Shown one piece after another: positions 1 through 64,000 of a stretch of 64,000 nucleotides of DNA (positions within the stretch are counted from its first letter, which is position 1; every line of letters begins with the position of its first letter). A program made the position numbers and the translations under genes. Where the stretch lies: the NCBI GenBank assembly GCA_963565915.1, contig OY751486.1:1178001-1242000 (forward strand), in the 5' to 3' direction. The stretch is from Entoloma clypeatum. Lineage: Eukaryota; Basidiomycota; Agaricomycetes; Agaricales; Entolomataceae. A model generated the notes under the pieces. The model made no database searches and was not told where the DNA came from. It saw only the letters and a program-made list of their open reading frames with translations.

Positions 1-965
1 CCATTGGAAGCCATTCGTCCCAATCGTCTTGACGTTCATTGATGAATAGGCGAAGGTATTGTTCCAATCCTTGATTGACCCGCTCCGTCTGTCCATCCGA
101 CTGCGGATGGTAGGCTGTCGAGGCAGCAACCTTAATGTTAAGCAGCCTGTATAGTTCGTGCGTGAACTTGGCGACAAACTGTGGTCCTCGGTCGGAGACA
201 ATGGCCTCCGGTAGTCCGTGGAGTTTCCAGACATTTTGAACATAGGAGTGTGCAGTCCCGAGTGCGGAGATGTCGGAGTGCATCGGGATGAAGTGTCCCC
301 GCTTCCCTACTGAGTCCACTATGACCATGATAGCGTCGTAGCCATGGGCTTCTGGTAGTTCAGTAATGAAGTCAACACTGGTTACTTGCCATCGCTCCGT
401 GGGGACCGGTAGCGGATTGAGCTCTCCGGAGGGCGGAGTGCGTCGGACCTTGGTGCGGAGGCAAGGGTCGCATGTCTTGCAATATTGACCTATTAAACAA
501 GACATGTGTGGCCACCAGTAATTGCGCGACACCAGTTCCAAGGTTTTCCACCGTCCAGGATGTCCGGCCACCGGAGTGTCATGGTGTTGTGTGAGGATCC
601 GATGATGCAGTTGGGGATTGTTAGGAACATAGATACGATCCCTGAAGTAGAGCAAACCTTCCGCTTGCCTCCACTCCGCACTACGGACGGACCCCGCTCC
701 GACGGTCGGAAGGGATTTGACAACCTCCGCCACACTATCTTCCAGTAACCCCTCTCGGATTCCCTGTCGGACCTGGCGGAGGACATCGTGTTCTTCCCCT
801 TGAACAGTGACCCCCGCATTGCTCGCACTGCAGACAATTCTGGTCGAAGAAGGATGATGTTTTTGTAGTCCCGCGATCCGTCTCCGTGGTCCGCTCGTCG
901 GGACAAAGTGTCGGACTTGCCCATTGACTTGCCAGGTCGATGGTGCATTTTGAAATCGAAATGAG
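1..965 (-). pseudogene. Integrase region of chromovirus A, frameshifted and partial
   Basis: Integrase joins the cDNA copy to host DNA. Reading the minus strand, the RNase H C-terminus continues (residues MHHRPGKSMGKSD), then at least one frameshift moves the frame to the zinc-binding HHCC domain (RNYWWPHM, then CKTCDPC) near 470-560. The catalytic core follows, with SDRGPQF near 190-215 and the motif HPQSDGQTERVNQ near 65-105. The C-terminus and any chromodomain lie beyond the left edge. The match to copy C (23215-24391) fixes the reading frame and orientation. Confidence 0.85.
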
Positions 966-993
966 CAAGGTATAAGGACCATCTAGCCTGTTG

Positions 994-2520
994 TCAATTT
1001 AGTTTTTGAGCTGTCATGAAATACTCAAGATTTTTGTGGTCCGTCCAAATCTCCACTGTCTTCTCCGCTCCTTCAAGGAAGTGCCTCCACTCCTCCAATG
1101 CACGGACCACTGCCAACATCTCCTTGTCGTAGATCTCGTAGTTGCGTTCCACCGGACTAAGGCTTTTGGAATAGAATGCCACAGGGTGCCACTTACCGTC
1201 CTCTGTTGGTTGGGACAGTACTGCTCCAGTTGCAAAGTCCGAGCTATCTGCTTCTATCCGCCACTTCTTTCCATGATCAGCTAAGACCAGGATCGGAGCG
1301 GATGTAATCCTCTGCTTCAACTCCGCAAATGCGGACACTTCTCCCTCCTTCCAAGACCAGAGGTGCCCTTTCTTCGTGAGCTCGAAAAGAGGGCGCGCGA
1401 TGTCCGAGAACCCTTCAATAAAACGGTGATAGGAGTTAGTGAATCCTAGAAAGAACTGTACTTCTCGGACGTTTGTCAGAGCAGGCCACTCCGCGACCCC
1501 CGCTACCTTCACCGGATCCATCTCTACGTGTCCTTGTTCAATAATAAGGCCTAGGTATTCAATGCGCATTTGTTCAAACTCGCATTTCTCTGGTTTTAGA
1601 TAGAGTTTGTGTTCGTGAAGTCGTTCCAGTACGATCCGTGTGACTCTCCGATGCTCCGCAAGGGTCTCCGTGAAGATGAGTATATCGTCGAGGTAAACAC
1701 AAACTACACCTTCAGTGATAAGGTCCTGAAAGATCTTGTTCATCATAGTCTGGAATGTGGATGGACTATTAGTGAGGCCGAAGAACATCACCAATGGTTC
1801 ATAGAGTCTGCGATTGGTCCGAAAAGCAGCCTTCCACTTGTCTCCGGGTTTTATCCGCACATTGTTGTAGCCCCAGCGGATGTCGAGCTTGGTGAAGTAT
1901 TGAGCACATTGAAGTTTATTGATCAGTTTGGATATGAGCGGAAGCGGATACTTGTTTTTGATAGTTTTGGAGTTGAGTGACCGGTAGTCTTGTACAAGAC
2001 GAAGGGAGCCATCCTTCTTCTTGATGTAAAATACCGGAGATGCCATCGGAGACTTGGAAGGGCGGATTCGACCAGTTGCAAGGTTTTCCTCCAAAAACGC
2101 GTCGAGTTCCTTCTGTTCATTCGGAGCAAGTGGATATACCTTACAACCCGCCGGAGAGGCGTCCGGAACAAGTTCAATGGCGTGGTCCCACGTCCGCTCT
2201 TCCGGTAAGGTGTCAAAAGAGGTCTTTGAGAATACATCTTCGAAGTCAAACAAGTGGTCTGGTACAGAGTCGCGGAAAGATTTAGGTTTTTGGTTACTGA
2301 GGAAGGCCTCCGATAGATGTTGCGAGATATTGGATGAAGCGCGGATGAACTCCGCCTCCGCGGGTACTGTTCTGACAAAAAGGCGATCTCCCTCCTCATA
2401 CTCATCCTCTTCCTCATTGTCTTCCGCTAACTCCTCCAGTTCCTCTCCTTCTGTGACATCCTCCACCCATGGGCCACGTGGAGCCTCCTCCTCTAGACCG
2501 GACGTCGGAGTGGAACCCAT
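994..2520 (-). CDS. Reverse transcriptase-RNase H of chromovirus A, ending at a premature TGA
   Basis: About 508 residues. An acidic linker is followed by reverse transcriptase with KKDGSLRLVQDYRSLN, the first catalytic aspartate in TKLDIRWGYN, the YLDDILIF active site, then the gypsy RNase H (ADSSDFATGAVL, YDKEMLAVV, TDHKNLEY). It stops at TGA 994-996. Copy E has CGA at the same codon and reads on, so the stop is a C-to-T change at a CpG. The ATG at 2520 may not be a real start: the frame is open upstream for 26 codons back to the TGA that ends protease, so protease and RT lie in one frame divided by a single stop. Confidence 0.9.
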   Translation of the reverse strand: MGSTPTSGLEEEAPRGPWVEDVTEGEELEELAEDNEEEDEYEEGDRLFVRTVPAEAEFIRASSNISQHLSEAFLSNQKPKSFRDSVPDHLFDFEDVFSKTSFDTLPEERTWDHAIELVPDASPAGCKVYPLAPNEQKELDAFLEENLATGRIRPSKSPMASPVFYIKKKDGSLRLVQDYRSLNSKTIKNKYPLPLISKLINKLQCAQYFTKLDIRWGYNNVRIKPGDKWKAAFRTNRRLYEPLVMFFGLTNSPSTFQTMMNKIFQDLITEGVVCVYLDDILIFTETLAEHRRVTRIVLERLHEHKLYLKPEKCEFEQMRIEYLGLIIEQGHVEMDPVKVAGVAEWPALTNVREVQFFLGFTNSYHRFIEGFSDIARPLFELTKKGHLWSWKEGEVSAFAELKQRITSAPILVLADHGKKWRIEADSSDFATGAVLSQPTEDGKWHPVAFYSKSLSPVERNYEIYDKEMLAVVRALEEWRHFLEGAEKTVEIWTDHKNLEYFMTAQKLN

Positions 2521-2598
2521 CCGACAGGCTCGGATGCGGACTTGTTCAAACTTCCGCTCCTTCCGCTCTTGGGCTGCCTCCTGGTGGCATGTCCGACA

Positions 2599-3174
2599 TC
2601 ATGCAGGACACCGGCTCATCTTCACTTCCCCTGATGTCCAATCTACCTCGGGGTTGTGTTCTTTGAGCCAAGTGAAGCCTAACACGATTTCTTGTTTTCC
2701 CAAACTTGTGACTGCAAGCTGGGTCCGTTCCGAGTGATCCCGATAGCGGAGCACTACATCCAACACCTCCGTTATTGCTCCGGCCTCATTTGGAGTTCCG
2801 TCGATGTTGTATACCGGAATTGCGTGTTGTAGTTTTTGAGTAGAGAGTCGATGTTTCTCGACCAAAGTGCGTTCAATAAACGACCCTGTTGCCCCACTGT
2901 TGAGTAAGGCCTTTTGTGATAGTGTGTCTTTGGTGTCGGTAGTTTCAAGAACTATGTCTAGTTCAATAGAATTGTCGGAGTGAGCGGAGGCGAGGACATA
3001 TTGTTTTGGAAGCCGACGCTCCCATTTAGAGAGGCGAAGGCGGATGGGATTTGCGGAGTTGGGTGCGACTATGGGATCGTTTGTAGGCTTAGAGATGGAG
3101 GGTATAGGATCATATTGTTCCATAAATAAGGCAGCATAACGATTTTTAGCAGACAACGAGGGCGCACTGTTCAC
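2599..3174 (-). CDS. Aspartic protease of chromovirus A
   Basis: Retroviral-type aspartic protease that would cut the Gag-Pol polyprotein. The catalytic triplet appears as LLNSGATGSFIERT: the usual LLDSGA of copy E is changed from D to N, so this copy is probably inactive. The reading frame overlaps the gag stop in the -1 frame (the gag TGA and the protease GTG overlap), so expression by -1 frameshifting or reinitiation is likely. The frame ends at a TGA that copy E also has. Confidence 0.85.
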   Translation of the reverse strand: MNSAPSLSAKNRYAALFMEQYDPIPSISKPTNDPIVAPNSANPIRLRLSKWERRLPKQYVLASAHSDNSIELDIVLETTDTKDTLSQKALLNSGATGSFIERTLVEKHRLSTQKLQHAIPVYNIDGTPNEAGAITEVLDVVLRYRDHSERTQLAVTSLGKQEIVLGFTWLKEHNPEVDWTSGEVKMSRCPA

Positions 3175-4325
3175 TCGCTGTGGGGAGGAAAATCCTCCTG
3201 TCCTTCCTCCGACTCCGCAGACTCCGTGGGCAGAACGGAGTTGCCTTCCGCTATGTCCTTGACCACGAGTTGTTCCATAACAAACTCATCCTGCTCCTCC
3301 GTTGTCATGAAGCGAACATCGAAGCGAAGGGGGCATTCACGACTAAAGTGACCCGTTTTGTTACATCTGAAGCATGCATTGGCATTCTTGCCTTTGACGC
3401 GTGAAGTATCGATGTCCATTGCATTGGGGTCCCTTGTCGGCGGAGCAGATGCGGATGCGAGCAGAGCTGTACGCGGAGTGAATGGAATGTAGGGGCGAGG
3501 GAATACTGAGGTGCCAGGTACTCGTGGTCCGACAGCGTTGCGGAAGGCGGAGGTGCGGGTCGGAGCAGTGGCTTTGAAGGCTTTGTTGGCAATCCTATTG
3601 TTGTCATTGGCTCATGCTGCAGAGTACCACTCATTGGCATTGTCATCCGCAGGCCGTCCGTGGGTCAGGGTGGCAATCTCGTTTTGAATGTCGGAACGGA
3701 GACCATGGCGGAATTTGAGTATGATGTTGGTATCCTCCTGATAGCCCGCTTTGTCAATGTAGTCTTTGAACTTGTCAATATAGGTCTCAACATCCCGTTG
3801 ACCTTGATAATAGGATTCTCCTTCGAGGATCAGTCTCGCGTCCTGTTCCTCATTCTTCGGAGTGAACTCCGCTGTAAAGACTGCATGGAAGTCTACCCAA
3901 GTCCGATAAGGTGGAGCACTGGTCCTCCGCTCCTGTCGGATAATGCGATCCGCAAAGCGTGCTGCATGTCCACTCTTCATGAAAGATAAGGCCCAATAAA
4001 TTTTAGCGTGGTCGTCTGCGAACTGTTCCGGAGCCAGCCCCATAAACAATTCAGAGGAGTTTAGAAAGGTCCAGCCATTTGCGCGTGATCCATCGAAGTC
4101 CGACGGATTGGCAGGTTTTGCTCGACGCACGCCCGGATTGGCCGGAGCGAGCGGAGTGGGTATAATAGCGGGTGCGGGAGCAGCTGGGATAGGTGGCGGA
4201 GCTGGGGCAGGAATTGCGTTGAAGGCGAGGAGGAGTTGGTCAAGTTGAGTCGAGATATCAGTGAGAGTTTGACATTGTTCCTGGAACTCGTGCTCGAGCT
4301 GTTCAAGGCGATTGGGGTCGTCCAT
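3171..4325 (-). pseudogene. gag of chromovirus A with one internal TGA
   Basis: Capsid/nucleocapsid protein. It starts MDDPNRLEQLEHEFQEQ, then a proline/alanine-rich stretch, a capsid-like domain (NPSDFDGSRANGW, YIDKFKDYIDKAGY) and a CCHC zinc knuckle (CFRCNKTGHFSREC). The frame is continuous from 4325 to 3171 except for TGA at 3612-3614, where copy E has CGA. One CpG transition therefore truncates Gag before the nucleocapsid. The length otherwise matches the intact 378-aa copy E (60509-61645). Confidence 0.9.
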
Positions 4326-4474
4326 TACTATGCGCGGAGCAGAATCACCAGTTACGGAGAGGTAATTAGAAGAACTGGAAGGGGTGTGAGATGTATCGGA
4401 GTCGGACGCGGACGAAGCTGCTCCGAAGCGCGGAATCGTGACAACGATGCAATCGGACCTGGTCCAATTAGAAG

Positions 4475-4484
4475 AGAACTTTCT
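4475..4484 (-). promoter_or_regulatory. Self-complementary primer-binding site of chromovirus A
   Basis: Two bases inside the 5' LTR end (4487), the minus strand reads AGAAAGTTCT. The LTR contains its exact complement AGAACTTTCT on the minus strand at 4614-4605. This matches Tf1/sushi-type self-priming, in which the mRNA 5' end folds back onto the PBS. No match to a tRNA 3' end is evident. The same pair is present in copy E, and the primer half in copy C. Confidence 0.65.
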
Positions 4485-4486
4485 AC

Positions 4487-4916
4487 TGTAAGGGCGACCT
4501 TACGATCCAAGACTCAAACTCAGATACTTGCAAGGGAGATCTGAAGTTTAGATTGAGCAGTCTGATAAGTAATACAACACACACCTTGCAAGGGAGATCC
4601 AAAGAGAAAGTTCTAAGGATTCCCCTGCAAGCTAGCGAGATAAATAGTAAAATGAGATATGAAATAAGAGATAAAACGAGACGCATGAATGATGAGCAAT
4701 GATTGGGAGTAGCGATGAAGGATGAATGGAAACAAGATGAATGATAGTACCTGTGATCCGACGTGCAGAGTAGCGGATGGGGGCGGAGTCGTCGGATGCG
4801 GAGAGGCGGATAAGATGTCGGAGACAGCGGATACGATCAGAGGACGTCGGAGATGGTGGAATAGAAAGGAAAGGAAGAAAAAGGAAAAGTGAAAAGTGAA
4901 AGTGGTTGCCCTTACA
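4487..4916 (-). repeat. 5' LTR of chromovirus A (family I)
   Basis: 430 bp, bounded by TGTAAGGGC and GCCCTTACA, a 9-bp terminal inverted repeat. It aligns with the 444-bp LTR of copy E (59904-60347) and more loosely with copy C (24466-24958). On the element strand it holds a TATA-like TATTTAT about 32 nt before the predicted transcript start at AGAACTTTCT. The outer end abuts the minisatellite at 4917. Confidence 0.93.
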
Positions 4917-5224
4917 CACTCCATATGGCCACCACCTCTGCACAACACCCACCACTCATGGCTAACGACCACCACTTGTGGCCAACCGCCCGCTATTGCC
5001 CCCTCAAGCGCCCAATGGCCTACTTTTGCGGACAACAGCCTCCGTTCATGCCCAATGCCTCCACCCACGCCCAACGGCGTCGACTCGCGCCCAATGGCCC
5101 CTCCTGTGCCCAACGGCCTCCACTCGTGCCCCACGGCCTCGACTCACCCCCAATGCCGCTCCACTCACGCCCAACGGCCTCCGTTCACGCCCAATGCCTC
5201 CACCCACGCCCAACGGCCACATAC
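4917..5224. repeat. Minisatellite, ~20-bp unit, left block
   Basis: Degenerate tandem repeats of about 19-21 bp with consensus close to CCCAACGGCCTCCACTCACG. Long open frames across it are products of the repeat and not genes. The same array continues at 22145-22276 and 22896-23095 once the inserted elements are removed, and occurs again at 59640-59903. In every place it touches a family-I LTR. Confidence 0.9.
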
Positions 5225-6274
5225 TCAACCTACCTTGTATTGTAATTTACGGTCCAGCGAAGACATACAGTGTATGGTATCGCTACAACACCAGCAAATT
5301 TACCACGGCGAACGGCAAAATAATAATGTCACCGGCGAAGAAAAAATGTCGCCGGCGACAACATCCAACAGATCGGCAAATAATTCACCGGTAAAAGACA
5401 TCATGGCAAAAAACCAGCAAAGGACCGGCGACAAACCGGCCGAATTGATGACCCATCGGCGAACGCGAGCCTTGAGTGCCGGCAACACTGCAAATGAAAA
5501 GAACGATGCTAACGACAGAGCGGCGAATAATTCACCGGCGAGAGACACCACAGCAAAAAACCTGCAAAAGACCGGCCACAAATCGGCGACAGGCCATCGG
5601 CGAATAAATGGGCCACCGGCGAAACCAAGTCTTGAGGGCCGGCGACACTGCAAATCAAAAGAATGATGCTAACGACAGATCGGCATATCATTCACTGGCG
5701 AAAGATGCTACAGTGAAAAACCAGTGAAAGACCAGCGACAAACCGGCGACAAACCGGTGACAGGCCATTGGCGAATAAATGGGCCACCAGCGAAACCAAG
5801 TCTTGAGGGCCGGCGACACTGCAAATTAAAAGAATGATGCTAACAACAGATCGGCATATCATTGACCGGCGAAAGATGCTACGGCGAAAAACTGGCCAAA
5901 GACCGGTGACAAACCGGCGACACAGCGACCGGCCATCGGCGAATTGATGACCCATCAGCAAAAGCAAGCCTTGAGTGTCGGCAACACTCCATATACAAAG
6001 AACAATGCTAACGACATATTGGCGAATAATTCACCAGTGACAGACACCATGGCAAAAAACCGGCAAAAAACCGGCGAATGTTGGATGATGTGCAACACAC
6101 ACCCATCAAACATGTCAAATACATGTAAACAAATGTCGAAAGATATTGCACATCTCCTCATTATATCTACACAGGAACAAGCAATGTTTGCTACTATATC
6201 AGATGAGTAGGGGAGCATGTTGTATCATCAAGTATGTATTTATTTTAAGAAAATTAGCCACAGATTTAAAGTTA
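5225..6274 (+). mobile_element. Left arm of a long-inverted-repeat DNA transposon
   Basis: Starts TCAACCTACCTTGTATTG, inverted-repeated at the right end (22144 backward). The arm holds several tandem copies of a roughly 120-160-bp unit rich in CCGGCGA and GCCGGCAACACTGCAAA (about 5300-6080), then a unique part (6085-6250) that is also inverted at about 20905-21100. Short open frames here are repeat-derived. I find no transposase. Chromovirus B interrupts the arm at 6275 and the arm resumes at 19506. Confidence 0.75.
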
Positions 6275-6824
6275 TGTCATAACCATACGATTCACATCCG
6301 ACTTATCCGACGACTCCGATGATTCATCCGCTCCGACATCCGCTCCAACAACATTCTATCTATATTGATTATACTTCTACTATGTAACATCTCAACCATA
6401 CTTACAAGTAGACATATGTTGTTCACTTTTCATTTGCTACTCTCCGTACTCCGAATGTTCCGATGGTCAACTCCGATATCTGCACATCACTTATAGTAAT
6501 ACTGATCATTCTAGTCTACTATAAATAGTGTACAAACCTGTTGTAGAACCTCAGTTCAAATATCATATGTTACACCTCATTTGCATCCGTCTCTACTTGC
6601 CTTGAGCATTCTCTCCGTCACCTCCGCTCATCCGCTCATCCGTTCATCCACTCATCCGACATCCGCCAATCCGAAATCGAGGACCACGTCAAAGAGTGGG
6701 GCGCAACGCACAAGTTGAAGCCAGGTCCTTTCTGCCAACGTCGCACTTACCGCATTCCGCTCCTCCACTACTCCGCTCCGACTCGTCCGACGTTTTCCGA
6801 CATTGAGAAACACGCTACATGACA
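6275..6824 (+). repeat. 5' LTR of chromovirus B
   Basis: 550 bp, TGTCATAACC at the left and GCTACATGACA at the right (TGTCA/TGACA termini). Near-identical copies occur at 12909-13308 plus 19355-19505 and, inverted, at 44831-45380 and 48098-48599 (element F). Confidence 0.95.
6520..6563 (+). promoter_or_regulatory. TATA box and predicted transcript start / self-primer of B
   Basis: TATAAATA at 6520-6527 lies 33 nt before AGTTCAAATAT at 6553-6563. That 11-mer is the exact complement of the PBS at 6827-6837, so the mRNA most likely begins at 6553 and primes itself. The start site is inferred from spacing, not measured. Confidence 0.7.
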
Positions 6825-6826
6825 GT

Positions 6827-6837
6827 ATATTTGAACT
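6827..6837 (+). promoter_or_regulatory. Primer-binding site of B
   Basis: ATATTTGAACT, two bases after the LTR, complementary over 11 nt to LTR positions 6553-6563. Family-related element D has a different but again self-complementary pair, which argues for selection on pairing rather than on sequence. Confidence 0.7.
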
Positions 6838-6875
6838 ACGACCATTCTTTGATATACCCAACAACCTCTACCCAC

Positions 6876-8168
6876 ATGTCTCAAACCCGTAATACAGTTC
6901 GAACAACTAGGACTGCTCGTGCAGCAGCAGAACGTTCATCCTCCACATCACGCTCTGCTTTTCTTCGAGGAACACGCAATGTAACCATTACCCCTCGAGG
7001 AGCCACAGCATCATCATCCGCTGCTACCCCCGGACCATCCGTTCCTCCGCCTTCTTCCGACTCTCAGCTCCCACCACTTCCTGCCAGTCCTCCACTAAAC
7101 CCACCAACGGAACCCTCCGCACCTCTAAATTCTGGCTTATTCGGCGGACCTCCAGGAGGATCTCCTCCTCCTTCTGACGGTAGTTTACATGGAGATTTGG
7201 ACGACTCCGATTCCAATCCAGATCAGGAACCCAATCTAGCTGAAGCCATTCTGCTCATGACCAAAGAGTTGAAACATCGAGATACAAAGAAGAAAAAGTC
7301 GTATGCCAACGAACCAGATACCTTCGACGGATCCGATCCACGCAAACTCTCCGCATTCATTTTACAATGCAAACTTTACTTCTCCAACAACGACAACTTC
7401 GACTCAGAACATTCCAAAGTCAACTTTGCCATGTCTTACTTCCGAGGCACAGCACTCGAATTTTTTGAACCCTTCATTCTTGACAATGATGAACCCAATT
7501 GGCGGGGTTCTTTCCCCAAGTTTGTCCGACTTCTCCGCTCCGAGTTTGGTACCATTGACCCTCAGGGCGAAGCCGAAGAACAGTTGGACAACCTAGGGAT
7601 GAAGGAAAATCAAAAGATATTGAAGTACAACGTTGAATTCCAACGTCTTGCTACCAAGACTGACTGGGATGAAAACTCCCTCCGACACCGCTACTACGTC
7701 GGACTTCCAGATCGGATCAAGGACATCCTCTCCCAACAACCCAAGATCAAGTCTTTACCAGACCTACGATCTGCGGCTCATACTATTGACGCTCGCTACT
7801 GGGAACGTCAACGAGAGAAATCCAGAACCGATAAACCCACTCCCAAGTCTGACAAGAAACAATCCGCTCCGAACCAATCCACTCCACAAACATCATCAAC
7901 CAAACCCTCCACTCCCGCTACCGCTTCCGCTTCCACATCCGCTCCAAAACCCGACCTCTCCAGTAAATTAGGCAAAGACGGCAAACTGATGTATCAAGAA
8001 TGCAAATGTCGTTTCAATAATAACCTTTGCTTATTCTGCGGTAGCGTCGGACACGCTGTCAAGGACTGTCCCAAGTCCACCTCCTCTGCTTCCAAGGCTA
8101 AAGGGAAGGCCGCCCAAGTCGGCACTCAAGCCAAGGAAAAAGGTAAGGAGATCGAGTCAAAAAAATAG
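6876..8168 (+). CDS. gag of chromovirus B
   Basis: 430-aa Gag. I chose the ATG at 6876 (MSQTRNTVRTTRTARAAAE) because it aligns with the gag start of element D; an in-frame ATG at 6819 lies inside the LTR. Features in order: a Ser/Pro-rich N-terminus, a capsid-like domain (ANEPDTFDGSDPRKLSAF, then YFRGTALEFFEP and HTIDARYWERQREKS), a Ser/Thr/Pro-rich linker, and a CCHC knuckle CLFCGSVGHAVKDC at about residues 385-398 that would bind RNA. It ends ESKK-TAG, directly on the slippery site. The frame is intact. Confidence 0.92.
   Translation: MSQTRNTVRTTRTARAAAERSSSTSRSAFLRGTRNVTITPRGATASSSAATPGPSVPPPSSDSQLPPLPASPPLNPPTEPSAPLNSGLFGGPPGGSPPPSDGSLHGDLDDSDSNPDQEPNLAEAILLMTKELKHRDTKKKKSYANEPDTFDGSDPRKLSAFILQCKLYFSNNDNFDSEHSKVNFAMSYFRGTALEFFEPFILDNDEPNWRGSFPKFVRLLRSEFGTIDPQGEAEEQLDNLGMKENQKILKYNVEFQRLATKTDWDENSLRHRYYVGLPDRIKDILSQQPKIKSLPDLRSAAHTIDARYWERQREKSRTDKPTPKSDKKQSAPNQSTPQTSSTKPSTPATASASTSAPKPDLSSKLGKDGKLMYQECKCRFNNNLCLFCGSVGHAVKDCPKSTSSASKAKGKAAQVGTQAKEKGKEIESKK
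8159..8165 (+). promoter_or_regulatory. Putative -1 ribosomal frameshift site (A AAA AAA)
   Basis: In the gag frame TCA AAA AAA TAG, the heptamer A-AAA-AAA fits X-XXY-YYZ exactly and is followed at once by the stop. A -1 slip gives ATA GGC AGT and a long open pol frame. The same heptamer and stop occur in D (30458-30464, minus) and F (46783-46789, minus). Confidence 0.65.
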
Positions 8169-11100
8169 GCAGTGGTCCTCATGAAGCACGGTCTGAGGAC
8201 TGCGTTGACTCTCTCCGTGCCTCCGCTCCCATCCGACTTAACGTGTCCGCTCTCTCCGATCCGAACTCTTTACGTATCAATATCTCATCTTCTTTTTTCT
8301 CTTCAGATTCTGTCCTAGCACTTATTGATTCAGGATCTACCCACTGTTTTATTGACATTAACTTTTCCTCCGCTTATGATCTTCCGACCTCCGCTATTCC
8401 GCCTTTAGAACTAAAGCTTTTCGATGGTTCTTCTAACGCGTTTATCACTCAAGTTGTAACAATACCTATATGTTTTCCTTCAGGTGAATCTTTTGAACAG
8501 GATTTTTATGTTACTCCGCTCGACTCCGCTTCTTCCGTGGTTCTTGGATACAACTGGCTCACCCGCCACAATCCTATGATTGACTGGGTATTGGGCAGTA
8601 TCACTTTCCGTCCACAGATGCAAAAAGAGCCGTTTCCGACATCGACGTCGACCCCCTCCCAAGGTAGGACAGCTACGCTTCCTCCTCCGGAACCTCCAAT
8701 CGTACCTCCGCAGATTTCACTCATTAACGCAGCCGCATTTATGAGGGCATGCAAATTGCCTGGTACACGATCCTTTCGACTTCACCTTTCGACTCCCTCC
8801 GTTTCCGCTCACTCCACATCCGCTTCCGACACCCCTGACTTGACAAACGTACCCGAAGAATACCACGACTATGCTGACGTCTTCAGTAAAGGAAAAGCAG
8901 ACACTCTTCCACCCCACCATCCCTACGACCTCAAGATCGAACTTGAAGAGGGCTCTGCTCCTCTGTTCGGTCCGATCTACTCCCTTTCACAAACCGAACT
9001 CAATGCCCTCCGTGAATTCATTGACGAACACCTCACCATTGGATTCATCCGACCCTCTTCCTCTCCGCACGGTGCTCCCGTCCTTTTTGTTCGTAAAAAG
9101 GATGGCTCCCTTCGTCTTTGCATCGATTTCCGTGGTCTTAACAAAATCTCAAAGAAGGACCGATATCCGCTTCCGCTCATATCCGACCTTCTCCAGACCG
9201 CTGGAAAAGCCAGTGTTTATACGGCTCTCGACCTCCGACACGCCTATCACCTCGTCCGCATAGTGGAAGGAGATGAATGGAAAACCGCCTTCCGCACGCG
9301 CTACGGGTCTTTTGAATGGCTTGTCATGCCATTTGGACTCACCAACTCCCCAGCCGTTTTTCAACGCTTCATGAACGACATCTTCCACGACCTGCTCGAT
9401 AAGTATGTTACCATATATCTCGATGACATCCTCATCTACTCCGACTCTCCCTCCGAGCATCGGAAGCATGTCCGCAAAGTCCTCCGACGTCTCCGACAAC
9501 ACGGCTTATACGCACACGCAGACAAATGCGAGTTTTCTACGGATACTGTTGAATACCTTGGCTTTATCCTCTCTCCGACAGGCCTCCGCATGTCGGATAA
9601 GAAAGTCAAAATTATTCAAGATTGGCCTGAACCAAGGAAGGTCAAAGACATTCAGTCTTTCTTAGGTTTTGCCAATTTTTATCAACGATTCATTCCTTAC
9701 TACTCCAAAATCACCGTTCCGCTCACTCGACTCACCTGCAAAAACACACAAATGCACTTCTCCGACTCCGCTCGGGAATCTTTCAAAACTTGAAGAAAGC
9801 CTTTACCACGGCACCTGTCCTTACACATTGGATTCCCAACAGCCCTATTATCGTCGAAACCGATGCCTCCGACTACGCTTTGGGTGCGATCCTCTCCATC
9901 GGCACCTCCGACGACGAAATCCATCCGGTCGCTTTCCACTCCCGCACCTTTACACCTCCCGAGTTAAACTATGACACCCACGACAAAGAACTATTAGCGA
10001 TCCACGATGCATTCAAGGTTTGGCGTCACTACCTTGAAGGCTCCGCTGCTCCGATCGATGTCATAACGGACCACAAAAATCTTGAGTACTTTTCTACTAC
10101 CAAGATTTTATCACGTCGACAAGCTCGTTGGTCTGAATACCTCTGCCAGTTCAATCTCGTCATCTGCTTCCGCCCTGGCCGTTTAGGTAAAAAGCCCGAT
10201 CTTTTAAGTAGACGATGGGACGTCTACCCTAAAGAGGGAAATAGCGACTATTCGTCCGTCAACCCAAGCAACTTCAAACCCATCTTCACACAAGAACAGC
10301 TCACCACTTCACTTCGCGCAACAGAGTTATATACGCCCGTCCTCCGTGCCACAATCATCATGGATACGGATCAGCTCCACTCCGACATCCTCTCCGCTCT
10401 TCCGACCGATCCCATTTACACCTCTTTCCTCGACAATCCTAATCCACGCTGGATCGTGAATGAAGCAGGTTATCTACTCCACAATGGTCGTATCTACGTT
10501 CCCAACTCATCCGACCTCCGTCTCTGCATCCTCCGCAATAAGCACGACCATATCCTCGCTGGACACCCTGGTCAAAATAAGACTATTAGTCTTATCCAAC
10601 GAGAATACACTTGGCCTGGAATGCGCGACTTCGTCAAAAAGTATTGCAAGTCAGTACCACTTGTATGCGCGCCAAACCCCAACGTCATAAACCCTACGGT
10701 CTGCTTAAACAACTCCCTATTCCTGAATGTCCCTGGCATTCTATTTCCATGGATTTCATTGAACCCCTTCCGACATCCGCTGGCTCCGATGCGATTCTGG
10801 TCATTGTAGACCGCCTCACTAAACAAGGCATCTTCATCCCTACCACCATTAATTGCACATCCGAAGACCTAGCAAACCTTTTCGTGCTTCACGTCTTTTC
10901 CAAGCACGGAGTTCCGCAAAATGTCACATCCGATCGCGGACCTGAATTCGTCTCCCGCTTTTTCCGCTCTCTTGCAAAAGCCCTCGACATGAGACTTCAC
11001 TTCACTTCTGGATATCACCCTGAAGGCGATGGTCAAACCGAACGCACCAACCAGACACTCGAACAATACCTCCGCATTTTCTGCAACTACCAGCAAGACA

Positions 11101-11828
11101 ACTGGTCCGCTTTGCTTCCGCTTGCGGAGTTTGCTTACAACAACACTCCAAGTGCCACTGCAGGTGTATCACCATTCTTCGCCAACAAAGGTTATCATCC
11201 CGACATTACACTCCATCCGGAACGTGATCTAGCATCCGATAAAGCTCGACAATACATCGTCGACTTAGATGAATTACATCAAGAACTAAAGACTGCTGTC
11301 GCAGAGGCACAACAACATTATCAAGGCCCTGCGGACGTCCGACGTTCTCTGCCTCCTCCGCTCTGCGTCGGACAAGAAGTATTTGTTAAAGCCAAGTTCT
11401 TCCGCACCACACGACCCACCCAAAAGTTATCCGACAAATATGCTGGCCCATTTGAAATCATAGCCCAACCCGGCACGCACTCCTTTACACTACGTCTACC
11501 CGACACCATGCGTGCTATACACCCCGTCTTCCACATATCCATGCTCGAACCAGCAACTCCTAACAAGATCCCAAATCGGATACAATCTCCTCCGCCTCCG
11601 CTCGAGATGGACGGAGAAACCGAATACGAAATTGCGGAAATCGTCGACTCAAAGATCGATAAAAGACGACGCTGCAAAATCCTTTACCTCGTCCACTGGT
11701 TAGGTTATGAAGACACCAGTGAAGAGTTTTCTTGGTTACCCGCATCCGAGCTTGAACACACAGCGGATACGGTAGCGGACTTCCACTCCGCTCAACCAAC
11801 TAAGCCAGGCCCCTTATCGCGCTTGTAA
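8165..11828 (+). pseudogene. pol of chromovirus B (PR-RT-RH-IN-chromodomain), two frameshifts
   Basis: Entered by a -1 slip from gag. Order: aspartic protease ([12 protein letters not shown] near 8310-8345), reverse transcriptase (VRKKDGSLRLCIDFRGLN, ALDLRHAYH, YLDDILIYSD near 9415), RNase H (VETDASDYALGAIL, TDHKNLEYF), integrase zinc domain (HILAGHPGQNK, then CTTC), DDE core (ISMDFIEPLP, TSDRGPEF, GDGQTERTNQ), and a chromodomain (EYEIAEIVDSKI, YLVHWLGYE). Comparison with D shows a lost A near 9788 and a lost T near 10654, each shifting the frame; the rest is open to TAA at 11826-11828. Chromodomains usually guide integration to marked chromatin. Confidence 0.9.
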
Positions 11829-11856
11829 CAAGAAGAAATGAAAATCTATTAAAATT

Positions 11857-12778
11857 TTATACTAACAAAAAACTACTTTCGCTGTTTTTTGTTAGATATT
11901 CTTTTTCTTCTTCTTCTTCTACCTCCCTTCCCAACTCCTCCAATACCCTATCATACTCCTCCGCATCCTCGTCCTCGTTGGATCCCTCCTCCAAAGCCTC
12001 CGAATCCTCCCTCCACGCGATAACCGTCAAAAGCTCCTTGATCTCCTGCAGTTCCTTCAACTCCGCCTTTATCAGCCGCATCTCCCTTATCATGCTCCTA
12101 AGCCCTCTCACCACCTCTGTGCCTATGACCACCTCCGGCGGACCAAACCCCTCCGGCATGAGCTCCGGCTCCTCTGACGCTGCGGCTATCCGCGATCCCT
12201 CCGCGGTCCCCTCTCCCTTGGACGATCCCGCCTTCACGTTCTTCGTCGCACCACCTGCCACCTTAGCCTTTCCGACCCTCACCGCCTTGGTCATCCTCCG
12301 CTTCTCCTCCGACTCCGCTTCCGCTCCCGTTCTGCAGCTTCGTTTTAAACGCTGGCACCGCCAGCACGACAAAGCATTGTCATTCCTAAAGAACAAGTTA
12401 ATAACGAAGCATATAAAGAAATAGAAAGACTTACTCTGATGGCCAAAAACACAAGTCCCCTGCTTTCAAGCAGGAGGTGCAATCCTCCTTTCCCTGCTCG
12501 TAACTCGCAGGCATATCCTTGAAAACCCCCTGCAGCCGGACTTTCTTCACCTCCGCAACTGCATCCGCACCCGCAACCGGCTCCTTCGCCTTCACTTTCT
12601 CTGCCTTCCTCTCTGCTTGTCTCTGCTCTTTCGCTGCTCTTTTCGCCTCCGCGCGCTCTGCATCTTCCTTCGCACGCTCCTCTGCCTCCTGCAGCTTCCT
12701 CTCCAACTCCTCGGTGACCTTCTTCTGGCGCTCCCTTTCAGCACGAAGAGCGGCGAGGGGTGAGTTCTCAGCGGACAT
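11857..12778 (-). CDS. Antisense two-exon Zn2Cys6 protein of chromovirus B
   Basis: Complement of join(11857..12385, 12435..12778), 290 aa. The 49-bp intron has a GTAAGT donor and a TTCTTTAG acceptor. Residues ~10-65 form a charged coiled coil; then six cysteines at 100, 103, 110, 122, 125 and 132 give C-x2-C-x6-C-x11-C-x2-C-x6-C, the full fungal Gal4-type binuclear zinc cluster, with the intron inside the central loop. The remainder is rich in Lys, Glu and Asp, with an acidic C-terminal tail. It is convergent with pol (28-bp gap). The protein in F differs by only two residues. A DNA-binding or regulatory role is inferred from the fold alone; no target is known. Confidence 0.8.
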
Positions 12779-12841
12779 AACGGATAGGCATCGGGATAGA
12801 TGTTGTGGTTGGGTGACAAGAGAGAAGATCACACACAAAGC

Positions 12842-12862
12842 TTTTCAACCAACGGTCACGTG
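12842..12862 (-). promoter_or_regulatory. Conserved upstream block of the antisense gene (B)
   Basis: On the minus strand, CACGTG (12862-12857) and then TTGGTTGAAAA (12852-12842) lie about 64-85 nt before the antisense ATG. The second motif is identical in F (45437-45447) and D (26383-26393); an E-box-like CANNTG precedes it in all three. Likely an antisense promoter element. Confidence 0.5.
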
Positions 12863-12893
12863 GATTACCTCATCTGGGCCTCAGGGTTCGGCC

Positions 12894-12908
12894 CTAAGAG
12901 GGAAATAC
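12894..12908 (+). promoter_or_regulatory. Polypurine tract of B
   Basis: Purine run AAGAGGGAAATAC just before the 3' LTR at 12909, the expected site of plus-strand priming. The adjacent GGGTTCGGCCCTAA block is conserved in D and F. Confidence 0.65.
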
Positions 12909-13308
12909 TGTCATAACCATACGATTCACATCCGACTTATCCGACGACTCCGACGATTCATCCGCTCCAACATCCGCTCCGACAACATTCTATTTATATT
13001 TGATTATACTTCTACTACGTAACATCTCAACCATACTTACAAGTAGACATATGTTGTTCACTTTTCATTTGCTACTCTCCGTACTCCAAATGTTCCGATG
13101 GTCAACTCCGATATCTGCACATCACTTATAGTAATACTGATCATTCTAGTCTACTATAAATAGTGTACAAACCTGTCGTAGAACCTCAGTTCAAATATCA
13201 TACGTTACACCTCATTTGCATCCGTCTCTACTTGCCTTGAGCATTCTCTCCGTCACCTCCGCTCATCCGCTCATCCGTTCATCCGCTCATCCGACATCCG
13301 CCAATCCG
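12909..13308 (+). repeat. 3' LTR of B, first part
   Basis: First 400 bp of the 3' LTR, ending in the copia target duplication ATCCG (13304-13308). It continues after the insert at 19355. Confidence 0.93.
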
Positions 13309-13607
13309 TGTTGAAACTTTTCCATCACGTAGATTAGATTACATCACGTGACCTTTACACATCTTCGATTACATACTTGTTTGGTTGGTACAAACAGTAG
13401 TACGGTATATAAGACCAGGAAACTGTCAATGTCAACAAGTTGTCTCTTGACTCTTAACCAGCTCCATCGCTCTTACCAGCCTCAACCGCTCTCACCAGCC
13501 TCACCCCTCCAAACCATGTAAGTGGCTAGAACGGTTACATAGAGTACTTCCACTGTAGCTGTGTTGCTCAGTACATCTGTGGCTAGCGCCCAGGTGGAAC
13601 TTCAACA
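13309..13607 (+). repeat. Left copia LTR
   Basis: 299 bp, TGTTGAAAC to CTTCAACA, with a TATATAAG promoter motif near 13407. It differs from the right LTR (19051-19349) by one base in CGCTCTTAC versus CGCTCGTAC. Confidence 0.95.
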
Positions 13608-13620
13608 GGTTATGGGCCCC
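13608..13620 (+). promoter_or_regulatory. Copia primer-binding site, initiator tRNA-Met anticodon type
   Basis: GGTTATGGGCCCC directly follows the LTR. It complements the anticodon stem-loop (GGGCCCAUAACC) of eukaryotic initiator tRNA-Met, the half-tRNA priming known for Drosophila copia. Confidence 0.7.
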
Positions 13621-13972
13621 GGATAGCAGAGGGACTTGGGAATGCTGGCAACAGCAAGTACCTGCCCACTCTACCCTGGTTGACAGAAGAACCGATCGCA
13701 AGATCTAGGTTCTGAGTCACACTTCTTCACATATGAACCTGGGAAATGTCATTACGACAAGTACCTGTCATGAAGCGTCCCTAAGGGGATTGACTTAGTA
13801 CACATCATGTGGAAAAGTCGATCGTACCTCATACACTTCTGACACACAAAAAGGGTTTTTCCCCATGACCACTATTCCTGAAAGGAATATGCCATGAGGA
13901 ATCATTTACTTGTTTTCTCAAATTAAATTCATTATCACTAATTGGGAAAACCCTTTTTCAGATTCATTAAAA

Positions 13973-14534
13973 ATGTCTACCTCTCGCTCTGCTCTTGACG
14001 CCATCACCGCCTTCGACGGCATTGACTACCAAAGTTGGGCGGAAAAAATGAAGTCCTACCTCCTCCATCAAGGGGTCTGGCGCCTTGTCTCTGGCGACAT
14101 CCCTCGCCCTGATATCGCCGATTTCACTACCACGGTCTCCACTCCTGGCGCCACCGCTAGTGCTCCCCCGTGCTGGTCGCCGCGGTCGATCAGCCCGGCT
14201 TCCGCAAGGAAGAAAAGAGTTGGATCAGAGACGATGATATGGCCCTCGGGTCAATCCGACTCAAAGTCTCTGAGGCGATCAGACGCCACATCAAGGATAG
14301 CAACTCGGCTCTGGAAGCATGGACAATCCTAAAGGATAACTATTCAAAAGTAACCCCAGCCGTCATCTTCGGCGACTTCAAGGCGGCAGCTTCCTTCAAG
14401 CTGTCAGGTCGTGACCCGGTCCCTGAAATAGAACGCCTCGGAGCACTTTTCGCCCATCTCAGCGAGTTGAAATTCGATGTCCCTGATCTGATGCAGGCCA
14501 TGATCCTGGCAAGTGCCATTCCCGACGCCTGGCC
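13973..14534 (+). pseudogene. copia gag, N-terminal part, frameshifted
   Basis: Starts MSTSRSALDAITAFDGIDY, a UBN2/copia Gag-like opening (FDGIDYQSWAEKMKSYL). One base is missing near 14170: the second half (LVAAVDQPGFRKEEKSW, then SALEAWTILKDNYSK) is in the next frame. It stops at the joint with the inverted LTR, right after IPDAW. The matching remainder of gag starts at 19050 on the other strand. Confidence 0.85.
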
Positions 14535-14843
14535 TGTTGAAGTTCCACCTGGGCGCTAGCCACAGATGTACTGAGCAACACAGCTACAGTGGAAGTACTC
14601 TATGTAACCGTTCTAGCCACTTACATGGTTTGGAGGGGTGAGGCTGGTGAGAGCGGTTGAGGCTGGTAAGAGCGATGGAGCTGGTTAAGAGTCAAGAGAC
14701 AACTTGTTGACATTGACAGTTTCCTGGTCTTATATACCGTACTACTGTTTGTACCAACCAAACAAGTATGTAATTGAAGATGTGTAAAGGTCACGTGATG
14801 TAATCTAATCTAATCTAATCTACGTGATGGAAAAGTTTCAACA
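14535..14843 (-). repeat. Internal, inverted copia LTR (3' LTR of the pol segment)
   Basis: 309 bp in reverse orientation. It matches the outer LTRs except for two extra 5-bp GATTA-type repeats and one substitution. On the minus strand a polypurine tract (ATGGGGGGG) precedes it at 14844-14852, so it is the true 3' LTR of the minus-strand pol. Confidence 0.93.
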
Positions 14844-14911
14844 CCCCCCCATATTTAGTACATACTTCTAAATACATCTTACTTTTTCCCATATAGGTAC
14901 TCTTTTTTCGT

Positions 14912-17900
14912 CTAGTTTTCAAGTAATCCAAAGTACGGGATAAACTTGTTGAAGAGGATCTTCCCCAGATTCTTAGTTAAAAGGTCTGCAGGGTTATTTA
15001 CTCCTTCGATGAATTCGACCGTAATAATTCCTTCGGATACTTTTTCTCTGACAAAGTGAAATCGCACGTCGATGTGCTTGGACCGCTTTTCAGTCACAGG
15101 GTTGGATGCGATAAAGACGGAGCCATTGTTATCTCCATAGATCGGGACTGATCCGATCTGCATCCCAAGTTCGGCAAGCATGCTTCTAAGCCATGTCACT
15201 GCGCGACTGCAATCTGATAGCGCCATGTACTCTGCTTCCGTGGAAGAGAGGGCAATGGTTTTCTGTGCTGACGAAACCCATGTTACTGCTCCAGACGCCA
15301 GTGATATGAAGTAACCAGTAGTGGATTTCCTGGTGTTTTCATCTGATGCCCAATCGGAGTCTGTAAATGCGTAGATCCCTTTCCCAGAATCGCCATTGTA
15401 CATGATCACGTAATCTTTTGTCGCCTTCAAATACCTGCAAATATCCCTAGCCACTTCTAAATGGCGTTTGGTAGGGTTTGCGGAGAATTGGGACATTTTG
15501 ATCACGGCGAAACAAATGTCGGGTCTTGTCCCGATCATTAAGTACAATAGTGACCCGATGACGGATTGGTACTTGGATCTGAGTTCCGCATTGGGTTCAT
15601 CCTCAGACTTCATGGGTTTGTAGCCCATCAGAAGTGGGGTATGGGTGGCATTGGATTTGCTCATCCCCATACGTGCGAGAATTTTCTCAAGGTAGGGTAC
15701 TTGATCAATGAAGATCTTCTTCCCACGTTGCCTTATTTGGATTGAGAGAAATTCCTTTGGTTCCCCATCGGGCACTAGGTGACCTAGGTCCCTACATTCC
15801 CATGTTGTCATGAAGGCCTTCTTCTTCTCTAGCGTGTACTCTCGGTTTGTGCCGAGAAAAGCAGAGTCATCGACATAAATGACGGCGATTACAGTTTCCC
15901 CTTTGGTACTTGTGTGAATGAAAACTCCCGCATCGGAGTGAAGCCGGACAAAGCTGAGCTTTTTCATGGAGGAATTGAGTTCTCTCCACCAGGCTAATGC
16001 GGCCTGCTTGAGTCCGTATAGGGCTTTGTATAGTCGGTACACAAAGTTTTCTTTCCCTTTTACTATGTAGCCCTCAGGCTGTCGCATGTAAATCACCTCA
16101 CGGAGTCTTCCATAGAGGAAGGCTGATGAGACGTCCAAGAGTGTCATGAACCACCCTTCAAGGGCTGTCAATGCCAGTATTAGTCGGATGGTTTCATATC
16201 TCACGACTGGTGAGAAGATCTGATCAAAGTCGATCCCTTCTACCTGTGAAAAGCCTTTTGCGACGAGGCGTGCTTTCAGGTGGCCGTCGGACTTTTCGTT
16301 GTAAACCCATTTGTTCCTTAGAGCTTTCCTTCCTGCAGGCAGGGGTACTAGCTCCGTGATCACCCCGCGGCGTTTGAGCATGTCTAGCTCTTTACGTTCA
16401 GCCGCATACCAGTCTTCTTTATTTGGAAGAGGGTATATGTCTTTATGGGACATTTCAACGATGCCAACTTGGACTGATATTGCCTCCATCAGGAGGTCAT
16501 TCATCCATGCCGTTTGACCGCCCAATCTCCGTCTTCGATCTAATTTTTCAAGATCAGACGCTGGAGTGTCTTCCCCATAGATGCTTCCTGGCATCTTCCG
16601 AACTCGTCGTTCCCTGATCGGTCGATCTGGTACTTGCTCGGGTTCCGGAGTGGGTACTCGCGGTTCATCATCAGGCTCACTGGCAGGCAGTTCGTTGTCT
16701 GATTCAGGTTGATTCTGTTCAATGGGAACTGGGTCATGAGGTGTTTCGTTGTGACTATCATTGTCATCATTTCAGGGGATGAGGTCCTCAAACTCATCAG
16801 CTGGTTCTGGATTTTCCATTTCTGGATGGTTTTCTGGCAAAGGGTCGATGTGGCATCTGGGGTACTTGCTTTCATCGAAGATAGCTTTCCCACCCATGAA
16901 AATTGTATTAGTCTCAGGATCCATGAAATGGTATCCTTTGACCCCTGGTTTTGATCCGAGATAAATCATCAATCGAGATCTAGACTCCAGGGAATTTCTA
17001 CGTTTTTCCTTTGGGATATACACATATGCCTGACATCCGAAGACTCTGATGCTTGACATATCGGGGATCTCATTGGTCACCCTGAAGTAAGGGGTATTCC
17101 ATTCGAGACGCTGCATGGGGGTTCTATTGTAGAGAAACGCTGCATGTTCCAAACAGAATTCCCACCACATAGGGGGTAAGCACGCGTCGAAGCGCAAGGC
17201 CTGAGATTTCTCCCACAGGGTTCGATTTATCCGTTCTGCTCTACCGTTCTGCTGGTGCTGATACGGGAGTGTGACGTCGACCAGAATTCCATGATCGGCA
17301 AGTACATCCTTGTATTCATCAAACTCTCCACCTCCATCAACTCGCCATTTCTTAGGAGTGGCGGCGAACTGATTCTGGATCATCGCAAGAAATTGTCGCA
17401 GTGCCGTGATGGCATCCGACTTCTTTCTAAGCAAGACAACCCAGACGTGGGATGAAAAATCGTCCAAAAACGTGAGGAAATATTTATATTTATGATATGA
17501 TGCCGTGGATATCTGTTTGAGATCGGAATGGATTAGATCAAAGGTTTTGGTTGCCCTTGTCATCGAATTGGGATATGACTGATTCGGCATTTTCCCTTTG
17601 AGGCAACCTGTGCAACTTTCCTGTGATTTCTCATGTACTAGTGTCTCAGGTACCCCTTTGGTACTGGTGGGAATCTTTCGGAGTGCTTGATCATTTGGGT
17701 GACCAAGGCGCTTGTGCCATGTTTCGACAGTGATTTCGCTCGAGATCGCATGGATCTGGTCATAGCGTATTTCAGTGTCTAACCAGTAAATGGTTTGACC
17801 AAGGATGTGAGGCGTAAACTGGATTTTGTTCAGCCCTTTGGAGATATTGATTTCTCCACAAGTCCCGTCTACTTTGTAACCATGGTTAAGGAAGACGCCT

Positions 17901-18655
17901 AGGGACAATAGGCGTGTGTCCATGTCCGGAATGTAGAATACTGGTCTGAGAAGATGGGTTTTAACTTCCCCATTTAGGGTGTGCCATACTGGAACGGCCC
18001 CAACTCCGAGAATTTCCAGTTTTTTCCCTTTAGCTACAGTTTGGACGAAACGCTTGACCGTGAGAGGTCTATAATATGCGAAGTCCTTAAACTCATAGGT
18101 GAAGTGTAAAGAGGCGCCGGAATCTAAGATCCATTGCGCGCGTTCTTTTTCCTTACAGTGTGTACAAGAGGCAAAATGTTTAATATATTTTTTGTGTAGA
18201 TCACTGCTGAAGTGATCTACGCACTCTGTAGTGGTACTAGCTAATATGTTATATGTCTGTTGAGAGGCATAATTAGCTTTCCGCATTTGGTAAGGTTTGA
18301 GAGAAGAATGTGACGAACCGTCAAGTTCGATCAGCCCATCTTCGAATTGTTCCGGCCCCATCCGCTCGCTTTGATGGTCTATGTCCATCATCCTGAGGGA
18401 GTCATCCAAAGGCGGAGTGACTCGACGCTGCTTGGATGGTCTTTCATCTTCTTCTGGGATAATTGTATCCAGAATTCGAAGATTTGACCCTGAGGGACGA
18501 GCACCAATGCTCCACGCGAGTTTCCTGATGTGGTCATTCTTTTTCCACGCAGACGGCTTGCCCGAAGGAAGCCCGGTGTACTGGGATGGAGGCGGGTTCA
18601 TTCGCTGAAGGAGCGACTGCATTCTTTGAGAGTCTGGCTGGGCGGTACTCATCAT
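14912..18655 (-). CDS. copia pol (PR-IN-RT-RH) with one internal TGA
   Basis: One frame from ATG 18655 to 14912, broken only by TGA at 16772-16774 (after EFEDLIP). Order typical of copia: protease WILDSGASLHFT; GAG-pre-integrase WHKRLGHPNDQ with CTGCLKGK; integrase core (DLIHSDLKQ, DGGGEFDEY, NGRAERINRTLWE); reverse transcriptase (DQIFSPVVRYETIRLIL, VIYVDDSAFLG); RNase H (FTDSDWASDENTRKST, LSSTEAEYMAL). The stop probably arose from CGA. The start ATG overlaps the gag stop (ATGA), one frame back, suggesting reinitiation or -1 shifting. Confidence 0.92.
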
Positions 18656-19050
18656 TTTCCGCGCCCAGTGACGGTTGTGAAGGATGGTGGCGGAAGAGGA
18701 GGGAAGTGGATGGCAGGAGCGGACGTGTTGTCTGCATTGTTGGCGCTCTTCTTCTGATTGCGCCAGCGTCCTTTTCCCTTCTTCTTTTCAGAAGCGGTAC
18801 TAGGGTTGGTCGAGTTAGGCTGCTCGTCAGCATCGTTTTGCGAGGTACTCGGCTTTTGCTGCTTTTCCCATTTGGGGTCTTGCCCCTTTCGCTTTGTCCC
18901 GGAGATTTTCCGGGCCTGCTCATTGGACGTACAAGTGGACCCAATTGAATACTTGCGCCGGTACTCTGAGATGATGCTTTCCGCGACGGCTTTGTACGTG
19001 AAGTCGTCGGCGTCATAGACCTGGAAGAGGGCGGTGGAGAGCGACGACCA
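18652..19050 (-). pseudogene. copia gag, C-terminal part
   Basis: Reads WSSLSTALFQVYDADDFTY onward through a Lys-rich basic tail to TGA at 18652-18654, with no start codon of its own because the N-terminal half lies 4.5 kb away on the other strand. No CCHC knuckle is visible. Joining it to the plus-strand half gives a continuous product across the IPDAW/SSLS point. Confidence 0.85.
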
Positions 19051-19349
19051 TGTTGAAACTTTTCCATCACGTAGATTAGATTACATCACGTGACCTTTAC
19101 ACATCTTCGATTACATACTTGTTTGGTTGGTACAAACAGTAGTACGGTATATAAGACCAGGAAACTGTCAATGTCAACAAGTTGTCTCTTGACTCTTAAC
19201 CAGCTCCATCGCTCGTACCAGCCTCAACCGCTCTCACCAGCCTCACCCCTCCAAACCATGTAAGTGGCTAGAACGGTTACATAGAGTACTTCCACTGTAG
19301 CTGTGTTGCTCAGTACATCTGTGGCTAGCGCCCAGGTGGAACTTCAACA
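19051..19349 (+). repeat. Right copia LTR
   Basis: 299 bp, TGTTGAAAC to CTTCAACA, same orientation as the left LTR. Its left end is fused to gag (TGGTC on the minus strand) and its right end to the genomic duplication ATCCG. Confidence 0.95.
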
Positions 19350-19354
19350 ATCCG

Positions 19355-19505
19355 AAATCGAGGACCACGTCAAAGAGTGGGGCGCAACGCACAAGTTGAA
19401 GCCAGGTCCTTTCTGCCAACGTCACACTTACCGCATTCCGCTCCTCCGCTACTCCGCTCCGACTCGTCCGACGCTTTCCGACGTTGAGAAACACGCTACG
19501 TGACA
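19355..19505 (+). repeat. 3' LTR of B, second part
   Basis: Last 151 bp of the split LTR, ending GCTACGTGACA. Together with 12909-13308 it gives 551 bp, equal to the 5' LTR within one base. Confidence 0.93.
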
Positions 19506-20899
19506 GTTATAGTGGTCCTATGGTCTGAACCAAGTAATAGAAAACAATGCTAATAAGAGATCAGCAAATAATTCACTGGCAAAAGACACCACAGCACAAA
19601 ACTGGCTGTGGCGACAATGTTCTTTTGCTGGTCAATGAGTCACCATCTCAACGGTTATCTAGGGCATGTGTGCAGTGCCGGCAAAGCTGTAGACACAGTT
19701 GAAAGTGAAGCTTACCAGTTTATTTGTTCTAATACACCGTAGAAAGTCTCTCCCCACCACAGAACCATCTGGAGGTTCATTCCCGATTATGTGAGGATAT
19801 GAATAAAGATATGCGGATACCATGTAGAGGTAGAACATGGTGAAAAAAGCTGAAATGTATGTCCTCATCTTTGGCACAGATCATCATTTTATGCCTGCGG
19901 TGCAATCTGGGCACCTGTGTATGGCTATTCTCTAGTGTGAGTAGGTCTCAACGCATCAATAGTAAATGGTGTGATGTATAGATAGGTGTTAAAAAGTATC
20001 AGACAACTTGCACATCAAAAATATCTATGTATTCATCATCTGGCATTATTATTGTATGGTCAATAAATCTATAGATGGTTGTATAGGGTGTATCAGATGT
20101 ACATCTACTTGATACAAAAAGTTCCAAGAGAATCCATGCCATGTGGAAGACTGGAGATAAGACTTTGTCCAAAATATGTCTCAGAATCCCATGTGCATAA
20201 CAATGACAGTGTTGGGAACGAAATCATGTTTTCTACATTTCCCACTTGATGGGCCACAAGTTAACTAATGGATAGATGCCTATGAACTCATGAAAAGTAT
20301 ATATACAGCTGGATACTCAAGCTATGTATGATAGAGAATCTGTATTCTGAAATGAGAGATCAAAACACAGGCAAAATTGTGATGCAACAGTGCATCATGG
20401 GTTACTCCAAACACCAAAACCAATGTTTTCCTCCTTTCCCCTTTCCACAACCACTTTAGTCTACATGTACTGTTTGTATACCATTGAAACATTGTATGTA
20501 AACCTCCTCAGACCATTCAACTAAAGTTCAAGGACTTGATAAGGTGAATATGAGCAAAATAGGTCGAAAATTTGACCAAAATCTTTTATTTCACCTTTGG
20601 ATTCTCCACATTCAGGGGATCTCAGAACACCTTCATTTTTCAAATTTGGTTCATTCCTTAGGGAGATTTGACACTTTTCCTCAAATCTGCACATTTGATT
20701 ATTTCTATCATATCTGGACTTCTAAAAATTATACAAAGTGTGTCACAAGGTGAATACATATGCAGTCATGAGTCCTATTGCTTCAAACTATTATTAAATC
20801 ATGAGGAAGGCACCGTGCATGCCTGCGCAATGTCTTTGGTGCATTGTTTACTATTATTTGGTTCAGACCATGGGCCTCTATAACTTGGAATCCATGGCA
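19506..20899 (+). mobile_element. Interior of the long-inverted-repeat DNA transposon, no gene seen
   Basis: The first ~110 bp continue the left arm (the block near 19510-19545 is inverted at 20850-20885). The rest is AT-rich, with only short open frames and no recognisable domain. The element looks non-autonomous. Confidence 0.55.
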
Positions 20900-22144
20900 A
20901 AATTTGATAAAATAAATACATACTTGATGATACAACATGCTCCCCTACCTAACTGATATAGTAGAAAAGTTTACTTGTTCCTGTGTAGAGATAATGAGGA
21001 GGATGTGCGATATTTTTGGAGATTTGTTTACATGTATTTGACATGTGTGATGTGTGTGTGTCGCGCATCATGCAACATTGAACCCACACATCCACCCATT
21101 ACTGACTGTGCAATGAGGAGCACACATGCTGAAAAGCTCAGAATATATACATGGATTTTTATTCAATCAGTCATGAGCAGCACAAACTGGTCATAAGCAT
21201 CAAAAATGGTAAAAAACCATTACATCAGCATGGATTAAAGGCTTGCTTTCACTGATGGCCTGTTGCCGGTCTGTCGCCAGTCTTTCACTGGTTTTTGGCT
21301 GTGGTGTCTTTCGCCAGTGAATTATTTGCCAATCTGTTGTTAGCATTGTTCTTTGTATATGGAGTGTTGCCGACACTCAAGGCTTGCTTCTGCCGATGGG
21401 TCATCAATTCGCCGATGGCCTGTCGCCGTCTCGCCGGTTTGTCGCCGGTCTTTCGCCCGTTTTTCGCTGTAGCATCTTTCGCCGGTGAATGATATGCCGA
21501 TCTGTCGTTAGCATCATTCTTTTAATTTGCAGTGTTGCCGGCCCTCAAGACTTGGTTTCGCCGGTGGCCCATTTATTCGCCGATGGCCTGTCGCCGGTCT
21601 TTCACTAGTTTTTCACTGTAGCATCTTTCGCCGGTGAATGATATGCTGATCTGTCGTTAGCATTGTTATTTTAATTTGCAGTGTTGCCGGCCCTCAAGAC
21701 TTGGTTTCGCCGGTGGCCCATTCATTCGCCGATGGCCTGTCGCCGATTTGTGGCCGGTCTTTTGATGGTTTTTTGCTGTGGTGTCTCTCGCCGGTGAATT
21801 ATTCGCCGATCTGTCGGTAGCATCGTTCTTTTCATTTGCAGTGCTGCCGGCACTCAAGGCTCGCTTTCGCCGATGGGTCATCAATTTGCCGATGGCCTGT
21901 CGCCGTGTCGCCGGTTTGTCGCCGGTCCTTCGCTGGTTTTTCGCCGTGGTGTCTTTTGCCGGTGAATTATTTGCCGATCTGTTGGATGTTGTCGCCGGCG
22001 ACATTTTTTCTTCGCCGGTGACATTATTATTTCGCCGTTCGCCGTGGTAAATTCGCTGGTGTTGTAGCGAATTCGCTGCTTCCGTAATTTACCATACACT
22101 GTATGCCTTCGCTGGACCGTAAATTACAATACAGTGTAGGTTGA
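20900..22144 (-). mobile_element. Right arm of the long-inverted-repeat DNA transposon
   Basis: Inverted counterpart of 5225-6250, including the tandem units (about 21240-22050) and the terminal segment ending GTAGGTTGA at 22144. The end sequence TTACAATACAGTGTAGG is the inverse of the left start with a few changes. Flanks on both sides are the minisatellite, so the element inserted into that array. Confidence 0.75.
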
Positions 22145-22276
22145 CTACCTGCAACGGCCCCTCCTGTGCCCAACGGCCTCCACTCACGCCCCACGGCCTC
22201 GACTCACCCCCAATGGCCTCCACCCACGCCCAACAGCGTCAACTCGCGCCCCACAGCCCCTCCTGTGCCCAACGGC
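22145..22276. repeat. Minisatellite, middle block
   Basis: Continuation of the ~20-bp array of 4917-5224 beyond the DNA transposon; it ends with ACGGC at 22272-22276, the target duplication of the next LTR. Confidence 0.85.
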
Positions 22277-22895
22277 TGTAAGGGCGACCTTACGATCCAA
22301 CAACTCCGAAGTGCTCCGAAGCGACTCCGACGTCGGAGGTGGTGGAAAGAGAATGCGAAAGGGAGAAGAAAGGAGAAGGGAAGGGATATTGCCTGTATCG
22401 CTGGGCATGGAGAAATGCGGAGCTCCGATGGAGAAACGACAGTGTCAAGTGTGCAGGAAGTGCGGAGCTACGTCGGAAAAGTGCGGAGCTATATCGGAGG
22501 AGTGCGGAGCTCCGATGGAGGTACCAGGATATAGGAATACGGAGGGTAAGATGGACCTTGGTGTTAGTGAAACCAATGAAAGCAATGTTGCCCTTACAGT
22601 AAGATGGATGGAAATCCATCATAGGGAACTATCCTGAACAAGGCTTTGGAACATTGGAACCCAGTGGGGGTGGATGGAGGAGAGTCGGAACAGGTGGAGA
22701 GATTTCGGAGTAGATCGGAGCAGCATCGGAGCAGCATCGGAGGTTATAGGAGGGTGATGGAGTTGCGAGAGCAGTCAACAAAAAGGAGGATTGTCTTGAC
22801 ATTGTATGGGCAGAGTCGAGGAACAGAAAGAAACAAGGATAGAAGGAATGACTTCCTTGCTAAGGTCTCTAATCCTCTAGGGGCTTGCCCTTACA
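22277..22895 (-). repeat. Solo LTR, family-I-like, with 5-bp target duplication
   Basis: 619 bp from TGTAAGGGCGACC to GCTTGCCCTTACA, the family-I termini, flanked by ACGGC at 22272-22276 and 22896-22900. Both sides are minisatellite. An inner CCCTTACA near 22590 suggests an internal duplication. Longer than the LTRs of A, C and E, so a subfamily. Confidence 0.85.
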
Positions 22896-23095
22896 ACGGC
22901 CTCCACTCATGCCCCACGGCCTCCACCCACACCCAACGGCATCCACCCATGCCCAACGCCCCCTATCGTGCCCAACAGCCTCCACTCACGCCCAAAGCCG
23001 CCGAATCACGCCCAAAGCCGCCGAATCACGCCCAAAGCCGCCGAATCGCGCCCAACGTGTCGAACAGCCTCCGTTCATGCCCAACGGCTACCACT
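22896..23095. repeat. Minisatellite, right block
   Basis: Further ~20-bp units, including three near-identical CGCCCAAAGCCGCCGAATCA repeats near 22990-23055. No gene. Confidence 0.85.
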
Positions 23096-23214
23096 CCCAT
23101 ATGTATATAAATTTAGCCACGATGTATAATTAATCGACCCACTCAACCGGTTCTGACTGGTCCAGACTGGTTCGGTCCACCATCCATGGGTCCGATGGAC
23201 CGGTCCCCCCACAT
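23096..23214. other. Short spacer rich in GGTCC palindromes
   Basis: AT-rich, then a run of ACCGGT/GGTCC-type inverted motifs (23145-23205) resembling the block at 59425-59625. It forms the 5' break point of copy C. Confidence 0.4.
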
Positions 23215-24391
23215 GGCACGTTTAATTGGTCAGTATTGCAAAACTTGCGACCCCTGCCTCTGCACCAAGGTCTGACGCTCCACACCCTCTGGTGAACTCC
23301 ATCCGCTCCCAGTCCCGTCAGAGCGATGGCAGGTAACTAGTGTTGATTTTATCACTGAACTACCAGAAGCCCATGGGTATGACACTATCATGGTAGTAGT
23401 AGACTCAGTCGGGAAACGCGGACACTTCATTCCGACGCACTCCGCTCTCTCCGCCCTCAGATCTGCAAAATCTTATGTTCAACATGTTTGGAAGCTTCAC
23501 GGTCTTCCGGAGGCCATTGTCTCCGATCGCGGACCACAGTTTGTCGCCAAGTTCACACAGGAATTGTACAGGCTGTTAGGTATCAAGGTTGCTGCCTCGA
23601 CGGCCTACCATCCGCAGTCGGACGGACAGACGGAACACGTGAACGAGGGATTGGAACAATACCTCCGACTGTTTGTCAATGAGTGACAGGACGATTGGGA
23701 CGAATGGCTTCCGATGGCAGAGTTTTCGTACAATAACCATGTCCACGCGTCCACGCGCCAAACCCCCTTCTACGTCGACACCGGACGTCACCCACATATG
23801 GGCTTTGAGCCCCGACAAAGACCGTCAGAGATCGAGGCCGTAGAGGATTTCAGCAAGCGGATGAAGTCCGCATTGGAGGAAGCACGAGCAGCTTTGGGGA
23901 AGGCCAAAGACGACATGGCGTGGTACTACAACCAGTGTCGGACATCTACTCCGACCTTCCAACCGGGCGACAAGGTCTTTCTGGATTCCTCCGACCTCAA
24001 AACCACCCGACCGACCAAAAAGCTGGCTCATAGATATGTAGGCCCGTTTCCGGTTGTCCAACCTGTCGGAACACATGCATACAAACTCAAACTCCCTCCT
24101 TCTATGTCTCGCATTCACCCCATATTCCACATTGTAAAACTGTCGCTGGCTCCGGAAGACCCCTTCCGACGAGATGTCCATATCCCTCCGCCTCCGACTG
24201 CAGTCGGAGAAGAAATGGAATATGAAGTCGAAATGATCTTGGATAGTGGGCTTCAACGAGGCAAGCTGCAGTTCCTAGTCAAGTGGAAGGGGTACGGCTA
24301 CGAGAAAAACTCATGGGAGACGGAGGAGGATGTCCACGCTCCGCGCCTGGTCCGGGAATTTTACCGCCGACACCCGGGAGCTCCGCGTTGA
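23215..24391 (+). pseudogene. Integrase and chromodomain of family-I copy C, 5'-truncated
   Basis: Begins inside the integrase zinc domain (PHMARLIGQYCKTCDPC). The catalytic core has VDFITELPEAHGYD, SDRGPQFVAKF and QSDGQTEHVNEG. TGA at 23684-23686 interrupts NE-QDDWDEW where copy A has CGT. The C-terminal frame 23714-24391 is open, with an SH3-like fold region (FQPGDKVFLDSSDLKTTRP) and a chromodomain (EYEVEMILDSGL, FLVKWKGYGYEKNSWE). It supplies the integrase end of the family that A and E lack in this window. No antisense gene fits between it and the LTR. Confidence 0.9.
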
Positions 24392-24465
24392 ATCGCTGCA
24401 ATGGCCTTCGAGTCCTGTACATTTCGCCTTGCGCGTCGAGATGCCGCGCCTTAGAAGGGGGGTAA

Positions 24466-24958
24466 TGTAAGGGCAACCATCCAATTTCCTCAATCCAACA
24501 CCTCCGACACCTCCGACCCATTCTCCAACCCTCCAACCGTCGTGGTACGTCTATTATTTATATTACTATACTTTACGTTTCCTTTCGTTTCCATCTATCC
24601 TTCGACACCTCCGACCTCTGACACTTCCGACCCGTCCTCTGCGTCGGAGTGCACGTCGGAGCAATGATTTATACCACCACATGCACACTTCCAATTTACA
24701 TATTCCGTTTCCATCCCTACTCCTGATCTTTGTTGTATTTCAACATTCCTCTCCTCATTTCCAATTCTCGTCGTCTAGATAGCTGTCTAGCCTGCAAGGG
24801 AATCCTCAGAACTTTCTCTTTGGATTTCCCTTGCAAGGTATGCCTCGTATTGTACTTTGTAGAGTCTAATTTAACTTTGGATTTCCCTTGCAAGTCGTCC
24901 GACGTCGGAGTCGCTTCGGAGCACTTCGGAGTTGTTGGATCGTAAGGTCGCCCTTACA
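24466..24958 (+). repeat. 3' LTR of copy C
   Basis: 493 bp, TGTAAGGGCAACC to TCGCCCTTACA, preceded by a purine tract (AGAAGGGGGGTAA). It contains AGAACTTTCT at 24808-24817, the family self-primer. Confidence 0.9.
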
Positions 24959-24959
24959 C

Positions 24960-25640
24960 AATGATGATTTCATTCACGTCAATACCCCAATGACAGTCCT
25001 CAATGCTGATGGAAATATCATCCTCTGGTATTTACCTGACGCCCTCTCACGGCCTCAATTTTGGTTCTGGATTCTCTTATGCAAAAGGAATGGAAAAACT
25101 ACCTGATCCACCTGGAAACCAGTCATTGGGCCCCACTCTCCTGTTCTTCCTGCCCAGGTAGTGAGGACAGCAATGCCTCAAATCGTCATGCTCCCTGGAG
25201 TTGTGATCCCACTCTATTCACCTCAGGTGAACTCCTAGCGCCAGGGATTGTTGACATCGCTCCCTGCTGGTTCCAGGCAGGCCATTCCATTTGTTTTCCC
25301 CCTCCTCTGTCTTTTGGTCAATCTCAACTCATCTCTTATTCCAGGCAAGCACCGCGCGGCCCGAAATCTCCAAATCATACAAGACAGAATCATCCTATGC
25401 CACCGCCTGGCTCAAAGCCAACAGCCACTTCTTGCCATCCATGGGTTCCATCTTGGCCATCGCGCATCCGGAGCAATACCTTGTCAGACTCACTATGCTC
25501 GAATGGCTCAAGGACGACCCTTCTCATCTCCGGGAACCAGTTCACATCTCAAAAGTCCTCGAGACTTGGTGCACTCCATTCTCCGGTGTTTCCATCATTT
25601 GCAACCGGAAGACCCTAGTGATGGACAGGGGTATCCCACA
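24960..25640 (+). pseudogene. Relic of a basidiomycete TET/JBP-like 2OG-Fe(II) dioxygenase
   Basis: Fragments in two frames read NADGNIILWYLPDALSRPQ, then LLAPGIVDIAPCWFQAGHS, and AHPEQYLVRLTMLEWLKDD before WCTPFSGVSIICNRKTLV. From memory, these match the order of a mushroom protein family with a JBP1/TET oxygenase domain whose active-site HxD follows the NR-TP stretch. Here that motif is lost (reads VMDRG or SDGQ by frame). No intact frame remains. The family call is from motif recall, so moderate; it could be another mushroom hypothetical. Confidence 0.5.
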
Positions 25641-25648
25641 GGTAAACC

Positions 25649-25735
25649 TTACCCTTACCCTCGAAAAACTGTACCCCTCGCCAAGGGTAAGGAAACCCTC
25701 ACCTACGGGTGAGGGGTTTTGAGGGTATGCGGGGG
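25649..25735. repeat. Short GC-rich fold-back repeat
   Basis: TACCCTC...CCCCTCGCC pairs imperfectly with GGTGAGGGG...GAGGGTA across ~85 bp, with an inner AAGGGTAAGG. Could be a tiny MITE. Confidence 0.4.
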
Positions 25736-25819
25736 TATGGAATACATCCACATAATCATTAATGTTGTATGTACAGATCAAGGTGCACTTGATCTATTGT
25801 GTTTGCGATGTAGTGATAT

Positions 25820-26303
25820 TGTTAAGAACTGATCGACAAAATGTCGGAGCTACGTCGGACGCGTCGGAAGGTCGGAGGGTCGGAGTGCGTGCAATGTAGG
25901 GGCAAGGACTTGGCTTCAACTTGTGTGTTGCGCCCTCGCTAATACATTGGTGTCCTTATTTCGGAGGATCGGAGGATCGGAGGTCGGAGGTCGGACTCAA
26001 GTTAAGAGTCGGAAAGAGGACGGGAGGTATGATGTCGAATCTAAGTTGATATTCAAACTGAAGCTAATACACAATCCTACATAAGTTTAAATACTATGTC
26101 GGAGGACGTGTGGCTTCGTCGGAGTCGGATAACGAGTGGCTGTCGGAGATTCTTAACATAAGTAAAATGGTCGGATGTAAGTAATGTACGTAGTAACGAG
26201 ATTCATAACAGTAAGTATGCATAATAAGTATTAGTCAAAATGTCGGAGGTGTCGGAGGTGTCGGGATTGGTCGGAAATCGTCGGAATGGATCGGAATGTA
26301 ACA
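25820..26303 (-). repeat. 3' LTR of D
   Basis: 484 bp, TGTTAAGAACTG at 25820 to GGAATGTAACA at 26303 on the plus strand (TGTTA/TAACA termini). Confidence 0.96.
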
Positions 26304-26371
26304 GTATTTCCCCCTTAGGGCCGAACCCATGAGGCCTAAGGACCTAGGTGGTCGGTGCGCGTGAACTGCGT

Positions 26372-26393
26372 CATGTGATGCGTTGGTTGAAAA
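26372..26393 (+). promoter_or_regulatory. Conserved upstream block of the antisense gene (D)
   Basis: CATGTG (26372-26377) and TTGGTTGAAAA (26383-26393), 77-98 nt before the ATG at 26470. The second motif is identical in B and F although the surrounding sequence has diverged. Confidence 0.5.
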
Positions 26394-26469
26394 TACCGTC
26401 TGAGTGGTTCTTTCTTCTTGTTCCCCCATTCTCTTTTCGTTTTAAACTCTTCCGAAAATAAACCTCAAT

Positions 26470-27388
26470 ATGTCGGCATCCGATTTTCAAAAGGAGATGG
26501 AGGCGCTGCAGGCTAAGCTCATGGAGGTGGAGGCGAAAAAGCGAGCAGCGGAGGAGGAGGCTGCAAGAAAGGCTGAGGAGGAGCGGAGAGCGGAGGAAGA
26601 GAGGGCTGCGGAGGCGGCGCGGGTAGCGGAGGAGATGCGTCGGGCGTCGGAGCTGGCGGCTCAGAAGAGGGCCGATGAAGTGGCCGCTGCGCAAGGCGCA
26701 TCAAGCAAGGGGTCGGGGGAGCCGCAGGCAGGGAAGAAGAAGAAGACGACGAAGAAGAGGAAGGTGGAGGAAGTGTCGGCGATGGTCGGAGAGGGGTCGG
26801 GAGTCGGGGTCGGGGTCGGCACCTGTGATAGGTGCATTGTGAAGGGCGTCGAATGCGAACACGATGAGTAAGTTCCTCTTTGGTTCGTCTCTTCTGTTTT
26901 AACCTTGTGTTTTTAGGAATAAGTCGTCCTGCAAAGGTTGTATCAAAGACAAGAAGAAGTGCGAGGTCGGAGCGTCGGAGGGGAAGTCGGAGGTGAAGCG
27001 CACGGTGAAGGTGAAGGGAAAAGGGAAAGCGACAGAGGTCGGAGAGTCGGAGTCGGAGGTGACGCTGTTGAGCGTCTTGAAGGAGATTTTGGTGGAGACG
27101 AGGCAGATCCGAAGACTGCTCTCAGCAGTTGAAGGAACTGTCAACATTGCATACATGCCAGAGGAAGTGGAGGAATCGGAGTCGGAGTCGGAGGGATCAG
27201 GGAAGTCGGATGTGAATGAGGAGATAGAGGAGTTGAGCCTGGAGCAGAGGCTGGTGAAGAAGATCAAGCAAGACGTGTTGAATCGGAAGAGGTTGGATAT
27301 GCCGGAGCAGTCCGACATGGACATATCGGACGAGTCGGAGAAGGCGGAGGAGGAGGGTCTGTCTAACAAGAAACAACGTACTAAGTAG
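26470..27388 (+). CDS. Antisense two-exon Zn2Cys6 protein of chromovirus D
   Basis: join(26470..26867, 26917..27388), 289 aa. The 49-bp intron has a GTAAGT donor and a TTTTTAG acceptor, at the same place in the zinc cluster as in B and F. Residues ~5-75 are an Ala/Glu/Arg coiled coil, then a Lys-rich KKKKTTKKRK that could be a nuclear signal. Cysteines 119, 122, 129, 138, 141 and 148 make C-x2-C-x6-C-x8-C-x2-C-x6-C. The rest is acidic, with Ser-Glu repeats, ending KKQRTK. Apart from the layout the sequence is very different from the B protein, so the architecture is old. Convergent with pol (27-bp gap). Function inferred only. Confidence 0.8.
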
Positions 27389-27415
27389 ATAGAATAGTAC
27401 TTGTTTTTTCTTGTT

Positions 27416-30022
27416 TCAGAGCGATGTGAGCGGACCCGGTTTGTCGGGATAAGCGGAGTGAAAGTCGGAGACAAGCTCGGGGGCATTTTCCAATTCATTG
27501 GCTGGTAGCCAAGAGAATTCTTCATCAGTGTTTTCATATCCTAACCAACGGACGAAATATAGTAGCTTGCAGCTACGTCGTCGGTCGATCTTTGAGTCGA
27601 CTATTTCAGCGATCTCGTACTCAAGTTCTCCGTCAATGTCAATCGGAGGAGGCGGAGGTTGGGTCCGATTCGGAATGGTGTTCGGAGTTGCGGGTTCAAG
27701 CATGGAGACGTGGTAGACGGGGTGAACACCGCGGAATGTGTCGGGGAGTCGGAGGGTAAAGGAGTGTGTGCCGGGTTGTGCAATGATCTCGTATGGTCCC
27801 AAGTACTTTTCTGAGAGTTTCTTGGATGGGCGTGTTGTGCGGAAGAACTGTGCTTTGACGAAAACCTGTTGTCTGACAGAAAATGTCGGAGGTGTGATCC
27901 GATTATTGTCGGAGGACTTCTGGTAACGTCGTTGAGCGTCGGAGATGGTGGCTTTCAGTTCTTGGTGAAGTTCGTCTAAGTCGGTCACGAAGGATCGGGC
28001 TCGGGAAGAGGCGAGGTCTCGTTCCGGGTGAACAGTAATGTTCGGATGGTAACCCTTGTTAGCAAAGAAGGGAGATATGCCAGTGGTAGCACTAGGTGCG
28101 TTGTTGTACGCGAACTCCGCAATCGGAAGGAGAGCGGACCAGTTGTCCTGTTGGTAGTTGCAGAATATCCGCAAGTACTGTTCGAGGGTCTGGTTAGTGC
28201 GTTCGGTTTGGCCATCACCTTCGGGATGGTAACCGGAGGTGAAGTGGAGGGTCATGTTTAGAGCCTTTCCGAGAGATCGGAAGAATCGGGAGACGAATTC
28301 GGGGCCGCAGTCAGAGGTGACATGTTCGGGGATGCCGTGTTTAGAGAAGATGTGTAGTACGAAAAGTACGGCAAGGTCTTCGGAAATGCAGTGAATTGTT
28401 GTCGGAATGAAAATACTTTGTTTCGTTAATCGGTCAACGATAACGAGGATTGAATCAAAGTTGTCGGAGGTCGGAAGGGTCTCGATGAAATCCATTGAGA
28501 TAGAATTCCAAGGTCGTTCGGGGATCGGAAGCTGTTTGAGTAGACCGTAAGGCTTGTGTCTTTGTGGCTTCGATCGCATGCAAGTGGTACATGACTTGCA
28601 ATAGTGTTTAATGAAATCTCGTATTCCGGGCCAGGTATAATCACGCTGAATGAGACTGAGTGTCTTGTTCTGACCTGGGTGTCCAGCAAGCATATGATCG
28701 TGCTTGTGCTGTAGGACTCGGAGTCGGAGGTCGTCGGAGTCGGGAACGTATATCCGATCGTCATGTCGGAGGAAACCATCAGGGTCGAGAGACCAGCGGG
28801 GTTTAGGATCTTTAGAAAGAGTGTTGTAAAGAGTGTCGGAAGGGAGTGCTGTGAGTATGTCGTGGTGAAGCTTTTCTGTGTCCATGATAATGGTTGCACG
28901 GAGGACGGGCTCAAGGAGTTGAGTCGCGCGAACTGAAGCGGAGAGCTGTTCTTGCGAAAAGACTGGTCGGAGGTTGGTCGGATTGATGTCGACGTAGTCG
29001 CTATTTCCCCCTTTAGGGTAGACATCCCAACGTCTAGTTAGAGAGTCAGGTTTAGTTCCCAATCGGCCGGGGCGGAATCGGATGATGAGGTTGAACTGAG
29101 AAAGGTATTCCGACCATCGGACTTGTCGGCGTGAAAGAACTTTGGTGGTGGCAAAATACTCGAGATTTTTGTGGTCGGTAACGACATCAATCGGAGTACC
29201 GGAGCCTTCGAGGTAATGGCGCCAAATTTTAAACGCTTCGTAGATGGCAAGAAGTTCCTTATCGTGAGTGTCATAGTTTACTTTGGGGGCCGTGAAGGTG
29301 CGGGAATGGAATGCGACGGGGTGGACTTCATTGTCAGAGGTGACTATCGACAGAATAGCCGCTAGGGCATAGTCGGATGCGTCGGTTTCGACAATTATCG
29401 GAGAGTCGGGAATCCAGTGTGTCAGGATCGGAGCGGTGGTAAATGCCTTTTTCAGGTCATTAAAAGCGGTTCGAGCGTCGTCGGAGAACAGCCAAGTGGC
29501 ATGTTTCCTGGTTAAACGAGTGAGTGGAATAGTGATGTTGGAATAGAATGGAATGAAACGTCGGTAAAAGTTTGCAAAACCTAAAAAGGACTGGACGTCC
29601 TTTACTCTGTGCGGTTCAGGCCAATCCTGAATAATCTTGACTTTCGCTTCCGACATTTTGAGTCCGTCGGGAGAAAGGATAAATCCAAGATATTCTACAG
29701 TTTCGGCAGAGAAGTCGCACTTGTCGGCGCGGGCGTAAAGACCATGTTGTCGGAGTCGTCGGAGGACTTCTCGGACATGTTTTTTGTGTTCCTCGGGGTT
29801 GTCGGAGTAGATCAGGATGTCGTCGAGGTAAACGGTAACGCAGTTGTCCAGAAGGTCGGAGAAGATGTCGTTCATAAAACGTTGAAAGGCTGCAGGTGCG
29901 TTAGACAATCCGAATGGCATGACTAACCATTCAAATGATCCATAGCGAGTGCGGAATGCAGTTTTCCATTCGTCACCTTCAGCGATGCGGACTAGGTGGT
30001 AGGAATAAGATACTGCCCAATA
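27416..30022 (-). pseudogene. pol of D: RT C-terminal half, RNase H, integrase, chromodomain
   Basis: About 869 residues open, from [16 protein letters not shown] to the TGA at 27416. It holds YLDDILIYSDN, RNase H (VETDASDYALAAIL), integrase (HMLAGHPGQNKTLSL, CTTCMRSKP, TSDCGPEF, GDGQTERTNQ) and a chromodomain (EYEIAEIVDSKIDRRR, YFVRWLGYE). Compared with B, some 670 bp are missing between protease and this point, including the KKDGSLR region and the first catalytic aspartate (ALDLRHA), and the frame changes at the joint. SDCG for SDRG is another CpG-type change. Confidence 0.9.
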
Positions 30023-30457
30023 CCCAGTCAATCAACGGATTGTAGCGGGTGAGCCAGTTGTGTCCTAGAACCAAATTACAAGACGAATCGAGGGTTGTCA
30101 TGTAAAACGCGACGGTCAGAAGTTCACCGGAAGGAAATCGGAGAGGAAGATCGATAGATTGTGTGATATAAGTATTTGAAGAACCGTCAAAAAGTTTCAA
30201 AACCATAGGTGAAGGAATCGGAGTCGGAGATAAGTTTAAAGAAGAAATAAATCTGGTATCTGCGAAGCAATGTGTAGAACCAGAATCAATAAGAGTCTTT
30301 ATCGGAAGAGAATCGGAAAAGGTCGGAGATATCAAATCAATACATAGAGAGTTCGGATTTGAGAGAGCGGACGCATTGAGTCGGAGGGTTTCCAAAGGTG
30401 CACGAAAGGAGTCAACGCAATCCCCAGTACGTGCTGGAATCTGAGGACTGCTTACTA
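29979..30457 (-). pseudogene. Protease part of D pol
   Basis: Entered by a -1 slip at 30458-30464 and then open: [10 protein letters not shown], then [18 protein letters not shown] with the DSG catalytic triplet, [17 protein letters not shown]. It runs out of frame at the RT deletion and stops at 29979. Confidence 0.8.
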
Positions 30458-31663
30458 TTTTTTTGACTCGGTTGTCTTCTCCGATTTGTCCTCAGCTTGG
30501 GCCGCGCGGGCCTTTGCTTTGGCGTTAGAAGACGATTTCTTCGAGCAGTCGGAAGCCCGATGACCAACGTTGCCGCAAAACATGCATAAATTATTGTCAA
30601 ATCGTCGTTGGCGATCTTGGGGAGTTAATTTCCCATCTTTGCCAAGTTTGTCGGAGAGGGCGGATTTCGGAGAGGTGGATGACGATTTTTGTTGTTGTTG
30701 CGAGTTGGGTTTAGACGATGAGGAGTTGTTGTTGGAGGATGATGAAGCGGGGGTCTGTTTTTTGTCGGATTTGTCGGATTTGTCGGATTTTGGAGTAGAT
30801 TTGTCGGAGGAGCGCGATTTCTCGTGTTGACGTTCCCAGTAGCGAGCATCAATGTTATGGGCCATTACTTTCAACTCGGCGAGAGTCTTTGGTTTGGGAA
30901 AAGTCCCCAAAACGTCCTTGATGCGTTCCGCTAAACTGGTATAGTACCGATATCGGAGCGCGCCATCATCCCACTGCGTGCGAGCGGAAAGATGTTTGAA
31001 GTCCACGTTGTAACGTAGGATCTTCTGATTGTCGCGCATCCGAAGGTGATCCAGGCTATCCTCTGCTTCTCCGGTCGGATCGATAGGTCCGAATTCGGAT
31101 CGGAGGATGTGCACAAAGGCGGACCAGTCGTCGTCGGACTCTCCCAAGAGGGTGGGCTCAAACCATTCGAGCGCGGTTCCTCGGAGGTACGACAGAGCGA
31201 AACTGACTTTGTTATCATCATCGTCAAAGGCGGGGTTGTTTCAGAAATATAGTGTGCATTGTGCGAGGAAACTGGTGAGTTTCCGAGAGTCGGAACCGTC
31301 AAAAGTGTCAGGTTCCTTCGACTTCTTTTTCGGAGTTTTCGGAGTCTCTCTACGTCGGAGCTCCTGCGTCATAAGCATAATTGCTTCGGCGAGGTTTGGA
31401 GTTTGCTCGCGACGGAAAGGATTGTTATCGTCAAAAGGAGAGGTCGGAGATTTAAAAGGACGGAATTCTTCAGGAATCAGAGGTCCTTGTGTCTGAGGTT
31501 TTCGGAGACGAGGTGTCAGAGATATGGGGTCAGGTTTGGGTGCAGATTCTTCTGCGGGAATATCTTGGAACATATGTAGAAATGTCGCCCTGGTGTCCTG
31601 CAGGTTTGAAGCTTCCGCTGCGGCTGCTGCTGCGCGGGAGTTCTGTGTGTTGCGGGCTGCCAT
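30455..31663 (-). pseudogene. gag of D with one internal TGA
   Basis: Starts MAARNTQNSRAAAAAAEAS, 46 nt inside the LTR. Contains the capsid-like region (KEPDTFDGSDSRKLTSF, SYLRGTALEWFEP, HNIDARYWERQHEKS), a Ser/Asn/Gln-rich linker and the knuckle CMFCGNVGHRASDC, ending ESKK-TAG like B. The frame is single except TGA at 31241-31243 (after AQCTLYF), where B has Ser. Confidence 0.9.
30458..30464 (-). promoter_or_regulatory. Putative -1 frameshift site of D (A AAA AAA)
   Basis: Minus strand TCA AAA AAA TAG, identical to B at the gag stop although flanking codons differ. Confidence 0.65.
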
Positions 31664-31696
31664 AACTGGAATTTGAAATACGGATAAGCGAGTGGC

Positions 31697-31707
31697 AGTT
31701 TGAATAT
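31697..31707 (-). promoter_or_regulatory. Primer-binding site of D
   Basis: Minus strand ATATTCAAACT, two bases after the LTR, exact complement of AGTTTGAATAT in the LTR (minus strand, 31949-31939); 12 nt pair if the next base is counted. Confidence 0.7.
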
Positions 31708-31709
31708 AC

Positions 31710-32193
31710 TGTTAAGAACTGATCGACAAAATGTCGGAGCTACGTCGGACGCGTCGGAAGGTCGGAGGGTCGGAGCGCGTGCAACGTAGGGGCAAGGACT
31801 TGGCTTCAACTTGTGTGTTGCGCCCTCGCTAATACGTTGGTGTCCTTATTTCGGAGGATCGGAGGATCGGAGGTCGGAGGTCGGACTCAAGTTAAGAGTT
31901 GGAAAGAGGACGGGAGGTATGATGTCGAATCTAAGTTGATATTCAAACTGAAGCTAATACACAATCCTACATAAGTTTAAATACTATGTCGGAGGACGTG
32001 TGGCTTCGTCGGAGTCGGATAACGAGTGGCTGTCGGAGATTCTTAACATAAGTAAAATGGTCGGATGTAAGTAATGTACGTAGTAACGAGATTCATAACA
32101 GTAAGTATGCATAATAAGTATTAGTCAAAATGTCGGAGGTGTCGGAGGTGTTGGGATTGGTCGGAAATCGTCGAAATGGATCGGAATGTAACA
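31710..32193 (-). repeat. 5' LTR of D
   Basis: 484 bp; same termini as 25820-26303, six substitutions apart. Confidence 0.96.
31939..31983 (-). promoter_or_regulatory. TATA-like box and predicted transcript start / self-primer of D
   Basis: On the minus strand TATTTAAAC (31983-31975) lies 34 nt before AGTTTGAATAT (31949-31939), the self-primer. Spacing equals that in B and E. Confidence 0.6.
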
Positions 32194-32243
32194 GATATTG
32201 AGTCTACTAAGACTGCCAGCGATGAGCGCAATGGCGAGTCTCA

Positions 32244-32574
32244 GGGCTCATAACCTGTTAGAACAGCATACAATCACATCAATGCTAGAGGTGATCACAG
32301 CGGATGTGTCGTCTTGCAGTCCTAGTATACTCTTATGCTACGTGCTACTAATCGTGTATCTACAATAGAGGGGAAACCTTACTACTAACCTTGGAGGTGT
32401 TTGCAAGGTGGGGGTTACTCGGTAAGAGCGTTATATTGCACAGAGAATAAGGACAGTCTTATATACTGGTCTACTTATTTGTACATTATTTGTACATCAT
32501 GTGATTTACATGCAGGAACAGAGATTCCTTAGAGATCCATGATGTACAAATAATTGGGCACATGCCGTACATCA
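32244..32574 (-). repeat. Copia LTR remnant with primer-binding site
   Basis: Minus-strand LTR, about 319 bp (32574 to 32256, TGATGTACGG to TTCTAACA), with a TATATAAGAC promoter motif, followed by GGTTATGAGCCC (32255-32244), another PBS against the initiator tRNA-Met anticodon arm. About 50 bp of leader remain before D interrupts it; no coding part is left. The outer LTR end is my best guess. Confidence 0.6.
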
Positions 32575-32919
32575 AAGGCTTGTTGAAGGCTGGATGGCAT
32601 CGGGCAATAAAGCTACCCCTTGGCCGCAAATATATTTTCATTGCATGCCATGCTCGCTCCAGGTTTTCGCCATATACATGGTATACTAATAATATATTGT
32701 ATGGTCATTTTTTACATGCGGTATTATGATATACTAGAAGGGATAATACACGGTATTGATTAAGACAATCAAAAAATTGCAGCCAATATGGGCAGAGATA
32801 AAAACGACGACAGCAACACCGTGGCGGAGTGAACGAGGGGAGAGGCAAGAAAAACGGCGGGAAGGATCGATCAGGATCTAGCTTTCGTTAGAGTTGTAAT
32901 TAACACGTGAATTCATCAC
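32575..32919. other. Spacer downstream of the host gene, nothing recognised
   Basis: AT-rich sequence between the copia remnant and the host gene stop; probably holds the 3' UTR of the host gene. No open frame or repeat stands out. Confidence 0.4.
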
Positions 32920-35900
32920 TCACGATCGAGGCGCTCGGCTGCTCTCCAAAAGGAATTTTGTGGCCACACGCTCGCTGAAGACCACAATATCCCTGGACTT
33001 ATGCCCAGTCCACCTCATATTCTGCTTCCAGGTCTTAGAGACGTGGAGCTTGAGGTCGGTCTTTAACTTCTCCCGTTGCCTAACGAAAAACTCCTCTGCC
33101 GCTGGAGACCACTGATCGCCTGCAAGATTGCCCCTAATCCATGTGTATTCCTTCGGGTACCACGACGAGTGCGCACGATGGCCGTTCCGGGAATCAACGT
33201 AAAAAACCCCGCAGACTACATCCAGTTTGTCTTTTGTCACACCATCGTCTACAAACTCCACGTCATCATTGTACGCGACGACCTCGTCACCGTAAATCGG
33301 TCCACCCAACACGTCCTCCTCCGATACGAAGTCGCGAGCAATCCTTCCCGCAATTCCTCCTCTTAAACGGATAGCGCGCCCATACGACGAGCACAGTATT
33401 TGTTCCCGCTTCTTCAAATACACGTTATAGTCATCTCGGTTTGGCGAGAAATTCCTCCCTCTATGGCCGAGACCACTGGAGCGGGACTCTTCCGGCAACA
33501 TAGCTGTTGTATGTCGTCGCCTAGGTTTGACGGTCCGGAATGGGATGCCTTGCTTGAGAAGGCCGAGGCCAATCTGATGCATTGTTCCCCAAAGAGTCCG
33601 GTAGATGAGGAGGACGGTCGCCGCACTGTTTATCCCAATGAACCACGGCGAGACGTCGGAAGACACTTCTGGTGGCCGAAGAACATAGAACCTTGAATGT
33701 CCATCCACAGCCGTGCTGACCTCGAGACAGAACCGCTCCGGGTCACAGCAGAGCCGGGGGACGCTGGGGTCGGTGGTGCGAGAGACGTCCCATACACTCG
33801 GTAGGTCCTTATATGTCAAGTCCTCCGCATTGTACTGTGACGTCGCGACGTTATGGAAATTAACAACAGATTCGAGATCGAAATCGACCTCACCGGGCGG
33901 GAGGTCGGGGAGGTCGGGCGTTGCCCCCGGCCACAGCAAACGACCTGACGCCCTTTCCACGTTGTCATAGGTCAACGTATCGCCCTTGTGAAGCGCTGTG
34001 TTGAGGCTCTTGACTCTGGGATCGAATCCATGACGTTTTCTCAGGTACTGTCCCAAAGGCCAAATCACCAGCTTCGGTTCCTCCTCCTGCACTTGCTTCA
34101 CATCATGGACTACCAACGCTTCCACGTGGGCCAACATCGCCTGCCCCACTGCCCTGTCCTCCGTCTGCATTGCCCGATCCTCCGTCTGCACTGCCCGATC
34201 CTCCGCAATTTCCTCATCGTCCAAATCTTCGTACATCGGCTGGTACTCGCTGGGCGGACGTTTCGGAAGATGCTCGACAAGGTCCCATTCATTCAGGTGG
34301 GGCCAAAAAAATCTCTGGTTCTCGGTGTGATCTGTCCACTCATCCTCAACATCAGAGGCCACGACTATCTTCCTCTGATACCAGCCTTCGTTCCACACAT
34401 CCTCTACCCACGTAAAGAATTTCGATTTCTTGACGTATCCATGCTGTTTCACCTGCGCTAACCGCATTTCCCGTTCCTTCCTCTGCCTGATGGTCCCGTT
34501 CTTTTCCTGGTACTCTAGCTCTTGTTCCATGCGTTCCCTGAACGCGCCCCAATCTTCACCATCCCGCTGACCGGAATGAGCCAGAGCTTTCCGTTCTGGT
34601 TTTGTCTGTGGTACCAATACGGCAAAGACCTCTAATGGATCGCTGCCAGTGTAAGAATCCTCTTGCTCTACGCTCGTCAGAGGAGCGGGAGCGGAAGAAA
34701 AACGTGAAGGGGCGCCAGTAGGAACGGAAGGAGTCGGCTCGGTCAGCGGAGGCATATATGAGCTAGGTGTTGGTAACTCGATGTCTTGGAAGACGATTTC
34801 GCGAGTCTTCGCGTCATCGATAACTTCTTGAGGGGGGAAATAGAGTTTGCCCATCATGAGATCACTCAATGATGTTGGCGTGGAGTCGAGCTTTCCCCAT
34901 ATGAGCCAAATGGGAACGCTGGCCCGGTTCAATCTATACACCATCTTCGTCCACCGACACTCCCAGGCGTTGAGGAAGCCTCCAGCGCGCAAGCCACGCG
35001 TAAATTGGCAGACGATGGAACTCTGAAGGAGGCTAAGCCAAGACCGAGGCAAGGGGTCTGGACCGTGACCAGAAAGCGCGTCGAAAGCGCCGTCCAAACA
35101 GTCGTCCGCATACTCGCGAAGCCAAAGCGCTAGAGTAAAGCTGACTAAAGCAGAGAGCATGGTAAACGCATTTTGCGAGCGTTTCGCGCATTTCAGGGCT
35201 TTGTCCCAATCCGAGTGCGTTGCTCTGTATCCGTAGTCGGATGGGAGGTGCGGTTCCTCGATGGGGGGAAGCTCTTCACGCAAAATGTGGTACTCCCTCA
35301 AGCGGCGTGACACTGCTATCAAATTCCTCTCCAAAAGGATCCAAGCGTCGCGGGTTGGCGCATTCAAGGTGTATCGAACGCCTAACTTTTCATGGAAGAC
35401 ACTTTCGATGGAATCCGAAAGGGGGACATCGAGACAAGCGAAGAAGGGATCACGGTGGATAGACCGTTTGGGGTAGAAAGCCTGGTAGAGATTGTCGTCG
35501 CGGAGGAGGCATGGGAGTGTGAAGTTTGAAGAGGACACTTCCTCGAGAACGTTCTTTGGAAGCGGGTTCAAATTCGGGGTGGTAACGAGGCCGGCTTTGT
35601 TATGCCAATAGGCCATGCGCCGGAGGACTGGTAGCCTTGCGCGCGGAGCGTCTGGTTCTTCCGCTTCCTCATCCCCGGTTTCATGGGTCAGATTCTTTCG
35701 ATAACAGACGTTAGTTAATTTGATTTGCGTCGCGAAATGGGCAAAATTTACAGACGGCGCATCGAGAAGCGCAAATTGGGAGTTTTGAGAGTGGGCGGAA
35801 TGAGAGGACTGAAAAAAATGAAAATGTCAACAGAGGAGTAATTAGTTAAGAAATTTAGGATTACCACGCAAGGATGGAGCGGCTTTGACCGAGCGCTTTG

Positions 35901-36155
35901 CGGCGGGACAGAACGGGAAGACTGTACGGACAAGGGTATGAGTAATGTTTGTGAAAAGAACTGGGAATACTCACAAGCCCTGAGTTTTGAGCAGCGAATC
36001 GGCGGTGTCGATAGTTTCCAGGACCAATGCTGCTCTGAGACCTGCTGTCCTGTGATTCACTATAGAACAATGGAATCGAACCTTTGACAAAGCAGTCGAG
36101 TATAAGGAACTTACTATGGCTGGAACCGATTTGGCCTTGTTCTGGAGTGATCCAT
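32920..36155 (-). CDS. Four-exon host gene, large protein of unknown function
   Basis: Complement of join(32920..35808, 35865..35921, 35975..36059, 36115..36155): 1023 aa with three introns of 56, 53 and 55 bp. Donors GTAATC, GTGAGT and GTAAGT and acceptors TTTTTTCAG, CCGTACAG and TTCTATAG keep the frame open throughout, which supports a live gene. N-terminus MDHSRTRPNRFQPYESQ is Ser/Arg-rich. The middle has Pro/Ser-rich linkers and a short repeat of DRAVQTEDRAMQ type (minus strand, ~34150-34210). No transmembrane segment or known catalytic motif is evident. The region with PWFIGINSAATVLLIYR near 33580-33640 recalls a mushroom-specific hypothetical family. The exact start codon is inferred. 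Confidence 0.75.
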
Positions 36156-36765
36156 TGGCGAAACCCGGAAGAGAAGAACCAGAGGCAGGTGAGCAAGAGC
36201 GCTACAAACGAGACACAAGGGGACGATCCGAGGCCCCCAAAAGATCTTGAGCGACGCGTAACCGCAATGAACGCCGGGAGGACAAGAGTGAAGTTTAGAT
36301 TAAGAGCACAGCTCCCAATTTTTCGCAACCGAAGAAGCTAGTAGTGAAGCTCCACTAGCGCTTGATGTCTTGAGGGAGGCGGCGAGGAGGCTGCGGTGTT
36401 GGTGTTGTTCGTGGTTTGGCACTAGGGTTGCGTGTAAAAGTGGGGGGTTTTTTACATTATGTAATTGACACGTGTAATATACTGTAAATTACATGTTTTT
36501 TACATCGTGGTGAAGGTGGTCTGTAAAAAAAGTAAAAAAGTGTTGAGGCATGATCGGTATGGCAGAGGGATCTGGCAGTAGGAGACAGGCACGCAGAATT
36601 TTCATTGCCCTCCCAATACTCATCGGCATCGCTCTACCCCTACTGGAACTCTCAACGCCGCCCACGTCAAACTTCCCCGGAACGGCGCTCAATTTACAGT
36701 GGGAACTCAGGTACGCCACCCTGTGTCGGAAAAATCCTGATACCCTGATCAGGCCATTTCAGTGG
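36156..36765. other. Upstream region of the host gene
   Basis: No gene supported; small open frames on both strands lack recognisable motifs. The 36430-36540 stretch is rich in TTTTTTACAT and AATTACA motifs in both orientations, perhaps an old transposon end. Confidence 0.35.
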
Positions 36766-36773
36766 AGAGAAGC

Positions 36774-37131
36774 CAAGGGGGGTGTCGGGACCGGAATTTT
36801 TTACACGGGGTCGAAATTCGATGTGAAATGGGCTGGGAAATCCAAATTTAGAGTCAGTTTCTCAATCCGAGTGGCAGTTCCCAAGTTATAGCCATTTTGA
36901 TGAAAATATTTGAATAAACTTTTATTTTTTCTGATTTATTTTTTTTGGATCGCACGGACCATTCCGCACGACTTTGCAAAAAAAATCGAGACCCCCCCCC
37001 CCTCTTTCCTTTTTAGGAAGGAGGTTAAGAAGTGCCAGGAAAAATCTGAAAAAATCATTTTTCAATCTCCCAGCCATTTTCAAGGCAAATTCCGACCCAG
37101 TGTAAAAAATTCCGGTCCCGACACCCCCTTG
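36774..37131. mobile_element. hAT-like MITE with 8-bp target duplication
   Basis: 358 bp. It starts CAAGGGGGGTGTCGGGACC and ends with the inverse (GGTCCCGACACCCCCTTG); the terminal inverted repeat spans about 35 bp including GGAATTTTTTACAC. Flanked by AGAGAAGC at 36766-36773 and 37132-37139. The 8-bp duplication and CAAGG start fit the hAT superfamily, although KDZ-type elements also make 8-bp duplications. No coding capacity. Confidence 0.85.
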
Positions 37132-37256
37132 AGAGAAGCATCAACCCTCATCACGCGCAAGCGCCCGAACAGCGTCGTGGAATAGTATCAGAGCATGTCA
37201 GCAGCTCCTGACTGATCAGGCCATATTATTGCTACTTCATTTTTGAGTATAGTGTA

Positions 37257-40200
37257 AAACAGTGTAGGTGTGCTTTTTTTGTGTAGAGAATAAAAAGCTA
37301 TTCAGTGTGATTTTTTTCCCTAAACGGTGACCAGATGATGACATCATCCTGACACATCAGTGCAGCGCGCCTCGCCCGCCACTGTCTGGCTATGGATGGC
37401 AGGCCAGCTGGCCCACTAGCTGGCCCATTGTTTTATAGAATATTTAATCCAATGCATGCCACCACTGAATCGCCTCTTCCTGCCCTCCTCATAACATGGA
37501 ACACCATAGTATCAACTGGGCAGCCCTCTCTCAGAAATCTGTCTGTGCTTTCTGCAAGTTTGTGAGTGATATTGGCCGCCAAAGTCACTGTAGCTGACAG
37601 TACACAGGCATTTCCAGCATGTGTTGCGTCAGAAACCCATAATCCATGGTTTAATCCATTTGATCCACAAGATTGGGTGAACCCCTGTGTGATTCAAGCT
37701 TTCCTCAACTCATCTTCCAAGCCACCGGAATCCTCAATGTGCCACAACTTCTGGATGGAGTTGTCTGCTCCACAGATTAAAGAATATCTCTTATGGGTGT
37801 GCTTGATTTTTTTGTGGCAAAATCATCTAAAACTAATCTGTTGTAGTTGTTACCAAAGTCAGCGCTCGGAAACACATTTTTCGGTCCTGAGAACATTGCC
37901 ACCTGGTTTCTACATGCACCATATCAGCTATACCTGTCCACTCAATGTTGCAACTCTCAAGCAAATGGTGCTTCAGCTCTCAGGCCTCTCAAGGTCGAGG
38001 ATCCAAGTCACCTTCCAATTGTTTTGCAGTCAAGTTCGAAGGGCCTGGGTAAACGAAAAGCTATTGCAGATGTTATTGAGATATCGGATGATGATGATCT
38101 ACCTCCAGTGATCCTTCTCCCAAAGAGGCTGAAACGGGAACCCACCAGCAGGTTTATCGACTTGACGCATGATATTGATGACAAGTTAAACTCCATCACG
38201 GAATCAAAGCCATCTTGGCCTACAACTTCACGACCCAAGAAGCATGGCGTCTGATCGAAGGTCAAGAAAATCATTCACAATCCTGATGCGGCCCTCAAAA
38301 TTACACCGAGCAAGTATGTTGCGGCAATTTTGCCCCTGACAGAGATTCCGACTGGATGGAATCCTTCAGAAATCCCGCGGGCCTACTTGCCTGATCTTTC
38401 AAACGATAAATCCATCCTTGGGGGAGGGAAGAACATTATCGGCCTCATCCGTCATGAGGTTTGGATCTCCAAAGTTCATCAAACTCTTTCTCACCTCATA
38501 ATATAGGACCAGTGCTCATGGGACGGCTCAAGTGGCCACGGGTCAGGTGATACATTCATCTACAATGGATTCTCGAATGATGGCAGCAAGGTCTGGTGCC
38601 AGCGAGCTGATTATAGATGTTGATCTATCAAACTCTGCGAGTTCTTTGATCGCACACGTCTTTCAGGGTTTGAGAGTTTTGAGCAAGGTGAAGATGAGCT
38701 ACAAGAGTTTTGGTCTGAAGAGCTTGATGCCATTGTACAGGAACCTCGCCTATGTGAGGGTGCTGTTGCACGGTAAACTTCTCTGCTTGTCAAGAGTCAT
38801 CAATACAGTGGGCCTCATCAGTAGTGTGCAGGTTCTATACACGCATCATGCAGTCAAAGTGCAAGATGCTTAATTGTGGTGGCAAGGCCGTCCTTATAAA
38901 CTTAAAGGTCAGCATTATAATTCACTCCTACTTAGCATATTCATCCTCATTTTGGTTGTACAACATTAGCACCCATCATATTATGGGAAGACAACACATG
39001 TGGGGTGTTCTGGTTGGCGCCCCGGAGATTCTCCTGGTTCTCATCAGTGGGATGACCTTGATAGGGAGATTGACGAGGCTGAATTCAGGGAGTTATTTGC
39101 AAGAAATGGACGTCTTTCAGAGGGGGGTGAGGATCTTACTGTCAATGGTTTGTGCAGTGTGATTGCACCTTTCTCATCTTGGAAAGCAAACCTGCAGTGC
39201 ATCATGACTATTCCTTCCTCTGATGTTTTCTAAATATATTTGAAGAGCTTTCGCATATTCTCAATGGAGAGGTTAAGTCAGGACACATCATATATTACCA
39301 AAGTTATGAGTTATGCCACTTGACTCTTACAATCTTTCGGCCCATTGATAAAGACCTTTTGCATCTCGCCTTAGTTATCCCAAAGGAGCCGCACAATCAC
39401 CCTCGATTTACGCATGTGAAGCCCACGCTTACCAAAAAGAAAGGCATATCGAAGGTGTATAACGCACTTGGTCATACAGCCCGAGTAACCCCAAAAGTCC
39501 TTCGAGAGAGTGCGTACTTGATAATATAATATTTGTTGTAAGATTGGTGACCTATTGAAACAGGTGTTTTGACAAAGGTTATTCTCAATAATCAAACCTG
39601 GGCTGAAATATTTCCTGGGATGGTTTCGAAGGTTTATCTGTGGACTAAACAAAGATAAATATCCTGCAGGGCTGGATTGGGCTGGTGTCCAACATGAACT
39701 CGATCACCGCCAACTCACATTGCTGCAAGAAGAGCGCTATATACATGCTGTTATCACCGAAGGTGAGGTTAAGCTTGTGGTAACCATGTTACCCAGCCTT
39801 ATAAAGCATGTCCATGATGCCCGATTTCTTGCAATTGACTACACCTTCAAACGTGTTCATGGAGAATTTAATGAATGGGAAGTTGCCACCATGATTGACC
39901 ACTATAATACCCGTAAGTGAACAAGAACTGACCTCCGGATTTGCTCACAAATGTTGTGCTGGGAGTATCAATTGCAAGCCTCTATTGTAATAAAGCAACA
40001 CGCGAAGCATTCCGCCTTCTATTTCAGAAGTTTTTCGACACCATCCATTGAGTAACTGGAAAGCCACTCAAGATTCACGCTTTCGACCACGATGGCAGCC
40101 TCCATAATTTCTTGTTTGATGCTGAGGCTGCGCAAATACAAGGATGTGGCAATGTCTTTCTTCCCATGAACGACCCCACTGTTAGTGGGATTGGCACTTC

Positions 40201-41866
40201 AGATCCATTGTTTCTGGTCCAATATGTGGTCAAGACCTGTGTCCAACACTTTTTATGGTAAGTCTTGTCTCTGGTCATGGCAGCCTCCTGTCATAATCGA
40301 TTTCATGTTTCAGAAACCTCGATAAACTACCACAACAAGTTCCCTGGGAGCTATCAATCGTCTCAAAACATTTCTGAATCTATCTACTCAACAGGAGATT
40401 GAGGAATGGAAGAGTTTCTGCCAAAATTCATGTCACAAGAGTGTCCATGGTGCATCCATTTCTTTGGTACCTTCACATTTGTAATATCCCTGATGCCTAC
40501 TATAGCCAGACTGGTACAAGCAAAAGCAAGATCACCCGTGGTATCTACCATCTGTGAATAAATTCCTTTCGCAGATGAAGGACGAGAGCTGGCGACAATC
40601 ACCAGATGATACAAATATCGCCGAAACAGCCCATGCAACACATAATGCAGAGACGAGTATCAATGCACCATTACTTCAGGCAATTCTTGAGTAAATCATA
40701 TTCTTGTTATGTTAATTGATTGTCTCACTTCCTTCTCCCAGATCATATGAGTGTGATAAAGGAATCGCCCAACGATTCAACGAATATGAGCGACCTGGAA
40801 ATATTGCAAATTGTTGGAATGGCCCATCTCAACAGGAGAAGCGAAGTGCTAAGCGTCAAGAAGCAACGCGCTGAAAAACCACAGCTATCGATCAAAGCCG
40901 TACAAGACTCACAGCACTCGGGGATGAAGTTGAAGACCTTGTGGAAAAAAGGGCTCAATCCCTCGAACGCAAACACACTATCGAAAACGGGCTGAAGAGA
41001 ATTTCTATGGAGTTAAAAGAGCATAGTAAAGTATCAATGACAGCTGCTGACTTACAGCACAAACGGGAGCGCCTCAACACAGAGATGAGTGATGGGGTTG
41101 TGCAGAGAAAGCAGTGGTCTGCAAGGGCTGCTGAGGTGCAAGATGCAATAAAGAAAATCAAAAAAGGCGAGCTTTTGGGTGTACGGAGTCGCAACTCAAG
41201 GCCCTCTACCCCCCAGAAAGGCAAGTACACGGTACACCAGCCTTGCATGAGAACACTCCTGACAAGCAGCCCTCCAGACACTTCAAGACACTCCAACACC
41301 AGCCGAAGCTCCTCAAAAAGTCCCTCTGCCCGTCTTTGATACCTTCAAGACTCACAGTCTACCTTCGAATTTGGCAGCTTGGACTTGTTGAATGAGGTTG
41401 ATGAAACCCATGAAACCTCAGAAACCTCACCAAATGATAAACTCCCTCCTCATCTGATCCCGTTCAGTCCTACACCTTCGTAATGTGCACTCATTGAAGC
41501 TAATCTTGATCTTCCCCTTCTTAATGATGATGAAATTGATGCACTTTATGACTCTATGATCGCAATGAATAGAACTTAGAAACATACTTAGGGCAGAATA
41601 GATATATTGTACCAAAGTATACACGAAACTGAATAGCCAATACCTTGTTTGCCGGGAGGACATGGACGACACATCAACCAAGTCAATGTGGAACTGGGTC
41701 ATGTGATATGGGCAACAATAGCCTGCCACCAATCCGCCATCATCCAAAAATGACAATCATGGTGGGAGGGGCGGGGCTGCTGATTTGACCCAAAACTGTG
41801 GGATTTTTTGTTAAACGGTGGCTTTTTCTTCTTATTCGGTGAAAGAAAATCTCACCTACACTGTTT
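37257..41866 (+). mobile_element. DNA transposon with 14-bp terminal inverted repeats
   Basis: AAACAGTGTAGGTG at 37257-37270 is inverted exactly at 41853-41866 (CACCTACACTGTTT). Between them lies one long decayed multi-exon gene with MULE-like motifs. I cannot see a clear target duplication. Ends are inferred from the repeat alone. Confidence 0.6.
37496..41339 (+). pseudogene. Decayed MULE-like transposase gene of a mushroom family
   Basis: Starts MEHHSINWAALSQKSV (37496). Exons with usable ~45-60-bp introns include NPFDPQDWVNPCVIQAF, then FGPENIATWFLHAPY, a SUMO-interaction-like VIEISDDDD, an AYLPDLSNDKS part, SDDxxFFDRTRF-type sequence, and HPSYYGKTTHVGCSGW. The core ERYIHAVITEGEV and FLAIDYTFKRVHGEFNEW suggests the first Asp of a DDE transposase; HAFDHDGSLHNFLF and NIAETAHATHNAE follow, then a C-terminal coiled coil. 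Breaks: TGA at 38252-38254 and 38621-38623 (both fit CGA ancestors) and a frameshift near 39235. The MULE link is inferred from the DxTFK motif. Confidence 0.6.
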
Positions 41867-43464
41867 AGGGTGCTCCTGTTCATTTTCTTCAGTAATTCTT
41901 TATTTGAATAGAATGCATTAGAGTAACAATGTGTCATTATTGCATAATCTTGATAATACATTGGGCCTTTAGATACAGATACACGATTTAAACATTATAA
42001 TGAGTCCAATTTTGCAAAGGGCATTGCAGTGTTGTGGGAGGTGCAGGCATGTGAAGAGTGGATATGTTTGGGAATGGTGAGGAGGTGAGATTCCATGAGA
42101 ATGGCAATGGCGTCACAGATGCCATAGATGTGGACAAGATTCCCGGGCTTGCTGCAGAGCTGGAGGAGATTGGAAATGTTCTCGAAGGCCACTTCACACT
42201 TGGGAGGTCGGAGGTATCTGGGTGATGAAGAGGTTGAGGGTGTTTCACATGGCAGGTTTTGCGTGGCGAGGAGGCCACATGTGCATGGAGACCCAGAACG
42301 GAGAAGCGGCAGTAGTTTGATTAGATAGGTTAATAGATACTGATGTGACACACCTACAAGTTAATATGACAGTGAATCTGTGATCGCACAAAGTTCTAGC
42401 ACACAGAAAATAATTCAGATGGTCTACATATAAAAGATGGAACCATAGTACTTATCATGACTGTCTGGGTCGAAGAGAAACAAAGTTGATCTGCTCCAGT
42501 TAAAGCCAGAGTCTAGAGAGCCACGTAACATAGTAAGGGACAACCAGCAAGTTGGAGAAAGGAGAAGAGGGGGAGTGGGGGGACAAGAAGGGGTTCTGAG
42601 GGGTGTTGGTGGCAAGGGGTTGAGACGTGGACATCAATTGAAGTTTATGGTGGTGGAAGTAAAGACAGAAGTTTCAAGTCTGCTTTGCAAGACCAACCAT
42701 GTATCATTGATTGATTGATCATCGTTCAGCCTAATAGACCGAGGGCATCTTGTTAGAACTGTAGTAGATTGCTGGCAGGGAGCAGCGAGAATGTATTGAA
42801 TGTAAGGACTGTATAACAATGGCAATGATGTATCACTATTGACAGTATTATGTACTAAATTCAACAAGGGGGTGTCGGAACGCGATCCCAGCAACACACA
42901 TGGGTGGGTGGGAAGGGGTCCTTGGGGGTGAAAAAAAAAAGTCCGACACCCAGATTAATTGGCCAAAAACGGCAGTCAGGATGCCCAGCAACACGATTTT
43001 CTCTCTGACATCTCCCCCCATCTCCACTAGATAGTGGCAGGAATGTATGGTACTTACCGCAAACCCCTCCTGCACAAAACAGAGTAGTTACCATCTTAGC
43101 CAACGTGCAGGTAGTAGTGGTACTTACCGCACACTTGGGGAGTTTACCTCTTGCCCATTGAATCCCGCTTCTGCCACAAGGTGTCTGATGTGTCCCCCAC
43201 CTTGTGGGAGGAGATGGTTGCCAGTTCAATTTGCCTTCGACCTGGTTTGTGGTTTGTGGTTTGCTTCACACTGCTCACAACAATCTGTTTGACGGGCATT
43301 GCACGATAGGAGGGAAAGAAGTGGCAGTGCATTGTCAATTGATCTTACGCTAACAACTCAAAACATTGATGATTCCGCCTTGTGTCCGCCCGGAATGGCT
43401 GCTCCTTCATCATTGCTGGGCTTCTCAGGATGCTCTTCGTCACCTTCCCCAGTGATCTCGCCTG
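41867..43464. other. Gene-poor stretch with a possible MITE
   Basis: No supported gene. At about 42867 CAAGGGGGTGTCGGA resembles the MITE end at 36774, and TCCGACACCC near 42940-42953 may be its inverted partner, but no duplication is visible. From ~43340 on the sequence may be the decayed 5' edge of the LINE. Confidence 0.35.
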
Positions 43465-44830
43465 ATGCTACCCACACTGCGACCAGGTGCCACAGTCTCT
43501 AAAGTGCGCCCGGTCGACCCCAACAGGCTGCGCAGCGCTCTCGAACCCCACCCCAAAAGGGCCTGGGTTCCATTCTCATCGCAAGAGGTCCTCCAGGCCC
43601 TGGCCGGCTGTTCCAGCTGGTCTGCCCCTGGCCCTGGCCATCTTACGTGGTCCCACCTCAAGTGCCTGATTGCACATGAGCACATCTTGAAGCTGTTTGT
43701 CTGGATCCTGAACTCCTGCTTCTCGGCGGGGTTCTGGCCCAACGCCTTCAAAATCTCAACGACCGTCATTATTCCTAAACCAAATAAGCCGGTGTATGAT
43801 GTTCCCAATGTGTTTTGTCCCATTGTGCTTCTAAACACCCTGGGCAAACTTTTTGAGAAAGCTATCGCTAGCAGACTCCAGTGGGAACTCGCCCACTACG
43901 GTCTGCTACACCCAGGTCAATTCGGTGAGGTCCGACAGAACTCCACTGAAAACACCAGACAATTCCTCACCCACCTCATCCGTGCGGGGTGGTCAAGGAA
44001 ACTCAAGACAAGTGTTGTCGCCATTGACTTGGCACAGTACTTCCCCTCCCTCAACCACTTGGTTATCTCGCTCATACTAGATAGAATGGGGTTCCCCGAC
44101 ATTGTCCTGGATTTCTTCTCCAACTATCTAGTAGGGAGACAAGCCCAATATGCCTGGGAGGATGACCTCTCAGATCTTTTCTCAGTGGACATTGGCATAG
44201 GACAGGGCTCTGCCCTCTCCCCTGTGCTATCATCCATATATCTCGCCCCGCTGATGTACGCGTTCCACACGGAACAATCACAGGCTAGCCTCATCTCCTA
44301 TGTAGACGATGGGACCATTATAGTCCAGTCTGAGACGTGGAAAGAAAACCTCGCCAAACTAAAAAAGGCATACAAGTGTCTGTTTGAGCTGACTACAGCC
44401 CTAGGGCTGGTCCTCGAACACTCCAAGTTGGAGGTGTTCCATTTCTCCAGGAAGAATGGTGACGATAATCCCCCAGTTGACCTAGGATATGCGCCCTTCA
44501 CCAGCGACTCCCCCCTCGTTCCCAAGACCTTCTGGAGGTACTTTGGTTGCTTTTTCAACCGTAAGCTACTCTTCATTGAGCACGCAAAACGGTATGCCAC
44601 TAAGGCATTCTCTGCAATGGGAGCCTTACTATCTCTGGGAAACTCAGTCTGAGGACTCACGCCCAAACACAAATGCACCCTGTACTGTTCGTGCATCCCG
44701 CTGATCGCTCTATATGGTGCTAATCTATGGAACTTCGATGGCGCCTGTAATAAGGGAGTCATCAAGTCTATCTCCAGAGTTCAGAGGCGCGCAGCCCTGT
44801 GGATACTGGGAGCCTTCCATACCACCCCCA
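43465..44830 (+). pseudogene. LINE reverse transcriptase, first half
   Basis: Non-LTR retrotransposon reverse transcriptase, 5'-truncated: PKPNKPVYDVPNVFCPIVLL, GKLFEKAIASRLQWELAHYG, LHPGQFGEVRQNSTENT, VVAIDLAQYFPSLNH, IGQGSALSPVLSSIYLAPL and the active site ISYVDDGTI. TGA at 44650-44652 interrupts LGNSV-GLTPKHK, again consistent with CGA. After RRAALWILGAFHTTPMS it is cut by element F at 44831. The RNase H end resumes at 58888. It belongs to the LINE type common in mushrooms that carries an RNase H domain. Confidence 0.88.
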
Positions 44831-45380
44831 TGTCACGTAGCGTTTTTTTCAACGTCAGAAAACGTCGGATGAGGAGGAGCGGAGTAACGGAGGAGCGGAT
44901 GCGATAAGTGCGACATTGGTAGAAAGGACCTGGCTTCAACTTGTGCGTTGCGCCCCACTCTTTGATGTGGTCCTCGATTTCGGATTGGCGGATGTCGGAT
45001 GAGCGGATGAACGGATGAGCGGATGAGCGGAGGTGACGGAGAGAATGCTCAAGGCAAGTAGAGACGGATGCAAATGAGGTGTAACGTATGATATTTGAAC
45101 TGAGGTTCTACGACAGGTTTGTACACTATTTATAGTAGACTAGAATGATCAGTATTACTATAAGTGATGTGCAGATATTGGAGTTGACCATCGGAACATT
45201 TGGAGTACGGAGAGTAGCAAATGAAAAGTGAACAACATATGTCTACTTGTAAGTATGGTTGAGATGTTACATAGTAGAAGTATAATCAAATATAAATAGA
45301 ATGTTGTTGGAGCGGATGTTGGAGCGGATGAATCGTCGGAGTCGTCGGATAAGTCGGATGTGAATCGTATGGTTATGACA
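44831..45380 (-). repeat. 3' LTR of F
   Basis: 550 bp, TGTCACGTAGCG to GGTTATGACA on the plus strand; aligns with the B LTRs. Confidence 0.95.
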
Positions 45381-45436
45381 GTATTTCCCTCTTAGGGCCG
45401 AACCCTGAGGCCCAGATGAGGTAATCCACGTGACCA

Positions 45437-45447
45437 TTGGTTGAAAA
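45437..45447 (+). promoter_or_regulatory. Conserved upstream motif of the antisense gene (F)
   Basis: TTGGTTGAAAA, with CACGTG just upstream at 45427-45432, 64-84 nt before the ATG at 45511; same as in B. Confidence 0.5.
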
Positions 45448-45510
45448 GCTTGCGCGTGATTTTTCTCTCTTGTCACCTAACCACAACATCTATCCTGTTG
45501 TCTATCTGCT

Positions 45511-46432
45511 ATGTCCGCTGAGAACTCACCCCTCGCCGCTCTTCGTGCTGAAAGGGAGCGCCAGAAGAAGGTCACCGAGGAGTTGGAGAGGAAGCTGCAG
45601 GAGGCAGAGGAGCGTGCGAAGGAAGATGCAGAGCGCGCGGAGGCGAAAAGAGCAGTGAAAGAGCAGAGACAAGCAGAGAGGAAGGCAGAGAAAGTGAAGG
45701 CAAAGGAGCCGGTTGCGGGTGCGGATGCAGTTGCGGAGGTGAAGAAAGTCCGGCTGCAGGGGGTTTTCAAGGATATGCCTGCGAGTTACGAGCAGGGAAA
45801 GGAGGATTGCACCTCCTGCTTGAAAGCAGGGGACTTGTGTTTTTGGCCATCAGAGTAAGTCTTTCTATTTCTTTATATGCTTCGTTATTAACTTGTTCTT
45901 TAGGAATGACAATGCTTTGTCGTGCTGGCGGTGCCAGCGTTTAAAACGAAGCTGCAGAACGGGAGCGGAAGCGGAGTCGGAGGAGAAGCGGAGGATGACC
46001 AAGGCGGTGAGGGTCAGAAAGGCTAAGGTGGCAGGTGGTGCGACGAAGAACGTGAAGGCGGGATCGTCCAAGGGAGAGGGGACCGCGGAGGGATCGCGGA
46101 TAGCCGCAGCGTCAGAGGAGCCGGAGCTCATGCCGGAGGGGTTTGGTCCGCCGGAGGTGGTCATAGGCACAGAGGTGGTGAGAGGGCTTAGGAGCATGAT
46201 AAGGGAGATGCGGCTGATAAAGGCGGAGTTGAAGGAACTGCAGGAGATCAAGGAGCTTTTGACGGTTATCGCGTGGAGGGAGGATTCGGAGGCTTTGGAG
46301 GAGGGATCCAACGAGGACGAGGATGCGGAGGAGTATGATAGGGTATTGGAGGAGTTGGGAAGGGAGGTAGAAGAAGAAGAAGAAAAAGAATATCTAACAA
46401 AAAACAGCGAAAGTAGTTTTTTGTTAGTATAA
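45511..46432 (+). CDS. Antisense two-exon Zn2Cys6 protein of F
   Basis: join(45511..45854, 45904..46432), 290 aa, intact. Same 49-bp intron and same six cysteines as the B protein (C-x2-C-x6-C-x11-C-x2-C-x6-C at residues 100-132). I count two amino-acid differences from B (an Ala/Val near residue 49 and a Gly/Arg in exon 2). Starts MSAENSPLAALRAERERQKK, a coiled-coil opening. That it stays open in an element that has lost almost all of pol suggests either recent origin or a use for the product. Likely a nuclear DNA-binding protein by its domain; unproven. Confidence 0.82.
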
Positions 46433-46779
46433 AGAAGCAAAGCGGACGAGTTGTCTTGCTGGTAGTTGCAGCAGATGCGGAGGTATTGTTACAACTTGAG
46501 TGATAAACATGTTAGAAGGACCATCAAAAAGCTTTAGTTCTAAAGGTGGAATAGCGGAGGTCGGAAGATCATAAGCGGAGGAAAAGTTAATGTCAATAAA
46601 ACAGTGGGTAGATCCTGAATCAATAAGTGCTAGGACAGAATCTGAAGAGAAAAAAGAAGATGAGATATTGATACGTAAAGAGTTCGGATTGGAGAGAGCG
46701 GACACGTTAAGTCGGATGGGAGCGGAGGCACGGAGAGAGTCAACGCAGTCCTCAGACCGTGCTTCATGAGGACCACTGC
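46433..46779 (-). pseudogene. pol scraps of F
   Basis: 46496-46779 encodes the protease start ([29 protein letters not shown]), identical in layout to B, then jumps at ~46490 to a 55-bp integrase-region scrap and on to the antisense gene tail. This is the deletion joint. Confidence 0.85.
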
Positions 46780-48046
46780 CTATTTTTTTGACTCGATCTC
46801 CTTACCTTTTTCCTTGGCTTGAGTGCCGACTTGGGCGGCCTTCCCTTTAGCCTTGGAAGCGGAGGAGGTGGACTTGGGACAGTCCTTGACAGCGTGTCCG
46901 ACGCTACCGCAGAATAAGCAAAGGTTATTATTGAAACGACATTTGCATTCTTGATACATCAGTTTGCCGTCTTTGCCTAATTTACTGGAGAGGTCGGGTT
47001 TTGGAGCGGATGTGGAAGCGGAAGCGGTAGCGGGAGCGGAGGGTTTGGTTGATGATGTTTGTGGAGTGGATTGGTTTGGAGCGGATTGTTTCTTGTTGGA
47101 CTTGGGAGTGGGTTTATCGGTTCTGGATTTCTCTCGTTGACGTTCCCAGTAGCGAGCGTCAATAGTATGAGCCGCGGATCGTAGGTCTGGTAAAGACTTG
47201 ATCTTGGGTTGTTGGGAGAGGATGTCCTTGATCTGATCTGGAAGTCCGACATAGTAGCGGTGTCGGAGGGAGTTTTCATCCCAGTCAGTCTTGGTAGCAA
47301 GACGTTGGAATTCAACGTTGTACTTCAATATCTTTTGATTTTCCTTCATCCCTAGGTTGTCCAACTGTTCTTCGGCTTCGCCCTGAGGGTCAATGGTACC
47401 AAACTCGGAGCGGAGAAGTCGGACAAAGTCGGGGAAAGAACCCCGCCAATTGGGTTCATTATCGTCAAGAATGAAGGGTTCAAAAAATTTGAGTGCTGTG
47501 CCTCGGAAGTAAGACATGGCAAAGTTGACTTTGGAATGTTCCGAGTCGAAGTTGTCGTTGCTGGAGAAGTAAAGTTTGCATTGTAAAATGAATGCGGAAA
47601 GTTTGCGTGGATCGGATCCGTCGAAGGTATCCGGTTCGTTGGCATACAACTTTTTCTTCTTTGTATCTCGACGTTTCAACTCTTTGGTCATGAGCAGAAT
47701 GGCTTCAGCTAGATTGGGTTCCAGATCTGGATTGGAATCGGAGTCGTCCAAATCTCCATGTAAACTACCGTCAGAAGGAGGAGGAGATCCTCCTGGAGGT
47801 CCGCCGAATAAGCCAGAATTTAGAGGTGCGGAGGGTTCCGTTGGTGGGTTTAGTGGAGGACTGGCAGGAAGTGGTGGGAGCTGAGAGTCGGAAGAAGGCG
47901 GAGGAACGGATGGTCCGGGGGTAGGAGCGGATGATGATGCTGTGGCTCCTCAAGGGGTAATGGTTACATTGTGTGTTCCTCGAAGAAAAGCAGAGCGTGG
48001 TGTGGATAGTCCTAGTTGTTTGAACTGTATTACGGGCTTGAGACAT
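46780..48046 (-). pseudogene. gag of F, frameshifted near its start
   Basis: From ATG 48046 (MSQARNTVQTTRT) a deletion relative to B shifts the frame; the capsid-like region through the knuckle CLFCGSVGHAVKDC and the end ESKK-TAG is open from 47751 to 46780. The slippery heptamer is kept at 46783-46789. Confidence 0.88.
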
Positions 48047-48097
48047 GTGGGTGGAGGTTGTTGGGTAAATCAAAGAATGGTGGTAGTTCAAATATAC

Positions 48098-48599
48098 TGT
48101 CACGTAGCGTTTTTTTCAACATCGGAAAACGTCGGACGAGTCGGAGCAGAGTAACGGAGGAGCAGATGCGATAAGTGTGACATTGGTAGAAAGGACCTGG
48201 CTTCAACTTGTGCGTTGCGCCCCACTCTTTGACGTGGTCCTCAATTTCAGATTGGCGGATGTCGGTTGAGCGGATGAGCGGATGAGCGGTTGAGCGGAGG
48301 TGACGGAGAGAATGCTCAAAGGCAAGTAGAGACGGATGCAAATGAGGTGTAACATATGATATTTGAACTGAGGTTCTACAACAGGTTTGGTACACTATTT
48401 ATAGTAGACTAGAATGATCAGCATTACTATAAGTGATGTGCAGATATTGGAGTTGACCATCGGAACATTTGGAGTACGGAGAGTAGCAAATGAAAAGTGA
48501 ACAACATATGTCTACTTGTAAGTATGGTTGAGATGTTATGTAGTAGAAGTATAATCACATATAAATAGAACATTGTTGGAGCGGATGTTGGAGCGGATG
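48098..48599 (-). repeat. 5' LTR of F, truncated
   Basis: About 502 of 550 bp; the distal end is cut where element G begins at 48600. PBS complement TAGTTCAAATATAC precedes it at 48084-48097. Confidence 0.9.
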
Positions 48600-49188
48600 T
48601 GAAGGTCATTTGACTGGATACCATTTATTGATACCACATGCAACCTTTTTCTATATTTATTGCTGCTCATGTATAAAATCTTGTAGTTTCGTCGTAGATA
48701 GGTTAGGTTAGATTGTGCCCCAGAATTGATAGCATTTGTCTTGTGCATCTGTTGTTGTTCGCGAGTATCATTGAAGCCTCGAGATCGTTTGGTTTGCATT
48801 GGAAGTCAGTTGCGATTGTGTTTTGTGTGTTCGAGAACTTGTCAATCGTCAAATCGAGTTATCTATCGGTCATATTGGTCATTGTCGTGTTCGTATTTGG
48901 TCGAGACCGTGTTCGCAAAGTCTTGTTGGTTCGGAAATCACAAACCTCGGTTCATTATCTATTGAGAACTATCTCTAAGTCTTGTTCGAGACTTATTGAG
49001 CCATCACTAAGCAAGTTATTCAATTGTTGTTGGAAGAGTCGCATCCTGAGTGATCCCACTCATCACCCCGAACTATATTGATTGAGAAGTACACATCGCG
49101 AGACTTGTTCGGTCTTCGTTGTTGTGTTTGGTGTTTGTGTGTGTGATAGAGATATCGCTCACGCTCATCCCCAGACTCACTTCCTTCG
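48600..49188 (+). repeat. 5' LTR of G
   Basis: TGAAGGTCATTTGACTGG to CACTTCCTTCG; repeat of 58298-58887. A possible tRNA-type PBS (TGGAGCCCACCACGAGG) starts at about 49196. Confidence 0.8.
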
Positions 49189-49359
49189 TTTAATCTGGAG
49201 CCCACCACGAGGGGTGGTTCTAAATTAACAAATTTACTCAGTGTCGGCTCGATACAGTTCCTCTCAAGGAATTTAGTTATAGTTCTCGCTTGAGAGATAA
49301 CCCTGTCCTCTACAAGCAAACCCACTGTTGCATCTAGCAGCAAACACGTTAAAGCAAAC

Positions 49360-51645
49360 TTGTGGAAGCCTCCAGTTCATAAAAGAGGTCTCGCGAGCGG
49401 TCATAACCCGAAGACAACGTCTCTAAAAGCGTCATCTTCAAAAGCAACAAATTCACAATCTATTGAAACAGCTCGTGAGTGCGTGACCCGTAGTCTATCG
49501 AAAGCAGGAGCAGAACTAGTAGGACCTCTCGAAGAGCCCATAAAGCATACTCGAAAGAGAACACTAGAAAACCTTGAATCAGAAAGGCTACTAGCATTAC
49601 GAGAGCATTCAGTATCCATTGTGCAACCAATAGAAACTCAAAATCAAAATCTTAACAGTCAATTGTTGACATATACAATGGCTACAAATACACAGAATGT
49701 TGCAGCAACTGCACCAAGGAATGGTTTGAGAATGCCACGTCGAAGTGAACAAGGAGCGCCGAGATTTGATAAAGAAAAGGCCTCCGAGCTTTTAAGATTT
49801 ATTGATGAAGTCGAAATCTGCTTTGACCACGCAGGTATAACCGATACCGTGGAAAAGAAAAAGTTAATCGGAGGCTATGCAGATAGTGTCTCGGAAGAAG
49901 AATGGACAACCCTCAATTCCTATGCTACAGGAACATGGGAGGAGTATAAGAAAGAGTTAATAAACAACTACCCAGTGGTAGCAAGCAGACGCGACGGTAC
50001 CTTGGCCAGATTATCGAGTATCTGCAAGGAGCACAGTCATCTTGGATTAGGCAATCTAGATGAAATTATGTCCCTGAAACATAGTTTCAAAGCCAAAGCT
50101 AAGAAACTGACTGGTGCGAATGGTTGTATCTCCAATCGTGAGCTCGTGTGGAGGTTCTTGAGTTGTTTAAATGACGACTTCGCAGAAGCGGTCAAGTTGA
50201 GATTGTCCATGATGGACACCGCGGCCACAGCAAATAATGCCGCAGCAGCAGCGGTAAGACATCAGGATAATCTCGTAGACTTGAGTGACATGATAGAAAT
50301 TGTTGAGAAAATGGCAAGGCACCATAACGGTTTCACCGCTTCCAATAATTATACGTCGTGAGCCGCTCCCTCCAATGTTGCAATTCCTATGTCCAATCTG
50401 TCATCGGCGGTAAAGATCGAACAAATGCTTGAGTCTGTGGCGCAGAGTCAGGCATTGTTGACCGATAGGGTTGAAGGCTTCGAGAAATCTACGCAAGGAA
50501 TTATGAAAACACTTCAAGCGATGCAGGCAGGCCCTCAGCAACAGTACAAACAGGAACCGCGAGCGGCACCCAGTGGTTGGGCACCTCCGGGATGTTGTCA
50601 CTATTGCTACAAGCCGCACCATTTCCTTCGAGAGTGTACCGAACTTCAGACACATCTAGCGCAAGGAAAAATCAAAGCCACCCCACAAGGGATCCGTTTG
50701 CCAGACGGAGGCTACATTCCTCGCGAGCCTAGTAGTATTAGTCAGAAGGATCAGATAGAGCAATTGTCGGCCAATAAGCAATTGTATCAAGGATATTTCG
50801 AAGACGAGCAAGCTCCTGGCATACTTAACCTTGCGCAAATACAGGACAATTCAGACTACTCTCTGTTTACGAATAAGCCTCGCGATCAGCGAGACGAGAA
50901 TGTGTGGTTGATGCAAGAAGGGATGGCCAAGCGCGACCAACAGATTGAACAATCTCTTAGCACAACAACAGGCTGGTACGGCAATCCCACTGTTAAACCC
51001 GGTTCAGCAGCCATTTAATAATTTCAATATGTATACGCAACCATACGGTACTGCTCCGGCGGTTCCCGTGCACTATACCCCAGTCCAGAATTCTTTTATG
51101 TCTGGAATATCAAACCCAGTTCCCCAGAACACGGCGTTACAGAATTGAGTCGTGATGCTGGGAATGATGCCAGTCCAGCAACAGTTACTCAGCAATGAGC
51201 CTGAGGGTACTTCGGGAAAGCCTGATATGCAGGAAGCATTCCTTGCGATGACTAAAGCGATGCAGGACATCAGTCAATTCATAGTCACCCGGTCGGGGAA
51301 TGCTAAGAAGGAATCGGGTTTTTAGAACGTTTGAGGAAGGCGAAGCAGATTCCATCAAGGTCTAGGGTTGAAAAGAATCGTGCCAAATCGCCAGAGAAAC
51401 GGACTGAAAACCGAGACCCAGATAGTGAAACAGAAAATGAAATAGAAAAAGATATTGAAGAAGTTGAGGAAGTAGATAGCGATGATGATGAGCCAGAACC
51501 TGAGTTAACACCGAAGCCATCGGCCAAGACAAGGTCTGTCACCCAAAAAGATAGTGACCGAGCGTTTACCCGCGAAGAAGTCGCTTTTGTTCCCCTTGGT
51601 AAAAATAAAAGACCAGACCGAGAGACCATCCCCGACGTTGATTGA
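49360..51645 (+). pseudogene. gag of G
   Basis: Open from 49360 with a basic N-terminus, then a capsid-like part (RFDKEKASELLRFIDEVEIC, ELVWRFLSCLNDDFAEAVKL). TGA at 50359-50361 and 51146-51148 (both fit CGA ancestors) and a frameshift near 50950 break it. A knuckle CCHYCYKPHHFLREC lies near 50595-50640. The acidic tail (EIEKDIEEVEEVDSDDDEPE) ends near 51645. Confidence 0.82.
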
Positions 51646-54600
51646 AAGGGCCCGGCGTTTTGCAGCAAGGCACCTATCGAAGAACAATTGAAGGGTGTCA
51701 CGGTCTCGGCAGTGCTCGAGACTCCAATCACGATGGCGATTTATTGAGGGCAGATAAAGTAGTACAAGAGGAATTGCGAAAGCTATTGACTAGGAAGAGA
51801 GTACCTGCGAATATTCGAGTGTTGAACCTACTAGATTCAATGGACGACAGCCAGTTGTCATATTGGAAAAAGTTTGCCCAAACAAACAAACTAGAAGATA
51901 TAGTTAAAGTAGATGAATTGCCAGTGGCATCGTTCATGATCATGGAACAGACTGTAAACAACCTACCTGTCGGTTCGGTGGTCGTCTCGGACCCCGTCTT
52001 ACAGTATCTCGAGAGTTTGCCGCCTGGGACAGCACCTAAACCAGTATATGTCGCACAGGAATCACAGAGTCTCCGGACAGTAAGTGCCGTGGTGAATGGA
52101 ATGATGGAAGAACAGTGTATTCTTGATGGAGGCTCCCAGATTGTCTCAATGTCGAAGGCTGCAGCCGTCGCGATGAGGCTTTCGTGGGATCCAGACATAT
52201 GCATCCATATGCAAAGTGCCAATAAGCAAATCGAAAAGTCACTGGGACTATCACGAAATGTGCCGTTCCGTTTTGATCACATTGTAGTCTATCTGCAGGT
52301 CCATATTATAAATGAGCCAGCCTATAGAGTGCTTTTGGGATGACCTTTCAACACGGTAACTTGTAGTAGTTATCAAAATGATAGAGATGGAGGACAACTC
52401 CTGACCATCAAGTGTCCAAATACTAGTCAGAAGATCACGATCGCGACGTCGGAACGAGGAAAGGATCCTGATCTATTGAAGAGGAAACGGCCCACCACTG
52501 AAGCAGATGGTATGGGTTTTCAATCTTCGATGAACTGGTTGGCCACCAGGGAGAGATAATTATAAACATTGATTCTAGCAATATCGAGAGACTATATATA
52601 GTGGCTTATGGCATTGCGGAAAATGGAAAATTTACGAGAGACGAAATTAGAGACCTGTATCTCAAAGCGTCGCGAGATAGTGTCACGGACGAGAACACAC
52701 AGGCCCTTTTAGGGGCATATTGGGACGGAAAATCGAAGGAATGTCCAGAATGGCTTCGTGATGATGAACGAGAAATATTAGACCAATATCATGGTGGGAT
52801 TGTACAAGTGCTAGCGGGCAAGAAATATAAACCCGTCGACAAAAAGGTGCGACCAGTATTGGGAGAGTTGTCCGAGACATTTCACATAGTTCGCGAGATA
52901 AAAGGGGACCCCCTTGCTGAGTTACCAAAGTTGAACCCAAAACCACTGGGGTTTGCGCCCAAGGGTCGCTACACCCAGGAAAGGATGGAGCACATGGACA
53001 GTATACACAACCATGATTTTCTCTGGAAAGAAGAAATGAAACTAGTACATCATTTATTGAGTGAACAGAATCAAGCATTTGCATGGGATGATTCGGAGCG
53101 TGGTAGCTTTCACGAGGATTTCTTTCCTCCGGTACAGATACCCGTGGTACCGCACACTCCGTGGGTACTAAGAAATATTCCTATTCTGCCTGGGATACAT
53201 GATGAAGTGTGTAAGATAATAAGGACAAAGATGGCCACAGGCGTGTACGAACCGTTGAATTCCTCATACAGATCCCAGTGGTTCTGTGTATTGAAAAAGG
53301 ATGGCAAGAGTCTCCGTATCGTCCACAGTTTAGAACCATTGAACCAAGTCACTATAGCACATTCGGGCCTTCCCCGGCAATGGAGGAATTAGCCAACCAT
53401 TTTGCGGGACGTGCTTGTGGTGGAATGTTCGATCTCTATGTGGGATATGACGAGCGAAAGTTAGCGGTCCAGTCTTGCGACTTGACTACATTTCAGACAC
53501 CATTCGGTGCTCAAAGATTGGTTACTTTACCAATGGGTTGGACAAATCAGTACCGATCTTTCACGATGATGTTACATATATATTGCAGGACAAAATACCA
53601 GATGTTACTATTCCCTACATCGACAATGTGGCAGTTCGCGGCCCATCTACGCGATACGAGTTGCCTGATGGCAGATACAAAACTATAGAAGAAAATCCAG
53701 GCATTAGGCGATTTGTATGGGAACATGTACAGAATGTGAATAGAGTGTTACAGAGAATGCGGTATAGTGGAGGAACGTTCTCTGGGTATAAGTCGCTAGT
53801 ATGCGCAAGTGAGCTAGTGGTAGTTGGCCATTGTTGCACGTACGAAGGACGGAGACCCAAGACAGATAGGTTCGGAGTTATAAGCCGCTGGGGACCTTGC
53901 AAAGATATACATGATGTGCGGTCGTTCCTTGGAACGGCTGGCACTTGTCGAAACTTTATTAGAGACTTCGCGAAGAAGGCGGAACCTCTAGTCAAGTTGA
54001 CGCAAAGTCGTGAACTCTTTGTCTGGGGATCTGAACAAGAGGAGGCCATGCAAGACATAAAGGATGCTTTAGCGGCGTCCCCCGTGATCAAGCCAATAGA
54101 TTATCATGGTGGAGGTGCGGTGGTCCTTTGCGTAGACAGCTCATGGTGGGCGGTTGGCTTCTATATCTGTCAAGAGGATGAGGGTGATTCTAAGAAGAGG
54201 ACGTACGCGAAGTTCGCATTGATAACACTAAACGAGCGTGAGGCGAGATATTCGCAACCAAAGCGAGAATTGTATGGTTTATTTCGTGCATTGAAGGAAG
54301 CGAAGTTTTGGCTCTTGGGCTGTCGGAACCTGGTTATAGAGACCGATGCGAAGTATATCAAGGGGATGCTCAATAATCCTGGTCTTGGACCGAACGCTGC
54401 TATAAACCAGTGGATTGATTACATTTTGATGTTCCACTTCACACTAAGGCATGTGCCAGGCAAGACCTTCGCACCCGATGGTCTATCGAGGCGAGAAGCG
54501 CAACCGGGGGACAAAACCTACCATATCGAGGAGGACTGGGTGGATGAACCAGACGGACCGCCACAGTACAAGTATCCCAATAAGGAAAATGGTATCCCTA

Positions 54601-54914
54601 ATGCGGAAAAGAATGACCCGTTAGAGTTCGACGAGTTTAAAACAAAAATAGACACATGCGGTGGTTATCTTTGGGCTACCTCGGTTAAAGACTTCCAGGG
54701 AGAGCTTGCTGATGCTCGCGAGAGATCGAATATTGAACGATTATATCTTGAGCAAGTGTGTAAGGCTGGGCCGCTCTCGCAATTCGTGGGGGAACCGGCG
54801 TTGCCCGACGACTCTTTGAAATCGGATGAATCAATGCGAGAACCTTATGATGAAGATCATTGCACAATGACCGCATTCCTGACATCAAGATTTGGCTTGA
54901 GGATCCTTTTGTGA
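51642..54914 (+). pseudogene. Protease, RT and RNase H of G, decayed
   Basis: Protease-like CILDGGSQIVSMS near 52120 has DGG in place of the usual DSG. RT pieces: ATGVYEPLNSSYRSQWFCVLK, FDLYVGYDERKLAVQS, TLPMGWTNQ; the active site reads PYIDNVAVRGP (Y-I-D-N, second Asp replaced). Frameshifts near 53390 and 53520. RNase H: VVLCVDSSWWAVGFYICQE, YSQPKRELYGLFRAL, VIETDAKYIKGML. The lineage is a basidiomycete gypsy group distinct from the chromoviruses here. Confidence 0.82.
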
Positions 54915-56353
54915 GACCAAACGGCCTGAATGACCGACAGTATAAACAGTTCGTGCAGCGGGCGAGACAATTCTTTGTCGCTGATGATGGCCGGCTCTAT
55001 AGAAGAGGTAGCGAGGGAAAGCACAAACTAGTGGTCAAAAAGGGGCATCGCATGTACATGATGAGGGCGTCCCATGATAGCCTTGCACACCGCGGCTTCT
55101 ATGCAACAAAAGAGCTTATTGCGCAAAGATTCTGGTGGCCGGAATATGAACGTGATGTTCGCCTATATGTCCAGACTTGTCATATATGTCAGCTGAGACA
55201 GAAGACATTGGTTCGCATTCCTCCTATGGTAACCCATACGCCGGGTCTGTTTCAGGTCCTACATGCCGATACGCTACACATGACGCCGGCGTCGAACAGT
55301 TGTAAATACATTGTTCACGGCCGCTGTGCACTATCTACATGGATGGAAGGGCAGCCGCTAAGGCAAGAAACGGGTAGGACTGTTGGGCATTGGCTCTTCG
55401 AAGACATACTATGTAGGTGGGGCGGTATGGTCATGATTGTGACCGATAACGCGGGGCCATTCAAGAAAGCTTTGGCCTGGATAGAACAGAAGTATGGAAT
55501 TAAGGGGATTATGATCTCGGCTTATAATTCTAGACCAAATGGACGGATCGAGAGGCCGCATTGGAATGTTCATCAGGCTTTGTTTAAGGCCACAGGTGGT
55601 GATATCGGCAAGTGGTTCTGGTTCTTCCACCATATGATGTGGGCAGATAGGATCACGATTCGGAAGGGTTTGGGATGCTCGCCATATTTCGTGTGTACAG
55701 GGGCGCATCCCATCCTTCCCCTAGATATTGTCGAGGCGACGTGGCTAGTGAAACTTCCAGATGGGCCACTGTCAACGGCGGACCTGATCGGATTTAGGGC
55801 TCATGCGCTCGCGAAGCACCAAGTGCACGTTGATGAGATGCATAAGCGGGTTACATGTGCCAAGATGATGGCGGTACTTCGTTATGAGCAAGAGCACTGG
55901 CATAAGATCAGAAGTTATGACTTTAGAGAGAGAGATCTAGTTTTAGTACGCAATACAGCGGTTGAAAATAGTCTCGACAAGAAAATGAAGCCCAGGTACT
56001 TCGGTCCTATGGTGGTTGTCGCGAGGAATAAAGGTGGAGCATACATCGTCGCGGAACTGGATGGGTCGGTATGGCATGAGAAGGTTGCAGCATTCAGACT
56101 CGTTCCCTACCATGCGAGATGTGCCATTGCAGTCCCTAAAGGGGTGTTAGACTTCATTGATATTACAAAAGCGACATTGGAAGGATTGAAAAATTCGACC
56201 GGGGCTGCTAAGGACAGCGGTGAGGACCTGTGGTTCGACGGAACGAGGCTGGACTTAGATAAGAATGACAGGTTTGAGGATATGCCTCGCGAGGCTACTG
56301 TGGATGACGCGGGGGCGGTCTCAGACGAGGATTCCAGCTCAGATGAGGAATGA
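54860..56353 (+). CDS. Integrase of G
   Basis: About 497 aa open frame. Zinc domain HDSLAHRGFYATKELIAQR with CHICQLRQ; catalytic core LHADTLHM, VTDNAGPFKKAL and RPNGRIERPHWN (D, D, E); a C-terminal SH3-like part (YFGPMVVVARNKGGAYIV) and an acidic end (DEDSSSDEE). No chromodomain is visible. Its ATG overlaps the preceding frame, so it was likely part of one polyprotein. Confidence 0.82.
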   Translation: MHNDRIPDIKIWLEDPFVRPNGLNDRQYKQFVQRARQFFVADDGRLYRRGSEGKHKLVVKKGHRMYMMRASHDSLAHRGFYATKELIAQRFWWPEYERDVRLYVQTCHICQLRQKTLVRIPPMVTHTPGLFQVLHADTLHMTPASNSCKYIVHGRCALSTWMEGQPLRQETGRTVGHWLFEDILCRWGGMVMIVTDNAGPFKKALAWIEQKYGIKGIMISAYNSRPNGRIERPHWNVHQALFKATGGDIGKWFWFFHHMMWADRITIRKGLGCSPYFVCTGAHPILPLDIVEATWLVKLPDGPLSTADLIGFRAHALAKHQVHVDEMHKRVTCAKMMAVLRYEQEHWHKIRSYDFRERDLVLVRNTAVENSLDKKMKPRYFGPMVVVARNKGGAYIVAELDGSVWHEKVAAFRLVPYHARCAIAVPKGVLDFIDITKATLEGLKNSTGAAKDSGEDLWFDGTRLDLDKNDRFEDMPREATVDDAGAVSDEDSSSDEE

Positions 56354-56593
56354 CCGGGCTCGCGGGACTTACATTGAAGGAAATCACCACTGGTGTAATC
56401 TCGCGAGGCCTAGGGCCATGTTGGAATGACTTAGCGATCATATCGAACGCCTATGTGCCAGCAGAGGAAGACCTGTATTACGGACTATACAGTAAAAACC
56501 TCTACAAGGGGACCTGTGGCTTTTGCTGCGGCAGGAAAGGTGAAGGGCAGTCTACTCATACTGCTCCTTCAATTCAGAAAGGAGAAGGTTGTG

Positions 56594-57945
56594 TCACTGC
56601 TTAAGGTATTGTGCATACTTTAAGTTGTAATCAAGAGAAGAAATTGTAGTAAGAAATTGGGATCGGACGAGGGCCTCGGTGTCACGAAGGGACTTCTCGG
56701 TGTGAGTCAGGGGCATCTCCAGGATCGACCCAGTCTCTGAGAGGATCTTGTTTGCGAGGGGATTGTCCATCGCGAAGCGAGCGGCTGCGGGGCGACATAT
56801 TAACGATGGATGAGGAAGGCGGAGACATTTAGTATGGTACCTTCTTTGTGGAAATTACCTTGCTGCTCCACTTGTGCTGGTCCCATCGGCGCTGTGTCCT
56901 TGAACAGGGCTTCCTCCTTGGTCCACCGGCGCAAACGAGGCAGGGAAGGCTGGGCTAAGAAAAGGCATAGTTAACTATAGAATGAGTCAGGAAGAAAGAA
57001 AATGTACCATAACGGGCAACACAACACAGAGTTGTCGCAACTCATCTGCCTTGAGGGCAGTACCCTCTTTCGCGTCGACCTGCGGTGCTTTCGCAACCGT
57101 GGCGGGTTTCGGTTTGGGCTGAGTAGGGGGCCTCGCGGGCACTTTTTCAGTGGCCGCGGGCGCTGTTATGACACGGGGCCTAGTAGCAACGGGTTGAGGT
57201 CTGGCGGGGGTGTGCGCGCCGACCACCTCGACGACGACGTCCTCGCTGTCTGCTTGCGAAGCTTGACGACCAATATTGGAGCGACGTTTTTGGAAGGAAA
57301 TTTAGTAAGAAGTAAAAGAAATGATCAGGAGGTTCACCTTGAGAGCTCCCTGACTGGGAGGCGAATGAGGAGCCGCAGGCTTCGACCGTGCAGCGTGAGA
57401 GGTCGACTTGCCCTTGTCCTCAATGTGGGGTGAAGTTGGACCAGCCGTCATGTACTCCATGGCCTTCACGATGAGCTTTGCGGGCTGTTTCCCGCTAGAG
57501 ATGGACGGTTCGGGGACGGGGACGGCCTCGTCCTCTTCCAGTACGCGATCCTGCATAAATATAATGTGGGAATTAGCAAAGCAAATAAGCAAATGACTCA
57601 CCTTGGGGAGGTCTTGGAGGGTTTGCCCATGAAGGTCGGGCCACCATTTCCACCAGCGGTGGTCCATCGTGTAGCCAGTGCGGTATAAGTTGTACATGAT
57701 GGTGTTTAAGAGCCGCTCGGCGTAGTCGTCCACCACAACCTGCAGCCGCGACCTGAAAGAAGGAATGTTTTAGTAGGAAACAGGGTATCGCGAGCATGAC
57801 CCACCAGTGTATTGTGAAGTTCTGATAAGATTTCCTGAACCCATGCTTCTCCGGACTTGCAGAGTCGGTTGAGATCAGTGAGGATATTGAGTTCAACCTC
57901 GAACTTGGAAAGACGAGTGTAGAGCTCGTTCGAAGAAGTGGTCAT
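56594..57945 (-). CDS. Antisense six-exon gene inside G, unknown function
   Basis: Complement of join(56594..56784, 56859..56949, 57008..57241, 57338..57550, 57602..57739, 57805..57945), 335 aa, with all phases consistent and no stop. Introns are 51-96 bp; exons 1-3 and 6 are the firmest, the ends of exons 4 and 5 less so. It starts MTTSSNELYTRLSKFEV, has a helical first third, WKWWPDLHGQTLQDLPK, an Ala/Pro/Lys-rich linker, then RRWTKEEALFKD, and ends DYNLKYAQYLKQ. No zinc cluster. It lies antisense between integrase and 3' LTR, the same slot as the Zn2Cys6 genes of B, D and F, and is intact though gag and pol are ruined. Origin could be host capture. Confidence 0.6.
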
Positions 57946-58297
57946 GCTTCATGTCCAAATCGTCCATATCGGGAATATCGAAATGACATCGGATGAAACA
58001 GACCGAGATCGGATTTGATATGTTGCGAACAGCGTGACCTTATGGTGAACTTTGATAGAGATTGAATCTGATGGGTGGCTTACCGAGGTGACCCTTAATT
58101 GATGCAGTTGATACCTCACGGTAACTAGTCGGCATTGTCCCGGGTACATTGCAAAACCAAGATATTGAAATAGTGGCCTCTCCAGCAAAACCAAGATATT
58201 GAAATAGTGGCCTCTTCAGTGCGGCAGAGGTTCGGATATGGAAAAGGGGCGTACCTGTGGCGTTGTCTACCACATGGGCGCATCAAAACGACTTTAG

Positions 58298-58887
58298 CAA
58301 AGGTCATTTGACTGGATACCATTTATTGATACCACATGCAACCTTTTTCTATATTTATTGCAGCTCATGTATAAAATCTCGTAGTTTCGTCGTAGATAGG
58401 TTAGGTTAGATTGTGCCCCAGAATTGATAGCATTTGTCTTGTGCATCTGTCATCGTTCACGAGTATCATTGAAGCCTTGAGATCGTTTTGTTTGCATTGG
58501 AAGTCAGTCGCGATTGTGTTTTGTGTGTTCGAGAACTTGTCAATCATCAAATCATGTTATCTATCGGTCGTATTGGTCATTGTCGTGTTCGTATTCGGTC
58601 GAGATCGTGTTCGCGAAGTCTTGTTGGTTAGGAAATCACAAACCTCGGTTCATTATCTATTGAGGACTATCTCTAAGTCTTGTTCGAGACTTATTGAGCC
58701 ATCGCTAAATGAGTTATTCAATTGTTGTTTGGAAGAGTCGCATCCTGAGTGATCCCACTCATCACCCCGAACTATATCGATTGAGAAGTACGCATCACGA
58801 GACTTGTTTGGTCTTCATTGTTGTGTTTGGTGTTTGTGTGTGTGTTAGAGATGTCGCTCGCGCTCATCCCCAGACTCACTTCCTTCA
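58298..58887 (+). repeat. 3' LTR of G
   Basis: Counterpart of 48600-49188; ends CTTCCTTCA. Confidence 0.8.
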
Positions 58888-59388
58888 TTTCAGCGTCATC
58901 CATGACATCACTCTTATCTGCGGCAAGTCCACTAAGGAGCGTGCTGAAGCCAGGAAGTTGTGCCTCATCACCCTTAATAAGGTGTTCAACACCAACATCT
59001 GCTCTAACAAGTCCACCGTCATTGTCACTGATGCGGCCATTCCCTCCCTCGCGTCGGGTCACCAGGCTGTTGCAGCCTGGGAAACCTGGCACATGGGGTT
59101 GAAGCCTTAGCCATCGGACACGGGTTCTCCAACCTGGTCAGTCTGCTAGGGGGTCTATCACAATCCACATCTTCACCAATTCTGTCAACGCCATTCGGCG
59201 TGCCACAGACCCGGACCTCCATTCTTCGCGGGCGACTGCGATTGTTATCATCAGCAACCTGGTCCCTTGGTTTGAGGAACCTGGTCTGAAGTCCAAGGTC
59301 TTCTTTCACCATGTCCCTGACTGCTCGGATCATGGCTTCGAACCTCACTGTGCAGTACACGACTTCGCCTCCTTGATTTGCATTGAGT
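58888..59388 (+). pseudogene. LINE RNase H, second half
   Basis: Two frames together read VIVTDAAIPSLASGHQAVAAW and ITIHIFTNSVNAIRRATDPD, the RNase H domain at the end of mushroom LINEs, then HHVPDCSDHGFEPHCAVHD. The segment that should link it to 44830 is missing, so sequence was lost when F and G came together. Confidence 0.75.
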
Positions 59389-59639
59389 TGTAAGGGTGAC
59401 CTTACGATCCAACAACTCCGAAGTAGTGTTTCAAGGTTCAGTCCAATAGGACTGGAACCAGACCAGACTGAACCGAAAATGAACCGAAATAGACCGAGAC
59501 CGCGGTCTCGGTCTATGCTAAAATGGGAAGGGCCCGGTCTTCGGTCTCGACCAAAAATTTTTTTTGTTGAAGACCGGTTGAAACCGGTCTAAACTGGTCT
59601 TTTTGGGTACTAGTACAAGGTGTCTACTTGTATTTATGT
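59389..59639. repeat. Family-I LTR stub and GACCGG palindrome block
   Basis: 59389-59424 matches the start of the solo LTR at 22277. Then 59425-59625 is packed with GGTC/GACC motifs, including a perfect 26-bp palindrome at 59490-59515 centred on GACCGCGGTC. No gene. Confidence 0.6.
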
Positions 59640-59903
59640 GGCTGTCGGCCATTGGGCGATAAAGGGGGATGCGTCGTGGCAGTTGGGCACGGGACACCGT
59701 TGGGCGCGAAGGGAGGCCGTTGGGCGTGAGTCGACAAGGCCATTGAGAGGGGGCCGTTGGGCGCGTGGACACCGTTGGGAATGTGGAGCGGCATTGGGGG
59801 TGAGTCAACGCTGTGGGGCGCGATAGGGGGCCGTTGGGCACGAGTGGAGGCCGTTGGGCATGGGTGGAGGCCGTTGGGCGTGAGTGGAGGCTGTTGGGGG
59901 CAA
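59640..59903. repeat. Minisatellite, second locus
   Basis: Same ~20-bp unit, reverse orientation (GCCGTTGGGCGTGAGTGGAG), directly before the LTR of copy E. Confidence 0.88.
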
Positions 59904-60347
59904 TGTAAGGGCAACCACTTTGCACTTTCCCTTTCCGTTCATTTCCACCATCTCCGACGCCCTCCGACGCCCTCCGACGCCCTCCGATTGTATCTGTTGC
60001 CTCCGATATCTTATTCACCTCTCCGCACCTCTCCACATCCGACGACTCCGCGCCCCTCCGCTCCTCCGCACATCGGATCGCAGGTACTATCATTCATCTC
60101 GTTTCCATTCATCCCCCATCCCTACTCCCGACCATTACTCATCATTCCTATGTCTCGTTTTATCTTTTATTTCATATCTCATTTTACTATTTATCTCGCT
60201 AGCTTGCAGGGGAATCCTTAGAACTTTCTCTTCGGATCTCCCTTGCAAGGTGTGTGTTGTATTACTTATCAGACTGCTCAATCTAAACTTCGGATCTCCC
60301 TTGCAAGTATCTGAGTTTGAGTCTTGGATCGTAAGGTCGCCCTTACA
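59904..60347 (+). repeat. 5' LTR of E
   Basis: 444 bp, TGTAAGGGCAACC to GCCCTTACA. Confidence 0.94.
60188..60229 (+). promoter_or_regulatory. TATA-like box and predicted transcript start / self-primer of E
   Basis: TATTTAT at 60188-60194 lies 32 nt before AGAACTTTCT at 60220-60229, which is complementary to the PBS. Confidence 0.6.
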
Positions 60348-60349
60348 GT

Positions 60350-60359
60350 AGAAAGTTCT
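60350..60359 (+). promoter_or_regulatory. Primer-binding site of E
   Basis: AGAAAGTTCT two bases after the LTR, 10-nt exact complement of 60220-60229. Confidence 0.65.
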
Positions 60360-60508
60360 CATCTAATTGGACCGGGTCCGATTGCATCGTTGTCACGATT
60401 CCGCGCTTCGGAGTAGCTTCGTCCGCGTCCGACTCCGATACATCTCACACCCCTTCCAGTTCTTCTAATTACCTCTCCGTAACCGGTGATTCTGCTCCGC
60501 GCATAGTA

Positions 60509-61645
60509 ATGGACGACCCCAATCGCCTTGAACAGCTCGAGCACGAGTTCCAGGAACAACGTCAAACTCTCGCTGATATCTCTACTCAACTTGACCAACT
60601 CCTCCTCGCCTTCAACGCAATTCCTGCCCCAGCTCCGCCACCTATCCCACCTGCTCCCGCACCCGCACCTCCACCTGCTCCGCTCGCTCCGGCCAATCCG
60701 GGCGTGCGTCGAGCAAAACCCGCCAATCCGTCAGACTTCGACGGATCACGCGCAAATGGCTGGACCTTTCTAAACTCCTGTGAATTGTTTATGGGGCTGG
60801 CTCCGGAACAGTTCGCAGACGACCACGCTAAAATTTATTGGGCCTTATCTTTCATGAAGAGTGGACGCGCAGCTATCCGACAAGAGCGGAGGACCGGTGC
60901 TCCGCCTTATCGGACTTGGGTGGACTTCCGCGCCGTCTTTACAACGGAGTTCACTCCGAAGAATGAGGAACAGGATGCGAGACTGATCCTCGAAGGAGAA
61001 TCCTATTATCAAGGTCAACGGGATGTCGAGACCTATATTGACGAGTTCAAAGACTACATTGACAAAGCAGGCTATCAGGAGGATACCAATATAGTACTCA
61101 AATTCCGCCATGGTCTCCGTTCCGACATTCAGAACGAGATCGCCACCCTGACCCACGGACGGCCTGCGGACGACAACCCCGATGAGTGGTACTCTGCAGC
61201 ACGAGTCAACGACGACAATAGAATTGCCAACAAAGCCTTCAAAGCCACTGCTCCGACCCGCACATCCGCCTTCCGCAACGTCGTCGGACCAAGAGTACCT
61301 GGCACCTCAGTATTCCCTCGCCCCTACATTCCATTCACTCCGCGTCCAGCTCCGCTCGCATCCGCAACCGCTCCGCCGACAAGGGACCCTAATGCAATGG
61401 ACATTGATACTTCACGCGTCAAAGGCAAGAATGCCAATGCATGCTTCAGATGTAACAAAACGGGTCACTTCAGTCGTGAATGCCCCCTTCACTTCGACGT
61501 CCGATTCATGATGATGGAGGAACAAGACGAGTTTATCATGGAACAACTCATGGTCAAGGACGCGGCGGAAGGCAACTCCGTTCCGCCCACGGAGTCTGCG
61601 GAGTCGGAGGGAGGACAGGAGGATTTTCCTCCTCACAACGAGTGA
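60509..61645 (+). CDS. gag of chromovirus E
   Basis: 378-aa intact Gag. N-terminal helix (MDDPNRLEQLEHEFQEQ), Pro/Ala-rich linker, capsid-like domain (SDFDGSRANGWTFLNS, YIDEFKDYIDKAGYQED, FRHGLRSDIQNEIATL), basic linker, knuckle CFRCNKTGHFSREC and an acidic end. Compared with A it lacks about five residues after MKSGRAA. The stop TGA (61643-61645) overlaps the protease frame. Confidence 0.93.
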   Translation: MDDPNRLEQLEHEFQEQRQTLADISTQLDQLLLAFNAIPAPAPPPIPPAPAPAPPPAPLAPANPGVRRAKPANPSDFDGSRANGWTFLNSCELFMGLAPEQFADDHAKIYWALSFMKSGRAAIRQERRTGAPPYRTWVDFRAVFTTEFTPKNEEQDARLILEGESYYQGQRDVETYIDEFKDYIDKAGYQEDTNIVLKFRHGLRSDIQNEIATLTHGRPADDNPDEWYSAARVNDDNRIANKAFKATAPTRTSAFRNVVGPRVPGTSVFPRPYIPFTPRPAPLASATAPPTRDPNAMDIDTSRVKGKNANACFRCNKTGHFSRECPLHFDVRFMMMEEQDEFIMEQLMVKDAAEGNSVPPTESAESEGGQEDFPPHNE

Positions 61646-62220
61646 ACAGTGCGCCCTCGTTGTCTACTAAAAATCGTTATGCTGCCTTATTTATGGAACA
61701 ATATGATCCTATACCCTCCATCTCTAAGCCTGCAAACGATCCTATAGTCGCACCCAACTCCGCAAACCCTATCCGCATCCGCTTCTCTAAGTGGGAGCGG
61801 CGGCTTCCAAAACAATATGTTCTCGCCGCAGCCGCTCGCTCCGACAATTCCCTCGAACTAGACATAGTTCTCGAAACTACCGACACTAAAGACATACTAT
61901 CACAAAAGGCCTTACTCGACAGTGGGGCAACAGGATCGTTTATTGAACGTACTCTGGTCGAGAAACACCAACTCTCTACTCGAAAACTACAACGCGCAAT
62001 TCCGGTATACAACATCGACGGAACTCCGAATGAGGCCGGAGCAATAACGGAGGTGTTGGACGTAGTGCTCCGCTATCGGGATCACTCGGAACGGACCCAG
62101 CTTGCAGTCACAAGTTTGGGAAAACAAGAAATCGTGTTAGGCTTCACTTGGCTCAAAGAACACAACCCCGAGGTAGATTGGACATCAGGGGAAGTGAAGA
62201 TGAGCCGGTGTCCTGCATGA
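61642..62220 (+). CDS. Aspartic protease of E
   Basis: In the -1 frame relative to gag (open further upstream within gag). Active site ALLDSGATGSFIERT is intact here. The fold continues LGKQEIVLGFTWLKEHNP and ends at TGA 62218-62220; the same frame then stays open for 26 codons to the ATG at 62299. The stop is found at the same codon in copy A. Confidence 0.87.
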   Translation: MNSAPSLSTKNRYAALFMEQYDPIPSISKPANDPIVAPNSANPIRIRFSKWERRLPKQYVLAAAARSDNSLELDIVLETTDTKDILSQKALLDSGATGSFIERTLVEKHQLSTRKLQRAIPVYNIDGTPNEAGAITEVLDVVLRYRDHSERTQLAVTSLGKQEIVLGFTWLKEHNPEVDWTSGEVKMSRCPA

Positions 62221-62298
62221 TGTCGGACATGCCACCAGGAGGCAGCCCAAGAGCGGAAGGAGCGGAAGTTTGAACAAGTCCGCATCCGAGCCTGTCGG

Positions 62299-63996
62299 AT
62301 GGGTTCCACTCCGACGTCCGGTCTAGAGGAGGAGGCTCCACGCGGCCCATGGGTGGAGGATGTCACAGAAGGAGAAGAAACGGAGGAGTTAGCGGAAGAC
62401 GATGAGGAAGAGGATGAGTTTGAGGAGGGAGACCGCCTTTTTGTCGGAACAGTACCTGCGGAGGCGGAGTTCATCCGCGCTTCATCCAATATCTCGCAAC
62501 GTCTATCGGAGGCCTTCCTCAGTAACCAGAAACCCAAATCTTTCCGCGACTCCGTACCAGACCACTTGTTTGATTTCGAAGACGTATTCTCAAAGACCTC
62601 TTTCGACACCTTACCGGAAGAGCGGACGTGGGACCACGCCATTGAACTTGTTCCGGACGCCTCTCCGGCGGGTTGTAAGGTATATCCGCTCGCCCCGAAC
62701 GAACAGAAAGAACTCGACGCGTTTTTGGAGGAAAACCTTGCAACTGGTCGGATCCGCCCTTCCAAGTCTCCGATGGCATCTCCGGTGTTCTATATCAAGA
62801 AAAAGGATGGCTCCCTTCGTCTTGTACAAGACTACCGGTCACTCAATTCCAAAACTATCAAAAACAAGTATCCGCTTCCGCTCATATCCGAACTGATCAA
62901 TAAACTTCAACGCGCTCAATACTTCACCAAACTCGACATCCGCTGGGGTTACAACAATGTACGGATAAAACCCGGAGACGAGTGGAAGGCCGCTTTTCGG
63001 ACCAATCGCGGACTCTATGAACCATTGGTGATGTTCTTCGGCCTCACTAATAGTCCATCCACATTCCAGACTATGATGAACGAGATCTTTCAGGACCTTA
63101 TCACTGAAGGTGTAGTTTGTGTTTACCTTGACGATATACTCATCTTCACGGAGACCCTTGCGGAACATCGGAGGGTCACACGGATTGTACTGGAACGACT
63201 TCGCGAACACAAACTCTATCTAAAACCAGAGAAATGCGAGTTTGAGCAAACGCGCATTGAATACCTAGGCCTTATTATTGAACAAGGACGCGTAGAGATG
63301 GATCCGGTGAAAGTAGCGGGGGTCGCGGAGTGGCCTGCTCCGACAAACGTCCGAGAAGTACAGTCCTTTCTGGGGTTCACTAACTTCTATCGCCGTTTTA
63401 TTGAAGGGTTTTCGGACATCGCGCGCCCTCTTTTCGAGCTCACGAAGAAGGGGCACCTCTGGTCTTGGAAGGAAGGAGAAGTGTCCGCATTTGCGGAGTT
63501 GAAGCGGAGGATTACATCCGCTCCGATCCTGGTCTTAGCTGATCATCGAAAGGAGTGGCGGGTAGAAGCGGATAGCTCGGACTTTGCAACCGGAGCAGTA
63601 CTGTCCCAACCAACAGAGGACGGTAAGTGGCACCCTGTCGCATTCTATTCCAAAAGCCTCAGTCCGGTGGAACGCAACTACGAGATCTATGACAAGGAGA
63701 TGTTGGCAGTGGTCCGCGCATTAGAGGAGTGGAGGCACTTCCTTGAAGGAGCGGAGAAGACAGTGGAGATTTGGACGGACCACAAAAATCTTGAGTACTT
63801 CATGACAGCTCAAAAACTAAATCGACGACAAGCTAGATGGTCCTTATACCTCGCTCGTTTCGATTTTAAAATGCACCATCGACCTGGAAAGTCAATGGGC
63901 AAGTCCGACGCTTTGTCCCGACGAGCGGACCACGGAGACGGATCGCGGGACAACGAAAACATCATCCTTCTTCGACCAGAATTGTTTGCAGTGTGA
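62299..63996 (+). CDS. Reverse transcriptase-RNase H of E
   Basis: 565 aa. RT: KKDGSLRLVQDYRSLN, TKLDIRWGYNNVRIK, FGLTNSPSTFQTMMN, YLDDILIFTET (both Asp present). RNase H: RVEADSSDFATGAVLSQP, NYEIYDKEMLAVVRAL, TDHKNLEYF. After RRADHGDGSRDNENI it ends at TGA 63994-63996, where A reads through with CGA; integrase should follow outside the window. The ATG at 62299 is conventional only, since the frame is open back to the protease stop. Confidence 0.92.
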   Translation: MGSTPTSGLEEEAPRGPWVEDVTEGEETEELAEDDEEEDEFEEGDRLFVGTVPAEAEFIRASSNISQRLSEAFLSNQKPKSFRDSVPDHLFDFEDVFSKTSFDTLPEERTWDHAIELVPDASPAGCKVYPLAPNEQKELDAFLEENLATGRIRPSKSPMASPVFYIKKKDGSLRLVQDYRSLNSKTIKNKYPLPLISELINKLQRAQYFTKLDIRWGYNNVRIKPGDEWKAAFRTNRGLYEPLVMFFGLTNSPSTFQTMMNEIFQDLITEGVVCVYLDDILIFTETLAEHRRVTRIVLERLREHKLYLKPEKCEFEQTRIEYLGLIIEQGRVEMDPVKVAGVAEWPAPTNVREVQSFLGFTNFYRRFIEGFSDIARPLFELTKKGHLWSWKEGEVSAFAELKRRITSAPILVLADHRKEWRVEADSSDFATGAVLSQPTEDGKWHPVAFYSKSLSPVERNYEIYDKEMLAVVRALEEWRHFLEGAEKTVEIWTDHKNLEYFMTAQKLNRRQARWSLYLARFDFKMHHRPGKSMGKSDALSRRADHGDGSRDNENIILLRPELFAV

Positions 63997-64000
63997 GCAA

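Follow-up and report, generated by a model that had tools for sequence, protein, structure and literature searches.

Boty-like elements of Botrytis cinerea, reportedly studied by Zhao in 2011, are said to carry an antisense gene called brtn. HBZ of HTLV-1 is spliced and has a bZIP coiled coil. VANDALs are DNA transposons, and we know of no zinc cluster in their product VANC. Gal4-type Zn2Cys6 factors share a layout of Cys6 cluster, linker and dimerisation helix and recognize CGG-type sites, with CGG as the half-site.

Genes that lie antisense in the interval from pol to the 3' LTR (aORF-3R) are described, in the available parts of two papers, for Retand (with a TRP28 domain), Grande (gene23), RIRE2 and PvRetro13 (PMC11963269, PMC7264820). 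A 2020 review lists such genes for plants as well as for Boty of Botrytis and Sclerotinia; in its sections at hand, no clear similarities to database proteins are described for them, and a search for antisense and spliced transcripts is called for (PMC7264820). The brtn gene of the B. cinerea elements is likewise documented in parts of four sources (PMC8365987, PMC7264820, PMC5987419, PMC4227169). The gene described here belongs to this known class, of which it is a new, zinc-cluster-like variant. Its likeness to the aORF-3R genes lies in equal place and orientation and may extend to carriage by most copies and to nuclear or DNA-binding properties, which are reported or proposed for those genes; however, those are plant elements, Retand belongs to a non-chromovirus lineage, and a zinc cluster and cassette exchange go unmentioned in the available parts of both papers (PMC11963269, PMC7264820). 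The word 'intron' is absent from PMC11963269 and PMC7264820, and 'zinc' is absent from PMC11963269. With the Boty elements it shares a fungal Ty3/gypsy background, a chromodomain and the presence of an extra, antisense gene (PMC7264820, PMC4227169, PMC8365987, in part), although the Boty host is an ascomycete and BRTN, known to us from partial sources, is likened by description and not by sequence. HBZ is, in the passages at hand, also an antisense-encoded nuclear retroelement protein with an antisense promoter in the 3' LTR (PMC11963269, PMC7264820), but it has a bZIP instead of a zinc cluster and is again likened by description alone. VANC of the Arabidopsis VANDALs is element-encoded, combines conserved with highly variable parts and has a short motif in the tandem repeats of its element; motif binding and methylation loss are reported for it in the part of the source at hand (PMC5735166), whereas the present gene is known from sequence.

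Within the window (the whole 64-kb stretch of DNA that was analysed), three Ty3-type elements, B, D and F, each carry an antisense gene of two exons that begins 130-166 bp from their own 3' LTR. In element B, exon 1 (12435-12778, minus strand, 344 nt) encodes a coiled-coil-like region and the first half of a cysteine cluster; it is followed by a 49-nt intron (12386-12434) and by exon 2 (11857-12385), which encodes the second cluster half, a helix and an acidic region and has lost its native C-terminus through a 79-bp deletion. The plus-strand gene of element D comprises exon 1 (26470-26867, 398 nt), a 49-nt intron (26868-26916) and exon 2 (26917-27388), with the native C-terminus SNKKQRTK. That of element F, also on the plus strand, comprises exon 1 (45511-45854), the intron (45855-45903) and exon 2 (45904-46432), with a C-terminus truncated as in B. 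Splicing out the 49-bp GTAAGT...TTTAG intron yields uninterrupted reading frames, with 290 amino acids in B, 289 in D and 290 in F. These spliced ORFs bear out, at exact coordinates, the two-exon gene that the initial annotation had proposed for the three elements. They likewise confirm that the intron splits the cluster at one common site, between Cys3 and Cys4, and that the six-cysteine cluster has the two claimed spacings, C-x2-C-x6-C-x11-C-x2-C-x6-C in B and F and C-x2-C-x6-C-x8-C-x2-C-x6-C in D. When all six frames of the window are scanned, C-x2-C-x6-C turns up 13 times, with paired occurrences exclusively in the genes of B, D and F.

The gag-pol region of element B (6827-11828, plus strand, in several frames) starts next to the 5' LTR (6275-6826, plus strand, placed by alignment), contains matches to a zinc knuckle (below cut-off), protease, RT, RNase H, integrase, SH3_Tf2-1 and a chromodomain, and stops 28 bp short of the antisense gene. 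On the other side of the gene lies the first part of the 3' LTR (12909-13308, plus strand), which resumes at 19348-19507 past a nested copia element. Element D, on the minus strand, has its 3' LTR at 25820-26303, 166 bp from the gene start, its 5' LTR at 31710-32193, and a pol (27416-30031; part of RT, RNase H, integrase, SH3_Tf2-1 and chromodomain) that stops 27 bp short of the gene. In element F, also on the minus strand, a gene-proximal LTR (44831-45380) and a distal LTR (48096-48599) were located by alignment to the B LTR; gag occupies 46780-47751, and pol was not found. In B and D the gene thus has pol on one side, with which it converges tail-to-tail, and the 3' LTR on the other, whereas for F the proposed location holds on the LTR side. 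The further observation that the gene is open while gag and pol are broken stands, with gag/pol of B and D spread over several frames and F devoid of a pol match. Element F as a whole (44831-48599) is a pol-less derivative retaining gag and the antisense gene, and its end lies 2 bp from the LTR repeat of the G element (48602).

The pol genes of the two gene-bearing lineages, B and D, are 68-79% identical. A-type chromoviruses are more distant from both (46-47% identity in RT, 32% at the integrase end), and because 74 bp (window positions 24391-24466), 11 bp (L064) or 11 bp (L065) separate their pol stop from the 3' LTR, their ends leave no room for the gene. A Pfam-family search for more chromovirus ends, in which 150 of 2,087 candidates were scored, was dominated by candidates whose frames reach as much as 1,356 amino acids; the two of its places that were read (C2:1243441 and C5:1205628) are gene-less A-type. 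Among the chromoviruses looked at, the gene is confined to the B/D lineage.

Searches of the same 60-Mb genome at the DNA level scored 40 of 145 B-type and 40 of 183 D-type candidates, and the resulting copy numbers are lower bounds. Sixty-seven copies were read, including B, D and F of the window: 22 B-type and 10 D1-type copies with flanks, 20 D2-type copies as gene only (19 chosen by tblastn score, and L060 from the DNA search), 12 D2-type copies with LTR, and 3 odd B-type copies. A full spliced ORF, defined as at least 280 amino acids, is present in 56 of the 67. By set, these are 16/22 B-type and 9/10 D1-type copies, where the flanked copies are top DNA matches and not a random sample; 19/20 D2-type gene-only copies, where the 18/19 among L041-L059 is biased upward by selection for high tblastn score; 12/12 D2-type copies with LTR; and 0/3 of the odd copies (L061-L063), which were fetched as odd matches. 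The position that characterizes aORF-3R genes recurs: in 30 of the 32 flanked copies the matching LTR precedes the ATG by 130-166 bp, all 12 further D2-type copies have an LTR at 166-168 bp, and a pol end follows the gene downstream in 31 of 32. The gene is open in 16/22 B-type copies, compared with 14/22 for the last part of pol (an open stretch of at least 390 codons), and in 9/10 flanked D-type copies compared with 7/10, although the copies were located through the gene itself, so that copies lacking it would be missed. One further B-type place (G000:C11:3756054-3756991) matches the B query over its full length and may share the C-terminal deletion of B and F.

Exon and intron lengths behave differently in the 56 full-ORF copies. 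Exon 1 has 13 lengths, all 56 congruent to 2 modulo 3, in a set that was preselected for an open frame; yet all 12 D2-type copies chosen by DNA match are open. The intron has 10 lengths (48-57 nt), distributed 22/15/19 over the three frame classes, and the longer introns arise from the T-run ahead of the 3' splice site. In a group of 11 copies (L068-L078), introns of 50-57 nt differ by single bases in this T-run and are otherwise alike. Splice sites and a branch-point-like TTAAC/CTAAY are present in 56/56 copies. Intron-less copies had been suspected from single-block matches, but two of these (L061 and L062) carry the intron, and searches with joined exon ends found no intron-less junction among the 40 scored of 121 and 40 scored of 143 candidates; the matches listed are single exon ends, some reaching up to 8 bases beyond the junction. 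Survival of the intron is understandable, since the gene is antisense to the RNA that is reverse transcribed.

An alignment of five representatives reveals a conserved layout of coiled-coil-like N-terminus, Lys-rich stretch, Cys6 cluster, Leu-rich helix, acidic stretches and a C-terminal SNKKQR(T)K. The KKRKV-like Lys-rich stretch of D is presumably similar to a nuclear localisation signal. Two features of the cluster do not vary in the same alignment, an SSC whose last residue is Cys4 and a Lys located between Cys5 and Cys6. The six-cysteine motif, as the pattern C-x2-C-x6-C-x(5-12)-C-x2-C-x(6-8)-C, is found in 54 of the 56 full-length copies, the exceptions being L038 and L059; among the first 44 full-length copies, the total number of cysteines is five or six in 36 and seven in 8. 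With 56/67 full ORFs, 54/56 six-cysteine motifs, and splice sites plus a branch-like site in 56/56, the gene is not a product of chance. The initial description of the cluster as Gal4-type holds for the cysteine spacing, and the likeness extends to the following linker, a putative dimerisation helix and CGG-type candidate sites. However, with Pfam Zn_clus (PF00172) B scores 10.6 bits and D 6.8 bits, short of the gathering cut-off of 21. The strict Zn_clus signature calls for a small residue ahead of Cys1 and for basic residues in the stretch from Cys2 to Cys3, and is found in 0 of the 56 full-length copies; here Lys/Arg lie between Cys5 and Cys6, i.e. in the second half of the cluster. Unlike Gal4-type factors, the protein is also retrotransposon-encoded. 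Because of the sub-threshold Zn_clus score and the failure of the strict signature in 56/56 copies, we call the protein zinc-cluster-like.

Protein length over full copies is 284-324 amino acids. The native C-terminus is kept in 54/56 full-length copies, with B and F as exceptions. Comparison of B with L022 reveals a 79-bp deletion near the 3' end, shared by F and followed by a frameshifted tail, whereas full-length B-type copies without it encode 314-324 amino acids ending in ..SNKKQRK (compare ..SNKKQRTK in D). The 290-amino-acid product is therefore not the native form, since B and F read into the frameshifted tail; this truncated form exists as two near-identical copies, B and F. An acidic tail, also proposed initially, is clear in B-type L022 (net charge -16 over residues 251-300) and weaker in D-type L012 and L060. 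The D protein had been judged otherwise very different from those of B and F, and this needs qualification: the start, the cluster, the Leu-rich helix and the last 7-8 residues align. Three D-type sequences are 34-38% identical to a B-type protein, compared with the 68-79% identity of pol, so between these two types the antisense protein changes faster than pol does.

Selection was assessed from dN/dS (NG86), first raw and then stratified by substitution class to take account of CpG changes. Raw values are 0.06-0.56 in the printed pairs and 0.14-0.47 between subfamilies. Such values were rejected as proof of strong constraint because CpG decay lowers the ratio, and in 19 D2-type copies CpG changes account for 155 of the 253 variable sites that have two states. 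By class, omega is mostly 0.2-0.8, with many values non-significant. For L060 versus L044 it is 0.33, 0.32 and 0.22 (p = 0.014, 0.0098 and 0.15), for L012 versus L060 it is 0.60, 0.67 and 0.59 (none significant), and for B-type transitions it is 0.25 (p = 0.005). In contrast, B-type transversions give no sign of constraint, with 16 nonsynonymous and 1 synonymous for L001-L022 (omega 3.4, p = 0.34) and 5 and 0 for L022-L037. The dN/dS check envisaged at the outset therefore comes out below 1 in the printed pairs, partly through CpG decay, and runs the opposite way for B-type transversions. A comparison of singletons with shared variants gives an odds ratio of 0.51 (Mantel-Haenszel p = 0.07) for non-CpG sites and 0.69 (p = 0.10) with CpG sites; it is suggestive and significant in no single family. 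We take these values as signs of purifying selection on a fast-evolving protein.

Much of the variation between D-type copies resides in a hypervariable cassette of exon 2, which spans approximately 27010-27340 (plus strand, ~330 bp) in element D as judged from L012 versus L060, and corresponds roughly to gene positions 540-870, between the cluster and the C-terminus. Per 40-nt window, L012 and L060 are 52-92% identical in the cassette and 95-100% identical to either side. Identity between element D and L066 (D2) is 98.3% for the LTR, 97.2% for exon 1 and 98.2-99.5% for pol, and falls to 78.4% for exon 2; for D and L067 (D2) the corresponding values are 95.9%, 91.5%, 95.9-98.0% and 76.1%. Exon 1 of L060 is of the D1 kind (99.0% identical to L012, 93.2% to L044) and its cassette is of the D2 kind (95.9% to L044, 75.6% to L012). 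Because L060 joins the two, parts of the gene have recombined. Both cassettes are multi-copy, as among the scored candidates of the DNA search some places are 88-97% and others 81-83% identical to D. The divergence of the cassette preserves the frame: 68 of 116 residues agree between L012 and L060, the nonsynonymous fraction is 0.655 compared with a neutral 0.754 +/- 0.035 (p = 0.003), and the chance of encountering no stop is 0.011. A change of LTR specificity through the cassette is unsupported, as D1 and D2 LTRs are 98.3% identical.

The LTRs of the gene-bearing elements carry dense arrays of TCCG in the sense strand (CGGA on the gene strand), with 23 sites in the B 5' LTR, 17 in the gene-proximal LTR of F and 21 in the D 3' LTR, and 0 in the other orientation; in the 3' LTR of B, too, the CGGA sites form an array on the gene strand. 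There are 12 (B), 9 (F) and 12 (D) direct pairs at a distance of 6-11 nt, compared with 0.07-0.13 expected, and 0/500 shuffles reach these counts. Flanked copies with an LTR have 4-23 gene-strand CGGA each in the stretch counted, with opposite matches in L012 (2) and L016 (1). Element-borne tandem arrays of a short motif, as known for VANC, are thus present in B, D and F, and in weaker form in gene-less chromoviruses. The gene-less LTRs A1, A2 and A3 have 6, 11 and 8 sense-strand sites, plus 5, 3 and 3 in the other orientation, and 1 (reached by 58/500 shuffles), 6 and 4 close sense-strand pairs, respectively; A1 has 2 further pairs in the other orientation (0.02 expected). Exclusivity of the arrays to gene-bearing elements was accordingly rejected, since A2 and A3 have them. 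The copia LTRs have no sense-strand site, with none at all in C and one in the other orientation in G. CGGA also exceeds the shuffle level in the chromovirus bodies at 994-4325, 6827-11828 and 27416-31700, with a strand bias in B and D and near symmetry in A. Because gene-less relatives share the arrays and CGGA is enriched in bodies, the arrays are a candidate target and not proof of one. To this extent the suggested action on LTRs finds a plausible substrate, though weaker arrays in gene-less chromovirus LTRs speak against it.

A protein database search found no relatives of the D protein among 7,991 scored candidates or of the central B-type part among 470. The corresponding pol control gave 5,071 relatives among 7,995 scored candidates, with mushroom names among the best 120, so fungal elements are present in the database; the negative nevertheless carries little weight, since gene prediction copes badly with a two-exon, low-complexity gene and exon 1 by itself would be removed by the length filter. 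Viral contigs gave no match for the antisense gene and none for integrase, and a PDB sequence search gave no match for the antisense protein. No zinc-cluster antisense gene in a fungal LTR element was found in the open-access literature among the matches listed.

The antisense gene is real, with a conserved intron and signs of selection. The claim of a conserved retrotransposon-encoded gene is supported, as frame, splice sites, cysteines and C-terminus are kept in B-, D1- and D2-type copies with an LTR beside 30/32, and the best explanation is that one lineage of chromoviruses has it as a stable third gene. For its product, we favour the role of a self-encoded nuclear regulator of LTRs, the most likely reading and one to which we give about an even chance. 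The gene would be read antisense to gag-pol, towards pol, from a start 130-166 bp inside the 3' LTR, a geometry that fits the suggested drive from the 3' LTR side. Removal of the short intron would yield a protein of 284-324 amino acids with an N-terminal coiled-coil-like region, a basic NLS-like stretch, a Cys6 module that may bind zinc, a Leu-rich helix and a basic C-terminal peptide. This protein would enter the nucleus, bind the direct-repeat CGGA arrays in the LTRs of its own element and control sense transcription of related copies, most likely by activating or unsilencing them. Against this reading count the Zn_clus score below cut-off, the lack of a PDB match, the arrays in gene-less LTRs and CGGA in element bodies, as well as the B-type transversions with no sign of constraint, the suggestive but not significant singleton test, the loss of the native C-terminus in B and F (although this form exists in two near-identical copies) and a cassette swap that is unaccompanied by an LTR difference. 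A more elaborate version, in which the antisense-borne factor and LTR operator arrays form a zinc-cluster activator or anti-silencing system, with an interaction cassette traded between lineages by recombination under host silencing pressure and gene-less chromoviruses with weaker arrays riding in trans, is rather unlikely.

Several other explanations bear on the same data. Since gene-less chromoviruses and element bodies also carry TCCG/CGGA, the arrays may serve a host zinc-cluster factor, which the element protein would mimic or block, unless it has other targets such as host genes. The arrays in gene-less A2 and A3, and more weakly in A1, and the enrichment of CGGA throughout chromovirus bodies suit this view, but gene-bearing LTRs have 17-23 sites in one orientation compared with 6-11 plus 3-5 opposite ones in gene-less LTRs, and the LTRs of copia elements C and G are without a sense-strand site; we consider it a doubtful account. 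Equally tentative is a role for the protein as a nucleic-acid-binding replication helper, not a transcription regulator, whose zinc cluster and basic stretches would bind element cDNA or RNA in nuclear import of the preintegration complex, chaperoning of cDNA or RNA, or choice of integration site. The basic C-terminus kept in 54/56 full-length copies is consistent with such a role, and participation in retrotransposition, including nuclear entry, is discussed for plant antisense aORFs in the sections at hand of the 2020 review (PMC7264820). However, as the product of an antisense transcript the protein would stand outside the packaged polyprotein, and the LTR arrays would be left unexplained.

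Two further readings dispense with a function for the protein. That the antisense transcript itself acts, through dsRNA or antisense control of gag-pol, with the protein incidental, is in keeping with an RNA that would run towards pol and with the non-coding antisense RNAs known from other elements in the available part of the review (PMC7264820). It is highly improbable given that frame, splice sites, cysteines and C-terminus are maintained across the D1/D2 and B/D divergence, and that the free drift seen in intron length is not shared by the exons. Scarcely credible is an ORF that is open by chance on a purine-rich strand, or a host gene carried along as a passenger. The protein is indeed of low complexity and encoded by such a strand, and the sense strand has long open stretches too, but stop-free copies occur only in the frame of the antisense gene (11/22 B-type and 3/9 D1-type copies, in a scan that overruns the gene's own stop slightly in some copies and whose D2 part, two copies obtained via a narrow filter, is not relied on), the 13 exon 1 lengths fall into one frame class, and the gene occurs in two lineages whose pol is just 68-79% identical. 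Because a recognisable motif, an orientation-marking intron, a candidate LTR site, natural cassette variants and dozens of copies come together in this family, the function of such antisense genes becomes directly testable.

Other features of the window concern the surroundings of these elements. The copia-type element nested in the 3' LTR of B (RVT_2; 13306-19347) has LTR stretches that are 99% identical. Diverged tandem repeats of ~150-170 bp at 5391-6060 and 21248-21982 form two inverted, related arrays. Short CCGTTGGGC-type repeats, or their complement, lie directly outside A-type LTRs at 4960-5230 and ~59500-59920, and also past the LTR of L064.
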